In this document: positions 1 to 64,000 of the stretch, in pieces
Position numbering within the stretch: position 1 is the first letter of the stretch
Layout of the letters: every line of letters starts with the position of its first letter
Source: a virus
Length of the DNA: 64,000 nucleotides
Virus record (IMG/VR): IMGVR_UViG_3300028284_000006
Location: 1 to 64,000 of that record
Reading direction: 5' to 3' (one strand)
The notes under the pieces: generated by a model
The model's database searches: none
The model's input: only the letters and a program-made list of their open reading frames with translations
What the model was told of the DNA's origin: nothing
Position numbers and translations under genes: made by a program

Positions 1-856
1 CAGCAGTGTTGGTAATAGCAAGAGCGCCATGATCAAAAAATGTACCTACAGATTTAATGGATAGTTTATTGAGTAATCCTTCTGTTCCTGAACTGTCGTG
101 AGTAGCAGCAGTGAAATAAGTGTTAATGCCTGTTCCCGATATTTTTATATGTCTAGATGCAAGAAACGTGTCACCGTCAACATCTAATTTAGCTTGTGGA
201 CTATTCGTTCCGATACCTACTCTATTGTTCGGCTCATCTACATAAACTGTATCAGACACTATAGTATTTCCATCACCAACCCATATTCTACCCTCGGGTA
301 GGTTAGGTACGTCGTTTGTTCTAAGTATTGAGGAAACAACAAGCGAACCATTACTCGCATGAGTCCTGGCTATCTTAGCTACGTTCTGTATTAAGTTGTC
401 TGAACCTGTGGGCTTGGTCATTGTAAGACCACCACCTGACTTCACATACACTGTGTCGTTTGCAGTAGTCGTTGTTCCATCAATAGTATCAGTAGCAAGT
501 CCTTCCAGTAATCCTCCTGATATACAGAAACCTTCACTATTATTAGTAAGGGCAACCTCTAGTATACCAACCGCAGGCATCTTAGCAGAGTCACTTGCAT
601 CAGCAGGTGCTATCTCTATCTTACCTGAGTTTCCTGTCTCTCCTGTTATATAAACAGGGGTTCCCTTTGCGATGGTAGCCCCTGATGTGTTTTTTACTGG
701 TATATGTGTCTTCTCTGAGGACTCAGATGATAATGTATCCGGACTTATCCATGAGACACCATTAACCGTTGAGGACAGTACCTGTCCTGAAGCTCCTGAT
801 GAATCACTATTATCCTTGAGGCCCGCCTGGACCTCTATATCGCTCTTAAACTTCAT
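1..856 (-). CDS. tail fibre protein, N-terminal part (runs off the window start)
   Basis: Leftward frame that starts at an ATG at 856 and stays open to base 1, giving the first 285 residues. It begins MKFKSDIEVQAGL and, near the cut end, carries the phrase RVGIGTNSPQAKLDVDG. That phrase belongs to the (N/R)VGIGTxxP family of repeats found in phage fibres, where it often sits before chaperone-like tip domains. The fibre at the other window end, 60791-64000, has the same repeat and strand, so the two may be one gene split by the cut. The codon frames do not join for a circle of exactly 64000 bases. Likely a receptor-binding or fibre component; the receptor cannot be inferred. Confidence 0.8.
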   Translation of the reverse strand, partial: MKFKSDIEVQAGLKDNSDSSGASGQVLSSTVNGVSWISPDTLSSESSEKTHIPVKNTSGATIAKGTPVYITGETGNSGKIEIAPADASDSAKMPAVGILEVALTNNSEGFCISGGLLEGLATDTIDGTTTTANDTVYVKSGGGLTMTKPTGSDNLIQNVAKIARTHASNGSLVVSSILRTNDVPNLPEGRIWVGDGNTIVSDTVYVDEPNNRVGIGTNSPQAKLDVDGDTFLASRHIKISGTGINTYFTAATHDSSGTEGLLNKLSIKSVGTFFDHGALAITNTA

Positions 857-871
857 ATACTGTTTTATTTA

Positions 872-2188
872 TTAAGAATATGTCACTGCACTATCTGAAA
901 CGCTGTTTTTAGCATCTATTACAACAACCCTTATGTCATTAGTAGGTGTTTGTGCAAATATAATAGAAATCGCGTTATTGCTAGTGTGGTCCACATCCGC
1001 AAAAACAACCTCACCTGTTGTCGCGTCATACATCTGAACAATTAAGTTCTTAGAGGTAAGTCCGTGAGTAAACGAAGCTGTAGTGTTGGTTCCCATTGCA
1101 CTTACATCAATCAATGCAGCTGCTGTTGCTAATTGATTATCTGAATTAACCACAGTTTCAGTAGCTGATGTAATCCCTGTAATGTGACCGTAAGTATCAA
1201 GAGTAATATCCTGAATGTAAGTTCTTCCTGAATTATCTACAGAAGCTTGGGTTGATGTGTCAGCGTGATCAATAGTAACCTCAGTAGCTGAACCATTTAA
1301 AGTAAAAGTACCTCCACCTGTTAAAGCATCTCCAGCTGTAATAGTAATTGTATCATCACTTATATCAGAAGTTAATGCAACCGTTCCTGTAGCGTCTGGT
1401 AATGTAACTGTTTGGTCTGCTGTAAGCGTTCCTGCTAGTAATGTTAGTTCATTATTATCAGCAGCGTTACCTTCAAACACTACACCATTGCTTGTTGATA
1501 CAGTCTCTACATTGTTTGTAGTTGTTGTACCTGTAACCTGTAAATCCCCAGGTATAATAACAGTAACATCCGAAGCATCACCTATTGTAACATTCTCTGA
1601 TATTTGACCTAACCTTGTTATTAAGTTTGCAACGTTAACATCTTCATCTACATTGTCTGATGCAGGTATAGTTATCGTAGAAACATCAATAGCCGTAATG
1701 TGACCCTGTGCGTTTGTAGTTACACCTGTTACTGCCTCAAAAGTACCACCGTATGCAGGTGCATCTGTAGAGGTTGTGTCTGTTCTAGTTACATCAGCAT
1801 GGTCAATCGTAATTGTTTCGATAGTTGCTTGGTTTGTAGTGAAGTCACCACCTGTTACCAATCCTACTCCAGCTTCTATCGTAATCGTAGTATCATTTAC
1901 CAGCTCATCCAATGAACTCAAGTCTATAGTCAAGTCAGACAATGAACCTGTTCTTGTTAAGACAAGGTCTGTACCTGACAGGGAAGCACCGTCAACGTAG
2001 TCATTAGTGTTTGATGTTAACGAAATCCAAGCGGAACCGTTGTAATACTTTACAGTGTTTGATCCTGTATCGTAAATAATACCAGCTTCAGCATCTACTG
2101 CTGCTCCTGCTGTTGTTTTGTGTAGTAGTGCATTCCTAAGCTCTGCACTGCTCTTTAAGTCTAAATGTTGTAAAAACGGTATCGCCAT
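872..2188 (-). CDS. tail fibre or tip protein, 438 aa
   Basis: Starts MAIPFLQHLDLKSS. The body is rich in Thr, Asp, Val and Gly with recurring patterns such as TITIDHAD and TxTxxDALTGGG, typical of beta-rich trimeric fibre shafts. The C-terminus (FTHGLTSKNLIVQMYD, then a beta-rich end) resembles fibre tip domains. It lies between another fibre fragment (1-856) and a small tip-like protein (2193-2906), all leftward with spacings of 15 bp or less, so a fibre operon is likely. Fibre role inferred from composition and context; no catalytic motif seen. Confidence 0.8.
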   Translation of the reverse strand: MAIPFLQHLDLKSSAELRNALLHKTTAGAAVDAEAGIIYDTGSNTVKYYNGSAWISLTSNTNDYVDGASLSGTDLVLTRTGSLSDLTIDLSSLDELVNDTTITIEAGVGLVTGGDFTTNQATIETITIDHADVTRTDTTSTDAPAYGGTFEAVTGVTTNAQGHITAIDVSTITIPASDNVDEDVNVANLITRLGQISENVTIGDASDVTVIIPGDLQVTGTTTTNNVETVSTSNGVVFEGNAADNNELTLLAGTLTADQTVTLPDATGTVALTSDISDDTITITAGDALTGGGTFTLNGSATEVTIDHADTSTQASVDNSGRTYIQDITLDTYGHITGITSATETVVNSDNQLATAAALIDVSAMGTNTTASFTHGLTSKNLIVQMYDATTGEVVFADVDHTSNNAISIIFAQTPTNDIRVVVIDAKNSVSDSAVTYS

Positions 2189-2192
2189 GTTT

Positions 2193-2906
2193 TTAGTTTA
2201 AGTATGCCTTACCACTCTGTGCAGAAAGCAATGTTATTGTTAATTCGTTGTTGTTTATATATTGAACATCTGCCAATCCCTGCTGTCCTGTAGACAACAC
2301 AACCGAAACAGATGGATGTTTTCCTAAATTATGTGTTACACTCCACACGGCAGAAGCATTGTTCTGATTATGGGTGTAGTGCTTGTCTACGTCGTTGTTT
2401 AATTGAAGCAAAGATACGAAATAATACTCGTCCTCCACTATGCTGCCATTTCCTGATATGTATGTAAGGCTGCAGGTTTTAAAAACCTTATCTCCAAAAA
2501 TATCTTCAAAACCATCTAAGGTAAAGTACCCAAAAATAGAAGGGTTCTTTGCGCTCTGTATAATAACAGTAGACCCAATCATAGATCTAATATAGGTAAC
2601 AAAGTCGCTACCACCAACTGTTCTATTATGGAATATAAGACTACTCAATGTAGAAATCGGAACAGTCGCTCCTACTTCAGTTGGAAATGAAAAACTTCCA
2701 GACTTTCTATCATCACCTACATCAACAGTGTCATACAAGAATTTTAATGAGTTTGTCTGGTCTATACCTTCACCTCTATTGTAAAAATCAGATAGACCTG
2801 ATGCAGTAAAGTTTTTTGTTCTTCCACCTGTAGCACTGTCTGAACCTATCCACTTGTCCTGACCAGTTATCTCACTATCTATTATGTATTTTTTTATTTT
2901 TGTCAT
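2193..2906 (-). CDS. putative tail tip or receptor-binding protein, 237 aa
   Basis: The last 50 residues (THNLGKHPSVSVVLSTGQ through a final SGKAYLN) match a C-terminal module often seen at the end of fibre and receptor-binding proteins of Gram-negative phages. The N-terminal half is not recognised. The stop overlaps nothing, but the start touches the stop of the holin-like gene upstream (shared base 2906), so translation is probably coupled. Assigned to adsorption on the basis of the C-terminal module and neighbours. Confidence 0.75.
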   Translation of the reverse strand: MTKIKKYIIDSEITGQDKWIGSDSATGGRTKNFTASGLSDFYNRGEGIDQTNSLKFLYDTVDVGDDRKSGSFSFPTEVGATVPISTLSSLIFHNRTVGGSDFVTYIRSMIGSTVIIQSAKNPSIFGYFTLDGFEDIFGDKVFKTCSLTYISGNGSIVEDEYYFVSLLQLNNDVDKHYTHNQNNASAVWSVTHNLGKHPSVSVVLSTGQQGLADVQYINNNELTITLLSAQSGKAYLN

Positions 2907-3349
2907 TATTTTATATATTTCCCAATAACTTTTCTAGCAAAACTTCTAAACCCTAAAACATCTATAATTATTGCAGCCAATACATACTTGTACCAGTCAG
3001 GCAAACAATCTAGGTTCTCATAAGCAATACCTATATCCTGCGCAAGGTTAGTAAAGTCAGAATCATTGTATGCTATTATAAATGGCGATGTTGTTGCTAT
3101 AAACACAGGAACTAAGAAAAGGTAAGTAACAACCTCATCCTTCAATGTATGTTTCTTGTCCTGTGCAGTTATAAGGTCTATCTGGTTGTCTGAGTCTGTA
3201 TTAGAGAGCGTTCTATCAACCGCAGCCTTTGTTTGAGCCTCTAATATAGAATGCTCCTGTTCTTGCTTTAAACGTTTTAATTTTGCTTTATTTTCAAAGT
3301 AACCCTTACTAATCCCTAGTACAGATCCAAGTATTCCTAGTATGTTCAT
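2906..3349 (-). CDS. putative holin, 147 aa
   Basis: An amphipathic N-terminus (MNILGILGSVLGISKGYF) and a charged helical stretch to about residue 65 precede two hydrophobic segments, near residues 73-93 (VVTYLFLVPVFIATT) and 118-138 (DWYKYVLAAIIIDVLGF). The C-terminal tail is basic. It sits directly downstream of the endolysin with a 1-bp gap, where holins usually lie. Size and topology fit a two-TM holin that opens the inner membrane. Function is inferred from topology and position. Confidence 0.7.
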   Translation of the reverse strand: MNILGILGSVLGISKGYFENKAKLKRLKQEQEHSILEAQTKAAVDRTLSNTDSDNQIDLITAQDKKHTLKDEVVTYLFLVPVFIATTSPFIIAYNDSDFTNLAQDIGIAYENLDCLPDWYKYVLAAIIIDVLGFRSFARKVIGKYIK

Positions 3350-3350
3350 A

Positions 3351-3740
3351 TTATTTTTTATTTGTAAAGTTCCATCTAGCGTTAGAACCCCTTACATCTA
3401 CGTGTGTAAATGTTGAGTAACGACCCACACCACCTTTTGTTATTAGCTCAGACTTCATAAGAGCTTCAACATGGTCTGCAACCTCCTTAGGTTCCATTCC
3501 ATCTACCTGAAGGTCAGCAGCTTTACCCAAAATATGTTGTGATGTTTTTACACCACCTACCTTCTGATTATGCTCTTTACACCTGTAAGAATTAGTGATT
3601 TTTATAGGTTTACCTATAGTATCCCTCAATACCTGTAAGTCCTTAGCTAATGTCTCTATATTTTTTTTAACAAAATCAGGTATTTTACAACCGCAGTTGC
3701 ACTCAAATTCATTTAAGCTAAAATTGTTTGTTAATTTCAT
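3351..3740 (-). CDS. endolysin, M15 family D-Ala-D-Ala (VanY-like) peptidase
   Basis: 129 residues, the usual size for a single-domain phage M15_3 peptidase. Zinc and catalytic motifs are present: SQHILGKAAD at about residues 67-76 (SxHxxGxAxD) and HVDVRG at about 113-118 (HxDxRG). An N-terminal CNCGC (14-18) adds a Cys cluster common in this family. It would cut stem-peptide bonds of host peptidoglycan at lysis. There is no signal peptide, so export through the adjacent holin is expected. The 3' neighbour is the holin-like gene; the 5' end overlaps the secreted thioredoxin-like gene by 4 bp. Confidence 0.92.
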   Translation of the reverse strand: MKLTNNFSLNEFECNCGCKIPDFVKKNIETLAKDLQVLRDTIGKPIKITNSYRCKEHNQKVGGVKTSQHILGKAADLQVDGMEPKEVADHVEALMKSELITKGGVGRYSTFTHVDVRGSNARWNFTNKK

Positions 3741-4051
3741 TTATTAGATTTTTTTATAACTCTTTGTATTTGCTCTGGAGATATACTTAATTTAAAAGTT
3801 ATATCAGCAGCCCACTTACCAATAGGTTTACCGTTTTTGTACATAGTTACAAAGGGGACAGCTCTAACCTTATCTCTAACGCTTTTTGGCTGATCTTCTA
3901 AAAACACTTTTATGTGCTTCACGTTTTGTAGTTTAGGTACTTTTGCTGAGTTTCCTGAATTCCACTTAGAATTTATCTCCAGCAATACGTATTTTTGAGA
4001 ATAAATATTAAAAGAAATTGTAAATAAAATTAAAAGTAGAATTTTTTTCAT
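3737..4051 (-). CDS. secreted thioredoxin-fold-like protein in the lysis cassette
   Basis: 104 residues from an ATG at 4051. A longer frame reaches 4093, but the ATG at 4051 starts a clean signal peptide (MKKILLLILFTISFNIYSQ). The mature part has the thioredoxin-like pattern LLEINSKWN and, later, VPFVTMYKNGKPIGKW, matching the cis-Pro strand and the following hairpin of thioredoxins. The CxxC active site is absent: the position after KWN is NSGNSA. A redox role is therefore unlikely; a periplasmic binding or lysis-assisting role is more plausible. Similar proteins are, from memory, common in flavobacterial phages next to endolysins. Function unproven. Confidence 0.8.
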   Translation of the reverse strand: MKKILLLILFTISFNIYSQKYVLLEINSKWNSGNSAKVPKLQNVKHIKVFLEDQPKSVRDKVRAVPFVTMYKNGKPIGKWAADITFKLSISPEQIQRVIKKSNK

Positions 4052-4055
4052 AATA

Positions 4056-4337
4056 TTATTTTTTTTCGATAATTTGATACAACTTCTCATCAATCTTATC
4101 TAATTTTATACTATTATCTTCAACACGTTTTTGTGTATCTATTATAGTGTTTCTTATAAGTTGATCTTTTAAATCGTACTCAGTCCTGGTTACTTGTGGC
4201 TTTGGTAATTCTTTTGCTAACTCAATATCCTTCTGCAAAGCGAAATACATACCTACAAAAGAAACAGCAAATGAAATAATTATTATCAAAGTTTTGACAT
4301 CAAGTGTTAACTCTGTATTTTCTGAAATCTTGTTCAT
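4056..4337 (-). CDS. single-TM coiled-coil protein of the lysis cassette
   Basis: 93 residues. One hydrophobic segment near residues 16-33 (TLIIIISFAVSFVGMYFA) is followed by a charged, heptad-like helix to the C-terminus. This N-in, periplasmic coiled-coil layout is like an i-spanin, but no partner lipoprotein is encoded next to it. The secreted protein at 3737-4051 could take that place. Named on topology and position only. Confidence 0.7.
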   Translation of the reverse strand: MNKISENTELTLDVKTLIIIISFAVSFVGMYFALQKDIELAKELPKPQVTRTEYDLKDQLIRNTIIDTQKRVEDNSIKLDKIDEKLYQIIEKK

Positions 4338-4353
4338 TTTTTTTTATTTTTAA

Positions 4354-4503
4354 CTATTTTTTATAAGGAAACAACTCATTCAACTGTTTTCTTCTAGCCT
4401 TACAGCCGCAATCTTTACCTGCAACCTTTTCAACAACAGCTTTTATGCCTGTCGCCTTCGTTACCTTGTGAATTGTGTCTCCTAATCCCTTACTTTTTGC
4501 CAT
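4354..4503 (-). CDS. small basic protein with a CGC motif, 49 aa
   Basis: Starts MAKSKGLGDTIHKVTKATGI and ends LNELFPYKK. It contains DCGCKARR near residues 31-38. From memory, homologues of the pattern GLGDT(I/V)xKxTKATGI...CGC...R...LNxLFPY recur in marine flavobacterial and crAss-like phages, usually close to the lysis genes; their function is unknown. It is one of five consecutive small Lys-rich genes (4354-5253) on the same strand, separated by only 1-5 bp. Confidence 0.8.
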   Translation of the reverse strand: MAKSKGLGDTIHKVTKATGIKAVVEKVAGKDCGCKARRKQLNELFPYKK

Positions 4504-4506
4504 AAT

Positions 4507-4620
4507 TTACTTTTTTACGCACCTATTTACCATCTTAGTCCTACCAGAACTAGTTTTTTTGTTACTTGGTGACTTTTTTTTACCTTTTGCCTCGTATCCC
4601 TTCCAACATTTTCTTTTCAT
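4507..4620 (-). CDS. small basic Cys-containing protein, 37 aa
   Basis: ATG at 4620, stop at 4507. The sequence begins MKRKCWKGYEAKGKKK and ends MVNRCVKK; about a third of the residues are Lys or Arg, with two Cys at either end. It is 3 bp from its neighbours on both sides. The pattern CWKGY...NRCVKK is one I associate with very short phage proteins of unknown function. It may bind DNA or be packaged in virions; that is inference from charge alone. Confidence 0.7.
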   Translation of the reverse strand: MKRKCWKGYEAKGKKKSPSNKKTSSGRTKMVNRCVKK

Positions 4621-4622
4621 AG

Positions 4623-4877
4623 CTATTTTCTTGATTTAGCGCCTGAACATTTCCAACGTTTTCTAGATAAGTTGTTAGGAGTGTTAGGATCGTTCCTTTT
4701 TTTAGCAGAAAGCCTCTTCTTTATACCCAAACTCCTCGCACAGTAGCTGTCGCCCTTAGAGGTACCTGGTTTTACCCTTGGTCCTCCACCTTTTGCCTTA
4801 CCTGCCTGTCCATAACTAACCTTCTTACCCGATGCAGTTACCTTAACTTTCGCTTTCCCTTTCCTTGGTGTTGCCAT
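4623..4877 (-). CDS. Lys-rich conserved phage protein, 84 aa
   Basis: Begins MATPRKGKAKVKVTASGKKV. The C-terminal half carries PGTSKGDSYCARSLGIKK and LSRKRWKCSG, a pattern shared, from memory, by many marine and crAss-like phage proteins (PGTxKGxxYCARSxGIKK...LSRKxWKC). Two Cys, strongly positive charge, no hydrophobic core. Probably a nucleic-acid-associated or minor virion protein; this is not established. It sits in the run of five basic small genes. Confidence 0.82.
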   Translation of the reverse strand: MATPRKGKAKVKVTASGKKVSYGQAGKAKGGGPRVKPGTSKGDSYCARSLGIKKRLSAKKRNDPNTPNNLSRKRWKCSGAKSRK

Positions 4878-4880
4878 GTT

Positions 4881-4967
4881 CTAGTATTTTTTCACAGATG
4901 CAGGTTTCGCAGCTGCAACTTTCTTTTTCTTTACCTTGCATTTAGTTTTTGTGCCTGATTTCTTCAT
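4881..4967 (-). CDS. very small Lys/Ala-rich peptide, 28 aa
   Basis: ATG at 4967; the product runs MKKSGTKTKCKVKKKK then AAAKPASVKKY. The same frame is open up to 5105, but that extension is antisense-free overlap with the 94-residue gene at 4969-5253. The short version fits the 1-bp spacing to that gene and the style of its neighbours. Half of the residues are Lys. Real expression is uncertain at this size. Confidence 0.55.
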   Translation of the reverse strand: MKKSGTKTKCKVKKKKVAAAKPASVKKY

Positions 4968-4968
4968 A

Positions 4969-5253
4969 TTATTTCTTTTTTTTGGTTCCTCTTGCTCTTT
5001 TGTCTCCAGAAGTGTTCTTTTTACTTCCTCTATTCTCTGATTGAGCTTCAAGGCGTGGTTTTTTACCAGAACGATGAGAAACATCTTTCTTATCTCCATT
5101 TCCATAAGTACCGAAGAGCCTATTCAGACGATTCAGTTCACTCCTGCGCTTACTTTCACCCTTCTTCTTGTTGTACTTAGATTGATATTCGTTCTTCTTC
5201 GCTCTGGCTTCAGGATTGTCCCTGTAATATTTTGCTGATCTACTTAGACCCAT
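4969..5253 (-). CDS. Lys/Arg-rich conserved phage protein, 94 aa
   Basis: Begins MGLSRSAKYYRDNPEARAKK, a start I recognise from many marine and Bacteroidota phage proteins (MGLSKSAKYYRxNPxARxKK) whose function is unknown. It continues with basic helical sequence, a GTYGNGDKKDVSHRSGKK segment and a Lys-rich tail. It is the first gene of the leftward unit served by the TATCTTTG promoter at 5270-5277. The basic helices suggest DNA or RNA binding; no known DNA-binding fold is evident. Confidence 0.85.
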   Translation of the reverse strand: MGLSRSAKYYRDNPEARAKKNEYQSKYNKKKGESKRRSELNRLNRLFGTYGNGDKKDVSHRSGKKPRLEAQSENRGSKKNTSGDKRARGTKKKK

Positions 5254-5259
5254 TTTTTC

Positions 5260-5290
5260 TTGTTTTATGCAAAGATATGTATTATATTTG
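5260..5290 (+). promoter_or_regulatory. rightward promoter TTG-N20-TATATTTG
   Basis: TTG at 5260-5262, 20-bp spacer, TATATTTG at 5283-5290: a full Bacteroidota housekeeping-type promoter. The ATG of the winged-helix-like gene starts 5 bp after the -7 element, so the transcript would be leaderless or nearly so. The leftward promoter at 5270-5277 overlaps it. Confidence 0.72.
5270..5277 (-). promoter_or_regulatory. leftward promoter -7 element TATCTTTG
   Basis: Reads TATCTTTGCATAAAA on the minus strand, 16 bp before the ATG of the 94-residue basic protein. It matches the Bacteroidota -7 consensus TAnnTTTG. No TTG lies 17-23 bp upstream. The same 15 bases occur in the promoter at 43215-43222. 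It lies inside the footprint of the rightward promoter at 5260-5290. Confidence 0.65.
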
Positions 5291-5295
5291 TATCT

Positions 5296-5826
5296 ATGAA
5301 AAAGAGAAAGATGCGTAGAAAGTACGAGCGCAAGAATCCTAAGAAAAGTTATACGGGCGGTTTGAGGAAGAATTACAACAAAAAAGCACCAAGCTCAGAT
5401 TACCTTAAATTTTTTAGGGTTGTCAGGTACTGGGCTAAAAGGACCCACGGAGTGGGTCTCGCTGACCTCGAGATTTTACTTTTTTTATACAGCAAAGGGC
5501 TCTTTAAAAGAGCAGATTTTGATGAATTTAGCGAAATTTTCCCTTGGGATCAAGCTAGATTCGAGAAATTACGCAAGGATGGGTGGATTTCTGTTTGGAG
5601 GAAGTATGACGGATACAACGCAGCACTTTACGAACTATCATACAAAGGTAAAAGACTTTGCTTGTCAGTTTACAAGAAACTATCCGGTGAAGAAAAAATA
5701 TCAGAGTCACCAGGGGTGAACCCTATATTCAAAAAAAACCCGCCATACACCGATAAGGTATACAAGCGGGCTATCAAAAAAATGAATAGTTCTACAAAAC
5801 CACCACAACATCCCTCTCAAGAATAA
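5296..5826 (+). CDS. putative winged-helix protein, conserved phage regulator candidate
   Basis: 176 residues from the ATG at 5296; a second in-frame ATG lies at 5311. The first 35 residues are very basic. Residues about 40-120 contain FFRVVRYWAKRTHGVGLADLE, then helices and a beta-wing-like KDGWISVWR...YELSYKGKRL, which looks like a MarR-type winged helix. The C-terminus has NPxFKKNxPYTDKVY. From memory this pattern is conserved in flavobacterial and crAss-like phages. It is the only rightward gene within the leftward block and overlaps the end of groES convergently by 35 bp. Likely a transcription factor or nucleic-acid binder; target not known. Confidence 0.85.
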   Translation: MKKRKMRRKYERKNPKKSYTGGLRKNYNKKAPSSDYLKFFRVVRYWAKRTHGVGLADLEILLFLYSKGLFKRADFDEFSEIFPWDQARFEKLRKDGWISVWRKYDGYNAALYELSYKGKRLCLSVYKKLSGEEKISESPGVNPIFKKNPPYTDKVYKRAIKKMNSSTKPPQHPSQE

Positions 5827-6049
5827 TAGAGTACTGATTCTCATCAATAATCATCTTATGTCCTGCTGACTTGTCGTAGTAGATAATATCTCCTTCCTTA
5901 ATGAACTCAACATTAGTTCCTGGGTTGATAATTTTACCCTTCTTGTATCTGAAGTCCTTCGTGTCCTCACCCGTAAGTAATAGGCCAGAAGCTGTCTTCA
6001 TCTCCTCTACAATCTCTTTTATTATAATGTACTTGTTTATTGCTTTCAT
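5792..6049 (-). CDS. groES: co-chaperonin GroES
   Basis: 85 residues, slightly shorter than cellular GroES (about 97). The GroES pattern is visible: an N-terminal strand (INKYIIIKEI), a mobile-loop-like segment (KTASGLLLTGED), then GKIINPGTN, EGDIIYYDKSAGHKMIIDEN and a terminal IILERDVVVVL. It would cap GroEL during folding of phage proteins. Its start overlaps the groEL stop by one base, so the two are translationally coupled. It is transcribed leftward with groEL from the promoter near 7614-7621. Confidence 0.92.
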   Translation of the reverse strand: MKAINKYIIIKEIVEEMKTASGLLLTGEDTKDFRYKKGKIINPGTNVEFIKEGDIIYYDKSAGHKMIIDENQYSIILERDVVVVL

Positions 6050-7590
6050 TATCTCTTGTATGTTACAATTGCGTTAGTAGTTAGTATCGTTGTTGCAACT
6101 GAGACCGCATTCTTAAGCGCATTCTTGGTTACTTTGGCAGGATCAATAACACCCATCTTGTACATGTTACCATACTCACCTGTCTTCACATTATACCCCT
6201 CGCCGAACTCGTTAATCTTCGCTGGGTATATTTTACCTGCGTTGTCAACAATCTGCTTGAATGGAGACATTAAGGCAAACCTCATAATCTTCTCGTCAAA
6301 CGATTCACCATCAAGTGCATAAGACTCGAATAAAAGTGCAGCTCCACCACCAGGCAAGATACCATCCTCGATTGCAGACCTAACAGCACAAACAGCATCC
6401 TCAACACGGTCGTGTTTCTCTTTCTGCTCAATGTCAGAGTCTCCACCAACAAAGACCACTCCTATACCACCAGATAAACTAGCAATTCTCTCCTTCAAGA
6501 AATCCTTCTCGCTTTTTTGGGTAGACCTGTTGTCCGCCTCCTTAAGCTCCTCAATCCTGTCAGATACAACATCTGTCCTTCCCTCGTCCCTTACAATAAC
6601 AGTCTTGTCAGTAGACACAACTATTTTCTGTGCATGACCAAGGTCCGCCATAGTAATCAAACTAAGGTCGTCACCCGTCGCGTCACTGAAGTACTTCGCG
6701 CCAACAGACATCGCAATGTCAGACATAAGCTCCTTGGTTTTATAACCAAACTGTGGAGGTACAATGTTACAAATCTTTAACCCATTCTTCACAACGTTCA
6801 TACCAAGGGTGTTGATTACGTTGTCAGAACACTTCCCAATGATTAACAGCTTCTTGCCCTGTTGGATAATCGGCTTCAGTATGTTCTCAATACTAAGTAT
6901 GTTGCTAATATCTAAGTCCGTTGCCAATATATAAGCGTCGTCAAGGACGCACTCGTCGTTTTTTTGGTTGTTAATGAACAGCCTACTAGTGAAACCTCTG
7001 TCGATTTTTATTCCGTTCGTTACCTCGAAGTAAGTTCTGTCCGTTTGGCTGTTCTCGACAGTTACGACACCGTCTTTACCAACCTGTTTGTATACGTCAG
7101 CAATTAATAACCCTGTATCTCTATCGTTGTTGGCAGATATAGTTGCAACATCCTTCAATGTTCTACCTGTCACTTTCTTTGCTCTCTTAGACAATTTGTA
7201 AATTACCTGGTCAGCGATTTTATTCATATTACGAGTAAGCTCCGTCACATTAATTGATGGGTTCTCCTTAATTACACGCATACCCTCCAACACAATTGCC
7301 TCTGTTAGAACAATAGCCGTTGTTGTACCGTCACCAGCAGATGTTGCTGTTCGGTCAGCGGCTTCCTTCACCATTCTAACAGCGAGGTTCTCAACAGGAT
7401 CTTGTAAGTTGATAGACTTAGCTACCGTTACACCATCCTTGGTTACCGTTAATCCTTTTGTGTGTGTTTGTGATTCTAGAATTACTGTTTTACCTAGAGG
7501 ACCTAGTGTACTTTTTACAGCTTTAGATATCTTAGTGATACCACTAATAAGTTTGTCTCGACCTTCTTGGTCAAAAAATAAGTCATTCAT
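6049..7590 (-). CDS. groEL: chaperonin GroEL
   Basis: ATP-driven folding chamber. From the ATG at 7590 it has 513 residues (cellular GroEL about 545). Visible signatures: STLGPLGKTVILE, the ATP-binding TSAGDGTTTAIVL, VENSQTDR-type apical region, and DGILPGGGAALL near the C-terminal equatorial domain. The Gly-Gly-Met tail of bacterial GroEL is missing; it ends at TYKR. A GTG at 7614 in frame would add eight residues, but it lies within the -7 promoter element, so the ATG is preferred. First gene after the control region; with groES it probably supports capsid folding. Confidence 0.95.
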   Translation of the reverse strand: MNDLFFDQEGRDKLISGITKISKAVKSTLGPLGKTVILESQTHTKGLTVTKDGVTVAKSINLQDPVENLAVRMVKEAADRTATSAGDGTTTAIVLTEAIVLEGMRVIKENPSINVTELTRNMNKIADQVIYKLSKRAKKVTGRTLKDVATISANNDRDTGLLIADVYKQVGKDGVVTVENSQTDRTYFEVTNGIKIDRGFTSRLFINNQKNDECVLDDAYILATDLDISNILSIENILKPIIQQGKKLLIIGKCSDNVINTLGMNVVKNGLKICNIVPPQFGYKTKELMSDIAMSVGAKYFSDATGDDLSLITMADLGHAQKIVVSTDKTVIVRDEGRTDVVSDRIEELKEADNRSTQKSEKDFLKERIASLSGGIGVVFVGGDSDIEQKEKHDRVEDAVCAVRSAIEDGILPGGGAALLFESYALDGESFDEKIMRFALMSPFKQIVDNAGKIYPAKINEFGEGYNVKTGEYGNMYKMGVIDPAKVTKNALKNAVSVATTILTTNAIVTYKR

Positions 7591-7613
7591 TTGATTAAAT
7601 TTTTTTGATGCCA

Positions 7614-7621
7614 CAAATATA
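7614..7621 (-). promoter_or_regulatory. leftward promoter -7 element TATATTTG for groEL-groES
   Basis: TATATTTG on the minus strand, 23 bp before the groEL ATG at 7590. No TTG is present at the -33 position. A GTCGAC box lies about 28 bp upstream of the -7 element, near where an activator could contact polymerase. Confidence 0.62.
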
Positions 7622-8439
7622 AGAATAATATATTAAAGAAATGACCTGTGTCGACTTTTGAAAAATAAGGGGCAAACCCTATCTATATATAATACATTAT
7701 AATATATATTATTTTTTTTTCTGTAAATACAGAACAAAAGTCGACACCTCGACACATTCCCAATGATAGCAAGGGCTGAGGGCGTGTCGATACCGTGTCG
7801 ACTTTTGATTTCCGTGTCGACTTTTAAGTATACTTGAAAGTAAGCTCTATAAATAACAGGTGAAACGTCAATTGTTTGTAGTTATATTCTTCATCCTTTG
7901 GAAAAAATGAAAAGCCGACACAAGGTCCGACATCGATTCTGTTTACTAGTTCTATAATCATACAGCAAAAGTAAACATATTTTTTTTATTCAGATATATA
8001 CAGCAAATGGGTTATATATACATATGACGCGATCGATCGGCCCAAGAAACCGTTTTTTTTTCGGCACAGGGGGTCTTTTTTTTTCATCATCACTCAGAAT
8101 TTTTGCCTTTTTTATAGGCTCGCGCGCGCGTGTACATCTATTACCACATCAATCTCATTTTACACATCTACACAATACACGTACAAAGGTACATACTCAC
8201 ACACAATCCCAGGCAACCACACATTAACATATGTAAACACAAAAACAGAGCTCAAATTAACTTGTGATAAGATAAAATTGTGTACATACATACAAGGGAA
8301 GGATAGCCCTTTATATATTTATTGAAGGATCAAATTTTTCATGCAAAAAAGTTTATCTCTTAAAACTCTGGTTTCCAGCGATTTGATTGAAATATGGATA
8401 CGAAATGTGTATTTTTTTAAAAAAAGTTTACATTTTATT
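7622..8439. other. non-coding divergent control region
   Basis: About 0.8 kb without a credible gene between leftward groEL and the rightward early genes. Contents in order: GTCGAC box near 7648-7659; AT-rich 7681-7730; GTCGAC array 7736-7825; a 10-bp palindrome AAGTATACTT at 7826-7835; degenerate GCCGACA and TCCGACA boxes near 7914-7931; two T9-type tracts near 8053-8084; an alternating (CG)5 run at 8121-8130; a G-poor C/A-rich stretch about 8131-8240; and a hairpin AAGGG/CCCTT at 8294-8311. Candidate origin and transcription control region; this is inference from content and position. Confidence 0.6.
7736..7825. repeat. GTCGAC-box inverted-repeat arm, left copy
   Basis: Ungapped 90-bp match, about 80 percent by eye, to the reverse complement of 15941-16030. 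The arm is itself near-palindromic: AAAGTCGACACCTCGACAC at one side faces GTGTCGATACCGTGTCGAC and a further GTGTCGACTT at the other, around a centre with AAGGGCT. The end with AAAGTCGACACC points toward groEL. Each box is conserved while the centre has drifted, which suggests protein-binding sites under selection. Confidence 0.85.
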
Positions 8440-8469
8440 TTGTCAAGTCGTTCAAATAGATTTACTTTG
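8440..8469 (+). promoter_or_regulatory. early rightward promoter TTG-N20-TACTTTG
   Basis: TTG at 8440-8442, 20-bp spacer, TACTTTG at 8463-8469, followed by C. One base shorter than TAnnTTTG but with the same spacing as the two other rightward promoters. It precedes the early gene run that begins at 8512. Confidence 0.6.
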
Positions 8470-8511
8470 CCTCGTCGGAGGGAATTAACCCACGCACTAA
8501 AACAATATAAT

Positions 8512-8625
8512 ATGAAAATTTCAGAAGAATCAAAGTTTTTTATAATGTTTGTTGTGATAACTGCTTTATTTTGGACACTAATAATTTGGGGATTGAATAC
8601 ATCTACTCCATACAATCCAATATAA
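8512..8625 (+). CDS. small membrane protein, 37 aa
   Basis: Begins MKISEESKFF, then one hydrophobic segment (IMFVVITALFWTLIIWGL, about residues 11-28) and a short polar tail. The first gene after the promoter at 8440-8469. The frame is open further upstream, but that part lies before the promoter. Probably an early inner-membrane peptide; role unknown. Confidence 0.6.
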   Translation: MKISEESKFFIMFVVITALFWTLIIWGLNTSTPYNPI

Positions 8626-8636
8626 AAAAAATAATC

Positions 8637-8843
8637 ATGAAACAATCAATCACAAAACGAGCGTACATCAAACTTATTGAAACGTATGTAATGAACTGTT
8701 ATGACATCAGCGATATGTTAAATCCTACTTACAAAAATATCGATGCACAGAAATGTCTTGATATAGCTAACCAAATCAACGAAGAGGTTAACGGAGTTGA
8801 ATATTGGGAGTATTCAGAAAAACTAACTCTTGAAAATTTATAG
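8637..8843 (+). CDS. hypothetical early protein, 68 aa
   Basis: ATG at 8637, 11 bp after the previous stop. Soluble, mostly helical and acidic toward the C-terminus (QINEEVNGVEYWEYSEKL). No family recognised. An upstream extension would overlap the small membrane gene and is less likely. It belongs to the dense series of very short early genes. Confidence 0.65.
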   Translation: MKQSITKRAYIKLIETYVMNCYDISDMLNPTYKNIDAQKCLDIANQINEEVNGVEYWEYSEKLTLENL

Positions 8844-8845
8844 TC

Positions 8846-8944
8846 ATGAAAAAATCAACCAAGGAAACAATCACAAACATTTTATTTTTAACCGCGTTAT
8901 TCACAGCATTTTATCATGTGCTGTGGTTCGCCTCAAAATTTTAA
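8846..8944 (+). CDS. small membrane protein, 32 aa
   Basis: MKKSTKETIT followed by one hydrophobic segment (NILFLTALFTAFYHVLWF) and a three-residue tail. Starts 2 bp after the previous stop. Too short to assign; layout suggests an inner-membrane peptide. Confidence 0.5.
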   Translation: MKKSTKETITNILFLTALFTAFYHVLWFASKF

Positions 8945-8947
8945 ACC

Positions 8948-9064
8948 ATGAAAAAAATCATCATTATCATTATCATTTCAATAGGAATACAATCATGCGG
9001 TAGCACAGGATACTGCACAACAAAATCAACTAACCGTGGCGGAGGCTACTACGTAAATAGATAA
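8948..9064 (+). CDS. putative small lipoprotein, 38 aa
   Basis: Starts MKK followed by eight-plus Ile/Ser residues and then IQSCGST, a plausible lipobox with the lipidated Cys near residue 17. The mature peptide would be only about 22 residues (CGSTGYCTTKSTNRGGGYYV...), Gly- and Tyr-rich with a second Cys. Starts 3 bp after the previous stop. A tiny early lipoprotein could alter the envelope, for example in superinfection exclusion; that is speculation. Confidence 0.65.
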   Translation: MKKIIIIIIISIGIQSCGSTGYCTTKSTNRGGGYYVNR

Positions 9065-9068
9065 AATT

Positions 9069-9209
9069 ATGTTTAAAAAAGAAACAATTGAGGACAATAG
9101 CTTGTTAGTATTAGCGCTTGAAACATTGCTAGAGCAATTAAAAGATGGAGATGGCGAGCAAGTAAAGATTGATAGAGTAGAGTCTTTAATCTCAAAAATA
9201 AATAGTTAA
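9069..9209 (+). CDS. hypothetical early protein, 46 aa
   Basis: ATG at 9069 in the AAAATTATG start context. Helical and acidic (LLVLALETLLEQLKDGDGEQ). No family recognised. Followed by the hairpin at 9218-9231. Confidence 0.6.
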   Translation: MFKKETIEDNSLLVLALETLLEQLKDGDGEQVKIDRVESLISKINS

Positions 9210-9217
9210 CTGACGAA

Positions 9218-9242
9218 ACGCCTAACGGCGTCTTAACTTAAA
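9218..9242 (+). promoter_or_regulatory. hairpin plus TAACTTAAA element before 9254 gene
   Basis: Stem ACGCC/GGCGT with loop TAAC (9218-9231), then TAACTTAAA at 9234-9242, 11 bp before the next ATG. A similar hairpin followed by TAACTTAAA precedes the gene at 17476. Possibly an mRNA processing or translation element; no U-tract, so not a classic terminator. Confidence 0.45.
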
Positions 9243-9253
9243 AATGTAAAATT

Positions 9254-9490
9254 ATGGCTTATAACGGATGGAGTAACTACGCAACATGGAAGGTAGCATT
9301 AGAAGTATTTGATGGAACAGAGTTTGAAGAAACGGTTGAACCATCATTCTTAGAAGAGTTAGCAGAGGAAATAATCTTCGGAGATACAGACAGAAACACA
9401 TTTGTTTCAAACTACGCACAATCCTTCTTAGAAGGTGTTGACTACTTAGAAATTGCAGAGGTTATAAACAGAGAAATATTATCAAACTAA
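9254..9490 (+). CDS. DUF7249-like phage protein, 78 aa
   Basis: Starts MAYNGWSNYATWKVALEVFD; the motif GWxNYxTWxVxL is the hallmark, from memory, of a widespread small phage and plasmid family (DUF7249). The rest is acidic and helical (EPSFLEELAEEIIF...). Function of the family is unknown; these proteins are usually early-expressed accessory proteins. Start chosen for the AAAATTATGG context and the motif at the very N-terminus. Confidence 0.85.
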   Translation: MAYNGWSNYATWKVALEVFDGTEFEETVEPSFLEELAEEIIFGDTDRNTFVSNYAQSFLEGVDYLEIAEVINREILSN

Positions 9491-9494
9491 AATT

Positions 9495-9692
9495 ATGAAA
9501 GCATTTATACAAAAAGAAATTTCGTTGATAAATTCAAACGAGAATCACTACGGTAGTGACGAGTCAATAGACAACCAAAACACAGTGTTTGACTATTTCA
9601 TAGACAACAATATTGTTGACCAAGATTGGTTCGATGACAGGCTAAGATTTAGCGATGTAGAAAGATTAACAGCATTAATGAACTTAATATGA
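9495..9692 (+). CDS. hypothetical early protein, 65 aa
   Basis: ATG at 9495 in AAAATTATG context, 4 bp after the previous stop. Acidic; contains QDWFDDRLRFSDVERLTALM. No family recognised. The stop codon overlaps the next start region. Confidence 0.65.
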   Translation: MKAFIQKEISLINSNENHYGSDESIDNQNTVFDYFIDNNIVDQDWFDDRLRFSDVERLTALMNLI

Positions 9693-9829
9693 TGGAGAAA
9701 ACAATATCATACAAGAATCAGTACGGAAACTACAAGGTAGTGACACGTACATTTAAGGACGAAAAACATTTCGACAATTGGTACTACTTTATGAGTGGTA
9801 GAGGGTACAAAATTATATCAGTAAACTAA
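9692..9829 (+). CDS. hypothetical early protein, 45 aa
   Basis: Two ATGs in frame, at 9689 and 9692; both overlap the previous stop. The product MEKTISYKNQYGNYKVVTRT...DNWYYFMSGRGYKIISVN is basic and aromatic. The FxDxxHFxNW...GYKI pattern resembles short phage proteins of unknown function. Confidence 0.6.
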   Translation: MEKTISYKNQYGNYKVVTRTFKDEKHFDNWYYFMSGRGYKIISVN

Positions 9830-9842
9830 AAAAACAAAAATT

Positions 9843-10064
9843 ATGGCAAGATTTATATTAGATGTTATGACGGATGATTGGATTAGGGTTCTCGATGTTA
9901 TTGAGAGAGACAAATTTCTTTCAAGCGAGGTCACATCAATAAGATGTATTGACGAAACAAACGACAGTCAGTTTTATTCATGGGATAAAGACACGACACC
10001 AATGATGAACGCATTAAGTGAAAAGCAATTAGAAAACGACAGAGAAATTCTGTCAAAATATTAG
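9843..10064 (+). CDS. hypothetical early protein, 73 aa
   Basis: ATG at 9843 in AAAAATTATGG context. Starts MARFILDVMTDDW and is acidic throughout. No family recognised. Part of the closely packed early gene run. Confidence 0.65.
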   Translation: MARFILDVMTDDWIRVLDVIERDKFLSSEVTSIRCIDETNDSQFYSWDKDTTPMMNALSEKQLENDREILSKY

Positions 10065-10070
10065 AACATT

Positions 10071-10301
10071 ATGGACAAAAAAATATTAGTAAACGACAAT
10101 AATTTTACAGAGTGCGTAAATGAAATTGCTACACAAATTACAGAAACGTATTTCGGATTAGAAACTTGGGAAATTGAAGATGGACATAGGTCATTTACAT
10201 TTACAGATGAAGCACAGTCTTTTTACAATGACAGTTTTAGTGAAATTGAATCATTAATTAACAACACGTTAAACGTGTGGAACAAAAAATCAGAATTATG
10301 A
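10071..10301 (+). CDS. hypothetical early protein, 76 aa
   Basis: Acidic (many Glu, Asp, Thr); ends NTLNVWNKKSEL. Its TGA overlaps the ATG of the next gene (ATGA at 10298-10301). No family recognised. Confidence 0.65.
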   Translation: MDKKILVNDNNFTECVNEIATQITETYFGLETWEIEDGHRSFTFTDEAQSFYNDSFSEIESLINNTLNVWNKKSEL

Positions 10302-10435
10302 AAGTAAAAAATGAAAGCCTAACAAATAATTTAAAATTTTGGAGGGAAAGCCTAAAGAAAGCAATGATTAAAGGCGATTTAAATTATGCAATGCATTGCG
10401 ACACCATTATTAATAAATTAAAACAAGAATTATGA
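10298..10435 (+). CDS. hypothetical early protein, 45 aa, with shared LKFWRESLKKAM segment
   Basis: MKVKNESLTNN then LKFWRESLKKAM and a helical tail ending INKLKQEL. The 37 bp coding for the shared segment (10331-10367) recur exactly inside the next gene (10765-10801), in the same frame. ATGA overlaps link it to both neighbours. Function unknown. Confidence 0.6.
   Translation: MKVKNESLTNNLKFWRESLKKAMIKGDLNYAMHCDTIINKLKQEL
10331..10367 (+). repeat. 37-bp exact direct repeat, copy 1
   Basis: Identical to 10765-10801; both copies encode LKFWRESLKKAM in frame in two neighbouring early genes, 434 bp apart. The identity at synonymous sites implies recent duplication or gene conversion. Confidence 0.85.
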
Positions 10436-10980
10436 GACAAGAAGTAAAAGACTACATTGAGGAAGGTAACGCAGTTGAGGTTGCTAGAGGTATATATGCT
10501 ACGCAAGATAGTATGTACAGAAATAGATTGACTGAAAAGGATTTGGAGCAGTACATGATAGACGAGTATGGGCTTAGTGAGATTCAAAATAATAAAATAT
10601 CTGACGATAAGTTAATGAAGTTAATCCCAAAAATGCCTAAAGGCTATGTTGGTAAAAATACAGGAATTAAAAAGTATACAATCTCAACACCTGATGGTAA
10701 AGATATAATTCTAACACAGAGTAAAGATAAGAAAAATTGGTCTTATGAACCATCTAATGTTGCATTAAAATTTTGGAGGGAAAGCCTAAAGAAAGCAATG
10801 AGTAAAAATTATTCATGGAATGAAGAAACCATAAGCTACTTTCAATTCACAAGTTCTTACATATCGGATGAAGACCTTTATGAAAAAATAAAAGAGTTCG
10901 TAGAAAATGACTGTGCAATAGAAGAGGGCGAGACTGAAGAAGATTTAGTAAATGACCTTTACAAAAAAATAAAATTATGA
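10432..10980 (+). CDS. hypothetical early protein, 182 aa, with shared LKFWRESLKKAM segment
   Basis: Starts MRQEVKDYIEEGNAVEVARG at an ATGA overlap. Helical N-terminal part, a central strand region (KKYTISTPDGKDIILTQSKD), the shared LKFWRESLKKAM at about residues 112-123, and an acidic C-terminus. It may be a mosaic in which the middle helix was copied from, or to, the gene at 10298. Not recognised. Confidence 0.7.
   Translation: MRQEVKDYIEEGNAVEVARGIYATQDSMYRNRLTEKDLEQYMIDEYGLSEIQNNKISDDKLMKLIPKMPKGYVGKNTGIKKYTISTPDGKDIILTQSKDKKNWSYEPSNVALKFWRESLKKAMSKNYSWNEETISYFQFTSSYISDEDLYEKIKEFVENDCAIEEGETEEDLVNDLYKKIKL
10765..10801 (+). repeat. 37-bp exact direct repeat, copy 2
   Basis: Second copy of the 10331-10367 segment, inside the 182-residue gene. 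Confidence 0.85.
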
Positions 10981-11375
10981 GAAAAGAGTACAATAATAGA
11001 TATGGTGATGTATATACCTTCACCGAATTAGAAAATGGTAATATTCAATGGAGTGGTAATTTTGAATACACTCGATTTGGTTGGCCAAACGATTACACCA
11101 AAGCTTGGGAGAAGTTTCAAGAAGAATATGGTGGGTTAGATTACGAAGAATTTTTAGGTAGTATTCATACCTATGATGAAGAAACAAACCAATATGTATT
11201 TGCAGACCTTCTACCATTGGTTACTTCAAAAACTAATGTAATCAATATGGTAGACCCAAGTGGTGGCCCATATATTACGGAAGGAACTGATATGAAAAAT
11301 TTTGGATTAAAAGGAATAGTGAAAGAGTTTAAATCGAATAAAGATGGATATGAGATATTGGTTCAAAAAAAGTGA
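10977..11375 (+). CDS. hypothetical early protein, 132 aa
   Basis: ATGA overlap with the previous gene. Aromatic-rich N-terminal half (NIQWSGNFEYTRFGWPND, then KAWEKFQEEYGG) that is probably a small alpha/beta fold. No motif tied to a function. Confidence 0.7.
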   Translation: MRKEYNNRYGDVYTFTELENGNIQWSGNFEYTRFGWPNDYTKAWEKFQEEYGGLDYEEFLGSIHTYDEETNQYVFADLLPLVTSKTNVINMVDPSGGPYITEGTDMKNFGLKGIVKEFKSNKDGYEILVQKK

Positions 11376-11419
11376 GGTAGAACTTAGAAGTAATTGTAAA
11401 ATCTGAAACTGAATAAATT

Positions 11420-11701
11420 ATGAAAGTACAAATTAGTCAAAGATATGTTTACCACAAAGTAGGTACAATAGAAATAGAAATAAATAAGGATGATTATGAA
11501 AAGTATGATAGCTTAGATGAATATTTAACAGAAAATGAGTATTTATGGGAGGAAAAAATAGACGAAGCAACATCAAATTCAGACCTTGAATTCGGTTTTG
11601 GTTTAGGATATTACGCTAATGAATACTACTTTAATGAGGAAGAAAGGGAAACTGAAACGCGTTACGATTGCAAAGAGTTACAAACAGGTGGGCATCTTTA
11701 A
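11420..11701 (+). CDS. hypothetical early protein, 93 aa
   Basis: ATG at 11420 in AAATTATG context. Strands at the N-terminus (MKVQISQRYVYHKVGTIEIE) then a strongly acidic, Tyr-rich remainder. Very acidic small early proteins can mimic DNA, but nothing specific supports that here. Confidence 0.65.
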   Translation: MKVQISQRYVYHKVGTIEIEINKDDYEKYDSLDEYLTENEYLWEEKIDEATSNSDLEFGFGLGYYANEYYFNEEERETETRYDCKELQTGGHL

Positions 11702-11713
11702 AAAATAAAAAAT

Positions 11714-11998
11714 ATGAAATCAGAACATAGTAATTTTTGGGGTATAGATGAAGCATCTATTGATAATTTATTAAAAGATGGAGAATTAGATTTAGGCAAG
11801 TGGTATTTTTATTACAACGATACCATGAAAGAATGGGAGGCTACAATGAGCGGTACATATACTCATGTATTTAAAAATATAGATGACTTATTGCAAAGAA
11901 AGAATGAAGTTGATTTTTACGAACACAATCAAGAACTTAGCGACAATAGAGGAGAAGAAGTGATAACGAATTCTAAAGGTCAAAAAAGAATATATTAA
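11714..11998 (+). CDS. hypothetical early protein, 94 aa
   Basis: Starts MKSEHSNFWGIDEASIDNLL, contains WYFYYNDTMKEWEATMSG and ends GQKRIY. Small soluble protein, not recognised. 13 bp after the previous stop, 14 bp before the methyltransferase start. Confidence 0.65.
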   Translation: MKSEHSNFWGIDEASIDNLLKDGELDLGKWYFYYNDTMKEWEATMSGTYTHVFKNIDDLLQRKNEVDFYEHNQELSDNRGEEVITNSKGQKRIY

Positions 11999-12012
11999 CT
12001 AAAAAAAAAGAT

Positions 12013-12687
12013 ATGAGAATATTAGTAGCGTGTGAGGAAAGTCAATCCATCACAAAAGAATTAAGAGAGTTGGGTCACGAAGCATTTAGTTGTGACCTAT
12101 TACCTTGTAGCGGTGGACACCCCGAGTGGCACTACCAACAAGATGTTTTTGAAGTAATAGACAAAGGTTGGGACATGATGATAGCACACCCTCCATGCAC
12201 ATACTTAGCTGTAAGCGGTGCGAGGTGGATGTACCATCCCGATGACAAGGATTTACCTACAGACGAAAGGAGGCCACATCCAAAGCATTTAGATAGAAAA
12301 AAATTACAGGATGATGCTTTGGATTTTGTTCAAAGACTCATGGATGCACCTATAGATAGGATAGCGATAGAGAATCCTGTATCTGTGATTAGCAGTAGGA
12401 TCAAAAAACCAAACCAAATTGTTCATCCGTATATGTTCGGAGATAAGGCAAGTAAGGGTACTTGTTTATGGCTAAAGAACTTGCCAAAATTAGTGCCTAC
12501 TGATTTAGTAGACAAGGGAGAGTTCTTTGAATTCACGAGCAAGAAAGGTGTGAAGAAGAGACAACCAATGTGGTATTACAAGGCTTTAAGTAAAGCAAAA
12601 ACACCATCAGAAAGAAGAACATTAAGAAGTAAAACGTTCCAAGGTATGGCAAAAGCAATGGCTAATCAATGGACAAAAAATCAATAG
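12013..12687 (+). CDS. DNA cytosine-5 methyltransferase-like protein 1
   Basis: 224 residues. Rossmann SAM-binding start MRILVACEESQSITKELREL, catalytic motif IV AHPPCTYLA (Pro-Cys at about 60-62) and motif VI IAIENP (about 117-122). These are the key motifs of C5 cytosine methyltransferases, here in a compact form without an obvious target-recognition domain. Probably methylates phage DNA to resist host restriction. A second enzyme of the same class lies at 14242-14901. No restriction endonuclease partner is visible. Confidence 0.85.
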   Translation: MRILVACEESQSITKELRELGHEAFSCDLLPCSGGHPEWHYQQDVFEVIDKGWDMMIAHPPCTYLAVSGARWMYHPDDKDLPTDERRPHPKHLDRKKLQDDALDFVQRLMDAPIDRIAIENPVSVISSRIKKPNQIVHPYMFGDKASKGTCLWLKNLPKLVPTDLVDKGEFFEFTSKKGVKKRQPMWYYKALSKAKTPSERRTLRSKTFQGMAKAMANQWTKNQ

Positions 12688-12692
12688 AAATT

Positions 12693-12962
12693 ATGGGAGC
12701 AACAAGTATTCATTACACGGCAAGTAAAAAACATTACAAGTCATCAAAAGAGGCTTATCAAGGCCTAAGACAAGAAGAACTATACGAGCATGGACATGAC
12801 CCATACAGCGGTACGATCGCAACGTGTACATTAGAGGGTAAAATATCAGAACCTAAGAATGAAGACGAGTATGAGGAAGCATTGGACAGAATACACAAAA
12901 GGGAGTGTAAGTATTACGAGACAGACAAGGAGTATGTGTTCATTGGATGGGCAAGTTGTTAG
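12693..12962 (+). CDS. hypothetical protein, 89 aa
   Basis: Start at ATG 12693 chosen for the AAATTATGG context just after the methyltransferase stop; an in-frame ATG at 12669 would overlap that gene by 19 bp. Contains HYTASKKHYKSSKEAY and ends EYVFIGWASC. Such short proteins with a central THY/acidic pattern occur near methyltransferases in phages, but I do not recognise a family. Confidence 0.65.
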   Translation: MGATSIHYTASKKHYKSSKEAYQGLRQEELYEHGHDPYSGTIATCTLEGKISEPKNEDEYEEALDRIHKRECKYYETDKEYVFIGWASC

Positions 12963-12968
12963 ATAAAT

Positions 12969-13205
12969 ATGGAAATAAAACACGTAGCATTGACTTGGAC
13001 AACCGATGATGTCCGCAATGCATTAAAGCACAGAACAAGTAAGGAGATTTTAGAGTTTGAAAAAGAAACAGGATCTTCAGATAATGACTTAGCCAATTGG
13101 TTAGATTGTATGTTTGATGATAATCAAAATGAAATTTGTAGTTTTATTAATGAACTTATTGATGATGCAATTACAATCACTACTTACAAATGCAGACAAG
13201 TATAA
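12969..13205 (+). CDS. hypothetical protein, 78 aa
   Basis: Starts MEIKHVALTWTTDDVRNALK and is acidic and helical afterwards. 6 bp after the previous stop. Not recognised. Confidence 0.65.
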   Translation: MEIKHVALTWTTDDVRNALKHRTSKEILEFEKETGSSDNDLANWLDCMFDDNQNEICSFINELIDDAITITTYKCRQV

Positions 13206-13221
13206 GAAAAACAAAAGAAAA

Positions 13222-13809
13222 ATGACAAAAAAAACAAAAACAACTAACAAACCAGCTTCAAATGAAGCCCAATCTCTAGGGGAAGCTCCAGCACCGGACA
13301 ACAGTTCAAAAATTAACCACCAACAAATGCTAAGTGATGCCTATTGGCAAATCATTGAAAGTCTCGAATGGGGGAAGGATGGAGATTACAAACGAACTCA
13401 AAATGAGTTTAGACGAATGAAAATATCTGGATTAGAAAAATCCATTATTGCAGACTTCGTTAGAGAAAAAGTAAGAGAATTAAATGTAGATTTTAAACAA
13501 CATTGGTTAGCAAATGACTTCGGATGGGTATCCGATGACAGTTGGTGGGATTTACGAGCAGAGGTTGTTGGTCGAGGAAAAGAATTTTACGAGAACATCT
13601 CAGTTTATAAATTAGGTGAAATGGCAGCAAACCTAGACTACAGAGAAAACTTTCAGTATACATTCTCAGATTTTCAACCACTAAATCATTCTAATGGTTC
13701 GCGTGGTAAACTTACCGATGGTGTCTATTCCAAGCTGTACAATGGTAAAGTATCTAAGGTTGTAGCAGTAAACTACAATAACAAAACCTTTAACACCAAA
13801 AAGAGTTAG
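13222..13809 (+). CDS. hypothetical protein, 195 aa
   Basis: The ATG at 13222 is preferred: upstream codons in frame overlap the previous gene. A Lys/Thr/Pro-rich disordered N-terminus (about 30 residues) precedes a helical, Trp-rich domain (DAYWQIIESLEWGKDGDY, HWLANDFGWVSDDSWWDL). No family recognised; longest unassigned protein of the early region. Confidence 0.7.
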   Translation: MTKKTKTTNKPASNEAQSLGEAPAPDNSSKINHQQMLSDAYWQIIESLEWGKDGDYKRTQNEFRRMKISGLEKSIIADFVREKVRELNVDFKQHWLANDFGWVSDDSWWDLRAEVVGRGKEFYENISVYKLGEMAANLDYRENFQYTFSDFQPLNHSNGSRGKLTDGVYSKLYNGKVSKVVAVNYNNKTFNTKKS

Positions 13810-13837
13810 TAAATTGCACTAAATTAAAATATAAATT

Positions 13838-13927
13838 ATGAAAACAATATTATCAATAGTGCTGTGGATAGCTGTAGCGAGAGTATTCATGTGGTTAGGA
13901 ACTAAAATATTTAAAGACAATGACTAA
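13838..13927 (+). CDS. small membrane protein, 29 aa
   Basis: MKTILSIVLWIAVARVFMWL is a single hydrophobic segment, followed by GTKIFKDND. ATAAATTATG start context; overlaps the next gene start by 8 bp. Existence plausible, role unknown. Confidence 0.5.
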   Translation: MKTILSIVLWIAVARVFMWLGTKIFKDND

Positions 13928-14138
13928 GACAGAGCAAGCAAAGGTGTTACTACACCAAAACGGATATTACATCGACAACCTGTGGAGTGTTGATGACATA
14001 CAACAGAACTTTTACTGCACAGAACACGAGGCGTTCGAGGTATTGGAGGATGTTTTCAACAGCGACTACATCAACGAAGCGATTGCTGGAGAGTTAGTGA
14101 GAGTGGCAGAGGAACGTGATTTAAGACTTAGGGACTGA
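13920..14138 (+). CDS. conserved hypothetical phage protein, 72 aa
   Basis: Starts MTKTEQAKVLLHQNGYYIDN, followed by LWSVDDIQQNFYCTEHEAFE, a pattern I associate with small flavobacterial phage proteins of unknown function. Helical with an HTH-like spacing (VDDIQQNFYCTEHEAFEVL), so DNA binding is possible but unproven. Confidence 0.7.
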   Translation: MTKTEQAKVLLHQNGYYIDNLWSVDDIQQNFYCTEHEAFEVLEDVFNSDYINEAIAGELVRVAEERDLRLRD

Positions 14139-14157
14139 TGACAGACAAGGAGAAGGA

Positions 14158-14235
14158 ATGAACCGAAAGATGAACCGTAAAAATAGTTGTTTGTAAGGGT
14201 TTTCTATAAAAATGAACCGTAAAATGAACCGTAAA
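14158..14235 (+). repeat. four copies of ATGAACCGTAAA-type 12-mer
   Basis: Copies at 14158-14169 (with one change), 14170-14181, 14212-14223 and 14224-14235, in two tandem pairs separated by 30 bp. The second pair reads MNRKMNRK in frame with the downstream methyltransferase, so it could extend its N-terminus or act as a leader or operator. Confidence 0.75.
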
Positions 14236-14241
14236 AAGAAT

Positions 14242-14901
14242 ATGAATATTTTAGAATTATTTAGTGGAAGCAGAAGCATAGGAAAGGTAGGGTCTGATAG
14301 GAGTCATAATGTATTTTCATCAGACTTTCATGACTTTAAAGACACGGATTACGTTGTAGATATATTGGAGTTTGATATAAGTAAAGTTCCTTTTATACCC
14401 GACATGATATGGGCAAGCCCACCTTGTGAGTCATTTAGTGTGGCCTCTATTGGTAGGCATTGGATAAAGGGAGAGGTGTTCAGTCCTAAGACAGAAAACG
14501 CAAAGCAAGGTGTTAAGATCCTAATGAAGACAATGGAGATTATACAGAAATTCAAGGAAATTAATCCCAACCTTATATGGTACGTAGAAAACCCGAGAGG
14601 TAAGATGAGGAAGTCTCCTCACTGGGCCAATGTAGAGCATAAATTAAACACCGTAACGTATTGTCAGTATGGAGACGATAGAATGAAGCCAACAGATATT
14701 TGGAACAACAACAGCAATTGGTCTTCAAGGGATATGTGTAAGAACGGAATGCCATGCCATATATCAGCGCCCAGGGGTTCATCAACAGGGACACAAGGTA
14801 GGTCATCTTACTATGACAGAAGTAAAATACCTCAACAATTATGTGAGGAAATCATTAAATCAACAGAGAAAAATTTTGGTCAGACCAATTATAATCAGTA
14901 A
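14242..14901 (+). CDS. DNA cytosine-5 methyltransferase-like protein 2
   Basis: 219 residues from the ATG at 14242, which starts exactly at MNILELFSGSRSIGK, the SAM-binding motif I of C5 methyltransferases. An upstream ATG at 14212 would add MNRKMNRKKN. Catalytic WASPPCESFS at about 58-67 and WYVENPRG at about 113-120 are motifs IV and VI. The later YCQYGDDRMKPTDIW is typical of a phage subfamily. No separate target-recognition domain is obvious. Likely modifies phage DNA against restriction, together with the enzyme at 12013. Confidence 0.88.
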   Translation: MNILELFSGSRSIGKVGSDRSHNVFSSDFHDFKDTDYVVDILEFDISKVPFIPDMIWASPPCESFSVASIGRHWIKGEVFSPKTENAKQGVKILMKTMEIIQKFKEINPNLIWYVENPRGKMRKSPHWANVEHKLNTVTYCQYGDDRMKPTDIWNNNSNWSSRDMCKNGMPCHISAPRGSSTGTQGRSSYYDRSKIPQQLCEEIIKSTEKNFGQTNYNQ

Positions 14902-14914
14902 ATTTGTTAACGAT

Positions 14915-15139
14915 ATGGAAAACTACATTAAAGATTTTACGCAATGGTTGAGAAGTGTGAACGATGACTTTTTAGGTTGTTCACTCTCAACAAAGAATGA
15001 CATGACTGCCTTCATGAAGGAGGTAAATGAGATGGATGTTGATCCATTGGTGCTAGACAGGTTCTTGCATGATGGGTTTGACACTAATATGAAGACATTT
15101 AAAATGTACTTAAAGATATACTATGCACAACAAAAGTAG
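14915..15139 (+). CDS. hypothetical protein, 74 aa
   Basis: ATG at 14915, 13 bp after the methyltransferase stop; an earlier in-frame ATG at 14813 lies inside that gene. Helical, begins MENYIKDFTQWLRSVNDDFL. Not recognised. Confidence 0.6.
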   Translation: MENYIKDFTQWLRSVNDDFLGCSLSTKNDMTAFMKEVNEMDVDPLVLDRFLHDGFDTNMKTFKMYLKIYYAQQK

Positions 15140-15299
15140 GAACTACACGAAACAGACACCTTGGAAAAACAAGATAGGTGTATTTAAGGCTCATGGTGGA
15201 TGGATTGTAAGGGTTTGGGAAGACGGATACATGAAGACAATAAGTAGGCACAGTACAGAGAAGGAGGCATTAATTAAATTTAACGAAAAGAATGGATAG
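15123..15299 (+). CDS. small basic protein, 58 aa
   Basis: MHNKSRNYTKQTPWKNKIGV, then FKAHGGWIVRVWEDG and STEKEALIKFNEKNG. The strand-turn-helix pattern with a Trp-containing hairpin resembles the small AP2-like or integrase N-terminal fold, as in the 16065 gene, but the match is weak. Overlaps the previous gene by 17 bp. Confidence 0.5.
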   Translation: MHNKSRNYTKQTPWKNKIGVFKAHGGWIVRVWEDGYMKTISRHSTEKEALIKFNEKNG

Positions 15300-15420
15300 G
15301 TGTAAGTATTTTTTAGACAACAAACTTAATTGTATAACAGGTTGGAAAAGTGAAAGGACTAACCCTAGACGAAAAAAGAACCAAGATAAAATATTATTAA
15401 CAGAAGAAGACAATGAGTAG
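15292..15420 (+). CDS. small Cys-containing protein, 42 aa
   Basis: MDRCKYFLDNKLNCITGWKS then a basic stretch (NPRRKKNQDK) and an acidic end. Two Cys ten residues apart. ATGGATAG overlap with the previous stop. Not recognised; modest coding support. Confidence 0.45.
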   Translation: MDRCKYFLDNKLNCITGWKSERTNPRRKKNQDKILLTEEDNE

Positions 15421-15589
15421 TAAGGAACACTTTAACGAGTGGATGAAACAAATTAAAAATATATACTACTCTGATCACCATCAGATGACAGAGGCGTATA
15501 AAAAAATCCAAGAAAATGATAAATCAGTTAGTAGAATTAAAAGTATTATTAGACAGAGAACCGAGAACCAACAGGAGAGATTGGAATAA
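15413..15589 (+). CDS. small helical protein, 58 aa
   Basis: MSSKEHFNEWMKQIKNIYYS, helical and basic to the C-terminus. Overlaps the previous gene by 8 bp, and the next by 74 bp in another frame, which is unusual. Either both are translated or only one of the pair is real. Confidence 0.42.
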   Translation: MSSKEHFNEWMKQIKNIYYSDHHQMTEAYKKIQENDKSVSRIKSIIRQRTENQQERLE

Positions 15590-15944
15590 GGTTGTAGGAA
15601 AAGAACTATCAGACCTTTTAGTTAAGGAAGGTTATGTAAAAAAGATTGGCATCACTAAGGGTGTAAAATGGTTCTGGAATGCTGAGAACCCATCCTATGA
15701 AATGGTTAACACCTTAACTCAATCACTAACTCCTCAAGAAGAACCAAATTTTTTAGAAATATTCAATGACACAGATGAAACAACTTTCGTTGATGTTCTA
15801 AGATCTAGAAAAATAAGTTTAAGTATTGGCAACGGTGTTAAGATTTTTTTCGGTGACGACTCTATGATTGTAAGAAGGGGAGAGAAGGAGATGATTGTCA
15901 AAACTCCAGGAGAATTTAGTAATTTACTTAATTTTTTGACATAA
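15516..15944 (+). CDS. hypothetical protein, 142 aa, last of the early run
   Basis: N-terminal half (VELKVLLDREPRTNRRDWNK, then LLVKEGYVKKIGITKGVKWF) looks like a small winged helix. The second half is beta-rich. The stop lies at the inner end of the right GTCGAC arm. It might be a DNA-binding regulator; that is inference from pattern only. Confidence 0.68.
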   Translation: MINQLVELKVLLDREPRTNRRDWNKVVGKELSDLLVKEGYVKKIGITKGVKWFWNAENPSYEMVNTLTQSLTPQEEPNFLEIFNDTDETTFVDVLRSRKISLSIGNGVKIFFGDDSMIVRRGEKEMIVKTPGEFSNLLNFLT

Positions 15945-16030
15945 GTCGACACCAAAAGAAAAAGTCGACACGGTATCGACACGTATCTAGCCCTTACTAC
16001 TACTAGAATTGTGTCGAGGTGTCGACTTTA
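15941..16030. repeat. GTCGAC-box inverted-repeat arm, right copy
   Basis: Mirror image of 7736-7825. On the plus strand it reads TAAGTCGACACC, then AAGTCGACACGGTATCGACAC, a centre with AGCCCTTA, then GTGTCGAGGTGTCGACTTT. The outer end faces the AP2-like gene 35 bp away. Its inner end overlaps the stop of the preceding gene by 4 bp. Confidence 0.85.
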
Positions 16031-16064
16031 TACCTTAATTTTAAGAAAAAATAAAATATATTAT

Positions 16065-16265
16065 ATGACAAAATATAAAGGAGTATATAAAGGAAGAAAC
16101 AGGAACGGTAAACGTTATTGGATAGGAAGGTTTACAAAAGATAAAGTAACACACAATTATGGTATGTACGAGACCGAAAGAGAGTGCGCTGTGGCTCATG
16201 ACATCTATGTGTTGAAGAAAGGAATTGACAGGCGAACTAATATTTTAAAGAAAAAACTTGTTTAG
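16065..16265 (+). CDS. AP2-like DNA-binding domain protein, 66 aa
   Basis: A stand-alone AP2/ERF-like domain. Pattern: YKGVYKGRNRNGKRYWIGRF, TKDKVTHNYGMYETERECAV, AHDIYVLKKG. These correspond to the three-stranded sheet and the helix with the conserved AA/AxD segment. AP2 domains in phages usually accompany homing endonucleases; here there is no HNH motif, so it could be a regulator. It is the first gene after the right GTCGAC arm. ATG at 16065 chosen because upstream sequence is the repeat. Confidence 0.82.
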   Translation: MTKYKGVYKGRNRNGKRYWIGRFTKDKVTHNYGMYETERECAVAHDIYVLKKGIDRRTNILKKKLV

Positions 16266-16288
16266 TAATAATAAATAACATAGATTTG
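16258..16288 (+). promoter_or_regulatory. rightward promoter TTG-N20-TAGATTTG
   Basis: TTG at 16258-16260, 20-bp spacer, TAGATTTG at 16281-16288; an exact Bacteroidota-type match. The next ATG (16293) lies 4 bp downstream, implying a leaderless message or use of the ATG at 16302. It overlaps the 3' end of the AP2-like gene. Confidence 0.7.
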
Positions 16289-16292
16289 TACC

Positions 16293-16409
16293 ATGGGAAA
16301 AATGAAAGAAACACTAGAGAATAACTTAAACTATATTGATTATATAGATTTTATGATTAACTTTCAAGAACAATTGATGTATGCTAGAGATTTGGGAACA
16401 AGCGAATAA
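16293..16409 (+). CDS. small acidic helical protein, 38 aa
   Basis: MGKMKETLENNLNYIDYIDF, then MINFQEQLMYARDLGTSE. Immediately follows the promoter at 16258-16288. A second ATG at codon 4 gives a 35-residue alternative. Not recognised. Confidence 0.5.
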   Translation: MGKMKETLENNLNYIDYIDFMINFQEQLMYARDLGTSE

Positions 16410-16410
16410 T

Positions 16411-16737
16411 ATGTTTAAGTCTGTAAAGATTGACAACGCAGTCATCTACAAAGGTGTTAAGGTTGTTAAAGATGATGATGGTATTAGAGTATACTCAACA
16501 GAAACAGATTTCTACACAGACATGACTTATTCTTTTGTTATTGGAACATTTGAAGAAAGTTTGATTGCTTACCTAAAGAGGAAGTACATGAACAAGCTTT
16601 CGGTTATAGAAGATAGTATACAGAAGGAGATAAATGGTAAAAGGAATCACAAAAGATACAACTACCTAAAGAAATTAAGAGAAACCTACTTAAATAAATA
16701 CAATGAAATCAATACTAAAGAAATTACAGGAAGATAA
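16411..16737 (+). CDS. hypothetical protein, 108 aa
   Basis: ATG at 16411, 1 bp after the previous stop; the frame is open to 16381, but that part overlaps the 38-residue gene. Strands (VIYKGVKVVKDDDGIRVYST) then a helical, Lys-rich C-terminus. Not recognised. Overlaps the exonuclease start by 35 bp. Confidence 0.62.
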   Translation: MFKSVKIDNAVIYKGVKVVKDDDGIRVYSTETDFYTDMTYSFVIGTFEESLIAYLKRKYMNKLSVIEDSIQKEINGKRNHKRYNYLKKLRETYLNKYNEINTKEITGR

Positions 16738-17425
16738 GCACTACTACGGTGCCTACGGCAAGAAATATTTATCAAACTCGAACATTGGTGTGTTACTAAC
16801 CAATCCAAGAGACTTTGGTAAGCCAGGTAGAGAAACTTTACCAATGGTACAGGGTAGGTATTTCCATGTGTCTATGATTGAAGAGCATAAGAAGGATGAT
16901 TTCGAGATAGTTGACGCATCAACAAGGAACACAAAGTTTTACAAAGAACAAGCACAAGGAAAATTGTTATTGCTAAGGAAAGAAGCAGATCAATTGGACA
17001 GAGCGATTAACGAGATGAAGAACAATGAAGAGTTTGCATCTGAGATATACGCTGAAGGGACTCAGTACGAGGTTCCTATGATTGGAGAGTTCTTCGGTGT
17101 TGAGTTCAAAGGTAAGGCTGACATTATAACTAAGGATAAGATTATAGACATCAAAACATCATCATCTATTGCTAAGTTTAGAACGAGTGCAAGGATGTAC
17201 AACTACGATAGTCAAGCATACATATACAGTTCAATGTTTAACCTACCATTTGAATTCTTTGTGATTGACAAGGAAAGTTTACAGATGAAGAGATTCACGT
17301 GTAGTGATGAGTTCCTGGAAAGAGGTAGAGATAAAGTATTGAAAGCAGTACAAGTATACAAGAGATTTTTCACTGAAGCTTCTACGGAAGATGTGATGAA
17401 TTATGTAGCAAACGAAATATTATAA
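16703..17425 (+). CDS. PD-(D/E)XK exonuclease, RecB/Cas4-like
   Basis: 240 residues. Conserved core: GKADIITKDKIIDIKTSS at about 137-154 gives the D...DxK metal site (Asp140, Asp149, Lys151). YDSQAYIYSSMF at about 168-179 is the QxxxY motif of RecB-family nucleases. Likely a phage exonuclease for recombination or DNA processing. It precedes a putative single-strand binding protein, a usual pairing. Translation probably starts at ATG 16703 inside the upstream gene. Confidence 0.88.
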   Translation: MKSILKKLQEDKHYYGAYGKKYLSNSNIGVLLTNPRDFGKPGRETLPMVQGRYFHVSMIEEHKKDDFEIVDASTRNTKFYKEQAQGKLLLLRKEADQLDRAINEMKNNEEFASEIYAEGTQYEVPMIGEFFGVEFKGKADIITKDKIIDIKTSSSIAKFRTSARMYNYDSQAYIYSSMFNLPFEFFVIDKESLQMKRFTCSDEFLERGRDKVLKAVQVYKRFFTEASTEDVMNYVANEIL

Positions 17426-17434
17426 TAGCCCAAG

Positions 17435-17463
17435 CGCTTCGGGCAAGAGAAGCGTAACTTAAA
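17435..17463 (+). promoter_or_regulatory. hairpin plus TAACTTAAA element before 17476 gene
   Basis: Stem CGCTTC/GAAGCG with an eight-base loop (17435-17454), then TAACTTAAA at 17455-17463, 12 bp before ATG 17476. An alternative pairing uses GCCC (17428-17431) with GGGC (17441-17444). The layout mirrors 9218-9242. It may regulate translation or mRNA stability. Confidence 0.45.
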
Positions 17464-17475
17464 TATTTTTTTATT

Positions 17476-18129
17476 ATGGCAAGAATTAGCCACCAACAAG
17501 AGTCGAACAAAAGTTCAAACCCAACCACTAAGTACTTAGAGTGGAAGTCAAATGACAAGTCATTCAGTTACTATGACAAGTCTAAAGGAGAAAACGTTAA
17601 GGTAGAGTTACCTTTCAAGTTTGTTTTCTTACAACACTACCATACCGTGAAAGGATGGAGCGATGCTTCAGGTAGTGGTATTTATTCTAATGAGGTTTAC
17701 TTCATTGGTAGTGAGCCAATGTCTGTTAAGTCATTCAAGGGAGGAGTTATTGCTGAGGGTCTTTACAAGGACATCAAGCCTACGATCACAAATGCCGGAG
17801 GTAAGTACCACCGTTCTGTTTATGTTATGTTAGAGGATGGTTCATTGGCAAACATCTCTTTCAAGGGAGCAGTAGTTCGTGAGTGGTCAATCTTTATGGA
17901 GAACAACGCTAATAACTGTGATGTAAATTGGGTAGAGGTTAATACTGCTGTTGAGCAGAAGAAAGGAAGTGTTAAGTACACTACACCTGACTTTACTTTA
18001 GGAGCAAGTATCTCTAAGGCTGATGCAGTTAAGGCTGATAAGGTTGCCGGAGAGTTTCAAGAATACATTTCTTCTTACTTAAAGAAGGATGAGGTTATTG
18101 AATCAGAGCCTGTTGAAATAGACTTCTAG
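17476..18129 (+). CDS. putative ssDNA-binding protein, 217 aa
   Basis: Begins MARISHQQESNKSSNPTTKY. The core has KYLEWKSNDKSFSYYD, LPFKFVFLQHYHTVKGWSD, SGSGIYSNEV and SFKGGVIAEGLYKDIK, and the C-terminus is acidic (EPVEIDF). From memory this pattern marks a conserved replication-module protein of flavobacterial and crAss-like phages, thought to bind single-stranded DNA; the acidic tail fits. It follows the exonuclease and is itself followed by a strong terminator, suggesting high, separate expression. Confidence 0.72.
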   Translation: MARISHQQESNKSSNPTTKYLEWKSNDKSFSYYDKSKGENVKVELPFKFVFLQHYHTVKGWSDASGSGIYSNEVYFIGSEPMSVKSFKGGVIAEGLYKDIKPTITNAGGKYHRSVYVMLEDGSLANISFKGAVVREWSIFMENNANNCDVNWVEVNTAVEQKKGSVKYTTPDFTLGASISKADAVKADKVAGEFQEYISSYLKKDEVIESEPVEIDF

Positions 18130-18145
18130 ATTACACAAATCAAAG

Positions 18146-18166
18146 CCCCCTTAATTGGGGGTTTTT
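18146..18166 (+). terminator. Rho-independent terminator after the ssDNA-binding gene
   Basis: CCCCC (18146-18150), loop TTAATT, GGGGG (18157-18161), then TTTTT. It lies 17 bp after the stop at 18129. Downstream replication genes must depend on read-through or an unseen promoter. Confidence 0.85.
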
Positions 18167-18184
18167 AACCTTAAAAACAACAAC

Positions 18185-18676
18185 ATGCAAAAATTAAATG
18201 AAATACTAGATTCAATCTCAGCGCGAACAGGATTGGATATTAGAAAAAATACTAGGCAGATTGAGTATGTTATGGCTAGGAACATATACTACAAGATAGC
18301 TAAAGACGATTTAAGATTGGGTACTTTAAGCGCTGTTGGTAAACCATTAAAAAAAGACCACACTACAGTATTGCATGGATTAAAGAACTTCCATCAAATT
18401 GAGAGCTACTACCCAAGAATGTACAATGATTACCTTTTTGTGAAGGATCTTTTTGATGAAAATGAGGACAAGGAATCTTCTTACGAGAAGTTAATAGCGG
18501 TTGATAATTCTTTAACAAAATTAAAGAAGGAACACAAAGAATTACAGGATAAATATTACAAGTTATTATTGGATAACGATTCAAGCTACATTGTAAATAA
18601 GATGAATGAATTGAGTGTAGAGAATCAAGAAATTTTTATCATGAGAGTTAAGGCAATCTTAAACATGATGAAGTAA
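18185..18676 (+). CDS. DnaA domain IV-like DNA-binding protein
   Basis: 163 residues. QIEYVMARNIYYKIAKDDLR, then LSAVGKPLKKDHTTVLHGLK matches the origin-binding domain of DnaA (helices with ARxIxxY...TLxxIGxxxxxDHTTVxH). The AAA+ ATPase domain is absent. The rest is a long coiled-coil-like helix. It could bind a phage origin and recruit the primase-helicase encoded immediately downstream (stop and next start adjoin at 18676). ATG at 18185 chosen; the 10 upstream residues in frame fall in the terminator region. Confidence 0.85.
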   Translation: MQKLNEILDSISARTGLDIRKNTRQIEYVMARNIYYKIAKDDLRLGTLSAVGKPLKKDHTTVLHGLKNFHQIESYYPRMYNDYLFVKDLFDENEDKESSYEKLIAVDNSLTKLKKEHKELQDKYYKLLLDNDSSYIVNKMNELSVENQEIFIMRVKAILNMMK

Positions 18677-21102
18677 TGGTAACTATATTCAAAAACATAA
18701 AGGAAACATCCACACCTTTCTACAGGAGTGTTGATGTTGTACTAGACAGAATAAAGGAAGGTGTTAATAAGGACTTGATACTAAAGATTCGTAGTGAGAC
18801 TGATAAGTCTAAAAGGAACATACTCAAGAAAGATTTACCGGCTATATGTTTCTCAGGGAAATTCCCTAAGAGATCTGACAATGCGTTGGAGGAGTATAGT
18901 TCTTTAATTTGTTTAGATTTCGATGGTTATTCTTCTAAGGAAGAAATGCTTGAGTGGAAGGATGCTATGGTGTCTGATGAGTACGTAATGTCTGTGTTCA
19001 TTAGTCCAAGTGGTAATGGCCTTAAAGTTATTATAAAGGTTCCAAATGACTACATTAATCACAAGAGGTACTTTGATGCTCTAAAGGACTACTTCAATGT
19101 AGAGTTCTTTGATGTGACATCTAAAAACATAAGTAGGGTTTGTTATGAGTCTTATGACCCTGATATCTATATTAACAATGACTCAAAGGTTTGGGATACT
19201 TTATCCAACTTAGAGTACAAGCCTGTTGATAAGAGCGATACTAAGCTACTTATACCAATAACGGATGACAATAAAGTTATCGAGATACTTGTTAAGTGGT
19301 GGAAGAAGAAGTTCCCAATGGTTGAGGGGTACAGGAACAACAACGCATTCATACTTGCATCCGCTCTTAATGAGTACGGTATTAACAGGTCTTTAGCTGA
19401 GTATGTGTTGGGCCAGTACTCTGGAGAAGGATTTTCTATGGACGAGATAAAGACAACTGTTTCTTCTGCTTATAAAAATATTGTTGCTCATGGAACAAAG
19501 TATTACGAGGATGAGGTAAAGACATCTAAGATTCGTGTTAAGATAAACAAGGGAGAGTCTATTGAGGAAGATGTTAAAGGTATTGACCAAGAGGTAGTAG
19601 AAAGTGTTGTTAAGTCTATAGAGAATAATGGTAATGTCACAAAGTTTTGGCATGTATCTGAGAAGGGAAGTATAACCTTGATACACTATTTGTTTAAGGA
19701 GTTTTTAGAGTCCAAGGGTTTCTATAAATTCTCACAGCATGGTAGTTCTAAGTATGCCTTTGTTAAGGTAACCAATAACCTTATAAAGACAGCAAGTGAA
19801 GAGGAGATTAAGGACTATGTACTGAAATATCTTCAGGGTCTTTCAGACTTCTCTGTGTATAATTTTTTCGCGGACAAGACAAGGTTCTTCAAGGAAGATT
19901 TTCTTTCTATGCTTGACACAGTTAACGTTCACTTCGTTCAGGACACCAAGCATTTTAGTTATATATACTTTAGGAACTGCGCCGTTAAGGTTTCTGCTGA
20001 GACCATTGAGAAAGTTGACTACATAGACTTAGATGGTTATGTGTGGAATGATCAGATAATTGACAGAGACTTTGAGTATTGTGATGTTACTAGTTGTGAC
20101 TTCAAGAAATTTATATCAAACATAGCGGGTGACAATCAAGGAAGGATTGACTCAATACACTCAACAATAGGGTTCTTACTAAATAGTTACAAGGATCCTG
20201 GCTTCTGTCCATCGGTGATACTTAATGATGAGATTATTACTGATAACCCTGAGGGAGGTACAGGTAAAGGTTTGTTTGTACAGGGGCTCAGTATGATGAA
20301 GAAGGTGTCTATGATTGATGGTAAGTCTTTCTCGTTTGATAGCCCATTCGCTTATCAGACAATAGATACAGACACACAGCTCGTTTCCTTTGATGATGTT
20401 AAGAAGAACTTTAATTTCGAGAGATTGTTCTCAGCTATTACTGAGGGACTTACTATCGAGAGAAAGAACAAGACAGCTATCAGAATACCTTTTAAGTTCA
20501 GTCCAAAGATTATCATAACAACAAACTACGCTATTAGAGGTAGAGGTAACTCGTTCGCAAGAAGGAAATGGGAGCTTGAGTTCAAGCAATTCTACAATAA
20601 AGACTTCACCCCAGTTGATGAGTTTGGTAAGAGATTCTTTGATGAATGGAATGAAGATGAGTGGTGTTCTTTTGATAACTACATGGTTAACAATTTAAGC
20701 TCTTACTTCCGCACAGGTTTAGTATCTGCTGAATTTAAGAATGTTGAGATTAGAAGACTTGGACAAGAAACTTGTCACGAGTTCATTGAGTTCGTTGGGC
20801 TTGTTGAAGGTTCAGAGGCTTCCTCTAAGATTGTTTACAACAAGAGAATATTCATGGACGAGTTGTACATGGAGTTTATAGACTTGAATCAAGACTTTGC
20901 ACCTAAAGCGAAGCACACTATATCTAGGGTTCAGTTTTATAAATGGCTAAAATCTTTCGGTGTTTACCAGGAATACAGAGGTACAATAAGAAACTTTGAG
21001 TCAAGTAGATCTAACCAAGGTCAATGGATAATGTATAACGATAAAACAAAAGAGGATGCCAAAGAAGAGAGTGCCCAAGAAATACCCGGACTTGAATTTT
21101 GA
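18676..21102 (+). CDS. primase-helicase (VirE-N/BT4734-like domain plus SF3-like ATPase)
   Basis: 808 residues. N-terminus has the BT4734/VirE-N primase-like signature: LICLDFDGY at about 77-85 and ISPSGNGLKVIIKVP at about 109-123. The C-terminal half has a helicase ATPase: NPEGGTGKGLFVQGL (Walker A, about 523-537), QLVSFDDVKKNF (Walker B), and KIIITTNY (sensor). This domain order is common in Bacteroidota phages and mobile elements. It would prime and unwind DNA at the fork. Downstream gene overlaps its end by 47 bp. Confidence 0.88.
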   Translation: MVTIFKNIKETSTPFYRSVDVVLDRIKEGVNKDLILKIRSETDKSKRNILKKDLPAICFSGKFPKRSDNALEEYSSLICLDFDGYSSKEEMLEWKDAMVSDEYVMSVFISPSGNGLKVIIKVPNDYINHKRYFDALKDYFNVEFFDVTSKNISRVCYESYDPDIYINNDSKVWDTLSNLEYKPVDKSDTKLLIPITDDNKVIEILVKWWKKKFPMVEGYRNNNAFILASALNEYGINRSLAEYVLGQYSGEGFSMDEIKTTVSSAYKNIVAHGTKYYEDEVKTSKIRVKINKGESIEEDVKGIDQEVVESVVKSIENNGNVTKFWHVSEKGSITLIHYLFKEFLESKGFYKFSQHGSSKYAFVKVTNNLIKTASEEEIKDYVLKYLQGLSDFSVYNFFADKTRFFKEDFLSMLDTVNVHFVQDTKHFSYIYFRNCAVKVSAETIEKVDYIDLDGYVWNDQIIDRDFEYCDVTSCDFKKFISNIAGDNQGRIDSIHSTIGFLLNSYKDPGFCPSVILNDEIITDNPEGGTGKGLFVQGLSMMKKVSMIDGKSFSFDSPFAYQTIDTDTQLVSFDDVKKNFNFERLFSAITEGLTIERKNKTAIRIPFKFSPKIIITTNYAIRGRGNSFARRKWELEFKQFYNKDFTPVDEFGKRFFDEWNEDEWCSFDNYMVNNLSSYFRTGLVSAEFKNVEIRRLGQETCHEFIEFVGLVEGSEASSKIVYNKRIFMDELYMEFIDLNQDFAPKAKHTISRVQFYKWLKSFGVYQEYRGTIRNFESSRSNQGQWIMYNDKTKEDAKEESAQEIPGLEF

Positions 21103-21421
21103 TGCATTCAGATGGTGTATCGATAATGATTTTCAAGTATATATAAGTCCACAGGGGACTTGGGAAGATGTAAAAAAAACAAGAGAGGTTGATGGTGTTA
21201 TGGAGGAGTTTATTGAGAAGGAGTTTTTCATGAATGGTTTATATAAGATTGCTGTCCGTAGGGGCGGCATCTCCTCCAATGGTTATGATTCTTACTATGA
21301 TGAAAATGGTAAAAAAAATATATCTAAGGAAACATTGAGTGAAAAAACTTACAACAAGGAGTATGATGCTCTACTAGAGTTAAATTATGTTTACAAACAA
21401 TTAAAAAGAAAATATGGATAA
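21056..21421 (+). CDS. hypothetical protein, 121 aa
   Basis: Starts MPKKRVPKKYPDLNFDAFRW inside the end of the primase-helicase gene (47-bp overlap). Contains YISPQGTWEDVKKTREVDGV and ends LKRKYG. Mixed alpha/beta, no recognised family. Overlaps the next gene by 8 bp. Confidence 0.7.
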   Translation: MPKKRVPKKYPDLNFDAFRWCIDNDFQVYISPQGTWEDVKKTREVDGVMEEFIEKEFFMNGLYKIAVRRGGISSNGYDSYYDENGKKNISKETLSEKTYNKEYDALLELNYVYKQLKRKYG

Positions 21422-21665
21422 CGATTTAGACACAGCATTAAATACTTATATGTTGATTGTTCTTGAGATGGATGCTGATGAAATATTTTACCAGAAGGGT
21501 TTTAATGGGATGTCATTTTTTATTGACCCTTACGACTATTTGTACTCAGATTCAGGTGTGATTGATGTTTTAAACTACTGTATTGGTGTTTTTATTGAGC
21601 ATGAGCATTACGAGAAGTGTTCAGATATAAAGGAAAAAATAGAAGAGATTGGTTATGAAGTTTAG
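21414..21665 (+). CDS. hypothetical acidic protein, 83 aa
   Basis: Starts MDNDLDTALNTYMLIVLEMD, strongly acidic, with aromatic residues; ends IEEIGYEV. Overlaps both neighbours by 8-11 bp. Not recognised. Confidence 0.65.
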   Translation: MDNDLDTALNTYMLIVLEMDADEIFYQKGFNGMSFFIDPYDYLYSDSGVIDVLNYCIGVFIEHEHYEKCSDIKEKIEEIGYEV

Positions 21666-22875
21666 AGACTATCAAGAAGATATTATTGAGAGCGCTTATG
21701 ATATTATCAAAAAGCGAAACATGGTGTATCTAGCTATGGAGGTTCGTACAGGTAAGACACTTACTAGCTTAGGTCTTGCTCAGAGGCTGGGTGCTAAGAA
21801 CGTTTTATTCCTTACAAAGAAGAAAGCTATATCTAGTATAACAGATGACTTCAAGATGTATGGGCCTGATTATGAGTTATTTGTAATAAATTACGAGAGC
21901 ATTCATAAGATACCTAAAACTAAATGGGATCTTGTTATACTTGACGAGGCGCACACACTAGGAGCTTTTCCTAAGCCAAGCAAGAGGGCTAAACAAGTGA
22001 GTGAGATGATCAAGAAGCAGAGGCCGTATGTTTGTTATTTATCAGGCACACCTACTCCTGAATCTTATTGTCAGATATACCATCAAGTTTATGGTGTTCC
22101 AGGGAACCCTTTCTCTGGGTTCAGAAACTTCTACAGGTTCTGTGATGTTCATGTTAATGTTACTACTAGGATGATAAATGGATTCAACATAAAGGATTAC
22201 TCAGCGGGTAAACAATCTATAAATAACGCTATGAAGCCCTACATGATATCATACACTCAGAGACAGGCAGGTTTTGAGTCTTCGATAGAGGAAGAAATCA
22301 TAAGGGTTCCTATGAAGGATAGTACTTACAAGTTATGTAGTGATTTAAAAAGAGATTTAGTTGTTGAGCATAGTGATGAGGTGATACTTGCTGATACCGG
22401 TGTTAAACTGATGTCTAAGATGCATCAAATATATAGTGGTACTGTAAAGTATGAGAGTGGTAAGAGTATTATCCTAGACACAAGCAAGGCTGACTACATT
22501 AAGTGGAGGTTCGCTGATAATAAGCTTGGGATATTCTATAAGTTTAAGGCTGAGTTAGATATACTAAAACAAGTTTTCGGAGATAAAATATGTACAGATT
22601 TAGAGACTTTCAACTCTACAGATAAGCACATTGCTTTGCAGATTGTTAGTGGGAGGGAAGGTATCAGTTTAAGGAACGCTGATTATGTTTTGTTTTATAA
22701 TATAGACTTCAGTGCAACAAGTTACTGGCAAGCAAGGGATAGAATGACTACAAAGGAAAGAAAATACAACAAGGTATTTTGGATTTTTTCAGAAGGAGGT
22801 TTGGAATCTAAGATCTATAAATCTGTCATAGATAAAAAGGATTACACGCTTAGGCATTTCAGGAGAGACTGTTGA
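21655..22875 (+). CDS. SF2 helicase, SNF2-like
   Basis: 406 residues from ATG 21655. Helicase motifs: FRDYQEDII (Q-motif-like), LAMEVRTGKTLTSLG (Walker A), VILDEAHTLG (DEAH, about residue 96), YLSGTPTPES (motif III), IALQIVSGREGISLR (motif V) and YWQARDRM (motif VI). About the length of phage SNF2-like DNA translocases. Probable role in replication fork or recombination remodelling. The preceding gene overlaps its start by 11 bp. Confidence 0.88.
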   Translation: MKFRDYQEDIIESAYDIIKKRNMVYLAMEVRTGKTLTSLGLAQRLGAKNVLFLTKKKAISSITDDFKMYGPDYELFVINYESIHKIPKTKWDLVILDEAHTLGAFPKPSKRAKQVSEMIKKQRPYVCYLSGTPTPESYCQIYHQVYGVPGNPFSGFRNFYRFCDVHVNVTTRMINGFNIKDYSAGKQSINNAMKPYMISYTQRQAGFESSIEEEIIRVPMKDSTYKLCSDLKRDLVVEHSDEVILADTGVKLMSKMHQIYSGTVKYESGKSIILDTSKADYIKWRFADNKLGIFYKFKAELDILKQVFGDKICTDLETFNSTDKHIALQIVSGREGISLRNADYVLFYNIDFSATSYWQARDRMTTKERKYNKVFWIFSEGGLESKIYKSVIDKKDYTLRHFRRDC

Positions 22876-22919
22876 TAACTTTTTATGGATAATTGATTAT
22901 TTTTTTATAGCTTTACATA

Positions 22920-23060
22920 ATGAAAGATTCAACACCAATAAAAGATAAATTGGATTTAGACAATGTTGTAAGTAAAAATATTATAGTTAACGGTCAATTA
23001 GTTAAAGAACAAACAAAAATATGTTCTTGTGAATTGGATTTAGGGCAGTGCGGATGTTAA
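22920..23060 (+). CDS. small Cys-rich protein, 46 aa
   Basis: MKDSTPIKDKLDLDNVVSKN, then a C-terminal CSCELDLGQCGC with four Cys, which could bind a metal ion. It starts 44 bp after the helicase stop in an AT-rich gap. Not recognised. Confidence 0.55.
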   Translation: MKDSTPIKDKLDLDNVVSKNIIVNGQLVKEQTKICSCELDLGQCGC

Positions 23061-23131
23061 TAGTATATTTTTGTTTAGCAATACTTATTTTAAGCATACT
23101 ATTTAGAAGAGATGATAGTCCATTTGAATGA
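23054..23131 (+). CDS. very small membrane peptide, 25 aa
   Basis: MLIVYFCLAILILSILF is one hydrophobic segment, followed by RRDDSPFE. Overlaps the Cys-rich gene by 7 bp and the VRR-NUC gene by 4 bp (ATGA). Such coupling supports translation, but the size leaves doubt. Confidence 0.45.
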   Translation: MLIVYFCLAILILSILFRRDDSPFE

Positions 23132-23370
23132 AAGAACAGCAAATACAAAAGAAACGCATAGATCAGTTGGAGAAGGAAGGTTACTACGTACTCAAGCTGA
23201 TAAAAACAAATAAGAACGGAATACCTGACGTGTTAGCAATACCACCTAATACACCTGTTATTTTTTCCGAGATAAAAACACCTAAAGGTAAGTTGTCAAA
23301 GATACAAGAGTACAGGTTAAGAGAATTGGATAAGTTAGGATTCATAACAGAAGTATACAATGGAATATAA
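23128..23370 (+). CDS. VRR-NUC domain nuclease, 80 aa
   Basis: A minimal VRR-NUC fold: KEGYYVLKLIKTNKNGIPDV, then FSEIKTPKGKLSKIQEYRL. The Asp of GIPD (about 34), Glu of SEIK (about 48) and its Lys (50) form the PD-(D/E)XK site, and the Gln of KIQ is the typical motif IV residue. Phage members act as Holliday-junction or flap nucleases. Lies in the replication module next to the helicase. Confidence 0.88.
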   Translation: MKEQQIQKKRIDQLEKEGYYVLKLIKTNKNGIPDVLAIPPNTPVIFSEIKTPKGKLSKIQEYRLRELDKLGFITEVYNGI

Positions 23371-23593
23371 GTACGAAGATGTAGAGAAGGTTTTAGGTTT
23401 TTCAACCTGGAGTGACGAAAAGAAAATAGATGAGCTGTTTAGAATAGATAGTTATATGTATACAAATCTAGGTACGGATTCTACTAAGAAAGAGAGAGAA
23501 GATGTTAGGAGAAAATCGAGGTATATATACAAGTCAATACAGAAGATAAATCCTAAGATGGGTAAAGAGTTAATATACCAACTAAACAGTTAG
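23360..23593 (+). CDS. conserved hypothetical phage protein, 77 aa
   Basis: MEYKYEDVEKVLGFSTWSDE, then a helical basic segment ending INPKMGKELIYQLNS. I associate the FxTWSDxxKIDELxxID pattern with flavobacterial phages; function unknown. Overlaps the VRR-NUC gene by 11 bp. Confidence 0.7.
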   Translation: MEYKYEDVEKVLGFSTWSDEKKIDELFRIDSYMYTNLGTDSTKKEREDVRRKSRYIYKSIQKINPKMGKELIYQLNS

Positions 23594-23595
23594 AA

Positions 23596-23781
23596 ATGAG
23601 TATCACTGCGGAAGAACAAAGGTTAAACTTCATAAACATAGCTATGGATCAGCTAAACAATCTTTGTGACTCATTGTATGAATCTTTAGTTGATGACGAA
23701 AGGAGTGAGTCGACTGAGATAATTTATGAAATAAACCAGCTACTTGTAGAGATAAACCAAACTTTCACAGATGAAATCTAA
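23596..23781 (+). CDS. hypothetical acidic helical protein, 61 aa
   Basis: MSITAEEQRLNFINIAMDQL, wholly helical and acidic. 2 bp after the previous stop and 11-bp overlap with the phosphoesterase start. Not recognised. Confidence 0.65.
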   Translation: MSITAEEQRLNFINIAMDQLNNLCDSLYESLVDDERSESTEIIYEINQLLVEINQTFTDEI

Positions 23782-24424
23782 TAAAATTTTAGTAATAGGA
23801 GACCTTCATGAACCATTTTGTCTTGATGGTTATTTGCAGTTTTGTAAAGATACTTTTAAAAAATACAATTGTTCGCATGTTGTTTTTATCGGTGATGTGA
23901 TTGATAATCATTTCGCTTCTTATCATGAGACTGACGCAAACGGGATGGGCGGAGGCCAGGAGTTAGACCTCGCTATATCTAAACTCGCTGATTGGTATAA
24001 AGCCTTTCCCGTAGCTGATGTCACTATAGGTAATCACGACAGGTTGATAATGAGAAAAGCTCAGTCATCAGCAATACCAAGTAAATGGATAAGAGACTAC
24101 AAGGATGTCTTAGGGGTTCCTAATTGGAACTTTGTTGATAAGGTAGTTTATGATAATGTTCAGTACATTCATGGTGAGGGAGGTACAGCAAAGACTAAGT
24201 GTAGAGCAGATATGATGTCTACAGTTCAGGGTCACTTGCACACACAATGTTACACAGAGTGGTTTGTGGGACAGAACTTCAAGGTCTTTGGAACACAGGT
24301 TGGATGTGGTATAGATCACGACAGTTACGCTATGGCGTATGCTAAGAGAGGTAAGAAACCTGCTATTGGGTGTGCTGTTGTTATTGATGGCAACACTGTT
24401 ATTAATGAACTAATGCATTTATAG
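23771..24424 (+). CDS. calcineurin-like metallophosphoesterase
   Basis: 217 residues with all core motifs: GDLHEP (about 10-15), GDVIDNH (about 41-47), GNHDR (about 87-91), HGEG (about 134) and GHLHT (about 155). These form the dinuclear metal site. Substrate cannot be read from sequence; phage members act on nucleotides, RNA ends or DNA ends. Located with nuclease and nucleotide genes, so a DNA or nucleotide role is likely. Confidence 0.88.
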   Translation: MKSNKILVIGDLHEPFCLDGYLQFCKDTFKKYNCSHVVFIGDVIDNHFASYHETDANGMGGGQELDLAISKLADWYKAFPVADVTIGNHDRLIMRKAQSSAIPSKWIRDYKDVLGVPNWNFVDKVVYDNVQYIHGEGGTAKTKCRADMMSTVQGHLHTQCYTEWFVGQNFKVFGTQVGCGIDHDSYAMAYAKRGKKPAIGCAVVIDGNTVINELMHL

Positions 24425-24426
24425 TT

Positions 24427-24807
24427 ATGAATGATTACACTACAGACTCAACTTTCTTAAATAGAATAAGAAGAACTTCTTTAGCATCTGTTGAGAGTGA
24501 ATCAAGAAAAGGTCAGCCTGTATACACAGGTGTTATTAAATATTTTCCAGACGCGTTAAAGTATGTTAGTAAAGTTAGTAAGGCGGGTAATGATCAGCAT
24601 CATCCTGACAAGCCATTGCATTGGGATAAGAATAAAAGCACTGATAACGAAGATGCGTTATTAAGGCATTTAATAGACCACTCACAGGATCCTGTTGATG
24701 AAGATGGGTTACTTCACTTAGGTAAGGTAGCTTGGAGAGCTTTAGCAGCCCTACAAATACACTTAGATAATGATAAAAGAGATACTAAGGGAGAAGTTAA
24801 AGGATAG
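24427..24807 (+). CDS. DUF5664-like dATP/dGTP diphosphohydrolase candidate
   Basis: 126 residues. The central YFPDALKYVSKVSKAGND, then EDALLRHLIDHSQDPVDEDG and LLHLGKVAWRALAALQ match the phage DUF5664 family (annotated, from memory, as a dATP/dGTP diphosphohydrolase N-terminal domain). RHL/DGLLHL residues are the conserved core. Would adjust nucleotide pools. A purine-synthetase gene of the 2-aminoadenine pathway is not visible, so no base-substitution claim is made. Confidence 0.78.
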   Translation: MNDYTTDSTFLNRIRRTSLASVESESRKGQPVYTGVIKYFPDALKYVSKVSKAGNDQHHPDKPLHWDKNKSTDNEDALLRHLIDHSQDPVDEDGLLHLGKVAWRALAALQIHLDNDKRDTKGEVKG

Positions 24808-24892
24808 ACCTGACTTCAAAAAGATTAGGAAATTACAACAACAATTTGATGAGAAGCTGCAACGTTTGCTTAAAAGAAAAGAAGGACGATAA
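24770..24892 (+). CDS. small basic helical protein, 40 aa
   Basis: MIKEILREKLKDRPDFKKIR, then KLQQQFDEKLQRLLKRKEGR: an amphipathic, strongly charged helix. It overlaps the DUF5664 gene by 38 bp and the next gene by 44 bp, in other frames. I recall similar short sequences at this place in flavobacterial phages, but the overlaps leave it uncertain. Confidence 0.5.
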   Translation: MIKEILREKLKDRPDFKKIRKLQQQFDEKLQRLLKRKEGR

Positions 24893-25184
24893 ATTCAAGA
24901 ACCTTAAAAAAAAGACTTGTCAAAAGTGTGAGTATAGGTTCAAGCAAAGAATCTTAAGGTTCTTAGTTGGTAATAGAAAACTTTCTTTAGAGGAGAAGCT
25001 AGCTTCAAGAATAGGTTACATGGGTAGTGGTTTGTTAATAGCTGCTCAGTGGACTATAGAGCCTGTTCTATACGTTTTAGGTTTTATATGTATAATAGTA
25101 CAAGTTGTTTACAGGAAGCAATGGAATTTAGTAGCACTTAACATAAATGGATTAATAGCATGGATAAAGCATCTGATAATGTAG
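24849..25184 (+). CDS. zinc-ribbon and two-TM membrane protein, 111 aa
   Basis: ATG at 24849. N-terminal CNVCLKEKKDDKF...CQKC (two CxxC pairs, about residues 4-29) suggests a zinc ribbon. It is followed by hydrophobic segments near 56-74 (YMGSGLLIAAQWTIEPVLYV) and 75-88, then an amphipathic C-terminus with NLVALNINGLIAWIKHL. A membrane-anchored zinc-binding early protein; role not known. Confidence 0.7.
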   Translation: MRSCNVCLKEKKDDKFKNLKKKTCQKCEYRFKQRILRFLVGNRKLSLEEKLASRIGYMGSGLLIAAQWTIEPVLYVLGFICIIVQVVYRKQWNLVALNINGLIAWIKHLIM

Positions 25185-25516
25185 CAGTAGTAAGAACAGG
25201 AATGGAGTTAGTATTTACACTTCAACTTGCTCTTGAAATAATGGATGAGTACAAGTTAAAAGGTTTACTTAAGAAGCATGGTAATATGTTTAAAAAAACC
25301 TTAGAAGCAGACATTGGTCGAGCTTATGATAGAGTCTTTGATATAGATCAAGAGATGGCTATAAATGCCATGAACATAAAGCATAGAATGATATCACAGA
25401 TAGCTTCACTACCGGAGCCCGAGGCAATTGTGTTCTCAGAGTACGTTAATAAGTTCTTCGACAACAAGGATGAAGCTATAAAAACTACAGAGGTTATGTT
25501 GACTAAGATAGACTAG
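25160..25516 (+). CDS. conserved hypothetical protein, 118 aa, last rightward gene
   Basis: MDKASDNVAVVRTGMELVFT, all helical (LALEIMDEYKLKGLLKKHGN, VFDIDQEMAINAMNIKHRMI). A four-helix bundle is likely; no family recognised. Overlaps the previous gene by 25 bp and ends at the convergent hairpin. Confidence 0.75.
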   Translation: MDKASDNVAVVRTGMELVFTLQLALEIMDEYKLKGLLKKHGNMFKKTLEADIGRAYDRVFDIDQEMAINAMNIKHRMISQIASLPEPEAIVFSEYVNKFFDNKDEAIKTTEVMLTKID

Positions 25517-25533
25517 AGGGCCTAGACCCTCTA
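25514..25533. terminator. bidirectional hairpin between convergent gene arms
   Basis: TAGAGGG (25514-25520), loop CCTAGA, CCCTCTA (25527-25533): a 7-bp perfect stem spanning the stop codons of the last rightward gene (25516) and of the leftward 2611-residue gene (25531). T-tracts are weak on both sides. Marks the meeting point of the two transcription directions. Confidence 0.7.
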
Positions 25534-28500
25534 TTTACCTTCCATTTCTCTTATCTTTTTCTTATAGTAATGCATTCCTTTTTTTGACCACTTTCTGTTT
25601 GTTGCCTTAAATACTTTTGACAACTCTATTTTTTCCTTGTCGTCTAGGTCAGCTCCAAATTTTCTGTAAAGCTTAAGTCCTTGTACCTGAGGGTTTTGCT
25701 CATAAATTATATCTAATATAGAGTAATCAATATCCCTTGTTCTAGCATATGTAGTAAACTTCTTCCAGTATCTCTTGTGGTCAATAGGGTCAAAGTTTTC
25801 AATTATTAAGTCCTTTAATTGTCTTTGAGTTAGGTCGTTGTTTTTTATAGCGTTCTTTATTTTTTTCTCTTTTCTATAAATTTCTGTCTCAATACCTTTC
25901 TCCTCTATCTCAGCAAAATCATTTTCAGCATAAGTTATAAGTTTCTTGTTGGTGGTTCTTAAAACTTTTCTCTTAGAACTCTTTAGAACACTATTCATAA
26001 CACCATCTAACTCTTTACCTAGCTCAGTATCTTCCTTAAACATCTTGTCATAACCAGAGTAAAACAAACCTACTAATGGGTTAGTGTTTTCGCTTGTTAT
26101 AATTTTCTCTACAGAGGCTTGAGATATCTTAGGAGAGACGTTAAGCAAGTTACCTAAGTCTTTGTATATAGTAGCTACCCTGTCATCATAAGCTCCTTTA
26201 GCTCTATCTTCTAACTTCACGTTTTTTGGATTTCTAAATACTTCTTGATCATAAAACAAATCGTAGTTAGTGACCCCTGTTATTAAAGCTGAAACAGCAG
26301 GATTCCTTGAAAGTAAGTTCTTTGGAGTTGGAACAAATGGTAAAGCGTTTTCAATACTGCTTTCAAGAAGTTCTGTATCCATATCGTAATCGATACCTCT
26401 ACTGCTCATCAATGTCTTTATTGTTAGTTGTTCTGCCATTGTTGCAGCAACAGAAAGTAATGGGAGCTTCTTTACTCTGATGTAATCAAACTCTCCGTCT
26501 TCAGTCCTTTTTCCGGTAAAGAAGATATGATAATTTGATTTTTCATATTGGCTTATACTCTTAAATACATCATTGACATCATCTTCATCATCTAATGCTT
26601 TAAACAACATAAGCATTGAAGCTGCAGCAAGCCCTCCGGAGAAAATCATAAACTGTAATACATTTGAAGCAAACTGTTTAGGATTATCATTAGCGAAGTC
26701 AACACCTTTTCTGAAACCTTGGGTAGCAGCATTTAAGTATGGAAAAACTTGGTCAAACTGTTTAACTACCGAACCTCCTTGATTAAAATCTATCGTTTCT
26801 CTAGACTCTCTTGCAGAGGAGAACATTATGTCTTGTAGTTCTTTTTCTGTAGGCTTCCTATTATTCTCTTTTTCAAACTTCTTTATATTATTATTTTTAG
26901 CTTTCTCATACACAGCTAATCTAAAGGAAAGTTCAGATGTCTCACCAAGATAACTTAGTACACCACCTATTCTTTTCATTGTAGATGTAGCAGCATTAAC
27001 TACAAAGTTTTCTGACTTTATTCCTTGTATAGCTTTCAATCCATCCGAAGATAAAAAGTCCATACTACCACCATGCTCTATGAACTCCTTGTAGATTTCT
27101 TTGTACTCTTTTGTTCCGAAACCTTTTCTTAGTGAGTTCTTTATGAAGTCATAAGCGAGTTCAGGAGCAGCTACAAATTTATTGTTTGAGTAAGTATTTG
27201 AAAGTAATAGTATGTTAGTAAAATCGACAGCCGTGTTACCTACAATAAACAGAGGGTTACCTGATGTTGCCATAAATCTTAAGACATTCACACCTGAATA
27301 TTTCTTAAGTTTTTTAGCTAAATCACCTTGGTCTTTCTTTATGTCAAGTAATCGGTTTAAGTAACCTTGATCCATTACGAGGCTAGTTTTTACTCCGTTC
27401 TTTACGAATTCTAATTTACCATAACCTCTAGGCAAAGGTGTTCTGTCATACAACAATATAGGTTTGCCTGCTTTAGTGCTACCTACAATAGGGTTTTCCT
27501 TAATTATGTTACTGAATGAATATTTCTCTTCTATGACTAACTCATTGTATGCGTCAAAGAAAGAGTTAAATAACCTGTTCTCAAATATCCTAGACTCAAT
27601 CATTGATATGTTACCTTGTAGCAACCATCTAGAGTCAAGTATTATTTCGTTCTTATTTTCGTCACTTAAAGTCTTTATAACATTTGGAGACAATCCTGTT
27701 ATGCCACTTATTCTACTTGCTTCAGTGTCATCAATGTTATCAGGGATTAAGTACTTAATAGTTTTTATAGGAGAGTACTCCTCATCCTTTAGCTTATTGT
27801 ATACATCCTTTGAAATTAATTGAGCATCATACATTCTCTTCAGACTTTCGTTGAAGACATCGAAGTATGCGTCTGCTCTTTCTTTTAGTATAGTAAACTT
27901 TTCAGAACCCACTTGAGATTTTATGACGTTTAGCATGTTACCAGCCTTAGTGGAGTCAATCCCTTTATAACCAACATATGGAGGTCTTTTGTTTTTTGCT
28001 CTGTTGCTGTTTATAGAAATAATCCTTTTAAGGTATATAACCTCATTAAGGTCTACAATGTCAGTCTTTGATAAACCACTGTATATTTTCTCTTCAGCCT
28101 CTTTATACCTTAAGTTTGCGTTACCTGAAGCTCCTGCTTTTGTTACTAGTAAGTCGTGTGCTCTTTGAGATTCTTTAGAGCCCATATCTTTTAAGAGGTC
28201 TTTTACTCTTGTTTGTCTATCAAGGACTTTCTCTCTTAGGATTCTTGAAGCTTTTGCCTTATTCTTTTGGCTTGCCTTATCTTCAAGAGCTTTGTTAACA
28301 TCATCAGTTAAGAACGTTTGTTTCCTAGAACGACCTTCTGTAGATTTTGTACCTGAAAACTGACCAGACATAACAGATACTTGTGTAACTTGATAAGGGG
28401 CCCCTTTTTTTGTTAGAAATATATCAGAGCCATTATCTCTTTGTTTAGGTAAATGTAAAATAGGTTTCCCTGATTTTGTTCTTACATGATATGGATAACT

Positions 28501-31500
28501 TGGGTGAGAGTCTTCAACAACTTCTACCTCATCATTCACCTCTATAGCAGCATATATATCTCCAGGAGAAAGTCCTTTTGTTAGTTTTTCAGAGGCAACT
28601 CCTGCAACTAAATCAATCAATGCTTGTGACTTAGGTGTCTTTCCAACACCTAACCCTTTGTTTGTATCGCCTCCTAGAAACTCAATTATTTTTTGTTTGT
28701 TTTCAACAGGGACTCTTTTAGCTATACTAGCTATAATATTTCTAAGAACATCTCCCCTCATAACAAAGGTTGACGATTTTGGATTCTCGAAGTATTCGTT
28801 AATTTCTTTGATAAACAAAGAAGCGCTCCCATTAGGTGTTAGAGAAATACTATCTGAGAATTCAGCATCAATATAACCCTGTACTTCTTGTTCTGTTGCT
28901 TTTTGTTTTGGCAGTTTACTCTTTTCCTTTTTAGTCAACTTCCTGCCTTTACTCTCCTCAACTTTGGCAATTTGTTCCTTTTGTTTTAATGTTATTACAG
29001 CTTTTTTAGATGTATCGTTTTTAAATTTATCTATACCTTCTAAAGTAGATTCTCTGAAAATATCAGGACTCAATAACCCATTTTTTAGCATAGATTCTAA
29101 CACAGCTAAACTAGAGTTAACTCCAGATGCGCTACTTACTAATTTAGAATCACTACCTTTAGCTAAGACTAAGTATCCTTTTCCACCGTTTTCTTTTAAT
29201 GATTCATTTATTGCTCTAGTCAATGTATTTGCTGTACCTAAATTACCCGAAGCCCATACGTCTCCATACTTAGTTACAAAGAATACACCACCACCACCTT
29301 CAAAAATTTGCTTACCATTTATAGATATAGTCCCTGCAAGCATATCATCAGGTGATGTTATAGCAGCTTTGTTTCCAGCAAACACATTTAAGTTTTCTTG
29401 TTCAACAATGAGTCCTTCTTTTATTAGCTCTTCTCTTCTTTTGTCTTCTGTATACTGAACATCAAAAACTCCTACTTGTTTTCTACTTATAGCAGATATT
29501 GGGCTAGATATATTCTTTCCTTGAATAATTTCTACATCTTCGCTTTTTATTTCTTGACCTCTAGCAACCTTTCTTGATAATACGTTTAATAAGTCTACAA
29601 CTTCTGCGTCAGTAAACTCTTTAAGCTTAAACGCTTTGGCTAGTTTGTCTAAAAATCTTTTAATAAAGTTTTGGTCAGGATTGCTTAGAGTCTTGTATTC
29701 TGACGCCATTATACCAAACAATTCTGCTATACTCTCTTCGCTTTGTAGTGATTTTTTATACCCTTTAGAGAAGTCAGTTATTTTCTTTTTTAACTCTTTG
29801 GATGTGACCTTAGATATAGATTTAACCATAGCGTCAGCAATCTTTTGTGCCTTAACGTCACTTATACCTTTAGATAATAATACAGCATGGAATACTTCGT
29901 GTGCGACAGTTGTGGCTGTAGCGTTGCTCAGGTTTATGCTTATTTGTTTTTTATCTATACTGTATTCACCCGAACTAGTATTACCAACTACTTCTCCTGT
30001 GGCGTCAGCATACTCTTGTTCACTCTCATAAAACTTGAATGTAACATCACCAAACAGACCTGATAAAGCTTTCTTTGCTTCAATTGCTTGATTTACGACA
30101 TCAGGGTTTGCTTTCTTTATAGCTTCTATAGATTTATCTACAGTTTCCTTGTTATCTTCATATAGCTTTGATTCAGATTCAGACAAACTATCTGGGTTTA
30201 TTATAACTTTGTTAGATAATTCAGAAAGTTCTTGCTGTTTTTTTTGTTCTTTCTTTTCAGTTACAACATTATCAACTAAGTCTTTGTTTTCTGTGTAAAA
30301 ATTCAACTCTTCATCTGTTAGTGAGTCAGGGTTTTCGTCCATCCTTTTCGCAAAATCTACAGCCTCTTTTACTTTAAGGTATTCCTTTACAGACTCCTTA
30401 TTTATATCATCCTTAATGATTTCATAAACTTTAGTATACTTTTCTTTTGGAGAAAGTTTTTCATCCAATTCTTCAGCTATCTCCTTACCTTTTTCACCAA
30501 ATACTTCCTCTATGGCTGTTTCGTAGTTTAGGTCACCTAGTATTTCGTTCCTCTTATCGTTTATGTACTTTAGGTTGTCTTTATACTTTTGACCATCCTC
30601 TTTGTCTAAGGAGTCTACGTGTGCCTTTATTTTTGCTTGTTTTATTTGCTCACTATCGTAAGGTTTTATTCCAGCTTTTGCATTTAAAGACCTTTCAACA
30701 TCCGACATAACCAACAACTCTTTTATGTTGTCAGCTCCAACTAATAAAGCATCAGCCTCCATTTCAACAGCTACATTAGCTATTTTAGATATTTCTTTAG
30801 TTATATTGCTGTGTATGCTTTTTCTATTAGAATCTTTTAGTTCTGGATTGTTTAGAAGCTTCTTTAGCTCTTTTATAGTTTTGAGATTTGATTCTATCTT
30901 AGAGTTGTACTTCTTATTATTTATGTTGGTAATTATACTTGAATAAGCTGTACCTGGAACATTCATGGCTCCAGATGTTATTACAGATGTAACAAGAACA
31001 TCATCTAAGTTAGAGAAGTCAACCTTATCTCCTAGTAACGCAAAGTCACTGTATTGACCAAGTATCTCTATGCTTTCTTCCTCTACTATTTCACCACCTG
31101 TAGCTTTAGCTACTTTACCACCAGCTGTTCCTAGCTTGTTTAAGACAGATTTTTTATTAGCCATTAATATATCGTCTAAAAACTTTCCTGGGTTCTTAAA
31201 ACTCTTTATAACGCTAACAGAGTTAGGTACAGTACCAATATATCTTGAGATACCAAATTCAATAACTCCGGTAGCTAATACAGCTCCTGTTTTTTGCAAT
31301 GAAGTAATATTACCATCCTCAATAGCTCTCTCTAGTTCATATTTCTGTCCTAGGTATTCTTGTGTACTTACATTGTCTTTTATTAACTCTAGCTCTTTTA
31401 AACCTTTCTTAGCTGTTTTCGCATAGTTCTGTCTAGTTGTTAGTTCATCATACTTTGCTCCTGCAGATGTAATACCAAACTGTGTAGATACTAATGTTGA

Positions 31501-33366
31501 TACTGCAGCTCTAGAAAGACCTAATGAAGTTCCTACACCAGATGTACCGAGAGCCAAAGCAATGTTGGGAGTTTGAGTAGCAAGTTCTCTTAATGCGAAT
31601 ACTCCAATGTCTCCAAGCCCATCTACCTCGTCGTATGTTTTCTTGGTCTCATAGAAGTTCTCTACTTTATCTCTGTCTTCTTTTTTTCCTTGACTTATTG
31701 CTTGTCTTGCCGCAACACCAATCCCCGAAAATCCTACTGAATCTAAACCTAGCGAACCGATAGTTATTGCATCTCCTACCATCCCTGAAGCTGCGTTCTT
31801 TAAATCTGTGTACGCAAGATCTATATTATTATAATTCCTCTTGGAAGCATCTATGAAAGAGTCTCTATTTTCTTTGTTTGAATTAATCTCACCTAAATCT
31901 AGTTCAGATTTCTTTATCAAGTTTGCGAAGTCCTTTACTCTCTTGTTAAGTTGATTCTCTAATAATTCAAGTTCTTTGTTTTTCTCTGAAGATGAAATCG
32001 AAACTGAATGACTTGAGTCATCGTAGTGCAACTTTACATTTAATTCAGGATTATTTTTTACTATAGAAGCTATTTTTTCTTTTCCGTATGCAAACATACC
32101 TAGGTAGTCTGACTTAGCTAGTTCAAGCCTAGTAAGTACATCGGCTTCATCGGATTCTATTTCTTTGTTTTTCTGTATTACAAGTTGTCTTACACCCTCA
32201 CTGTTAGGGAGGTTGTCATAGTACTGCTCTATTTTTAACTTGGTAGCTCTTTTGATTTTTTCATCAAGTACAGAACTTCTACTGTACCCTTCGAATTCAC
32301 TTATTACTTTTAATGCTTCAGTATTGTCAGAGAAGTATTTGCTGATACCTTCCTTTATATCTTTCTCATTAAAGTCTTTAGTAGAAATTCTTTTGCTTCT
32401 AGTATCTACCTCTTTCTTTACACCTGCTTCTAGTTCGGCTTTTGCTTCCGGACTAATCTCGATACCAGATGCTTCTAGCCTTGTAAATAATTTCTTAAAA
32501 TAATCTTTATCGTAAACACCTTCTGATACGGATTCATCAGATATATCAACCTTACTCTTTATAGCTTCAATATCTTTTATGGTTTTGGCGTAAGTTTTAG
32601 CAGATTTATTTTTATATATCTCTGACGCTTCTTCGTCATCTATATTGTCAAATATAAACTTGTTTATTTTAGAAAACTTATCAGTAGCGGTAGCACCCGC
32701 TCCTTGACCTACAAAAAAGTCAAAGGTTTCAGTTGAATCTCCTTTAGAAATTTTAACTCCTTCAGGGGTGCGTTCAAAAGCAAACTGAGGGAAGTCACTT
32801 TGTAATTTATCTAGGTAAGTGTTTTTGTTATCTACAAATCCAGAAAGCGTGTTATCAGATAACGCTCTTCTTTTTAATGTGTTCTTAGAGTTTACTAAGG
32901 CTAGTAATTTGTTAGTTTCTTCTTCTTTGCTGTTACCAAACAAATCGAAAGGCTGTAAGTCTATCTCAGTCTCTTCACCTGTTATATTGTCTACAATCTT
33001 TAAAGCATCTCCTATTCCTGTTTCTTGTACTGAAAAACCTTTTCCAGCAAGTAATGAGTTTACTTCAGATATAGCAACTTCCTCATCTTTTTCTATTATT
33101 TTTGAAGCATCCGAAAAGGTAGTTTCCGTAGGTGAAACCATATCTTCCTCTTGAGAAATAGGCTGTAAATTTTCTTTTTTTTTTAAGCCAACCAATACTT
33201 TAAATGTTTCAATATTATTAGTATACCCATCTTTTTGAGCTAACTGATACATTGTGTTTACAGCCCCAATATTTTCAGACATTAAAGACTTGAAATCTTC
33301 AAACGTATTAGCGTATCCATCTTGTTGCGATAATGTATATAGTTGTTTTAATGCTTCTTCGTTCAT
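25531..33366 (-). CDS. giant virion protein, 2611 aa, putative polyvalent ejection protein
   Basis: Two ~30-residue repeats at the N-terminus (LYTLSQQDGYANTFEDFKSL and YQLAQKDGYTNNIETFKVL). Next comes a long helical region, and near 540-700 Gly/Ala-rich, membrane-active-looking sequence (GTSGVGTSLGLSRAAVSTLV). At about residue 1155 lies TVAHEVFHAVL, an HExxH zinc-peptidase-like motif. A further unidentified domain follows near 1430-1640. Toward the C-terminus, AATQGFRKGVDFANDNPKQF and a TM-like GGLAAASMLMLFKAL resemble LPD-type polyvalent-protein domains. Last gene of the structural operon; likely packaged and injected with DNA. Domain names are tentative. Confidence 0.85.
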   Translation of the reverse strand: MNEEALKQLYTLSQQDGYANTFEDFKSLMSENIGAVNTMYQLAQKDGYTNNIETFKVLVGLKKKENLQPISQEEDMVSPTETTFSDASKIIEKDEEVAISEVNSLLAGKGFSVQETGIGDALKIVDNITGEETEIDLQPFDLFGNSKEEETNKLLALVNSKNTLKRRALSDNTLSGFVDNKNTYLDKLQSDFPQFAFERTPEGVKISKGDSTETFDFFVGQGAGATATDKFSKINKFIFDNIDDEEASEIYKNKSAKTYAKTIKDIEAIKSKVDISDESVSEGVYDKDYFKKLFTRLEASGIEISPEAKAELEAGVKKEVDTRSKRISTKDFNEKDIKEGISKYFSDNTEALKVISEFEGYSRSSVLDEKIKRATKLKIEQYYDNLPNSEGVRQLVIQKNKEIESDEADVLTRLELAKSDYLGMFAYGKEKIASIVKNNPELNVKLHYDDSSHSVSISSSEKNKELELLENQLNKRVKDFANLIKKSELDLGEINSNKENRDSFIDASKRNYNNIDLAYTDLKNAASGMVGDAITIGSLGLDSVGFSGIGVAARQAISQGKKEDRDKVENFYETKKTYDEVDGLGDIGVFALRELATQTPNIALALGTSGVGTSLGLSRAAVSTLVSTQFGITSAGAKYDELTTRQNYAKTAKKGLKELELIKDNVSTQEYLGQKYELERAIEDGNITSLQKTGAVLATGVIEFGISRYIGTVPNSVSVIKSFKNPGKFLDDILMANKKSVLNKLGTAGGKVAKATGGEIVEEESIEILGQYSDFALLGDKVDFSNLDDVLVTSVITSGAMNVPGTAYSSIITNINNKKYNSKIESNLKTIKELKKLLNNPELKDSNRKSIHSNITKEISKIANVAVEMEADALLVGADNIKELLVMSDVERSLNAKAGIKPYDSEQIKQAKIKAHVDSLDKEDGQKYKDNLKYINDKRNEILGDLNYETAIEEVFGEKGKEIAEELDEKLSPKEKYTKVYEIIKDDINKESVKEYLKVKEAVDFAKRMDENPDSLTDEELNFYTENKDLVDNVVTEKKEQKKQQELSELSNKVIINPDSLSESESKLYEDNKETVDKSIEAIKKANPDVVNQAIEAKKALSGLFGDVTFKFYESEQEYADATGEVVGNTSSGEYSIDKKQISINLSNATATTVAHEVFHAVLLSKGISDVKAQKIADAMVKSISKVTSKELKKKITDFSKGYKKSLQSEESIAELFGIMASEYKTLSNPDQNFIKRFLDKLAKAFKLKEFTDAEVVDLLNVLSRKVARGQEIKSEDVEIIQGKNISSPISAISRKQVGVFDVQYTEDKRREELIKEGLIVEQENLNVFAGNKAAITSPDDMLAGTISINGKQIFEGGGGVFFVTKYGDVWASGNLGTANTLTRAINESLKENGGKGYLVLAKGSDSKLVSSASGVNSSLAVLESMLKNGLLSPDIFRESTLEGIDKFKNDTSKKAVITLKQKEQIAKVEESKGRKLTKKEKSKLPKQKATEQEVQGYIDAEFSDSISLTPNGSASLFIKEINEYFENPKSSTFVMRGDVLRNIIASIAKRVPVENKQKIIEFLGGDTNKGLGVGKTPKSQALIDLVAGVASEKLTKGLSPGDIYAAIEVNDEVEVVEDSHPSYPYHVRTKSGKPILHLPKQRDNGSDIFLTKKGAPYQVTQVSVMSGQFSGTKSTEGRSRKQTFLTDDVNKALEDKASQKNKAKASRILREKVLDRQTRVKDLLKDMGSKESQRAHDLLVTKAGASGNANLRYKEAEEKIYSGLSKTDIVDLNEVIYLKRIISINSNRAKNKRPPYVGYKGIDSTKAGNMLNVIKSQVGSEKFTILKERADAYFDVFNESLKRMYDAQLISKDVYNKLKDEEYSPIKTIKYLIPDNIDDTEASRISGITGLSPNVIKTLSDENKNEIILDSRWLLQGNISMIESRIFENRLFNSFFDAYNELVIEEKYSFSNIIKENPIVGSTKAGKPILLYDRTPLPRGYGKLEFVKNGVKTSLVMDQGYLNRLLDIKKDQGDLAKKLKKYSGVNVLRFMATSGNPLFIVGNTAVDFTNILLLSNTYSNNKFVAAPELAYDFIKNSLRKGFGTKEYKEIYKEFIEHGGSMDFLSSDGLKAIQGIKSENFVVNAATSTMKRIGGVLSYLGETSELSFRLAVYEKAKNNNIKKFEKENNRKPTEKELQDIMFSSARESRETIDFNQGGSVVKQFDQVFPYLNAATQGFRKGVDFANDNPKQFASNVLQFMIFSGGLAAASMLMLFKALDDEDDVNDVFKSISQYEKSNYHIFFTGKRTEDGEFDYIRVKKLPLLSVAATMAEQLTIKTLMSSRGIDYDMDTELLESSIENALPFVPTPKNLLSRNPAVSALITGVTNYDLFYDQEVFRNPKNVKLEDRAKGAYDDRVATIYKDLGNLLNVSPKISQASVEKIITSENTNPLVGLFYSGYDKMFKEDTELGKELDGVMNSVLKSSKRKVLRTTNKKLITYAENDFAEIEEKGIETEIYRKEKKIKNAIKNNDLTQRQLKDLIIENFDPIDHKRYWKKFTTYARTRDIDYSILDIIYEQNPQVQGLKLYRKFGADLDDKEKIELSKVFKATNRKWSKKGMHYYKKKIREMEGK

Positions 33367-33380
33367 TATTATCCTTTATT

Positions 33381-35078
33381 TTAATTAAATGCAGACATCC
33401 CACCCTTACTTCTAATTGGTGTTGACATATTTTCTAAGTTTTCTAATATTTGGTTAGGGCTATCTACCCCCACTGTACCGACTACTCTACCTGTCTCTAC
33501 TAGATTGTCTGATTCAGAATATCTTATAACAAACGAACCGTCTTCTTTAACAACTGTTATTCTACTACTAGGTATACCTAAAGCACTAGATGCTTTTGTT
33601 ACAGCTTGCTTAATATTTATTTCTGTGGCTGCAACAGGGGTGTCGAAGTTGTCTACAGTCGGGCTTAATAATCTTACAAATTCTTTCTCTTGAGTAGGGC
33701 TTAACGAGTATCTTTGTGTAAATGAAGAAGATTTAGTAGTAAGAACATTAGTATTTAAAACATCTTCAACACCTTTTCTTCCTTTATATTCACCTCCAAT
33801 TTTCAAGAAACCTGCTAACTGTTCTCCTACTTTTGTAGCTGACCTGCCTTTTGTCTTTAATTCATCGTATGTACCATCAGATTTATTTAGCTGTATTACA
33901 CCGTTTAAATCCGGCTTTGTTACACTAATATATGGTGAGTTCTTAACAGTTGTTAACGCGCTTTGTAGGGCATCGGTATCTCCATCGTATACATACTTGT
34001 TTATTAATTTTACGGAATTTATTATCGCTTTTTCTCCAGGAGTTTGTTTTGATGACCTTGGGTCATAACTGTTATTGGTAGTTACTCTTGATAACTGACC
34101 CATTACAGCATTCTTATAACCTGCTTTGATTACTTTTCTTTGATCCTCAGTTAACTCAGCTTTCCCTGTACTTGAATTAAATTTTATTGGACCTACTTTT
34201 ACAGTTTCAGGTTCCTCTATAGGTGTACCATCACTTTTAAAACCTGTTATCTTGTTATAAGTAATAGTAGTGTCTCCACCTTTTTCTCCATCAATAGCAT
34301 ACTCCATATTAAGGTAATCTAAACCTACTGACACCATTCTCTCATCATCTGAAAGTTTTGAGTCAACAGAGTTGTCTAAGTACTCTTGATAAGCAGTGCT
34401 CTGAAGAGCGTCGGTAACACTAGTGATACCACTCTTAGCTAACTGTATCTTAGGTGCATTCTTAGCTAAGGCAGCAGTTTCTGCCACTACATCAACATAA
34501 ACTTTACTTTGGTTCTGAACAGCGTTAATGGCTTGCACAGGTTTTGCTGTGTCCATATCAACCTCCCCTGTTTTTTTGTTTATATCAACGTAAAAACCTT
34601 GTCCATTTTCTGGGTCGTATACTATTTTCTTATCGTTTAAGTCAGCATTTAAACCCATAATCTTTAGCAAAGCTTCATTACCTTTACCTTTAGCGTCACC
34701 AAGTCTTTTAGCATTATCTTGAAAGGTCTTACTCGCAACACTTACGTTATCCCAGGTATCCATTACACTCTGCTTAACTCTCTTTGCTTGGTCGACAGAA
34801 ATAACACCATCCTTCATTTGCTTGTGTATCGAAGATAAAAAGTCACGAGTGGATTGAGACTGAGTCATCACAAACGTATTCATTGTCGTATCTACCCCAG
34901 TAGTGTAGTCACTAACCTTTTTTAATTGCTCCATTTGAGTGTCCTCAAGAGCACTCCTCTGTTTATCTCTATCAGCCTTTACCGACAGTATATCATCAGA
35001 TATCTTCTTAGTAATGCTTGACCAGTCTATTATAGACTTGTCTATGTTTTTTTCTCTCTGAAATCCGTAATATGCCAT
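33381..35078 (-). CDS. putative internal virion or ejection protein, 565 aa
   Basis: MAYYGFQREKNIDKSIIDWS start, then long alpha-helical sequence (about 30-130), a mixed central part (KIVYDPENGQGFYVDINKKT) and a helical C-terminus. No catalytic motif. Positioned between the 230-residue Ala-rich protein and the giant protein, the same arrangement as three-gene ejection sets (for example T7 gp14-gp15-gp16). By analogy the middle member. Homology not demonstrated. Confidence 0.78.
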   Translation of the reverse strand: MAYYGFQREKNIDKSIIDWSSITKKISDDILSVKADRDKQRSALEDTQMEQLKKVSDYTTGVDTTMNTFVMTQSQSTRDFLSSIHKQMKDGVISVDQAKRVKQSVMDTWDNVSVASKTFQDNAKRLGDAKGKGNEALLKIMGLNADLNDKKIVYDPENGQGFYVDINKKTGEVDMDTAKPVQAINAVQNQSKVYVDVVAETAALAKNAPKIQLAKSGITSVTDALQSTAYQEYLDNSVDSKLSDDERMVSVGLDYLNMEYAIDGEKGGDTTITYNKITGFKSDGTPIEEPETVKVGPIKFNSSTGKAELTEDQRKVIKAGYKNAVMGQLSRVTTNNSYDPRSSKQTPGEKAIINSVKLINKYVYDGDTDALQSALTTVKNSPYISVTKPDLNGVIQLNKSDGTYDELKTKGRSATKVGEQLAGFLKIGGEYKGRKGVEDVLNTNVLTTKSSSFTQRYSLSPTQEKEFVRLLSPTVDNFDTPVAATEINIKQAVTKASSALGIPSSRITVVKEDGSFVIRYSESDNLVETGRVVGTVGVDSPNQILENLENMSTPIRSKGGMSAFN

Positions 35079-35089
35079 TATTCTAGTAT

Positions 35090-35782
35090 TTATATCTCAC
35101 CTAGTTTTTCAATACTCTCTTTTTGATACCATTGTGGAGTAGTGTCCCCAAACCCCGAATCAAAACTCTCTGCAGTGGGGGGTAAGATATTTTTCTTATC
35201 TTTCTTATCTTTCTTATCTTTCTTACCTTTCTGATATAACGCCATTGCTTCGTATATATTCTCACCTACAGCTCCTAAACCTGATGCTGCACTACTCATT
35301 TGCATTGCTGCTATTTGTTGATTCTGTTGTGATGCTGCCATAGCTCCTGTGGCTTCTCCTAACGATATGTTTGCTAAACTCTGGTCTATTCTAGCGTCCT
35401 CTTGAGCTATAAGTAACTCCCTGTCGGCAAGTGCTTTGTCCATTTGCAACCTTTGTTTCTCTACTATATCTCCAGATACAGCTTGAGCCCTTCCAAGCCC
35501 AGCAGCTAATGCTCTCTGTCCGGATTCCCTTAAACCCTCAACAGTTTGCATTTGTTGTGCAGTAACCGCTCTCATAGCTTGAGTATATGCTTCAATAGGA
35601 ACTTGAACACCCTCTAATCTATTAACTGACAATTCTTTTTTAGCTCTAGATAAAGCTTGGTCAGCTGCTCTCTCAGATTCTCTTTGAGTTCTTTTAGCAT
35701 TTATGCTTTCTAATATAGACATACCTGATCCCGCAAGACCTAATCCTGCTGATATACCTGCTGCTAATGTTAACGCTGCCAT
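35090..35782 (-). CDS. putative internal virion protein, Ala-rich, 230 aa
   Basis: N-terminal hydrophobic Gly/Ala segment (MAALTLAAGISAGLGLAGSG), then a long Gln/Ala/Arg helix and a low-complexity KKDKKDKKDKK stretch near residues 186-197. This layout (hydrophobic start, coiled helix) resembles small ejection proteins of podoviruses such as T7 gp14. The -7 promoter element 61 bp upstream (35843-35850) suggests this gene begins a transcription unit of ejection proteins. Confidence 0.75.
   Translation of the reverse strand: MAALTLAAGISAGLGLAGSGMSILESINAKRTQRESERAADQALSRAKKELSVNRLEGVQVPIEAYTQAMRAVTAQQMQTVEGLRESGQRALAAGLGRAQAVSGDIVEKQRLQMDKALADRELLIAQEDARIDQSLANISLGEATGAMAASQQNQQIAAMQMSSAASGLGAVGENIYEAMALYQKGKKDKKDKKDKKNILPPTAESFDSGFGDTTPQWYQKESIEKLGEI
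35192..35227. repeat. 9-bp tandem repeat encoding KKD units
   Basis: Three exact TTTCTTATC units plus a fourth with one change on the plus strand. They encode KDK repeats in the 230-residue virion protein. The repeat keeps frame in units of three codons, so copy-number change would lengthen or shorten the protein without breaking it. Confidence 0.85.
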
Positions 35783-35842
35783 ATTATATTTTTTTTATCA
35801 TTTCTAAATAATTTACTTGCCTCTACCTGCATGTATATATTG

Positions 35843-35850
35843 CAAATATA
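35843..35850 (-). promoter_or_regulatory. leftward promoter -7 element TATATTTG for ejection genes
   Basis: TATATTTGCA on the minus strand, in the 74-bp gap between the 242- and 230-residue genes. No TTG at the -33 position. Confidence 0.58.
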
Positions 35851-35856
35851 CGGTTT

Positions 35857-36585
35857 TTATGAATAACTCTTGAATAGGCTTGTTCCAATACTGAATACAC
35901 TACTTGGTACTTGTGATGTAGTTGATAATGTGTACTTCATGTAATAACCTTTCAAACCATAGCTTTCTATGGATGCTGGTTTACTAAATAACACAAAGTT
36001 CCCTACCTCAACAGCACTATTAATATTGTACCTATAAACCTCCATTGTATTACCAGAGACGCTAGTTACAGTACCTACTCTATTTTCTTCTCCAGTTCCT
36101 TCGTCGTACGCAATAATAAGGTCTCCTATTGAAATCATCTTATTTATATCGTTATTAAAAGTAATGGTAAACGTACCTCCTTCTCTAGATCTAAAAGAAC
36201 AAAAACCTATACCTTGAGTTCCTCTATTGTCTGTATTGGCATAGTTTGATAATGTAGTTGTTTTTATATTAGAGAAATACTCTCCCTCTTTTTTTACGAA
36301 GTCAGAAGCTTCACCCTTCTCTAAATCTGTTTCAAAGATAAAAGACCATGCCTGCTCACTCTCTGTAGATATTGTTTTAAAGTGTTTAACGTCGTGAGGG
36401 CTTTCATTAAATACACCTGTTAATGTTGATGTACCTATGTATGATCCTGGGTAATTGTGCACATACATTTCACCCTTATAAAATGAATAAAACTTGTTAT
36501 TCATACTAACCATTCTCTCTGGATAGTAGGTGTAGAATGAAGGCCATCCTTTTACTTTCTGACTATATGTTAATGTTTTTGCCAT
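35857..36585 (-). CDS. tail hub-associated protein, 242 aa
   Basis: Starts MAKTLTYSQKVKGWPSFYTY, then PERMVSMNNKFYSFYKGEMY. From memory the pattern (K)GWxSFxSxxPExxxxMNNxFYxFxxGxLY is the C-terminal beta module of the crAss-like stabilisation (P22 gp10-like) protein. Here it is encoded separately, directly downstream (9 bp) of the 1582-residue hub protein that would normally hold it. The beta-rich remainder fits. Likely part of the tail hub. Confidence 0.8.
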   Translation of the reverse strand: MAKTLTYSQKVKGWPSFYTYYPERMVSMNNKFYSFYKGEMYVHNYPGSYIGTSTLTGVFNESPHDVKHFKTISTESEQAWSFIFETDLEKGEASDFVKKEGEYFSNIKTTTLSNYANTDNRGTQGIGFCSFRSREGGTFTITFNNDINKMISIGDLIIAYDEGTGEENRVGTVTSVSGNTMEVYRYNINSAVEVGNFVLFSKPASIESYGLKGYYMKYTLSTTSQVPSSVFSIGTSLFKSYS

Positions 36586-36594
36586 ATTTATTTT

Positions 36595-39500
36595 TTAAAG
36601 ACTGCATTCAAAATTGTTGGTACAATTACCACTTGTTGTTATTGTTACACCTGAAGGTAAAGCATTAGCAGCACCTCCACCGTACCCAATTTGAGGGACT
36701 GTTGAACTACATAAATGATAAGTAGTACCATCCAATTCTTCTGTGGCTAGAGTTTGGTCTATATCGATAGAAACAATTACTCCTCCTTGAGTGTAGTAAA
36801 ATACATCCTCACTAGGGTCTATACTTGAAGTATCCGGAACATAAATGTTTCTACACTTATCAGAGTTGTTAGCTGCTTGAGCAACTACCACAGACCTTGT
36901 TACTTCATCAGCTGCGTTACCTGCATCATCACTAGCGTTGTATGTTACCGAGTAAGTACCTGCAACGGAAGTGTTGACAGCACTATCATCTATAACTAAA
37001 TTGTCAGAAACATCTCCTTCCTCAGTGTCTATAACCGTTGCTCCATATTCATTGTATGGGTCATTCGTAACAATATTGTAAGGGTTGGGTCCCAATAAAG
37101 TTATTACTGGAGGTAAGTCTTGAGCTTCTCCTGAATCAATATACTCCCACACTAAGTAAAGGTACTGATGGTTGCTAGTATTATTGTATGTAAAAGAAGA
37201 CTCATAAACCCCTGTACTAGGGTTTGCTACAGCACCACTGTTTTGTAGTAATGGATATAAGTCATTAATTTGGTAACGGTAAAAAAGTGTATCAGAAATC
37301 AAATACTTAAACCTGTCAGATTTAAATACTAAAGAATCTCCAGATTGTTTTATAGACCTCATAGTAACTGTAGATCCCTCAATAGGTATAGGCCCAAAGG
37401 ACTCTTCTCCTGTTATTGAGTTATAAGAAGATACGGGTCCTTCATTTATAGATATAAAACTTTCTTGAGTAGTTCCTCGAGATGAAGCGTCGTTCCAAGT
37501 AAATTCATGATGAATTGTTCTACCATCTCTACTTACATGATTCTTAGTTATACTTACAATTGTTAGTGACTGACCCTGTACGCACCCTACTAAGAATGAA
37601 TAATCCGCTGCTACAGCTGTAATACTAATTTCAAGATCGTTAACATTAATCTGGTCTTTACTTAAACTGAAGGTACCACTACTAGTAAACGTTTCATTCT
37701 TAACCTCGACATTATTATAGGTCGCAACAATAGTTATTGATCCTGATGTCACTGTATAATCTACATCATAAGTACCAACTATATTATTTAATTTAACGGT
37801 GTATTTAGTTGTATCAATGGCTTCTATCTTTGTTATTTCAGTACCACATTCAATCTCATGCACAGGTTCCTCAATTTCAGTATCTGTTATAGATAGTACA
37901 TACTCTTTTGTGTAAGCATCAAAAGCACCTAACTTTATTTTATCTTTACTAGTAATAAACTCATCCCTAAACCAAGACCCCATACCAGCATCTGATATTA
38001 CATTCAATTGGTCTCCTCTAAGATTTATTACAGCACCTCTTTTTGTATCTGTAAAGAACACGTCATAACCAAATGAGGCAAAGCTCTCGGGATTATTACT
38101 GATACCATACTCCTCAACCCTAGGGATTTGTTGTCCTAAGACATCAGGTGTACTTATAATAGCTCCTCCTGCAGACGCGTCAGAGAATAGGTTCTTACCG
38201 TTAGCTAAAACTGTAGATATCTTATCCTCTTGAAACACAAGTATATCAGATGTTCTAGCGTGCATTTTTTCTATTGAACCAAAAGACTTTTCTAGTACAC
38301 TGAAGTTTGATAATGCTAAGTTAAACTCGTTAAGTTTATTTATATTAGTATCTTCATTGTATATACCACTGTAAGTAATATCTGCATACCTATGAGCTTC
38401 CTTATAATCTTCTTCAGAAACGGAGGTAACCCTTGCTCCCATAAGGAATCCTGGAGTGGCTAGTTCATCATTTATTCTAAAACTCTCAACACCATTACCA
38501 AAAGAAAAACAGTTGTACATATTAACATCAACTATAGCGCTTTGACTACTAGTTTGATTCTGAACATTTCCTTCATGTAAACCATTCTCATCTATAGAGT
38601 AACTTGTGTTACTTTCGTAATATAACTCATTATCAGACTCTATTGGAGTAGTTTCTAAAACCAAAAGCCCTCCTGATTTCACTACTTCTATATCTACATT
38701 CATGTAAGCATTCCTAGGATTACTTGAAATAAGGAACGTGTTGTCGTAGTAAAAAGATTGAGGGTTACTGAAACCTAAACAAGCTTCACCCGTTACGCTG
38801 TTTCTGTAGTACCTAACTTGTAACCTAGAGTTTAAGTTTACAGGGTCTGTGATGTTTAAATTTTGATGCTCAAAACCTGTTGTCTCTCCATCAAAGTCAG
38901 AGTATGTTCCAATAGTGTTTATCCATACAGCTTCCACTTCTCTACCTTGAGAAGACTCTGTTCCAGGGTCATTCGTTGGAAGGTTGAAATCAATGTTCTC
39001 TCCAATAATGAAGTCATACATGTTATCATAGTCGCTAAGAGCAACAAACGATCTTTCAAACTCAAACCTACTATAATTGTCTCCGTATTGATATGTTATT
39101 ATTTCAAACCTAACAATAGAACCTGCGGGTATTTTATACTCTTTATACTGCAATTCAGAACCACCTACAGTGTATTCGGGATTCTCTTCGGATGTAGAGT
39201 ATACGATATCTCTGTTCTTAACATCTTTTCCAGAAGTTCCATAACTTATTATAGGGTTATCTATTGATGATAAAGAAAAACCTCTCGGCTTTATCTTCAT
39301 GTACACACCTGTAGGTTCTTCATTATTTAAGAAGTCTACTTCTTTAACTTCAAGGTCTAGTATTTTTGTTTTTATCAACTTATCTGCTGGACCTGAAGCA
39401 GATGACTTAAGTATTAATGAATCACCTTTCTTAGCTTTTGTTTGGTTGTCTCCTTCTAACTTACACCACCATGCATTTTCACTTGAGTCATAGAAGAACA

Positions 39501-41343
39501 AGTTACTGTATATGGTCTCATAAGGACCTTTGCTTGATTTTAAAGCAAACCTATATCTCTTTGCCCATGAAGGAGCCACGTTCTCTATTGTTGTTCTTAT
39601 GCTATTCAATGAAGTACTTGATCCGGCCGGAACATTTACTGTGTTGTTCTGAGATGTCAAAACTGTACTCGCCCTGTTGTACTCATCCAAGTAAACAATA
39701 CCTAATTCATAATCTCTATTACTGTGAAGACTTTTTAATTTAGAAACCTTATACACATCAACTTCAGAAGAACTGTAAAGGAAATATTCGTAAGCATATA
39801 CCGTTGGGTTTGCAGTCTCCCTAAACTTTAATGAAGGAACCTGTATAGTCAAACTATTACCAGTATAAGATACTAAGAAATTCTCATCATCTGCTGCAAC
39901 ACCAGCTCCTACTAATTCCCATCCAGTTTTAGGTGTTATAGAACTATAAAACAAATCCTTCAAACTATTTCCTTCACTAGCTTGGCTTATTGGAAGTGAT
40001 GAATTTATTTTGCTTATAAACTGAGTGTCTTCAGCTAACTCTTGAGCAGAGTAATAATCTCTTTGAAATACAAAATCAAAATTACCTCTAAAAGTATTCT
40101 CTGGAGCTACTGGATAAGATGAACTTCCTCCAAAACTAGAGTGGTCTAAACCTACTGATATACTAATTGCACCATCCTTCTTCATCTCAATACCAGACAA
40201 ATCTACAACTAAAGTAGAATTAGCAACTGTAGTAGATGTATCTAACGTGTAAGAGTCCCCATCACCATTACTTTTATCAGGTGTTTGTAATCCTATGTCA
40301 TCGCTTTTTAATTCTGCTGTGTAATCTATTTTAACATCCACATCGTGACCGTCAACGTAGTTACCATACATTATCCTGTTACCTATGCTTGTTTGAGACT
40401 TTGCTTTCTTAGGAACATTGTCATACAATCGCAACAACTCACTCTCTGGTAAAGTTGTGTATATTTTTTGATTATTGAAAACTAGTGTTACGTCGTCATT
40501 GTCTGTCCATCCTTCATCGGATTTAGTGTACTTTTCTACAACATTAACTATATTTGAGTTAGATAATTTAAAACAAACATCCACACCAACAACTCTTTTG
40601 CTTCCTGTATTTATTGTTAAGTTAACAGAATTATAATCGTTCTGCATACCTTTCATATTGTAGTTTCTGTAATCAACTTCAAAACCCCTTGGGTCAAAAG
40701 CTATATCAGAGAACTCAGAAAGAGCTGAATACTCACCATTCTTATACTTGTATCTGTAAGCAAACCTTATAAATTTATCTTCTATGTAGTTGTCTTTTTT
40801 CGTTGTCTTTATTAACTCTAATTGTGGTGATTTTATTGGTGGCTTTACTATGACTGATATATCATCCTCAACTATATTATCTACACCCGTGCTTAACTCA
40901 TACGTTTGTTTTACATTTATTCTCCTTGGTGGGTTATAGTTGTCCGTAAAGAATAGCAGGTCATCAATTAAAGTAATGTCATTAACAGGATAAGACTCAT
41001 TAAAGTTTAGTAAATTTAAAGTCCTTAAATGTGTTCTTTGAGACCCTGTCCTTGTGTTGTATGAAACTACGTAATCTATTTTTGTTCCTGAAGTTGTGGT
41101 TACAAACCAATAAATAGTGTCCCTTTGTTCATCGGCAAAAACACCTATACATTTGTGAAAGATACCAAAACCAAAATCTGTAATCTCATTCCTACCCAAT
41201 GCTGTGGTTATAACCCCTGCTTCACCTGTCTCATCAGAATTTATTCTTATATTCTCTGCGTGAAGGTATTCTCCTTTAGGTATAAATCTTTCGTCAAGAC
41301 TTTTATTCATCTTGCCGCCAATAAAAATTTTATTTATATCCAT
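36595..41343 (-). CDS. tail hub / stabilisation protein with Ig-like domain, 1582 aa
   Basis: N-terminus MDINKIFIGGKMNKSLDERF, then IPKGEYLHAENIRI matches the start of the P22 gp10-like stabilisation (beta-propeller) proteins of crAss-like and marine phages (GGKMNKDLDERLxPNGEYxxAxNI). Most of the body is beta-rich. Residues about 1412-1487 (PPVITLLGPNPYNIVTND, VAGTYSVTYNASDDAGN) form a DUF5011-like Ig domain, an unusual addition. The last 90 residues hold a small Cys-containing domain ending NNFECSL. Forms the tail hub under the connector; the Ig domain may aid adsorption. Confidence 0.88.
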   Translation of the reverse strand: MDINKIFIGGKMNKSLDERFIPKGEYLHAENIRINSDETGEAGVITTALGRNEITDFGFGIFHKCIGVFADEQRDTIYWFVTTTSGTKIDYVVSYNTRTGSQRTHLRTLNLLNFNESYPVNDITLIDDLLFFTDNYNPPRRINVKQTYELSTGVDNIVEDDISVIVKPPIKSPQLELIKTTKKDNYIEDKFIRFAYRYKYKNGEYSALSEFSDIAFDPRGFEVDYRNYNMKGMQNDYNSVNLTINTGSKRVVGVDVCFKLSNSNIVNVVEKYTKSDEGWTDNDDVTLVFNNQKIYTTLPESELLRLYDNVPKKAKSQTSIGNRIMYGNYVDGHDVDVKIDYTAELKSDDIGLQTPDKSNGDGDSYTLDTSTTVANSTLVVDLSGIEMKKDGAISISVGLDHSSFGGSSSYPVAPENTFRGNFDFVFQRDYYSAQELAEDTQFISKINSSLPISQASEGNSLKDLFYSSITPKTGWELVGAGVAADDENFLVSYTGNSLTIQVPSLKFRETANPTVYAYEYFLYSSSEVDVYKVSKLKSLHSNRDYELGIVYLDEYNRASTVLTSQNNTVNVPAGSSTSLNSIRTTIENVAPSWAKRYRFALKSSKGPYETIYSNLFFYDSSENAWWCKLEGDNQTKAKKGDSLILKSSASGPADKLIKTKILDLEVKEVDFLNNEEPTGVYMKIKPRGFSLSSIDNPIISYGTSGKDVKNRDIVYSTSEENPEYTVGGSELQYKEYKIPAGSIVRFEIITYQYGDNYSRFEFERSFVALSDYDNMYDFIIGENIDFNLPTNDPGTESSQGREVEAVWINTIGTYSDFDGETTGFEHQNLNITDPVNLNSRLQVRYYRNSVTGEACLGFSNPQSFYYDNTFLISSNPRNAYMNVDIEVVKSGGLLVLETTPIESDNELYYESNTSYSIDENGLHEGNVQNQTSSQSAIVDVNMYNCFSFGNGVESFRINDELATPGFLMGARVTSVSEEDYKEAHRYADITYSGIYNEDTNINKLNEFNLALSNFSVLEKSFGSIEKMHARTSDILVFQEDKISTVLANGKNLFSDASAGGAIISTPDVLGQQIPRVEEYGISNNPESFASFGYDVFFTDTKRGAVINLRGDQLNVISDAGMGSWFRDEFITSKDKIKLGAFDAYTKEYVLSITDTEIEEPVHEIECGTEITKIEAIDTTKYTVKLNNIVGTYDVDYTVTSGSITIVATYNNVEVKNETFTSSGTFSLSKDQINVNDLEISITAVAADYSFLVGCVQGQSLTIVSITKNHVSRDGRTIHHEFTWNDASSRGTTQESFISINEGPVSSYNSITGEESFGPIPIEGSTVTMRSIKQSGDSLVFKSDRFKYLISDTLFYRYQINDLYPLLQNSGAVANPSTGVYESSFTYNNTSNHQYLYLVWEYIDSGEAQDLPPVITLLGPNPYNIVTNDPYNEYGATVIDTEEGDVSDNLVIDDSAVNTSVAGTYSVTYNASDDAGNAADEVTRSVVVAQAANNSDKCRNIYVPDTSSIDPSEDVFYYTQGGVIVSIDIDQTLATEELDGTTYHLCSSTVPQIGYGGGAANALPSGVTITTSGNCTNNFECSL

Positions 41344-41344
41344 A

Positions 41345-42262
41345 TTACTTTAACCATTTGTTTTGACTTCTCAAGTTCATGAGTAATCTTCCTGGGTGTA
41401 TATTGCTTATTCTTATTCTAGCATTCCTTAGTAATGCTGACTTAGCTTTTTGAGCTCTTCTAATAACATAATCTTGTACGTTAAACTTAGATGATAGTAT
41501 TGCATACTTAACATATGCATATATATATTCCTCAAACATCTTGTTCACACTCACGCTTACATCGCTACCAGACTCCATACCATCTGAAACATACTCAATA
41601 ACGACTGTTTGGTCTGCCATTTGTGAGTCAAAGTTTATAACACCTGATTTTTTATCTATCTTGAATGTAGGGTTTACATTTGCTGTCTCTGTGTTTAAAC
41701 CAAATCTAGCGCCTACAGAATAATCAAACACCCACTTACCATCGATATTGTATCCTAGGTTTCCGTTCATCCTTCCTGAACCTACATAAGGTGTTTTAGA
41801 AAGGCCATCTAACCTGTCAGAATCTAATAAAGAAGTACCTGTTAGTATATCTCCCTCATCATCAAAAAGAACTCTACAGTCATTATCCTGTAGGTAACTC
41901 TTAGCGTAGTTTGTTTGAATGTTCTCTGTTAAAGGCATCAATGTTCCGTCCTTGTATAAAGATATTCTAACCCAATTAACGAAATCTGAAGGAAGAACTA
42001 TTCTTAAGTTATCGCAAACTGTTAGTTCTACTATTTTAGTTTCCTTCATTGCATCATAGTTAAGCTCTTGGATAGCTCTCTTAGCATGAAATATTACGTT
42101 GTATCTCTCTACATTATTTACTAACTTATCATTACCAACGTACATCAGCATAAAGTTATTTACAATGTCTTCTAGTGTTATGTATTGGTAAGACCCCCAA
42201 TTAGCGTCTTCTTGTCCAGCTCCTTCATTCTCGTAGTACTGATAACCTGTTAAATATGCCAT
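41345..42262 (-). CDS. head-tail connector (ring) protein, 305 aa
   Basis: Contains YQYITLEDIVNNFMLMYVGN and VIFHAKRAIQELNYD, a pattern conserved, from memory, in the connector or ring proteins of crAss-like and marine podoviruses. Also VLPSDFVNWVRISL. Encoded 1 bp from the hub gene and 3 bp from the second connector. Expected below the portal to bind the tail hub. Assignment by pattern and order. Confidence 0.82.
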   Translation of the reverse strand: MAYLTGYQYYENEGAGQEDANWGSYQYITLEDIVNNFMLMYVGNDKLVNNVERYNVIFHAKRAIQELNYDAMKETKIVELTVCDNLRIVLPSDFVNWVRISLYKDGTLMPLTENIQTNYAKSYLQDNDCRVLFDDEGDILTGTSLLDSDRLDGLSKTPYVGSGRMNGNLGYNIDGKWVFDYSVGARFGLNTETANVNPTFKIDKKSGVINFDSQMADQTVVIEYVSDGMESGSDVSVSVNKMFEEYIYAYVKYAILSSKFNVQDYVIRRAQKAKSALLRNARIRISNIHPGRLLMNLRSQNKWLK

Positions 42263-42265
42263 GTC

Positions 42266-43198
42266 TTATCCTTGTTTTTGTTTTTCTTGTATTTCTGACT
42301 CTTGAGCAGATTTGTAAACATCCACTTCCCTTATGGATATACCAACATACTTCAATATCTTAGATATAATTAATGGCTCATCTGTTAAAGGTATCTCTAA
42401 GTCTTGGTGATTAGCATCACCGACATTGTATAGAGGGCTTCCACCCACTATTTGATACGTCCAGTTAGGATCTTTTGGTTTCCTAATGTACTGTGCTTTT
42501 ATTTGACCCACGTTTGTTAAGGTAACAGGAAACACGCTCACTGTATTTCCACCCTGCGTATATGCAGGAAAAGTAAGGTTTGGTGCTGTAATGTTTGATG
42601 CGTTTAACATTGTAGCCTTTGTATGAGAAAGTCTCTCAGACTCTTTAAAAGTGTTACTCTTATATACAGCGAAAACAAGATTAGATGAATTATTATTCCA
42701 TGAATGCGTACTGTCTGTTCTTATGCTTTCTTCAGTTATAACTGTAATATTAGCCACATAAAGAACTGAATCATCTATAACACATACCTGATCCCCAACA
42801 ACCACACCATCAGTAACAAAAGTTGCTCCTGTTTGTATTAAGGATACAGCTGTAGTACTTGTTGTTGTACCACTAGCTAGTACTTTTGTTTTTACTAGTA
42901 GTTTGTTTATAAGGTAGTAATCATTAGGAAGTGTGTACTTGTTATTTACATTGTTTAATTCCTTCTCTTCAGAGAAATTGTCTATAACCTCTTCTAGGTT
43001 CTTCAATATGTCAGCATAACCTGAACCTGATGCTCTTTGGTTTTGTCTAACTATCCATTGATTGTATCTATAGAAGTAATCCTCAAATATATCTAACTGT
43101 GCTTGCTTTGCATACAAATTAAAGTCAGCTGGTGTGATATACCCTTGCTGATGTTTGTTTGCTATAGCTAAGACTGATTGTCTTACGCTGTTTATCAT
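42266..43198 (-). CDS. head-tail connector (ring) protein, 310 aa
   Basis: MINSVRQSVLAIANKHQQGY, then ITPADFNLYAKQAQLDIFED is the conserved start of the second ring protein family in crAss-like and marine phages (ITPxEFNxYAxxAQLEIFExYF). C-terminal helix ends EIQEKQKQG. It is the first gene after the terminator at 43235-43260 and a TATCTTTGC promoter. Confidence 0.82.
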   Translation of the reverse strand: MINSVRQSVLAIANKHQQGYITPADFNLYAKQAQLDIFEDYFYRYNQWIVRQNQRASGSGYADILKNLEEVIDNFSEEKELNNVNNKYTLPNDYYLINKLLVKTKVLASGTTTSTTAVSLIQTGATFVTDGVVVGDQVCVIDDSVLYVANITVITEESIRTDSTHSWNNNSSNLVFAVYKSNTFKESERLSHTKATMLNASNITAPNLTFPAYTQGGNTVSVFPVTLTNVGQIKAQYIRKPKDPNWTYQIVGGSPLYNVGDANHQDLEIPLTDEPLIISKILKYVGISIREVDVYKSAQESEIQEKQKQG

Positions 43199-43214
43199 TT
43201 TGCTTTATTTTATG

Positions 43215-43222
43215 CAAAGATA
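43215..43222 (-). promoter_or_regulatory. leftward promoter -7 element TATCTTTG for connector-tail genes
   Basis: TATCTTTGCATAAAA on the minus strand, 16 bp before the ATG at 43198; the same 15 bases as at 5277-5263. No -33 TTG; the terminator hairpin occupies that place. Confidence 0.65.
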
Positions 43223-43234
43223 ATCAAAAAAAAT

Positions 43235-43260
43235 AACCCACCCCTTTGACAGGATGGGTT
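43235..43260 (-). terminator. Rho-independent terminator after the 247-aa head gene
   Basis: On the minus strand AACCCATCC pairs with GGGTGGGTT (9-10 bp with G-T pairs), loop about 6 bases, followed by ATTTTTTTT. Separates the head genes from the connector-tail genes, which have their own promoter just downstream. Confidence 0.85.
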
Positions 43261-43283
43261 ACATACTATATAGTTATTTATAG

Positions 43284-44027
43284 TTAGTTATCTAACTTAT
43301 TCTCTAACATGGTCATTACTTCTAATCCATCGTTTGTCTGGAAGAACGAAGAAATAGTGTACACTGGAGATTCTCCAAATGGTATACTTAATAATTTTTT
43401 CTTATTTCCAGCAATGTTGAAGTATATATCCTTGCCGTTATTCTTTAAAACCAACATTCCTTCAGCTAATAATTTAGATGATAGGTTTTGTAGTTTTAAC
43501 ATTGGGTCATTTAAGGTCTCTAAGAACTCGTTTGGACTATTCTTAGCAAACAACCTTACATCTCTTTTTAGTTCAGCTGTAGACATCTTGTCTACGTTCA
43601 TAGACATAACAACCCTACCGATTGTTTCTAACATTTCTAATGTTAAGTCTCTTGCTGCTAACTGAGCTTCTAATTGGTAATCTAGTACCTCAACATCTTC
43701 TGTTGCATCCTTCTCATTATCAACCTCGGTAAAAACTGATCCGTTACCTGGGTGTAAAGATAAGAATTCTTGTAAAACAGGATTTGTCTTACTAACAAAT
43801 AACATTCCTTTATCGAAAATGATTGGCTCTAATATAGCGTTATCATCCTGTTCTTCTTGGAATGGAGATTTTTGATTTACTGAATACCTTAATGCTTTGT
43901 TTGATTTACCATCGAAGTGTAGTAATGGCTTTCTTCTAGAGTTTCTAGAATTTAACATATAACTTAATGGTGTGCTTCTACTTTTGAGTACATACACCCT
44001 ATCCTTTAGGACTACTTGTTTTTTCAT
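43284..44027 (-). CDS. conserved head-associated protein, 247 aa
   Basis: Starts MKKQVVLKDRVYVLKSRSTP, then SRRKPLLHFD, NQKSPFQEEQDDNAILEPII and LQEFLSLHPGNG. This pattern is familiar from a conserved protein next to the capsid gene in crAss-like and marine phages; its role is not known to me, perhaps capsid or internal head. Beta-rich N-terminus, helical middle. It lies between two terminators and is expressed by read-through past the capsid terminator. Confidence 0.78.
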   Translation of the reverse strand: MKKQVVLKDRVYVLKSRSTPLSYMLNSRNSRRKPLLHFDGKSNKALRYSVNQKSPFQEEQDDNAILEPIIFDKGMLFVSKTNPVLQEFLSLHPGNGSVFTEVDNEKDATEDVEVLDYQLEAQLAARDLTLEMLETIGRVVMSMNVDKMSTAELKRDVRLFAKNSPNEFLETLNDPMLKLQNLSSKLLAEGMLVLKNNGKDIYFNIAGNKKKLLSIPFGESPVYTISSFFQTNDGLEVMTMLENKLDN

Positions 44028-44057
44028 TTGATTTTAATTTAATTTTATAAAAAAGAA

Positions 44058-44080
44058 GGGGACCACTTTAATGTGGCCCC
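44058..44080 (-). terminator. Rho-independent terminator after the major capsid gene
   Basis: On the minus strand GGGGCCAC, loop ATTAAA, GTGGTCCCC, then TTCTTTTTT. One C/T mismatch-bulge in the stem. Partial termination here would raise capsid mRNA over that of the downstream gene. Confidence 0.85.
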
Positions 44081-44095
44081 TCCTCATATTTAATA

Positions 44096-45490
44096 CTACT
44101 TCAATAAGAAGAAGTTGTTTGCACCTAAAGTACAAAGAGCTCTTTCTGATAAGAAGTGAACTTGCATAGCGTCTAAGTCGCTTGTTGAAGCACCTCCAGC
44201 AGAACCAACTACCCAAGACTTCATCTTTCTGTCTTCAGTTTCAGAAGCTTTGTAACGTACGTGTAAGAATGGTCTCTTAGCGTTTTTACCCATAACCTCA
44301 TCATAAACTGTAGTAGAACCTGCTGGTACGATAATACCATCAATCCCTCCACCTACAATACCTCCACGCATAGTAGCGTCGTTCAAGTATTTCCAGTCAG
44401 ACTTATAGAAATCATAACCTCTACGGAATCCAGAGAATCCTAAGTTCAATGCCATATCTTTCTCATTGTCAAACAATCCGAAAGAAGCTCCTGAAGAACC
44501 AAAGTTGTTCTGAGCAGCTAACATGTTGTCAATCTCAAAAGATGTACCTCTGTTTACGAACATTACGTTCTCTTCGATAGCACCTTGCTTATCTAACTGA
44601 GCAACTACTTTATCAATCTCTGCTAAGTCATTTAAAGCTCCTGCAGCGATGTTTCCTCTTTCTTCTAAAGCATGTAAAAGACCTTCAGATCCTTTGTATC
44701 CTAAAGCAAAAGCTTCACTTGTCTGTCCTGTTACATCTTTAGCTGGTACAGCCTCAATCATAGCAGTCTCTAAGTAGTCTTCAAAACGTAATCTTGTTTC
44801 GTGCTCAGACTTTAAGTACCATAAGTACCCAACTCCGTTATCTCCTTCTACTTCAATCCATCCAATTTGAGCCATGTCAGAACCAGCAACTTCGTACTTG
44901 TCTTTAATGATGATTGGGTTGTTGTCAAAGATATCGTTATCAGCCTCTAAAGCTTTCTCCATCCCAGTTGTTCCTTTCTTGAACTCAGAACCATAGATAA
45001 ATACATCTACATCTGTTCCACTGTTGTCAGCTCCACCTAAAGAAGTGAATGCTGGTACACCTGCTGCATCAAATAATGCTACTGCTACTTCTGTTGCAGA
45101 TACACTTGTTACAATACCTTTTGCAGATACAGCAGCTGATGTTCCGTCAGAAATCATAATTGTTTGACCTTTTCTGATTGCAGAGTTGTCGATTAATAAA
45201 GTCAAAGCTCCGTCCGCAGAAGCAACTCCGTCCTTGATAACTACAGCCTCATACTTGATGTGTAATCTTCCTTGCTCAGACCATTTGATTAAGTCTGAAG
45301 AACATGGTAATTCAGCTCCTACTAAACGTAAGAAAGAACTAACTGATCTGTTCCCGTATCTTTCAAATTCTTTCTCATAAGTATCTGGTAAATACTGGTT
45401 CAAGAAATTGAAATCTGTAATGTATGACCCTGGTAAAGCCACTTTTGTTTGTGAAGGTGTAATGTTCACGTTTCCTGTAATAATTGCCAT
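44096..45490 (-). CDS. major capsid protein, HK97-fold candidate, 464 aa
   Basis: Starts MAIITGNVNITPSQTKVALP. Helical N-terminal arm (FNFLNQYLPDTYEKEFERYG), beta-rich middle, and a long central helix region (HALEERGNIAAGALNDLAEI), ending ERALCTLGANNFFLLK. Length and position (after the portal and scaffold-like genes, and directly before a strong terminator) fit the capsid protein of crAss-like podoviruses. No catalytic features. Codon composition is cleaner and richer in Ala/Gly than neighbours, as expected for a highly expressed protein. Confidence 0.87.
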   Translation of the reverse strand: MAIITGNVNITPSQTKVALPGSYITDFNFLNQYLPDTYEKEFERYGNRSVSSFLRLVGAELPCSSDLIKWSEQGRLHIKYEAVVIKDGVASADGALTLLIDNSAIRKGQTIMISDGTSAAVSAKGIVTSVSATEVAVALFDAAGVPAFTSLGGADNSGTDVDVFIYGSEFKKGTTGMEKALEADNDIFDNNPIIIKDKYEVAGSDMAQIGWIEVEGDNGVGYLWYLKSEHETRLRFEDYLETAMIEAVPAKDVTGQTSEAFALGYKGSEGLLHALEERGNIAAGALNDLAEIDKVVAQLDKQGAIEENVMFVNRGTSFEIDNMLAAQNNFGSSGASFGLFDNEKDMALNLGFSGFRRGYDFYKSDWKYLNDATMRGGIVGGGIDGIIVPAGSTTVYDEVMGKNAKRPFLHVRYKASETEDRKMKSWVVGSAGGASTSDLDAMQVHFLSERALCTLGANNFFLLK

Positions 45491-45503
45491 TTTTTTTTAG
45501 TTT

Positions 45504-46595
45504 TTAGCGTTTTTTAATTTTTAGACCACGCCCGCTATCGCTTTCGACTGCTCTAACCTTGAATCCTGATGTAGATACTTGTTGAGGTGTTGTCCTAACA
45601 TCCATGTTTACATTCTTGGACTGTCTAGATAAATCACCTACACTATCGGCTTTTCCTTTCTCGTAGAAAAAATTAGCCATCTTCTCAGGGTTCATTGCAG
45701 CAGACAAAGCACGATGGTATCCCTTAGGGTCTTTTATTAATCCTTTCTCATCTATGTACTTAGATATGAAATTATTAACGTCAGATTGCGCGCTTTTAAC
45801 GTCACTTACTTCTCCAGGGCTAAACAAAATAGATTGCTCTCCGACATTAAACTCAAAACCTTTGAATTCATCGTTAAACACCTCTTCTGTCTTCTTCATG
45901 AAAAACTCAGTCTTCTTCTGATTCTCCTCTTGAACACTTTGCGATTGTGATACATATTCCTTGTAAGCATTGTAAGTCTCTAACTCATCATCGTTAACTA
46001 ACCCCTTAGCCGACTCGACTGGAATTTTATATGTCTCCTTTAACTCATTAAAATACTTCTTTGCTTTAGCAAGCTCTCTTTTTACTGCAATCTTCTTAGC
46101 CTTTATATCAGAGTCGTCATCCACATCCTCATCGTACCCAAACTTCTCTTGTATTAGGTATGATATATCCTCAGAATCCAAATCCTCCTCTGTAGAAGAA
46201 TAAAAATCTTGCAATAATTTATTGTCATCTACCTGATCATAATCCACTTGAAGCTTCATAAAATCTTTAATATCCCTACCTGTTTCCTTCTTATACTTTA
46301 GGAACGCAGATACGTCTTCTGGTAGTTCTTCTTGTTGCTTCTCAGCAAACAAGTCATCAATATTTTCTATCTCTCTGTTATATCTATTCTTGATATAATC
46401 TCTTAACTCATCTTCACCATACTCGGTGCTTGTTTCAACAGGTGTATCCTCTACACTCGTTTCTTGAACAGGTGTATCCTCTATACTCGTTTCTTCAACA
46501 GGTGCGTCTTCTTGAACCTGTTCCATTAAGGTTTCCTCAACCTCTTGTAGTGATTTCTCACCTGGGCCTGGGACCGCTCTTACTTTAATTTCCAT
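45504..46595 (-). CDS. scaffold-like acidic protein, 363 aa
   Basis: Very acidic and helical. The N-terminal 60 residues carry tandem ~10-residue acidic repeats (ETSIEDTPVQ / ETSVEDTPVE) encoded by a 30-bp DNA repeat near 46435-46505. KVRAV occurs at both ends of the protein (residues 4-8 and about 345). The C-terminus is basic (GRGLKIKKR), typical of scaffolds that bind capsid protein. Lies between portal and capsid genes. No protease signature. Confidence 0.78.
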   Translation of the reverse strand: MEIKVRAVPGPGEKSLQEVEETLMEQVQEDAPVEETSIEDTPVQETSVEDTPVETSTEYGEDELRDYIKNRYNREIENIDDLFAEKQQEELPEDVSAFLKYKKETGRDIKDFMKLQVDYDQVDDNKLLQDFYSSTEEDLDSEDISYLIQEKFGYDEDVDDDSDIKAKKIAVKRELAKAKKYFNELKETYKIPVESAKGLVNDDELETYNAYKEYVSQSQSVQEENQKKTEFFMKKTEEVFNDEFKGFEFNVGEQSILFSPGEVSDVKSAQSDVNNFISKYIDEKGLIKDPKGYHRALSAAMNPEKMANFFYEKGKADSVGDLSRQSKNVNMDVRTTPQQVSTSGFKVRAVESDSGRGLKIKKR

Positions 46596-46611
46596 ATTTG
46601 ATTTAATTTAA

Positions 46612-49032
46612 TTATCTAGGGTCGAACTCAGCTAAGTCAAAGCCATCCAACGTGTCTTCATTTGACTCAAAATTTACAGGAGGTAAGTCTTTCTTACGCT
46701 GCTCTATAAGTTTTGATTGTTGTGTGTTTTGTTTACTTATTCTGTCGTCCTTTGCCTTTTCTTTTGCTTCCTCTCTTTTAGAAAGATTGTCAGTGTCAAC
46801 TCCTTTTAAGCTCATCTGTAGATCAAACTCTAACTGCATTAACTCCGCTTTTATCGAAGCCTCTCCTCTCATTCTTTCTATATCGAAACCTGCCTTGGCT
46901 TGTGCTACTTGCATTTCTGCCTCAGCATCTAGTTGCACTTTTTGTGCTGCCATTTGACCTGCTAGCTGTTGAGATTGAATCTGACTTTGTTGTTGAGCTG
47001 CCATCTTTTGCATCTCATACTTTTGACGTTCCTTCTCTCTTCTCTTCTTCTTAACTTTCAATAATTGATTAGCTAGCTTAACGCTTCTAATCTCTCTAAT
47101 ATCAATGGCATCGTCCAAGTCAATAGATTGCTTAGATAGTGCTACTTGAATATTTTGTTCTAATTGTTGTTTCTGTTCCTCGTCCGGAGCAAGTTCTATA
47201 AATATACCAAAATCATGTATATGTAAGTCCTTAATATCATTAAGAAGACCTACGTTATACTTACCAATCTGCATTACAAACTCCTCTTTGTATGATGAGT
47301 ACTCTAGTGCATCTGATATTCTACAAGATAAAGCTGTTGCTAAATCTCTAGAGATATCCATAAGACCTTCCATTACGTGCCTTGTAGCTGTGTTACTGTT
47401 TAGCGCTGCTAGTTTCTGTAAACCAACTAATGAGTTAGGATCTGGCATTGATCCGTCTCTAGCTTCATTAAGACCTGTAACATCTCTTAACATTTGTAAG
47501 TAGTGATTGTAACTACCAATAAGACTTGAAATCTTACCTTGGCTACCACTCTTAGAAAGTTCTTGAATAGGTATTCTTGCATTGTTGAACTCACCATCTT
47601 GAGTAAAACTTCTTCCTATTACAGAACCTGTTTGGAAGTAAAGTTTCAAAGCATCTTCAGGGTTGTAAGCAGAACCATTCCCTAGGTCTACTTCACTTAG
47701 TCCGTCTGCATCTATAAATACACCATCTGGCACTACCTTCTGTATTACTTGCTGTAATTTTAAGTGTGTCATTTGTATAAGGTCAGCAAATGGAATCATT
47801 CTTCTTAATATAGATTCTATAGAGCCTTTGTACATTCTAGGTGCACAAGCAACGTAATTAGATGTCGCATTCTGTGATGCTGACTTAGGTCTAACCATGT
47901 TCTCTGACATATTCCACTTAAGTACAATGTTAGTTCCCATGACCATAACGCCCTCGTACCAAACATCAATAACTTTCTCTATCCTTTCAAAACCTCTCTC
48001 CTCCATCATCTCTTGAGGTGGATTAAAGGTGTCTTCTTTGGATATTACTTTTTCTCCTTTTTTCTTGTAAACAAATTTCTTTGTTGTTTTATAATTGTAG
48101 TATAATAAAGTAACACTGTCTCCACTAAAAACAGAAGTATCGTAGTACTGACTGTTCCTGTAAGAGTTTGTCCAATCTTTATTTATCTCTCCTATCTCTT
48201 TTAATTCTTCTGTTGTTACTGTTGGGTCAATCTTCAAAACCTCTCCAATTGGAACTGTCTTAACTTCTCCCCAGTAATAACAATCATTAAAGTTAGGGTC
48301 TTCTGTGTAACTGTAAACAACGTTTGCTGGGTCTACATACTTAGCGACAACTCCATCTCCTGGAACAAATTCGTGCTTTGCTATACCTACACCAAGTGTT
48401 GTAAGGTCATAAAGCATTCTTTTTCTTGTGTCCTCGTATCTGTTCTCAGCAAGAACTGTATTTATAGCAGCCTCTTCAGCTAACTCTATAGATGCCTTGT
48501 AATTAAGCTGCATGTGCAACTCTAATTCATCATCAGTTTCTGGTAAATTCTCAGGATCAGTATTAAATGCGTCAACACCAAAATCATCTCTAATCTTCAT
48601 TAACACATCCTTAGAGACCATATCAGCCTCTATTGAATCTTGGTACTGATTGCGTTTCTCAGCAGACATTGAATCTTGAGCATACGCTTTTATGTCAAAC
48701 AATCTGTCTGACATTCCATTAACTACTATATCTATAAATTTAGGTATAATAGGCACTGGTGTCCAATCTAAGTTCATGTAAGACAAGTCCCCATCGACAG
48801 CTATCTCATTCTTATACTTTGATACAGATTGCTCTGCTCTAGCATACAAACGTAACTTATGGAATGAATCCCACTGATTAAAAAACTTAGAACTACCACC
48901 ATCCCTTTTAAACCATTCATGCTGAATAGATTGACCAATTTTTAAACCAAACTCTTTTGTATTTTTTTGAGATTCGGGTACAAATTGACTAGGGAATGTA
49001 GATGGATTTATAGCTTTCTTTATTTCTCTCAT
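46612..49032 (-). CDS. portal protein, 806 aa
   Basis: The N-terminal FHKLRLYARAEQSVSKYKNE, DLSYMNLDWTPVPIIPKFID and IVVNGMSDRLFDIKAYAQDS match the crAss-like portal family from memory. The long C-terminal helices, rich in Gln (QQQSQIQSQQLAGQMAAQK), would be the barrel. About 800 residues is the size usual for that family. Overlaps the terminase end by 4 bp. Forms the dodecameric DNA channel at one capsid vertex. Confidence 0.92.
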   Translation of the reverse strand: MREIKKAINPSTFPSQFVPESQKNTKEFGLKIGQSIQHEWFKRDGGSSKFFNQWDSFHKLRLYARAEQSVSKYKNEIAVDGDLSYMNLDWTPVPIIPKFIDIVVNGMSDRLFDIKAYAQDSMSAEKRNQYQDSIEADMVSKDVLMKIRDDFGVDAFNTDPENLPETDDELELHMQLNYKASIELAEEAAINTVLAENRYEDTRKRMLYDLTTLGVGIAKHEFVPGDGVVAKYVDPANVVYSYTEDPNFNDCYYWGEVKTVPIGEVLKIDPTVTTEELKEIGEINKDWTNSYRNSQYYDTSVFSGDSVTLLYYNYKTTKKFVYKKKGEKVISKEDTFNPPQEMMEERGFERIEKVIDVWYEGVMVMGTNIVLKWNMSENMVRPKSASQNATSNYVACAPRMYKGSIESILRRMIPFADLIQMTHLKLQQVIQKVVPDGVFIDADGLSEVDLGNGSAYNPEDALKLYFQTGSVIGRSFTQDGEFNNARIPIQELSKSGSQGKISSLIGSYNHYLQMLRDVTGLNEARDGSMPDPNSLVGLQKLAALNSNTATRHVMEGLMDISRDLATALSCRISDALEYSSYKEEFVMQIGKYNVGLLNDIKDLHIHDFGIFIELAPDEEQKQQLEQNIQVALSKQSIDLDDAIDIREIRSVKLANQLLKVKKKRREKERQKYEMQKMAAQQQSQIQSQQLAGQMAAQKVQLDAEAEMQVAQAKAGFDIERMRGEASIKAELMQLEFDLQMSLKGVDTDNLSKREEAKEKAKDDRISKQNTQQSKLIEQRKKDLPPVNFESNEDTLDGFDLAEFDPR

Positions 49033-51275
49033 TTGATTATTTCGCTAAACCTTCCTTTGTTATTATATCTTGCAAAGTTAAGACTAATTTTAGACTCTTT
49101 TTTAACTGTTTGATATAGGTGTTTTTGTATAGCCATAATAGCTAATCCTGAACTTATAGATGCATCAAACTTTGTTCTATTGTTTATATCAAAACGAGCC
49201 CAGTCATTTAATGTTTTTGAAAACATCATTGAACCCATCTCATCAGGAGACCTATAAACTCCTTCTGTGTCAATACCTACATACTTCTCTATGTATGTTT
49301 CTATAGATGCTGCGTGTGCTTGTTTTACTGCCTCAGATGAGTTTGGTATACCACCCAACTCTCTTTCGGTACCTGACAACTTGCTAGCAGATTTGTCCGG
49401 CCTGTTCATTGAATAACGTCTGTAACCCCTGTTTTTAAAGTGATACAACAGTCTTGGTTTATTATTCTCCGCTAGTATAGGCATACCATAAAACACACAA
49501 GCCATAAGAACATCTTCAAAAAATATCTCAGCAGTTTGTGGTCTAGCCACATACTCTAAGAAGAATTCATTTGACGGTGCGTCCTCCATATGAAACTTAG
49601 TGATACCATGCAAAGCTCCGTTAGAACCTCCACCTCCTACTGTTCCAGATATATCGTAACTGTCACAACCAAAAGCACCCATATGCTCGTTACCAGGGAA
49701 TTTAGAACCATTCCTTACATCAACCCTGTTCTGCAAAGTACTGTTAGGTATCCATGATACTAAGAACCTTCCTCTGTCGTTTGGTGTCCATATAACCTCA
49801 GAATCAACTTTTCCATCTCTCCAATGAAATGATCCTTTTGTTAATACTCTATCTTTTATTAAGTTATCGTTGTAATCCATCTGTTGATAGATTTTAGTCA
49901 AGTTAAATATAGATGACTTGCTTTCATCTCTGAATGCGTGTGATTCTGTTCTAGGAAATTGTCTGTAGAATTCATTTAAAGCATCAGGATCGTTTTTAAG
50001 AGACTTTACTTCATTATTCCAGTAATCAACAGCTCCTTGCTTTATTTGTTCGTTATTAACGCCTAAAATAGGCTTATCAGGACTATCAAAGACAGGCATA
50101 CCATATCTATCGATAAATCCTTCCATATTCCATTCCATAGGGATGAAAAGTGAATATAACCCGCTTTTAGTTTGACTATTTGCATTCCTTGTTCCAGGAT
50201 CAGAGTCATAATACAAGTCCTTGAAGTTATTACCACCCTTCTCTAATGCGTTGGATGTTGACCCCATCAAACACTTACCAATAATCCTACTACCCAACCT
50301 TAAACAAGTTTTTGTTACACGCCAGTTATTTAGTATGTTGTTTGGTTTAATCCATTTACCACTCTCATCATGCACAAGTAGTAGTAGTTTCTCCCCATCA
50401 TAACTGTTATCGTCAGTATTCTTCCAGTCAATTGTTGTGTCTAACCCTGCGATTTCATCTTCATCAGAGTCATACATATTCTTTTTAGTAATCTTAGATG
50501 CTGGAACCCTGTATGCTAATTCTGTTTTTGGTCTGTCCATACCATCCTGCACTGGCCTGAAGAAGAATGGGTAGTTACTAGATATAGGAACCACCTTGTC
50601 TGTAAACATTTTCTTTGCATCAGAACCTGTCTTTGATAACATTCCAACCCTTGAATCCTTAGCCAACGTAGCTGTGTTTACACACTCTGCTGAAGACATA
50701 AAAGAAAAACCAGAACGTCTTATTTTTAAGTAAACCATACCAAAACATCTGTTGTCAGCCTTACACGCTTCCCAATATAAAAAGAATATCCTGTTAGCTT
50801 CCCTGAAGTCAGGGTGCCCAACATCAATCTTGGTCCATTGTAAGTACATGTAATGCGTCCCTGTTATGTATGTAGGTATTCCGTTATTGTAGAACCAATA
50901 ACCATCATCTCTCTTGTCGAACTCATACTCTATATAGTCAACCCACCTAGACTTAAAGTCTTTAGGAGCTTCGTTCCACTGAAAAATAGATTTAATTTTT
51001 TGTAATTGTTTAGGGTAGTCATGCGCTTCCCAGTACTGTTCAGATTTCTTAGAGTCTCTTCTGTAAACCTCCTTAGGGACTTGTGGTAAACCTATATTTA
51101 TTCCATTGATATTTATAATATCACCCACCGTACCGTCCTTAGATATTACGACAACATCATACTTCTCATCATAACCATACTTGAACGTCTTGGCTTTGTT
51201 CTTTACCTTGAGCGCTTGGTTTGGTATAATAGATACTTTTTTATATAAATCTCTATTTTGCTCTTCTTTCTGCAA
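49029..51275 (-). CDS. terminase large subunit, 748 aa
   Basis: ATPase motifs: KIRRSGFSFMSS (about 184-195) as a non-canonical Walker A, LLLLVHDESG (about 297-306) as Walker B, and CLMGSTSN (about 335-342) as the coupling motif. The nuclease part has AFGCDSYDISGT (about 534-545) with the first catalytic Asp. Long and of the crAss-like type. The start is a TTG at 51275; no ATG occurs in the first 150 codons upstream of the ATPase. Its start overlaps the preceding small gene by 23 bp, so translation may be coupled. Confidence 0.93.
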   Translation of the reverse strand: MQKEEQNRDLYKKVSIIPNQALKVKNKAKTFKYGYDEKYDVVVISKDGTVGDIININGINIGLPQVPKEVYRRDSKKSEQYWEAHDYPKQLQKIKSIFQWNEAPKDFKSRWVDYIEYEFDKRDDGYWFYNNGIPTYITGTHYMYLQWTKIDVGHPDFREANRIFFLYWEACKADNRCFGMVYLKIRRSGFSFMSSAECVNTATLAKDSRVGMLSKTGSDAKKMFTDKVVPISSNYPFFFRPVQDGMDRPKTELAYRVPASKITKKNMYDSDEDEIAGLDTTIDWKNTDDNSYDGEKLLLLVHDESGKWIKPNNILNNWRVTKTCLRLGSRIIGKCLMGSTSNALEKGGNNFKDLYYDSDPGTRNANSQTKSGLYSLFIPMEWNMEGFIDRYGMPVFDSPDKPILGVNNEQIKQGAVDYWNNEVKSLKNDPDALNEFYRQFPRTESHAFRDESKSSIFNLTKIYQQMDYNDNLIKDRVLTKGSFHWRDGKVDSEVIWTPNDRGRFLVSWIPNSTLQNRVDVRNGSKFPGNEHMGAFGCDSYDISGTVGGGGSNGALHGITKFHMEDAPSNEFFLEYVARPQTAEIFFEDVLMACVFYGMPILAENNKPRLLYHFKNRGYRRYSMNRPDKSASKLSGTERELGGIPNSSEAVKQAHAASIETYIEKYVGIDTEGVYRSPDEMGSMMFSKTLNDWARFDINNRTKFDASISSGLAIMAIQKHLYQTVKKESKISLNFARYNNKGRFSEIIK

Positions 51276-51534
51276 AGCTGTTCATGTCTTTTGTATTAGA
51301 ACCTTCTTCTTCTATTAAAGACCTCTCTGACTCTATTCTGGATAGTATTTCGAAGGCATCAAATATAGCTAACTTCTTAGAAGCAGCAGCATTCTTTAAC
51401 CTATCAGCAGCTATTTCAGGAGACAAGTCATCAAGATTCTTCTTGATTATATCCTCCTTAGCAACCTTAATAAGTTCCTTCACAGCCTTCTCAGCTGCTC
51501 TTATAATCTCTATCTTTATTTCTTTTGAGTTCAT
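51253..51534 (-). CDS. putative small terminase subunit, 93 aa
   Basis: Helical: MNSKEIKIEIIRAAEKAVKE, then LKNAAASKKLAIFDAFEILS and a C-terminal AERRAK. Directly before the large subunit with a 23-bp overlap, the classical place for the small subunit. Smaller than most (about 150) and without an obvious HTH, so the call rests on position. Confidence 0.62.
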   Translation of the reverse strand: MNSKEIKIEIIRAAEKAVKELIKVAKEDIIKKNLDDLSPEIAADRLKNAAASKKLAIFDAFEILSRIESERSLIEEEGSNTKDMNSFAERRAK

Positions 51535-52097
51535 TAAAGCTTTATTGTTATCATCTTAGTAAACACTCGGTAAAGTTTCTCACCATCGATATCGAATTCA
51601 TATTCACTATCTGGTTTAAAGGACACTAAGTCACCATTACCAACACCCATACTAAGTAATTTGTTGTTAGTGTATCTTACAGTACCTACTAGCGGTTGTT
51701 CTGTTCCACTGTAGTCTAAGTAATACTCTTCTTTAGGAATTGGCTTAACAAAACAAAATTCATCTTTAGCCATCCATTCTCCATTATGTTTGTACAAAAA
51801 ATACTGGTAGTCATCTACTAGAAATAAGTCATCTTTTAAGTAGCTTTTACCACTCCTTTGCTTACCCTTCATGTCGTAGAAGTACTTAAAAACATTATGA
51901 TGCACAATCAACGTGTCTCCTGGAGTTATATCTCCATCATAATCAATAGGTGTAGCCACAACTTCAGCATACCTGTTAGATACTGTATGATCTTCTTGAG
52001 AAGCGCTAGTTATAAAATCTATATCACCTATCTTCTTAATATTGTCGTAACGCCTCCCATCCTTTGGTTTTACTATAAAGTTAAATGGTGACCTCAT
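51534..52097 (-). CDS. tandem GroES-like protein, 187 aa
   Basis: Two GroES-like halves. First: SPFNFIVKPKDGRRYD, then ATPIDYDGDITPGDTLIVHH (about 48-67). Second: LVGTVRYTNNK, then NGDLVSFKPDSEYEFDIDGE and LYRVFTKMITIKL (about 135-187), which follows the end of GroES (GDxVxFxxxxxxxxxxDGExxxxxxxxxIxxx) closely. From memory, such ~180-residue co-chaperonin-like proteins occur in crAss-like and marine phages. It lies in the packaging operon, separate from canonical groES-groEL. Might replace GroES for capsid folding, as T4 gp31 does. Confidence 0.78.
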   Translation of the reverse strand: MRSPFNFIVKPKDGRRYDNIKKIGDIDFITSASQEDHTVSNRYAEVVATPIDYDGDITPGDTLIVHHNVFKYFYDMKGKQRSGKSYLKDDLFLVDDYQYFLYKHNGEWMAKDEFCFVKPIPKEEYYLDYSGTEQPLVGTVRYTNNKLLSMGVGNGDLVSFKPDSEYEFDIDGEKLYRVFTKMITIKL

Positions 52098-52098
52098 A

Positions 52099-52323
52099 TT
52101 AAAAATTTATGTTGTACTCAATAGATATCGGCATGTTTTCATTGAATTCTTTCCATAAGAGTATCTCCCCATTACCTTGAATCCATATCTTATATGACTT
52201 ACTCCCAACAACCTCTTGAATGAGATATATGACGTATAAACCATTAAGTACAGACTGGTTATGGACATAATGCATAGAGCCCGACTTGTAATCAGGCCCT
52301 ATGGATATCTTTCTTATTTCCAA
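52099..52323 (-). CDS. conserved hypothetical phage protein, 74 aa
   Basis: MEIRKISIGPDYKSGSMHYV, beta-rich, with VLNGLYVIYLIQEV and ILLWKEFNENMPISIEYNI. The pattern (EIRKISxGxDYKxxMHY...LWKxFNxNMPxSIEYNI) is one I recognise from marine phages; function unknown. 1 bp from the tandem GroES-like gene. Confidence 0.78.
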   Translation of the reverse strand: MEIRKISIGPDYKSGSMHYVHNQSVLNGLYVIYLIQEVVGSKSYKIWIQGNGEILLWKEFNENMPISIEYNINF

Positions 52324-52326
52324 AGT

Positions 52327-52563
52327 CTAAGCTTTTTCTTCTTCGATTTCTTTAATCGAGCCGTCTTCAATGCTAATGCTTACCTGACCGTACTCTTCTT
52401 CCAAAGTTTTCTGGAAGTCAGTTAGTTTAGCTTGAACCTCTTTGATTTGGTGATGCAAGTCGTGCTTCTGTAGTTCTAAGCCACCAATCTGTGACTGTCC
52501 TTGTTGGATTGCTCCTACTAATCCCTGTAACTCTTTTAACTGCTCTTCTGTAATTTTACTCAT
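52327..52563 (-). CDS. coiled-coil protein, 78 aa
   Basis: MSKITEEQLKELQGLVGAIQ, then QKHDLHHQIKEVQAKLTDF: a continuous heptad-like helix followed by a small acidic strand region (GQVSISIEDGSIKEI). Conserved in related phages near the terminase genes, from memory. Possibly a minor virion or assembly factor. Confidence 0.75.
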   Translation of the reverse strand: MSKITEEQLKELQGLVGAIQQGQSQIGGLELQKHDLHHQIKEVQAKLTDFQKTLEEEYGQVSISIEDGSIKEIEEEKA

Positions 52564-52583
52564 AATATTTGATTTAATTTAGT

Positions 52584-52958
52584 TTATTCTTCTGTAGACT
52601 CTTCTTCCTCAACAACAGCATCAACGATTTGCTTAGTAACTGTTGTAGGTGTAATCTTAGATTCTACTTGAGAGTCTAGTGAATCTGTAATAGAGTCCAC
52701 TTGTTCTGTTCCCATTGCAGCCTTAGTCCATGCGATAACATCGTCATGAGTTAGGTCAGCGAATGCAGTGAAGTCTGTGATGTCTTCAGTACTTAATGTT
52801 TGTGTTCCGATAATAGTACAAGAAACTGCATTACCTGCAGAGTCTAATGTATCAGATACAGCTGTAACTTGGTAGTGTACATTGTACACCACATCTGTGT
52901 TGTCTCCAACAGTCGGGTATGTGTCTACCGTTCTGCAATTCCAATTGTAAGTATTCAT
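52584..52958 (-). CDS. DUF7936-like phage protein A, 124 aa
   Basis: MNTYNWNCRTVDTYPTVGDN, then DVVYNVHYQVTAVSDTL and an acidic tail (VEEEESTEE). Belongs, from memory, to a family of small phage proteins with an N-terminal beta domain (W...VDTYPT...DVVYxVHW). Paralogue of the adjacent gene. Role unknown; position among minor virion genes suggests a structural part. Confidence 0.75.
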   Translation of the reverse strand: MNTYNWNCRTVDTYPTVGDNTDVVYNVHYQVTAVSDTLDSAGNAVSCTIIGTQTLSTEDITDFTAFADLTHDDVIAWTKAAMGTEQVDSITDSLDSQVESKITPTTVTKQIVDAVVEEEESTEE

Positions 52959-52963
52959 ACGAT

Positions 52964-53338
52964 TTATTCTTCAGTTGTTTCTTCAGTTGCTGGGGCTGGT
53001 GTTTCCTCTGCTTGTAACCATTCTAGTTCAGTTACATCTTCTTGTGTAGGAGTAACTTTACCTTGGATACCTTTTAAGATAACCTCATCCATATGGTTTG
53101 TAGGATGGTTTGCTTGAGCCCACTCGATAACAGTAGCTTCTGTTAATGTTTCAATAGCTGAAAATGTTTCAGCATCTGGAGCAGGTACAGGGCAAGCTCC
53201 ACTAAAAGTGTGAGACTCTCCTGATTCTGAGTCTGTTCCTGTGTAATCAAATCTAATGTGTGTAACTACATTAGACAGTCCGTCTAGTGTTGGTGCTTTT
53301 TTTAAAGCCGTAATTGTCCAATCGTAAGTAATATTCAT
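52964..53338 (-). CDS. DUF7936-like phage protein B, 124 aa
   Basis: From ATG 53338 it reads MNITYDWTITALKKAPTLDG, then VVTHIRFDYTGTDSESGES and an acidic Pro/Glu tail. A TTG extension to 53362 would fall on the promoter, so the ATG is preferred. Parallels the preceding protein in length, core pattern and acidic tail, so a tandem duplication is likely. Confidence 0.72.
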   Translation of the reverse strand: MNITYDWTITALKKAPTLDGLSNVVTHIRFDYTGTDSESGESHTFSGACPVPAPDAETFSAIETLTEATVIEWAQANHPTNHMDEVILKGIQGKVTPTQEDVTELEWLQAEETPAPATEETTEE

Positions 53339-53359
53339 TTTTAGTGTTTTATTTAGTTG

Positions 53360-53367
53360 CAAATATA
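53360..53367 (-). promoter_or_regulatory. leftward promoter -7 element TATATTTG for the packaging operon
   Basis: TATATTTGCA on the minus strand, 21 bp before ATG 53338. No TTG at -33. Located in the gap between fibre-associated genes and the DUF7936-like pair, so it could drive the packaging and head genes. Confidence 0.58.
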
Positions 53368-53379
53368 CAAAATATATAT

Positions 53380-53745
53380 TTAGTTTTTTGGGTTAGCATC
53401 TTTCACTTCTTTGAGTGAAGTATAAAACGCTCCGCTTTTATCTAGTGTGCCATTATCGATGTCATGAAACAACTTATCAAGCTGTTCTGATAAATTAGGG
53501 TACGCTAACATTCTAGGCTCTACGTGAGCAGTCTCTAGTAAATGATTCTCGAAATCAGCTATCTCTTGATCCGACATAACAATTTCATTTCCTTTTACAA
53601 CAGCTCCATTCTCGTATGAATAAAAGTACGATGAATCGTAATCCGCTACCTCTACTTTTATAAAATCATCATTGTCTTTGTAGAATCTATTTGCTTTTTT
53701 CTGGGCTAAGACAAAATCACCACTTGTGTTAAATATTAATACCAT
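53380..53745 (-). CDS. fibre-associated conserved protein, 121 aa
   Basis: MVLIFNTSGDFVLAQKKANR at the start and the C-terminal MLAYPNLSEQLDKLFHDIDNGTLDK...FYTSLKEVKDANP. The YPxLxDQLDxLFHDIDNGTLDKTGxFYTxLKxVKDxNPKP pattern is common near phage fibre genes and is often annotated as a tail protein. Probable tail or fibre assembly role. 9 bp from the 980-residue fibre gene. Confidence 0.8.
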   Translation of the reverse strand: MVLIFNTSGDFVLAQKKANRFYKDNDDFIKVEVADYDSSYFYSYENGAVVKGNEIVMSDQEIADFENHLLETAHVEPRMLAYPNLSEQLDKLFHDIDNGTLDKSGAFYTSLKEVKDANPKN

Positions 53746-53754
53746 ATTATTTAT

Positions 53755-56697
53755 TTATAAATGAGTTACTCTTATATATCCATGTCCGCTACTAGTATGT
53801 GATCCAGCATTCTTTGTTATTCTAATAGTGTTGGCATCTACATAGCTAACACTCCAGAAACCAGCATTTAAAGAACTTTGATTTATAAGGGTTTGAACTA
53901 AAGTTATATTTGACTGTATTGTACTTCTTTGAAAATACGCTGCTTTAAACATGCACCCATAACTTGTTGAGTAATGCGTCCACCCTGCAAAAACTTCAAA
54001 GGGTTGACCTGATGCACCTATACTCTTTATATCAACGTCAAATGTTAAAGTGGAGTTTCCGTTAGCGGTAAAGCTCTCTCTGTATTCTTTTACACCGTCT
54101 ATCTGCACCCTACCAGTTGTTTGTAAATCACCATCAGTAAATACATTGTTTTCTGCATAAACACCTCCTAGGATATCTAAATCTGAGTTGTGGAAAGTTG
54201 CTAGCGATCCATCATCGTCAATCTCTAAATAAGCACCGTTGTTGTCATCTGTATAATCACCTAGCTTATATACAAGGTCGTTAGGGTCTAAAAGTAATGA
54301 TTCTGAGTTGTTTGCTGACAATATCAAAGGAACACTACCTTGAGCCGCTATAGAAACATCTATCTCACTACCTGAAAGAATACCTGCTGTTCCTACACCT
54401 TCCCATTTTATACTACCTCCTACATGCAACTTATTAGTCGGATCAGTTTCCCCTATACCTACATTACCATTAGTATTAATGGTCATTCGTACTGCAGTAG
54501 TGTCATTATTGTAAAATCTAAGTTTGTTGTCAGCTGAACTAAATTTTATAGCAGCAGCTTGCCCGTATCCAGCTTGCAAATCTCTAAATATTATACCTGA
54601 CTCTGTTTCCGTATCATCAGATATAAATATATAAGGAGCACTACCTTGTACTTCTAGTTTCGCTTGAGGACTAGTCGTCCCGATACCTACGTTACCACTA
54701 GAGATACGCATTCTTTCAGAACCTCCTTCAGTGAACAGCATATCACCTCCTAATGAATCTACACCAATTTCAAAAGTAAGGTCATTATTTTGTCTTATCC
54801 AAGCATAATCGCTTCCAGCTATATCTCCGTTTGAAGCATCAAACCATATCCCAGCGCTTCCGCTACCAGTGCTTCTTAACGCTATTTGATGTGCTCCAGA
54901 GCTACTATCATAAATGTCAAGTTTATAGCTTGGACTAGTCGTTCCGATACCTACACTACCATTAAAAGCAGCAGAAATTAAACCCGCTGGGTTAACGTAA
55001 TAATTAGTATCACCTATATCGTAGAACGCGTGAGATCTTATATCAGCTACATTTATTGTACTATTACCATTTACAATAAGTGGTTTATTGAAATAAAAAT
55101 TAGGTGTATCTGTGTATATATGAGCATAACTACTATTAGCTGGACCAAACTCTATATATCCACTTGGTGTTGTGTGCTTTAATCCACCCCATCCGTTAAC
55201 AGAACCACCTGATATATTATCCCAAGTATGTGAGTGTGCTGCAGTAGCGTATATACCTGCATGGTCACCCCAATCGTATGCCGTATTCCATTCTGTTGAT
55301 GTTCCACCAGTTGCATTTATTACGTTAAAGTTAGAAGTAGCAGATGGATCTGAGTAGTAAGACGTGTTATTGCTATCGTAAGTTATAGGTGTATATGAGC
55401 TACCAGCGACTGATAAATCTTTAACAACGTGAAACTTACCTAGATGATCATAATAATGAGGCTCTCTTCTACCTGAAGGATAACCTCCCCATATCTCCAT
55501 ACCATACAAGTTAATAGATCTCCATGCGTGATCCCCAGTAGACCACGTAGGAGTAAATTCTATTCTTACAGTTTTATGGTGACCTGTAGAAGTTGTAATG
55601 GTCTCATGCCAAGGTATAGTGTCAAAAGGAAGGTACAAGTGACCAGGCCACGAACTAACTGTAGCGCTAGAGCTAGTATGTTGATGCCACGAGGCGTTAG
55701 ATTGATTATACTTCCATACATGAACCTGCGTATTATGACTATTACTAGACCAATAAGCATACATAGCGTTAGCATAATGATAATTGTTTCCAACAAACTC
55801 TACTCTAAATTTATAAGCCCCGCTAGGTATTACAACGTTTGAGTTTTTTGTTCTTAAAAATCTACGTTTATCGTCATCAGAGTACGTGGTTATTTCTACC
55901 CAAGCGCTACTGCTCGTATCTTGCTTCCAAAAAGTTAAATCAGATAAATCATCGTAGTTGTTAGCTAAAGTGGTCTTAGGTACAAACTGATTATCAAACA
56001 AAGCCATTTCACTGACAGTAGGTGAACCTAGGTTGTTTCTAGGTATTCCTGAAGCTGCTTGAGTAAATGTGTTTCCTTGAATGTCTGCGTTTACGTCTAG
56101 ATTACCTGAAAGAACACCACCTGTTAAAGGTAGGTAATTGTGTCCATGTGAAGCTAAAGCAAAAGCAGAAGCATGGTTACCGTCAACAGTATCAGCGTCT
56201 AGTCCAGAACCTGAACCGTCAGTTTCAGCTGTCCATACTTTATGACCTTTCCAATAAAGAACTCGGTCTGTTCTCATTTCTAAAAACCCTCCGTAATTAC
56301 CACTAATATGAAACGCAATACCTGTTGTCGTGTTATTATAAGACTCAGTCCACAATGCAGCAGTAGTATAATTACCGTTGGTTTGTGATCTTCTGAATCT
56401 ACCTTTAGTTGCTATAAGCTCGTTTAAGTTAGAAGTGCTTGCTCCGTCTATATAATAATTAGTATCATTAATATCATAATATATAGGCGCTTTTATGTTT
56501 ACAGCATTCTGTATACTGTTATAAAAATAAAAGTTTTCTCTATCGGTCTCCATATGAAGATGCGAGCTATTCGCTGCACCTATTCTAAACCACCCATGCT
56601 GATTTTGACCTACAAATCTTTCGTTGTCACTTGCGTATAACACAGGGTAATTTTGATGCCCTGAATGTAATTTTAATTTATCTATTCTAAATCCCAT
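53755..56697 (-). CDS. tail fibre protein, 980 aa
   Basis: Starts MGFRIDKLKLHSGHQNYPVL. Contains repeats YYDINDTNYYIDGASTSNLN, TYDSNNTSYYSDPSATSNFN and FYDIGDTNYYVNPAGL, then VGIGTTSPSYKLDIYD- and VGIGTTSPQAKLEV-type repeats, and a C-terminal TFDVDIKSIGAS...GYIRVTHL. Repeated beta-strand units indicate a long trimeric fibre. Shares repeats with the two larger fibre genes upstream (1-2 bp spacings), which suggests duplication and exchange. No peptidase or enzymatic motif seen. Confidence 0.87.
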   Translation of the reverse strand: MGFRIDKLKLHSGHQNYPVLYASDNERFVGQNQHGWFRIGAANSSHLHMETDRENFYFYNSIQNAVNIKAPIYYDINDTNYYIDGASTSNLNELIATKGRFRRSQTNGNYTTAALWTESYNNTTTGIAFHISGNYGGFLEMRTDRVLYWKGHKVWTAETDGSGSGLDADTVDGNHASAFALASHGHNYLPLTGGVLSGNLDVNADIQGNTFTQAASGIPRNNLGSPTVSEMALFDNQFVPKTTLANNYDDLSDLTFWKQDTSSSAWVEITTYSDDDKRRFLRTKNSNVVIPSGAYKFRVEFVGNNYHYANAMYAYWSSNSHNTQVHVWKYNQSNASWHQHTSSSATVSSWPGHLYLPFDTIPWHETITTSTGHHKTVRIEFTPTWSTGDHAWRSINLYGMEIWGGYPSGRREPHYYDHLGKFHVVKDLSVAGSSYTPITYDSNNTSYYSDPSATSNFNVINATGGTSTEWNTAYDWGDHAGIYATAAHSHTWDNISGGSVNGWGGLKHTTPSGYIEFGPANSSYAHIYTDTPNFYFNKPLIVNGNSTINVADIRSHAFYDIGDTNYYVNPAGLISAAFNGSVGIGTTSPSYKLDIYDSSSGAHQIALRSTGSGSAGIWFDASNGDIAGSDYAWIRQNNDLTFEIGVDSLGGDMLFTEGGSERMRISSGNVGIGTTSPQAKLEVQGSAPYIFISDDTETESGIIFRDLQAGYGQAAAIKFSSADNKLRFYNNDTTAVRMTINTNGNVGIGETDPTNKLHVGGSIKWEGVGTAGILSGSEIDVSIAAQGSVPLILSANNSESLLLDPNDLVYKLGDYTDDNNGAYLEIDDDGSLATFHNSDLDILGGVYAENNVFTDGDLQTTGRVQIDGVKEYRESFTANGNSTLTFDVDIKSIGASGQPFEVFAGWTHYSTSYGCMFKAAYFQRSTIQSNITLVQTLINQSSLNAGFWSVSYVDANTIRITKNAGSHTSSGHGYIRVTHL

Positions 56698-59600
56698 ATT
56701 ATATAAGTCTTCTAAATTTAAAAGTGTATGTTGCCGCTGTAGATTCTATAGCGCTTGATTTTATCTGAAATTTTAAGTGAGTCCCCACTGAACTAGGTTG
56801 ATGCAAAGTCCTAAAAGAAAATTCTTGATTTGGAGCATGTCCTGCCCTGTGCATGTGTATCTCATCCGCACTTGTATCATTCGTGCTACCGCTACCGAAC
56901 CAAGACATCATGCCTGAGTATCTAACATCATAGCTACCATGAGTAGAGTTGTTTATATGGCACTGAACAGAATAAGTACCATTTGCTAAGTCATTATAGT
57001 TTATCCCAGTATCCATCCAGTCTGTTGTTGTAGGTGTAAGGCTTAAAGCAAAAGTTTTAACCTGGTCAACATCAGTACCTTCTGTCATTGTTAAACCTTG
57101 ATGTTCAACATTGCCAGATACTGTTACACTAGAGGCTGTTACTAAGTTTAAGTTTGAAGTACTCGATGGGTTTACGAAATAACTAGTATCGTCACTATCG
57201 TAGAATATGGGTGCTCTAGAAGATCCTGGGGATAATGTATAAGAGTTATAAACATAAAACTCAGGATTATTGTCGCAGCGAAATTCTATCGGACTTGTGC
57301 CCGTTTGAGTTCTAACCGCCCACATACCATCACTGTCTAATAAACCGAATCCGCCGCCATCTGCATACAAGAAACCTTTCTGAGTGCCAGCTGCATTCCT
57401 AATTCTAATACCACCTGCGTTGGAGTCTCCGTATTTAAAGTTTAAATAGCTATCGTTACCATCATCGTAAAACCTAACGTTATCGTGGAAGTGTAATTGA
57501 GATACGTAATCAATTGTAGCATTGTTCATATCGATCGAGCCACCCATTTTAAGTCTATAACCACCTGATGTGTTAGCAGCTGTACCTATACCCAAATAGC
57601 TAATTTGAGAAGTGTTGTATATTGAGTTAGCTGTTGGATTTACATAATAATTGGTATCATTAGAATCGTAGAATATAGGTGCTCTTAATGATGTTGTAGC
57701 TTGAACATTACCACCTGTATCAACCGTTAATCTAGTGTTGTTATTTGTTATGAACTCCAAGTTATGGTTGGATTCCATACCAAACTTAGCAGAGTTTTGA
57801 CCTGTATGAGCGTACCAAACACTTAACATATCGTCGGCATCTTGCCCAACTGTTATCTTGGCATGAACGTTATCTACTACATTTAACCTTGCTCCCCAAT
57901 TCCCAGAATTAGGTTTATATTGCGAGCTATCACCTATTGTAACGTGTTGTCTAAATACACCAGAATAATCCGTGGCTGCTGGATTAACATAATAATTGGT
58001 GTTATCTGAGTCGTAAAAAATAGTTGCTCTAACTTGATTAGCATAAAGTATACCTGAGCTAGTCATATTAGCGTTATAAGTACCTGCTCCGTTACCAAAC
58101 TTTACACCACCTGTACCTGCATAGAAGTTTAAATATATAGAACTTGTACTATCAGCAGCGTCTAAATGCAAGTTACCATCAGTTGTAACAACACTTGCCA
58201 TCTCTGTACCGGTTGCTGTGTGCCCATTTCCACCGATTCTTAATGAAGACCCCCATGTAGTGTTTGGTCCAAAAGTAATGTGGTTACCGGCTCCTGTTGT
58301 TAAATTACCTGTAAAAGAATCATTAGCGTCACTTCTTAAAAACTGAGTGCTGTTTAAACCATCTAGCAGGTTTGCATTGCTTGAGTTAGCGTTAGACGTA
58401 ACCCATGCTTGTGTAGCTACTGTGTCCCAGCTAGTTTGCCAGGTACCGCTTTGCTTGCTACGTATATATAACTTGTTGTTATGAAAATCATGAAAGTTTT
58501 GTGTAGCCCAATTACTTGAGTCCCAGTAGTTCGTTGTTAATAGTCCATCAGAAGCACCTGGAGGATCATCTGTCGCTCCGCTGACATCCCAAATAGTCAC
58601 ACTTGTTTCGTTAACTGTATCTGCGTTTGCGTTTAACCTTGAGAATTTTTTGACGTTACCACTAGTTGTTCCTGTTATAGTTGACTGAACCGTTAATCCG
58701 TTTAAGTTAGAAGTACTCGCAGGGTTTACGTAATAGCCAGTATTATTACTGTCGTAGAATATAGGCGCTCTAAAATCAGTAGCACTTTGCCCTGTTCCAG
58801 CTTGCCATGTTTTACCTGTGCCACCGTGGACCGTCCATTTAGTACTGTCACTACCAACAAAAACAAATTCATTAGGATTCGTACTATTACTCCATATATT
58901 TCCAGGTCCTCCAACTCCGTTTGTTCCGTATCTTGCGCCGCTATTACCAGCCCAAAAAAGACCCCAAGTGTTGCCAGCAGCAGTTACCATATAAGAATTA
59001 TAATCCGAGCCTAGTTTAAAAGGAGTGTTGTTCTGTCCATCTCCTGACGTTGAAATTGTACCACTAAATATGGAAGAATTAACTACGTTAAAGTTTGAAG
59101 TACTAGAAGGGTTTACATAATAACCAGTGTTGTCTCTATCGTAAAAACTAGGAGCACGCATATCATTAGCTGCTTGTAAACTAGTATTAGAGTACATGTA
59201 GTTGCCTGTTTCATGGAAATGTACTCCTGCGTCATAGAACAGCCCTGTTCCATTCGCTGGGTGAATCCAGTTATTTACGTATAGATAACCATTACCAGCT
59301 GTTCTAAGCACTACGTTGGCTCCATTTTGGCCTGAGTTAAAACCGTCTAGCTTATCAGCGTCTAAGCCAGAACCTGATCCATCAACTGTTTTAATTGCTG
59401 TTAAAAGTTCTGTTGGTGTTGAATAAACGTTTGCTTCAGCATTAGAAGGAGCGTGCGCTGCTTGTGAATGTGTGTATGCTGTATTCCATTCTGTTGATGT
59501 TCCACCAGTTGCTGTTAAAACACCCGCAACATTTAATCCAGAATTTTCTAAAGTCATCTTGATGGTATGATTACCATCTGTCGCTGATTGACCCCATTTA

Positions 59601-62600
59601 AAAATAGGAACACTACTACCTATTAGATTGTATTGTTGATTCGCTGCTCCAAACAATCTATGCTCTTGAGAACCTGCTTGACCAAATAAGAAGTTGCTAT
59701 TCATACCCCCATCTCCTTCATCTACTCGTAATTGGTATAATTTAGAGATACCTGCTGGATTAACATAATAATTGGTGTTATCTGAGTCGTAAAACCAACT
59801 CGCTCTAGCTTGGTTAGCGTAAAGTATACCCAAACTATTTATTTCTGCGTTAGTACCTGTTGCTCCATTACCGAACTTTACACCTCCTGTTCCTGTGTAG
59901 AAGTTTATGTAAGTAGCATAATTTCCAGCCGCTGCGTCTAAATGCAGGTTACCATCAGTAGTCATTATTTTAGACGTCTTATTAGCTGTGTAACCGTGAA
60001 TCAAAAGTGTTCCTTGATCCGTTGTGTTACTTACACCAAGTTCTAACGCCTTAAATCTACTTGTATTTGCTGGGTTCACATAATAAACAGTGTTGTTGCT
60101 GTCGTAGAATAAAGTCGCTCTAGCGTCTCCATTTACTTCGAAATACCCACCGTAAGTTCTTGTTCTCCAAGTAGTACCGATTCTAACTTCATGCCTATCA
60201 GAATAGCCTAGTATAGAAGAAACAGGTGTTCCGCTAACCCCATTTGCCGCAAAAGCAATTACAGATACATTATTAGCTGGATTAAATAATCTTATGTTTT
60301 CATTGTAACCATTGTAGTTAGTACCATCGTTTATCCAAACAGAACCATTAGATATAGTACCTGTTGAGATTATATTATCAGCTTTCAAATCACCGTCAAC
60401 TACATCGCTTCCAGAGTACTTTACTATTCTAACTCCTTTGTAGCTACCTTCAGCTCCATTAGAGTTTCTTTGCCCAAGCTCCATATACTGAGCATTGTCA
60501 GTTGTTCTTACAGGTAAATGGTAAGTAAAAGACTTAGTCCAATCATCACCGTCATTTCCTGATTGGAAAGTCCATTGCCCTACAGCGTTTCTTAACCAAG
60601 TATGGCCACTGTGCTCTACTACGTCAATGCTGTTTGTAGAATTGTGATATAGTATATCGTGGTTATGCGACGGTAGGGTCGTAATGTAGCTTGTACTATC
60701 AGTCACTACAGTATTCAAACTAGTCATCATTGAAGCATCGAGCATATGCCCACCTACTTCTATTTCATCTGTTGTATATTTTTTACCCATTTACCAAAAA
60801 TTTGAAACTATATTAACCCACGTGTATGTTGTAGCACCTGTCTGCATACTCATATCTACGAAGCTTGTGTTTGATGTTGATCTATATCTAATTGTGCCTA
60901 CATTTGCAGCGGAAGCAGGAGCTGTGTTGTTTGGCATCTGTGCATTAACCGCTGGAACTTTCCACTCTGTACCTGCAGAAACCTTTGTCAGTACTTCTCC
61001 ATTAGAACCTAATGAATTTGTTGAATCATATAACTGATTCTGTAACCTCATGTTACCAGCTACGTGGAGTAGTTGAGATGGAGCAGTAGTTCCGATCCCG
61101 ACTTTACCGTTAGGCACAGTAACATTACCAGATGCCTTAACGTTTAAAGATAGGCTGTTAGCAGTCGCTGCATTACCTACAGCTGTATCAGTGTTAGAAG
61201 CGTTTGTGATAGTTGTAACAAGGTGCCCATTATTATTGGTGTCTCTTAAAGTGTTAGATATTACTCTTGTTGCTTTAACATTACCGTTCACTTCTAACTT
61301 CTCACTAGGACTAGTCGTCCCAATCCCGACGTTGCCCATGCCGGAACCAGTTACACCTACAATTCGCATAGCTACATTAGCACCGTTATTAACAGTAAAA
61401 TCTATTCCATTATAACCAAGTAATTCTACACCATCTCTATTAGCCGTTCCTATAGCTTTTGCTCTAATACCTGTATTTGTCGGGCCAAATCCATTCCTGA
61501 AACTGATCCCTGCATTGTTAGCAAAACCATCAACTGTTAATTTATTAAAAAAGTAGCCTGTTCCAGCGACACTTAATTTATATGTTCCAGTACTAGTCGT
61601 CCCTATACCGACGTTACCATCAGCGCTAATACGCATTCTTTCTGTAGGGGTATAATTAGCATCAGCAGTTACACCGCTTTGCGCGTAAAATCTAATAACA
61701 CCTTGATCAAGTCTAATTGTTGTAGGAGCAGTAACATCTGACCTCCAACTACCACTGTTGTAATATCTACCTGTACCTATACCAGAGTTTTGACCTTCTA
61801 TATTTTGAACATACAAGCCCATAGAAGAATTATAGTCTTCTATTTTTATACCTGGGAAATATGCGTCTGTTTTTGTTTTTACCGTTAATGGTTCTCCAGG
61901 ACTAGTTGTCCCAATACCGACGTTGCCACTATCAACCAAAGACATCACGGTTTTTGAAGCGTCAGAATCATCAACTGCTTTTTCTGTTGTTTTAAAATCT
62001 ACTCTAGTTCTGGGAAGATTACTTCCTGGATCTGCATAGTAAGATAATCCTACGGCAAAAGTAGAGCCTTTATTATCACTAGTAACAGCTCTGTGAAGTC
62101 TTAACATGTCCACACTTGCGTCATCAGTTCTTGAGGTCGCTGCTATGCCATATATATCTAAAGTCGAGTTATTGCTTAACGTACCGCTTGTAGCTTTAGG
62201 ACCATCAGCTACAACTAATTTAACGCCAGGACTAGTCGTACCTATACCTACTTTACCGCCTTCTTTTATAGTTACATTTGTGCTGTTATTAGTTCCAAAT
62301 ATTAAACTCTCCGCTGCGTCAGCCTTTATCCAGTTTTTGTTATTTCCTGCGTTATCAAAAAATAAAGAAGCTGTACCTGTAGTTGCTTTGTTTAAAGTTA
62401 AACTAGGAGAACCTGTACCATCTCCAATTTCTAGCTCAGTTCCAGGGTTAGTCGTCCCGATACCTACGTTACCTGAAAAACTTGCGTCAAAATTAATTCT
62501 TATAGGGGTTGATTCTGAAGACGTGTTTCTATATAAATCAATTAAAGAATTATCCGCAATATTGATTCCATCAAAAAAAGATCTAAATGATAAAACATTG

Positions 62601-63960
62601 TTGTTTGAATCAAATCTAATACCTGCTCCATACCTATAAGTAAGTGGCCCAGAACTCGAATCGCCAAATATTATTTCAGAAGATTTAGCTAAAGAATTAG
62701 CGCCATATAACAAAATTCTCTGTGTACCAGCACCATTACCTACTTGTAATTGAGCTTCAGGACTAGTCGTACCTATACCTACTTTACCTCCAGATGTAAT
62801 ACGCATGTACTCAATAGCTGAATCATTACCGCTAAAAACTATAGGAGCACCGCTAGTGCTATGTTGAGCATCTATACGTAAATAATTTCCTGTGCTATCC
62901 CAAGATATGTTAGCGCTTGAATTATGCCAATCTCCAATTAATATAGTTGGATTAGATCCTTCTCCACCAGATATATTAACGCCATAGTATTCTCCAGTTC
63001 CTGCATTTACAGCAAAGTTGCCTACTACGTGAAGTTTCCTTAAAGGATCTGTAGCGTTAATACCTACATTCCCGTTTCCTAGAATAGTTACTTTACTATC
63101 GGATAAAGTAGCGTCTGCATTAGTAGTAGTGTTATTATTTAGAATATGAAGTTTTCCGGTTCCGTAGCTAGTTACTCTCTCTAATACAATACCTGCTTTT
63201 ACAGCTCCATTTTGTGCAATATAACCTGATAGGCCTATACCTGTAAAATTACCTATTGCATTTGCTTTACCTGCTACTATTGGAAATTCATCTGTACCGT
63301 TTCCTTCTGCTGTAGTTGAGTAACTTGTTAACTTGTAGCTTGGACTAATCGTCCCGATCCCGACGTTGCCACTTCCATCTATATTTATGTTAGCAGTAGA
63401 AACACCTTGTGTTCTACCAAAAGACCCCTTACCACCTTCTGCTGAAATGTAAACACCAGTGTCATTATCAGCTACAAGTAAGCTTGCTCTATTGACTCTG
63501 GCTTTTACGTATAAACCAACTTCTGCTCCACCTTCTTGAAAAATAGATGTTGTACCTGTTAGTCCTGATGTGTTTTCCCCTACCTGCAACTTAGCACCAG
63601 GAGTAGTCGTACCAATACCGACGTTACCGTTATTGTTTGCATAATATACCGTATCTAATACATTGTTTTGCCAATGCATTGCTTGTCCTGAAAATATCTG
63701 TTTAAACACAGCATTACCAGTTCTTGTGTATGATATTGTAAAGTCATCACCTGAATCTGAAGCAAATTGAAAATCTCCTCCTTGAGGCTGTGAGTTAGCG
63801 CCTAGTCTGAAGTCAATTGTGCTTGGAGATTGTATTTCTGTTTTACTACCTGTGTATCTTATGTAATGGTCGTTATCACCATTTTTATACAAATATTGAT
63901 TTAATCCAATATTACCGTCTACATCTAACTTATGATCAGGAGTAGTCGTACCGATACCTA
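54430..63960. repeat. dispersed fibre repeats (NVGIGTTSP and FYDSNNTxYYVNP DNA modules)
   Basis: The plus strand shows the module GACTAGTCGTNCCNATACC and close variants at, for example, 54669, 54921, 61309, 61590, 62229, 62760, 63598 and 63940; a further variant is at 208. All code in reverse for VGIGTTSP. A second set near 57160, 57640, 57980, 58715, 59100, 59760 and 60070 encodes FYDSNNTxYYVNP. Similarity at synonymous positions implies gene conversion or recent expansion. Confidence 0.8.
56699..60790 (-). CDS. tail fibre protein, 1363 aa
   Basis: Starts MGKKYTTDEIEVGGHMLDAS. Seven copies of the ~20-residue unit FYDS(N/D)NTxYYVNPxxTSxL, spaced at 70-200 residues, each followed by a variable insert with LHLDAA, FYTGTGGVKFGNGA or similar beta motifs. 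The C-terminus (TAATYTFKFRRLI) resembles a tip. The unit marks module boundaries, as in other marine flavophage fibres. Probably a shaft or tip for host attachment; receptor unknown. Confidence 0.87.
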   Translation of the reverse strand: MGKKYTTDEIEVGGHMLDASMMTSLNTVVTDSTSYITTLPSHNHDILYHNSTNSIDVVEHSGHTWLRNAVGQWTFQSGNDGDDWTKSFTYHLPVRTTDNAQYMELGQRNSNGAEGSYKGVRIVKYSGSDVVDGDLKADNIISTGTISNGSVWINDGTNYNGYNENIRLFNPANNVSVIAFAANGVSGTPVSSILGYSDRHEVRIGTTWRTRTYGGYFEVNGDARATLFYDSNNTVYYVNPANTSRFKALELGVSNTTDQGTLLIHGYTANKTSKIMTTDGNLHLDAAAGNYATYINFYTGTGGVKFGNGATGTNAEINSLGILYANQARASWFYDSDNTNYYVNPAGISKLYQLRVDEGDGGMNSNFLFGQAGSQEHRLFGAANQQYNLIGSSVPIFKWGQSATDGNHTIKMTLENSGLNVAGVLTATGGTSTEWNTAYTHSQAAHAPSNAEANVYSTPTELLTAIKTVDGSGSGLDADKLDGFNSGQNGANVVLRTAGNGYLYVNNWIHPANGTGLFYDAGVHFHETGNYMYSNTSLQAANDMRAPSFYDRDNTGYYVNPSSTSNFNVVNSSIFSGTISTSGDGQNNTPFKLGSDYNSYMVTAAGNTWGLFWAGNSGARYGTNGVGGPGNIWSNSTNPNEFVFVGSDSTKWTVHGGTGKTWQAGTGQSATDFRAPIFYDSNNTGYYVNPASTSNLNGLTVQSTITGTTSGNVKKFSRLNANADTVNETSVTIWDVSGATDDPPGASDGLLTTNYWDSSNWATQNFHDFHNNKLYIRSKQSGTWQTSWDTVATQAWVTSNANSSNANLLDGLNSTQFLRSDANDSFTGNLTTGAGNHITFGPNTTWGSSLRIGGNGHTATGTEMASVVTTDGNLHLDAADSTSSIYLNFYAGTGGVKFGNGAGTYNANMTSSGILYANQVRATIFYDSDNTNYYVNPAATDYSGVFRQHVTIGDSSQYKPNSGNWGARLNVVDNVHAKITVGQDADDMLSVWYAHTGQNSAKFGMESNHNLEFITNNNTRLTVDTGGNVQATTSLRAPIFYDSNDTNYYVNPTANSIYNTSQISYLGIGTAANTSGGYRLKMGGSIDMNNATIDYVSQLHFHDNVRFYDDGNDSYLNFKYGDSNAGGIRIRNAAGTQKGFLYADGGGFGLLDSDGMWAVRTQTGTSPIEFRCDNNPEFYVYNSYTLSPGSSRAPIFYDSDDTSYFVNPSSTSNLNLVTASSVTVSGNVEHQGLTMTEGTDVDQVKTFALSLTPTTTDWMDTGINYNDLANGTYSVQCHINNSTHGSYDVRYSGMMSWFGSGSTNDTSADEIHMHRAGHAPNQEFSFRTLHQPSSVGTHLKFQIKSSAIESTAATYTFKFRRLI

Positions 63961-64000
63961 CGTTACCTCCGTTGAACCAAGAATTACCTTCTGTATTAAA
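60791..64000 (-). CDS. tail fibre protein, C-terminal 1069 residues (runs off the window end)
   Basis: The frame has no in-frame stop up to base 64000, so the true start is outside the window. Contains more than ten NVGIGTTxP units, each preceding xKLxVxG, spaced at about 40-110 residues. C-terminus: APASAANVGTIRYRSTSNTS, then TGATTYTWVNIVSNFW. It may be one gene with the N-terminal fibre at 1-856 if the genome is circular with extra sequence. Recombination among units is likely from the DNA-level similarity of the repeats. Confidence 0.85.
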   Translation of the reverse strand, partial: FNTEGNSWFNGGNVGIGTTTPDHKLDVDGNIGLNQYLYKNGDNDHYIRYTGSKTEIQSPSTIDFRLGANSQPQGGDFQFASDSGDDFTISYTRTGNAVFKQIFSGQAMHWQNNVLDTVYYANNNGNVGIGTTTPGAKLQVGENTSGLTGTTSIFQEGGAEVGLYVKARVNRASLLVADNDTGVYISAEGGKGSFGRTQGVSTANINIDGSGNVGIGTISPSYKLTSYSTTAEGNGTDEFPIVAGKANAIGNFTGIGLSGYIAQNGAVKAGIVLERVTSYGTGKLHILNNNTTTNADATLSDSKVTILGNGNVGINATDPLRKLHVVGNFAVNAGTGEYYGVNISGGEGSNPTILIGDWHNSSANISWDSTGNYLRIDAQHSTSGAPIVFSGNDSAIEYMRITSGGKVGIGTTSPEAQLQVGNGAGTQRILLYGANSLAKSSEIIFGDSSSGPLTYRYGAGIRFDSNNNVLSFRSFFDGINIADNSLIDLYRNTSSESTPIRINFDASFSGNVGIGTTNPGTELEIGDGTGSPSLTLNKATTGTASLFFDNAGNNKNWIKADAAESLIFGTNNSTNVTIKEGGKVGIGTTSPGVKLVVADGPKATSGTLSNNSTLDIYGIAATSRTDDASVDMLRLHRAVTSDNKGSTFAVGLSYYADPGSNLPRTRVDFKTTEKAVDDSDASKTVMSLVDSGNVGIGTTSPGEPLTVKTKTDAYFPGIKIEDYNSSMGLYVQNIEGQNSGIGTGRYYNSGSWRSDVTAPTTIRLDQGVIRFYAQSGVTADANYTPTERMRISADGNVGIGTTSTGTYKLSVAGTGYFFNKLTVDGFANNAGISFRNGFGPTNTGIRAKAIGTANRDGVELLGYNGIDFTVNNGANVAMRIVGVTGSGMGNVGIGTTSPSEKLEVNGNVKATRVISNTLRDTNNNGHLVTTITNASNTDTAVGNAATANSLSLNVKASGNVTVPNGKVGIGTTAPSQLLHVAGNMRLQNQLYDSTNSLGSNGEVLTKVSAGTEWKVPAVNAQMPNNTAPASAANVGTIRYRSTSNTSFVDMSMQTGATTYTWVNIVSNFW

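Follow-up and report, generated by a model that had tools for sequence, protein, structure and literature searches.

Matched box-and-AT-core elements before groEL and before the replication genes of a marine Bacteroidota-type phage as candidate replication origins

Several described replication and control systems share features with the elements reported here. In Bacillus phage SPP1, oriL and oriR lie ~13 kb apart, carry repeats and an AT-rich unwinding element, and share one origin-binding protein, gp38 (G38P), which binds both sites (PMC6316719); when bound at oriR, gp38 has been proposed to stall forks begun at oriL (PMC3485210, PMC6316719). Escherichia coli oriC contains clusters of DnaA boxes in opposed orientations, together with an IHF site and an easily melted AT-rich stretch, the DUE (PMC10380432). 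In the iteron plasmid origins of pSC101 and R6K gamma, repeats, an IHF site and an AT-rich region act together, and the AT-rich region of R6K gamma is flanked by DnaA sites (PMC5043065). Mycobacteriophage stoperators are short phage-specific boxes whose binders differ in specificity by group (PMC9283540, PMC6550527).

The locus described here was found in a 64,000-nt stretch (the window) of viral record IMGVR_UViG_3300028284_000006, which is 64,698 bp long and comes from a marine Bacteroidota-type phage. As in SPP1, the window and its relatives have two distant sites per genome with repeats beside an AT-rich element, and one of the two sites is next to the replication genes. The two arms of the window share one box flavour. 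Unlike SPP1, this family uses 7-8 bp boxes in both orientations around an AT core, spaced 8, 9 or 11 bp, often with an IHF-like site; 8 kb separate the arms, a DnaA domain-IV or AP2 protein is the candidate binder, and the box sequence diversifies between lineages. The layout also recalls oriC, with whose initiator the candidate binder family shares DnaA domain IV. However, neither of the window's arms contains a canonical DnaA box (TTWTNCACA), the AAA+ domain that opens oriC is missing from the phage DnaA-like proteins, there are two copies per phage genome, and the box sequence is unconserved across the phage family. Iteron origins differ in that a Rep-type initiator was not identified here and facing box pairs lie on either side of the AT core. 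Stoperators are scattered genome-wide, whereas exact boxes in the window, with GTGTCGA as the box word, are confined to the two arms, and dispersed stoperators were therefore rejected. No description of such paired elements was found in the openly licensed literature searched.

The arms were identified by an inverted-repeat search of the window as a pair of 112 nt (7712-7823 and 15943-16054) with 78% complementarity, far ahead of the next-best inverted pair (45 nt, 71%). Self-BLAST of the 64 kb stretched the match to 7688-7823 and 15943-16077, inverted (E = 7e-23), and gave a single further minus-strand match (E = 7e-5). An earlier note on this DNA had described inverted arms of ~90 bp and ~80% identity, and indeed 72 of 90 positions match between 7736-7825 and 15941-16030. 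Its view that the boxes are nearly invariant while the spacers have drifted is correct, since all 35 box positions are identical between the arms compared with 37 of the remaining 55. Boxes lie in both orientations around an AAGGGCT centre, as noted earlier, but this motif is the form that one clade shows of a spacer conserved more widely as TGATWATCA..AGTTA / WATCAANNNNTTR. The outer ends of the arms face groEL and the AP2-domain gene, again as noted. The element exceeds the 90 bp first recognized, because the left side adds an AT core and an extra box at 7648 (Table 1).

Table 1. Features of the two elements and their neighbouring genes in the window
Feature	Coordinates	Strand	Details
Phage groEL	6049..7614	-	left-arm synteny anchor
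Bacteroidota-type -7 promoter element	7614..7621	-	TATATTTG; before groEL, just outside left arm
Outer left box	7648..7655	+	GTGTCGAC; groEL side of AT core
Left AT core	7660..7735	.	79% AT
Left tandem box pair	7740..7755	-	GTGTCGAG-GTGTCGAC; 8-bp spacing, facing AT core
Left spacer	7762..7779	.	ATGATAGCAAGGGCTGAG; degenerate form of relatives' IHF-like spacer
Left distal boxes	7784..7821	+	GTGTCGAT (7784), GTGTCGAC (7795), GTGTCGAC (7814); 11-bp and 19-bp spacing
Right distal boxes	15945..15982	-	GTGTCGAC (15945-15952), GTGTCGAC (15964-15971), GTGTCGAT (15975-15982)
Right spacer	15983..16010	.	contains AGCCCTT; 1-mismatch IHF consensus TATCTAGCCCTTA
Right tandem box pair	16011..16026	+	GTGTCGAG-GTGTCGAC; facing AT core
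Right AT core	16027..16080	.	overlaps AP2 gene start
Stand-alone AP2-domain protein	16065..16265	+	66 aa
Exonuclease VIII-like protein	16703..17425	+	right-arm synteny anchor
DnaA domain-IV protein, long form (PF08299)	18185..18676	+	E 7.7e-8, over cut-off
Primase/helicase-like replication protein	18676..21102	+	BT4734-like_N, DUF5906, sub-threshold PriCT_1

The element is old and widespread. In ~100 related viral contigs, copies lie directly before groEL and directly before the replication genes, at regular positions relative to groEL and primase. Thus, instead of the single arm at unrelated positions that would have counted against a paired reading, relatives carry both arms at the same two places. 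Tandem box pairs were observed 145 times in relatives against 6 expected. In a separate count of tandem spacing, 33, 18 and 31 pairs had 8, 9 and 11 bp, respectively, and 10, 12 and 13 bp occurred once each; facing boxes across the AT core are 78-93 bp apart. What stays constant is the arrangement of tandem 7-bp boxes and an AT core between facing boxes, joined in many groups by an IHF-like site, while the box word changes with lineage, being GTGTCGA, ATGTTGA, GTGTCAA, GTGACG or ATTCCAA. Left and right arms of the same genome nevertheless have box words in common (0.311 versus 0.069 when permuted; 0 of 5,000 permutations reached the observed value). That the paired copies change box word together suggests a matched pair of replication start or control sites. 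In L059, an apparent additional origin with ATTCCAA boxes was rejected as an artefact caused by AT-rich sequence. Although groEL and a related primase domain also occur in cultured Flavobacterium 'elemo' phages, the gap from groEL to its neighbouring gene there is only 74 bp, which leaves no space for an array. When the first 24 kb of the window were compared at the nucleotide level with a phage collection, no match was found.

Computed meltability places an AT-rich unwinding-type element at both arms. Of all 50-mers in the window, the one at 7679-7728 in the left core melts most easily (z = 4.38), and the right AT core is the third most meltable 50-mer site (z = 3.80). Similarly, 51 of 61 box-bearing arms fall within the top three 300-bp meltability bins of their own locus, compared with 4 of 21 boxless control regions. 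The exact IHF consensus occurs in 14 of 54 arms of relatives (2.7 expected), and a tighter form, chosen post hoc, in 31 of 69 (0.31 expected); the IHF-like site between the box groups is enriched among relatives and degenerate in the window. No GC-skew change was seen at the right arm, and GC skew was dropped as origin evidence since it tracks gene direction and is uninformative.

The earlier proposal of paired operators or an origin system fits the recurrence at the same two places, the shared box flavour, the fixed geometry, the AT core and the IHF-like site present in many groups. Our preferred reading, which we judge to have about an even chance of being right, is that the arms form a matched pair of elements of the replication-origin type, with oriL before groEL and oriR before the replication genes. 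We infer protein binding, DNA opening and origin firing at the arms. Each arm would present a short array of 7-8 bp boxes bordering an easily melted AT-rich segment, with, in many lineages, a putative site for an architectural protein (IHF/HU) between the box groups. The boxes of both arms would be bound by a phage DNA-binding protein that bends and opens the AT core, which would allow loading of the phage primase-helicase. Since an operon follows directly downstream of each arm, this complex may have a second role in timing the transcription of these flanking operons.

This operator-like placement counts against the origin reading, as do the missing canonical DnaA boxes and the degenerate IHF-like site of the window, the missing AAA+ domain and the absence of the short DnaA form from the window's clade. 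A single phage regulator bound to the boxes of both arms could instead switch on, or repress, the groEL/late and replication operons together, a possibility that we hold to be real but unlikely. In that case the AT core would serve as a promoter or would loop between pairs of operators. The arms often follow an apparent intrinsic terminator of the upstream gene (by eye), and the fixed 78-93 bp between facing box pairs would suit looping. DnaA-type proteins can act as transcription factors. Furthermore, a host-type -7 element lies beyond the left arm in most relatives, with TAnnTTTG at the same position before groEL (by eye); however, TAnnTTTG was not noticed in the right arms inspected, meltability within the genome is extreme at the AT cores, and the likely binder has an origin-binding fold. 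The polarity of the right AT core relative to the downstream gene is also opposite among clades, unlike that of a core promoter, and this clade-varying orientation was counted in favour of an origin, as an origin would tolerate it more readily.

Improbable, in our estimation, is a division of labour in which only one arm serves as the active origin, while the other, bound by the same protein, acts as a fork barrier or secondary site and triggers a switch to concatemer replication. SPP1 gp38 at oriR offers a precedent, the phage also has a gene for an exonuclease VIII-like protein, and the right arm is a reduced copy in some clades (L034/L037/L101 and L057/L085), but AT cores are kept at both arms in most clades. 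The suggestion in the earlier note that recombination sites bound a movable early module, flipping or moving the 8-kb region, has very little left in its favour beyond the variable gene block bracketed by inverted repeats in the window: it fails because the inverted orientation is unconserved, the right arm being direct relative to the left in several clades of relatives, and inter-arm homologues are never inverted, lying on the exonuclease strand in 29/29 cases, so that the segment was not found in both orientations; groEL lies on the strand opposite the exonuclease gene in 36/36 loci with both anchors, a search of the early genes found no recombinase, and the arms of the window, only ~76-78% identical, were not recently exchanged. 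The direct-arm clades likewise reject a conserved inverted orientation as a functional requirement.

Returning to the origin reading, the box binder in the wider family is most likely a stand-alone short DnaA domain-IV protein, judging from co-occurrence and sequence variation. The short form and right-arm boxes are found together in ~52 of 57 loci outside the window's clade, and the short form is absent in the arrayless clade. In relatives it is a domain-IV protein by fold and profile (AF2 model pLDDT 92.6), and the best PDB matches of the model are DnaA domain IV on DNA (3pvp, 1j1v, 8btg). In two lineages with large box shifts the recognition helix also shifts, to HNTIM with ATTCCAA and to HSNIL with GTGACG; the changed residues align with E. 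coli 435, 436, 438 and 439, and base-specific contacts have been reported for E. coli residues 432-435 and 438-439 (PMC5043019). Phages with the short protein include L068 (boxes ATGTCGA), L085 (ATTCCAA) and L065 (GTGACG). There are exceptions: five loci (L035, L036, L041, L046 and L051) have the short protein and no clear right array, and the L048/L054/L075/L087 clade combines a very different helix with ordinary boxes. No target or job of stand-alone phage DnaA domain-IV proteins was found in the literature searched. In this family their likely target, its geometry and natural specificity variants are available across many genomes, and binding specificity and origin function are therefore directly testable. 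With their matched box words, the paired arms offer a natural experiment in how a DNA-binding helix and its target site co-evolve, and possibly an instance of phage-specific origins. A broader scenario, which we advance tentatively and consider unlikely in its entirety, is a large family of GroEL-encoding Bacteroidota phages with two origins per genome, stand-alone, fast-evolving DnaA domain-IV readers (an AP2-domain protein in one clade), joint switches of origin and reader specificity, and, as a result, replication systems that are mutually exclusive among competing phages.

In the window's own clade the short DnaA form was not found even at relaxed cut-offs, and the candidate binders are the long DnaA-domain protein and the AP2-domain protein. 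PF08299 was the sole clustered family present in 13/13 array-bearing genomes but not also in both arrayless genomes. The long form is not clearly the binder, however, because its helix varies (DHTTVLH, NHATVIH, THATVIN) while the boxes remain GTGTCGA. A different box type, GTGTTGA, is present in L103. A Pfam search with the window's AP2 sequence alone gave no matches; its identity rests on a model (pLDDT 77) with three strands and a helix that matches solved AP2 domains. The AP2 gene adjoins the right arm in 7/7 loci of the clade.

The inverted pair of arms is genuine and lies far above chance expectation, the runner-up inverted pair in a repeat search of the window reaching only 45 nt at 71%. 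At the place proposed in the earlier note, 72 of 90 positions agree, and its view that the boxes are kept while the spacers have drifted was borne out by identity at 35/35 box positions versus 37/55 elsewhere. The source virus record is 64,698 bp, of which the window covers 64,000. Among the products of the window are GroEL, an exonuclease, a primase, a terminase, a portal protein and tail fibre proteins, with a gene of GroES size beside groEL. Cultured phages related at the primase level infect mostly flavobacteria, and the host is therefore likely a member of the Bacteroidota.

Features of the window, with meltability calculated from nearest-neighbour energy
Feature	Position	Strand	Description
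Inverted pair, repeat search	7712-7823 / 15943-16054		112 nt, 78% complementary
Inverted pair, self-BLAST	7688-7823 / 15943-16077		E 7e-23
Left AT core, 50-mer	7679-7728		most meltable in window, z 4.38
Right AT core, 50-mer	16027-16076		third most meltable, z 3.80
Host-type -7 element	7621-7614		TATATTTG
Small ORF opposite groES	5260-5826	+	no Pfam match
Divergent non-coding gap	7962-8340		long T runs, GATCGATCGG and CGCGCGCGCG
Direct repeat	10331-10372 / 10765-10806		41/42 bases identical, 434 bp apart
Second short ORF	15123-15299	+	weak match to HNH-endonuclease family PHROG 99, as for the AP2 protein
Long DnaA-domain gene	18185-18676

Viral contigs scanned by pattern contained close equivalents of the arms before groEL (L017, L018) and before the replication genes (L014), and about 120 further loci were gathered using exonuclease and GroEL alignments as seeds. 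In this sample of mostly metagenomic fragments, in which several counts contain near-redundant loci, arrays stand at one or both places in most of the phage family, and the layout is shared by a named relative, MW202828.1 (Podoviridae sp. ctfjg026, 60,850 bp circular). The box is GTGTCGA in the window's clade, ATGTTGA, RTGTTAA, GTGTCAA or ATGTCGA in other members, GTGACG in lineage L065/L080 and ATTCCAA in lineage L057/L072/L084/L085. RTGTYRA tandem pairs number 145 in relatives versus 6 expected from Markov sequences; of 85 pairs, all except three have a tandem spacing of 8, 9 or 11 bp, and the distance between facing boxes is 78-93 bp. Within a genome, the left and right arms use matching repeat words (mean cosine 0.311 versus 0.069 permuted; 0/5000; 21 genomes) in a permutation of genomes uncorrected for kinship. 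In two whole-lineage shifts, ATTCCAA and GTGACG, both arms moved together. GTGTCGA/GTGTCGC arrays also occur on six contigs with seemingly unrelated gene content (L009, L010, L013, L019-L021), and on contigs L011, L015 and L016 tandem pairs of GTGTCGAG stand inverted to one another at a distance of about 150 bp, in GC-rich surroundings in L011.

Among relatives, 51/61 arms with boxes rank within the three most meltable 300-bp bins of their own locus, versus 4/21 boxless upstream regions. Meltability ranks are in part a consequence of AT-rich intergenic DNA. The exact IHF consensus WATCAANNNNTTR lies between box groups in 14/54 arms (2.7 expected), and a tighter spacer motif, defined post hoc after inspection of the data, in 31/69 (0.31 expected). 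The window has a degenerate version of this spacer, TGATAGCAAGGGCTGAG in the left arm and, with one mismatch, TATCTAGCCCTTA in the right; it is what the earlier note called the AAGGGCT centre.

Box clusters that face a strongly meltable core, an architectural-protein site, a likely reader with the fold of an origin-binding protein and a place beside the primase operon together fit a replication origin. The reader would bind the boxes, after which the AT core would open and the origin fire. A comparable parts list is known from R6K/pSC101 (PMC5043065) and oriC (PMC10380432), and SPP1, in which one phage protein serves two separated origins, is a precedent for paired arms (PMC6316719, PMC3485210). 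Close behind stands control of the two flanking operons by arm complexes: the arms lie immediately upstream of these operons, a terminator appears to precede many arms, and a host-type -7 element follows the left arm. Both roles may be true. The relatives give no support to the movable early module once suggested. Judged by which side of the core is A-rich and which T-rich, the two arms are inverted to each other in the window's clade and in the L034/L037/L101 and L048/L054/L075/L087 groups but direct in the L031/L032, L045, L060/L068/L071/L077/L079 and L093 groups, so inverted placement is not conserved. No block inversion was observed: groEL and exonuclease are encoded on opposite strands in 36/36 loci, and 29/29 homologues from between the arms lie on the same strand as the exonuclease. 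One related phage, L059, carries a perfect 31-bp inverted repeat (6452-6482 and 18086-18116).

ORF clustering of 15 genomes pointed to the DnaA domain-IV family as candidate binder, the sole family in 13/13 array-bearing genomes but not in both arrayless ones. Its short form (~100 aa; the long form has 140-190 aa) is encoded immediately upstream of the exonuclease and is accompanied by right-arm boxes in ~52 of the 57 loci that carry it outside the window's clade, redundant loci counted; none was found in the arrayless clade L033/L039/L044/L050. The short protein is modelled with a DnaA domain IV fold (pLDDT 92.6; 3pvp, 8btg and 1j1v at TM ~0.78). Its recognition helix starts with HSTII or HSSxx beside most TGTYRA boxes, HNTIM/HNTVM beside ATTCCAA and HSNIL beside GTGACG. 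These changes align to E. coli positions 435, 436, 438 and 439; base-specific contacts are reported for DnaA 432-435 and 438-439 (PMC5043019). The co-change is a correlation over two shifts on the tree, and there is no simple code from helix to box: in one clade the boxes are ordinary although the helix differs strongly (TRQNV and the like).

In the window's clade, a search with relaxed cut-offs still yielded no short form. The DNA-binding proteins near the right arm common to 7/7 clade loci, either of which may bind the boxes, are the AP2-domain protein, encoded directly after the arm (38-49% identity), and the long DnaA-domain protein (28-32%, versus 51-79% for the exonuclease). Since one box word is common to both window arms, as in other genomes, a common binder is the simplest inference. 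Among close relatives, the long DnaA-domain gene is among the most diverged in an otherwise well conserved replication cassette.

The small ORF opposite groES is kept beside groEL in almost every relative, and in MW202828.1 the ORF at the corresponding position bears the annotation 'repressor protein'. The place of the divergent gap seems to be taken in L017 by a CACACA-rich stretch, and the direct repeat extends into adjacent small ORFs.
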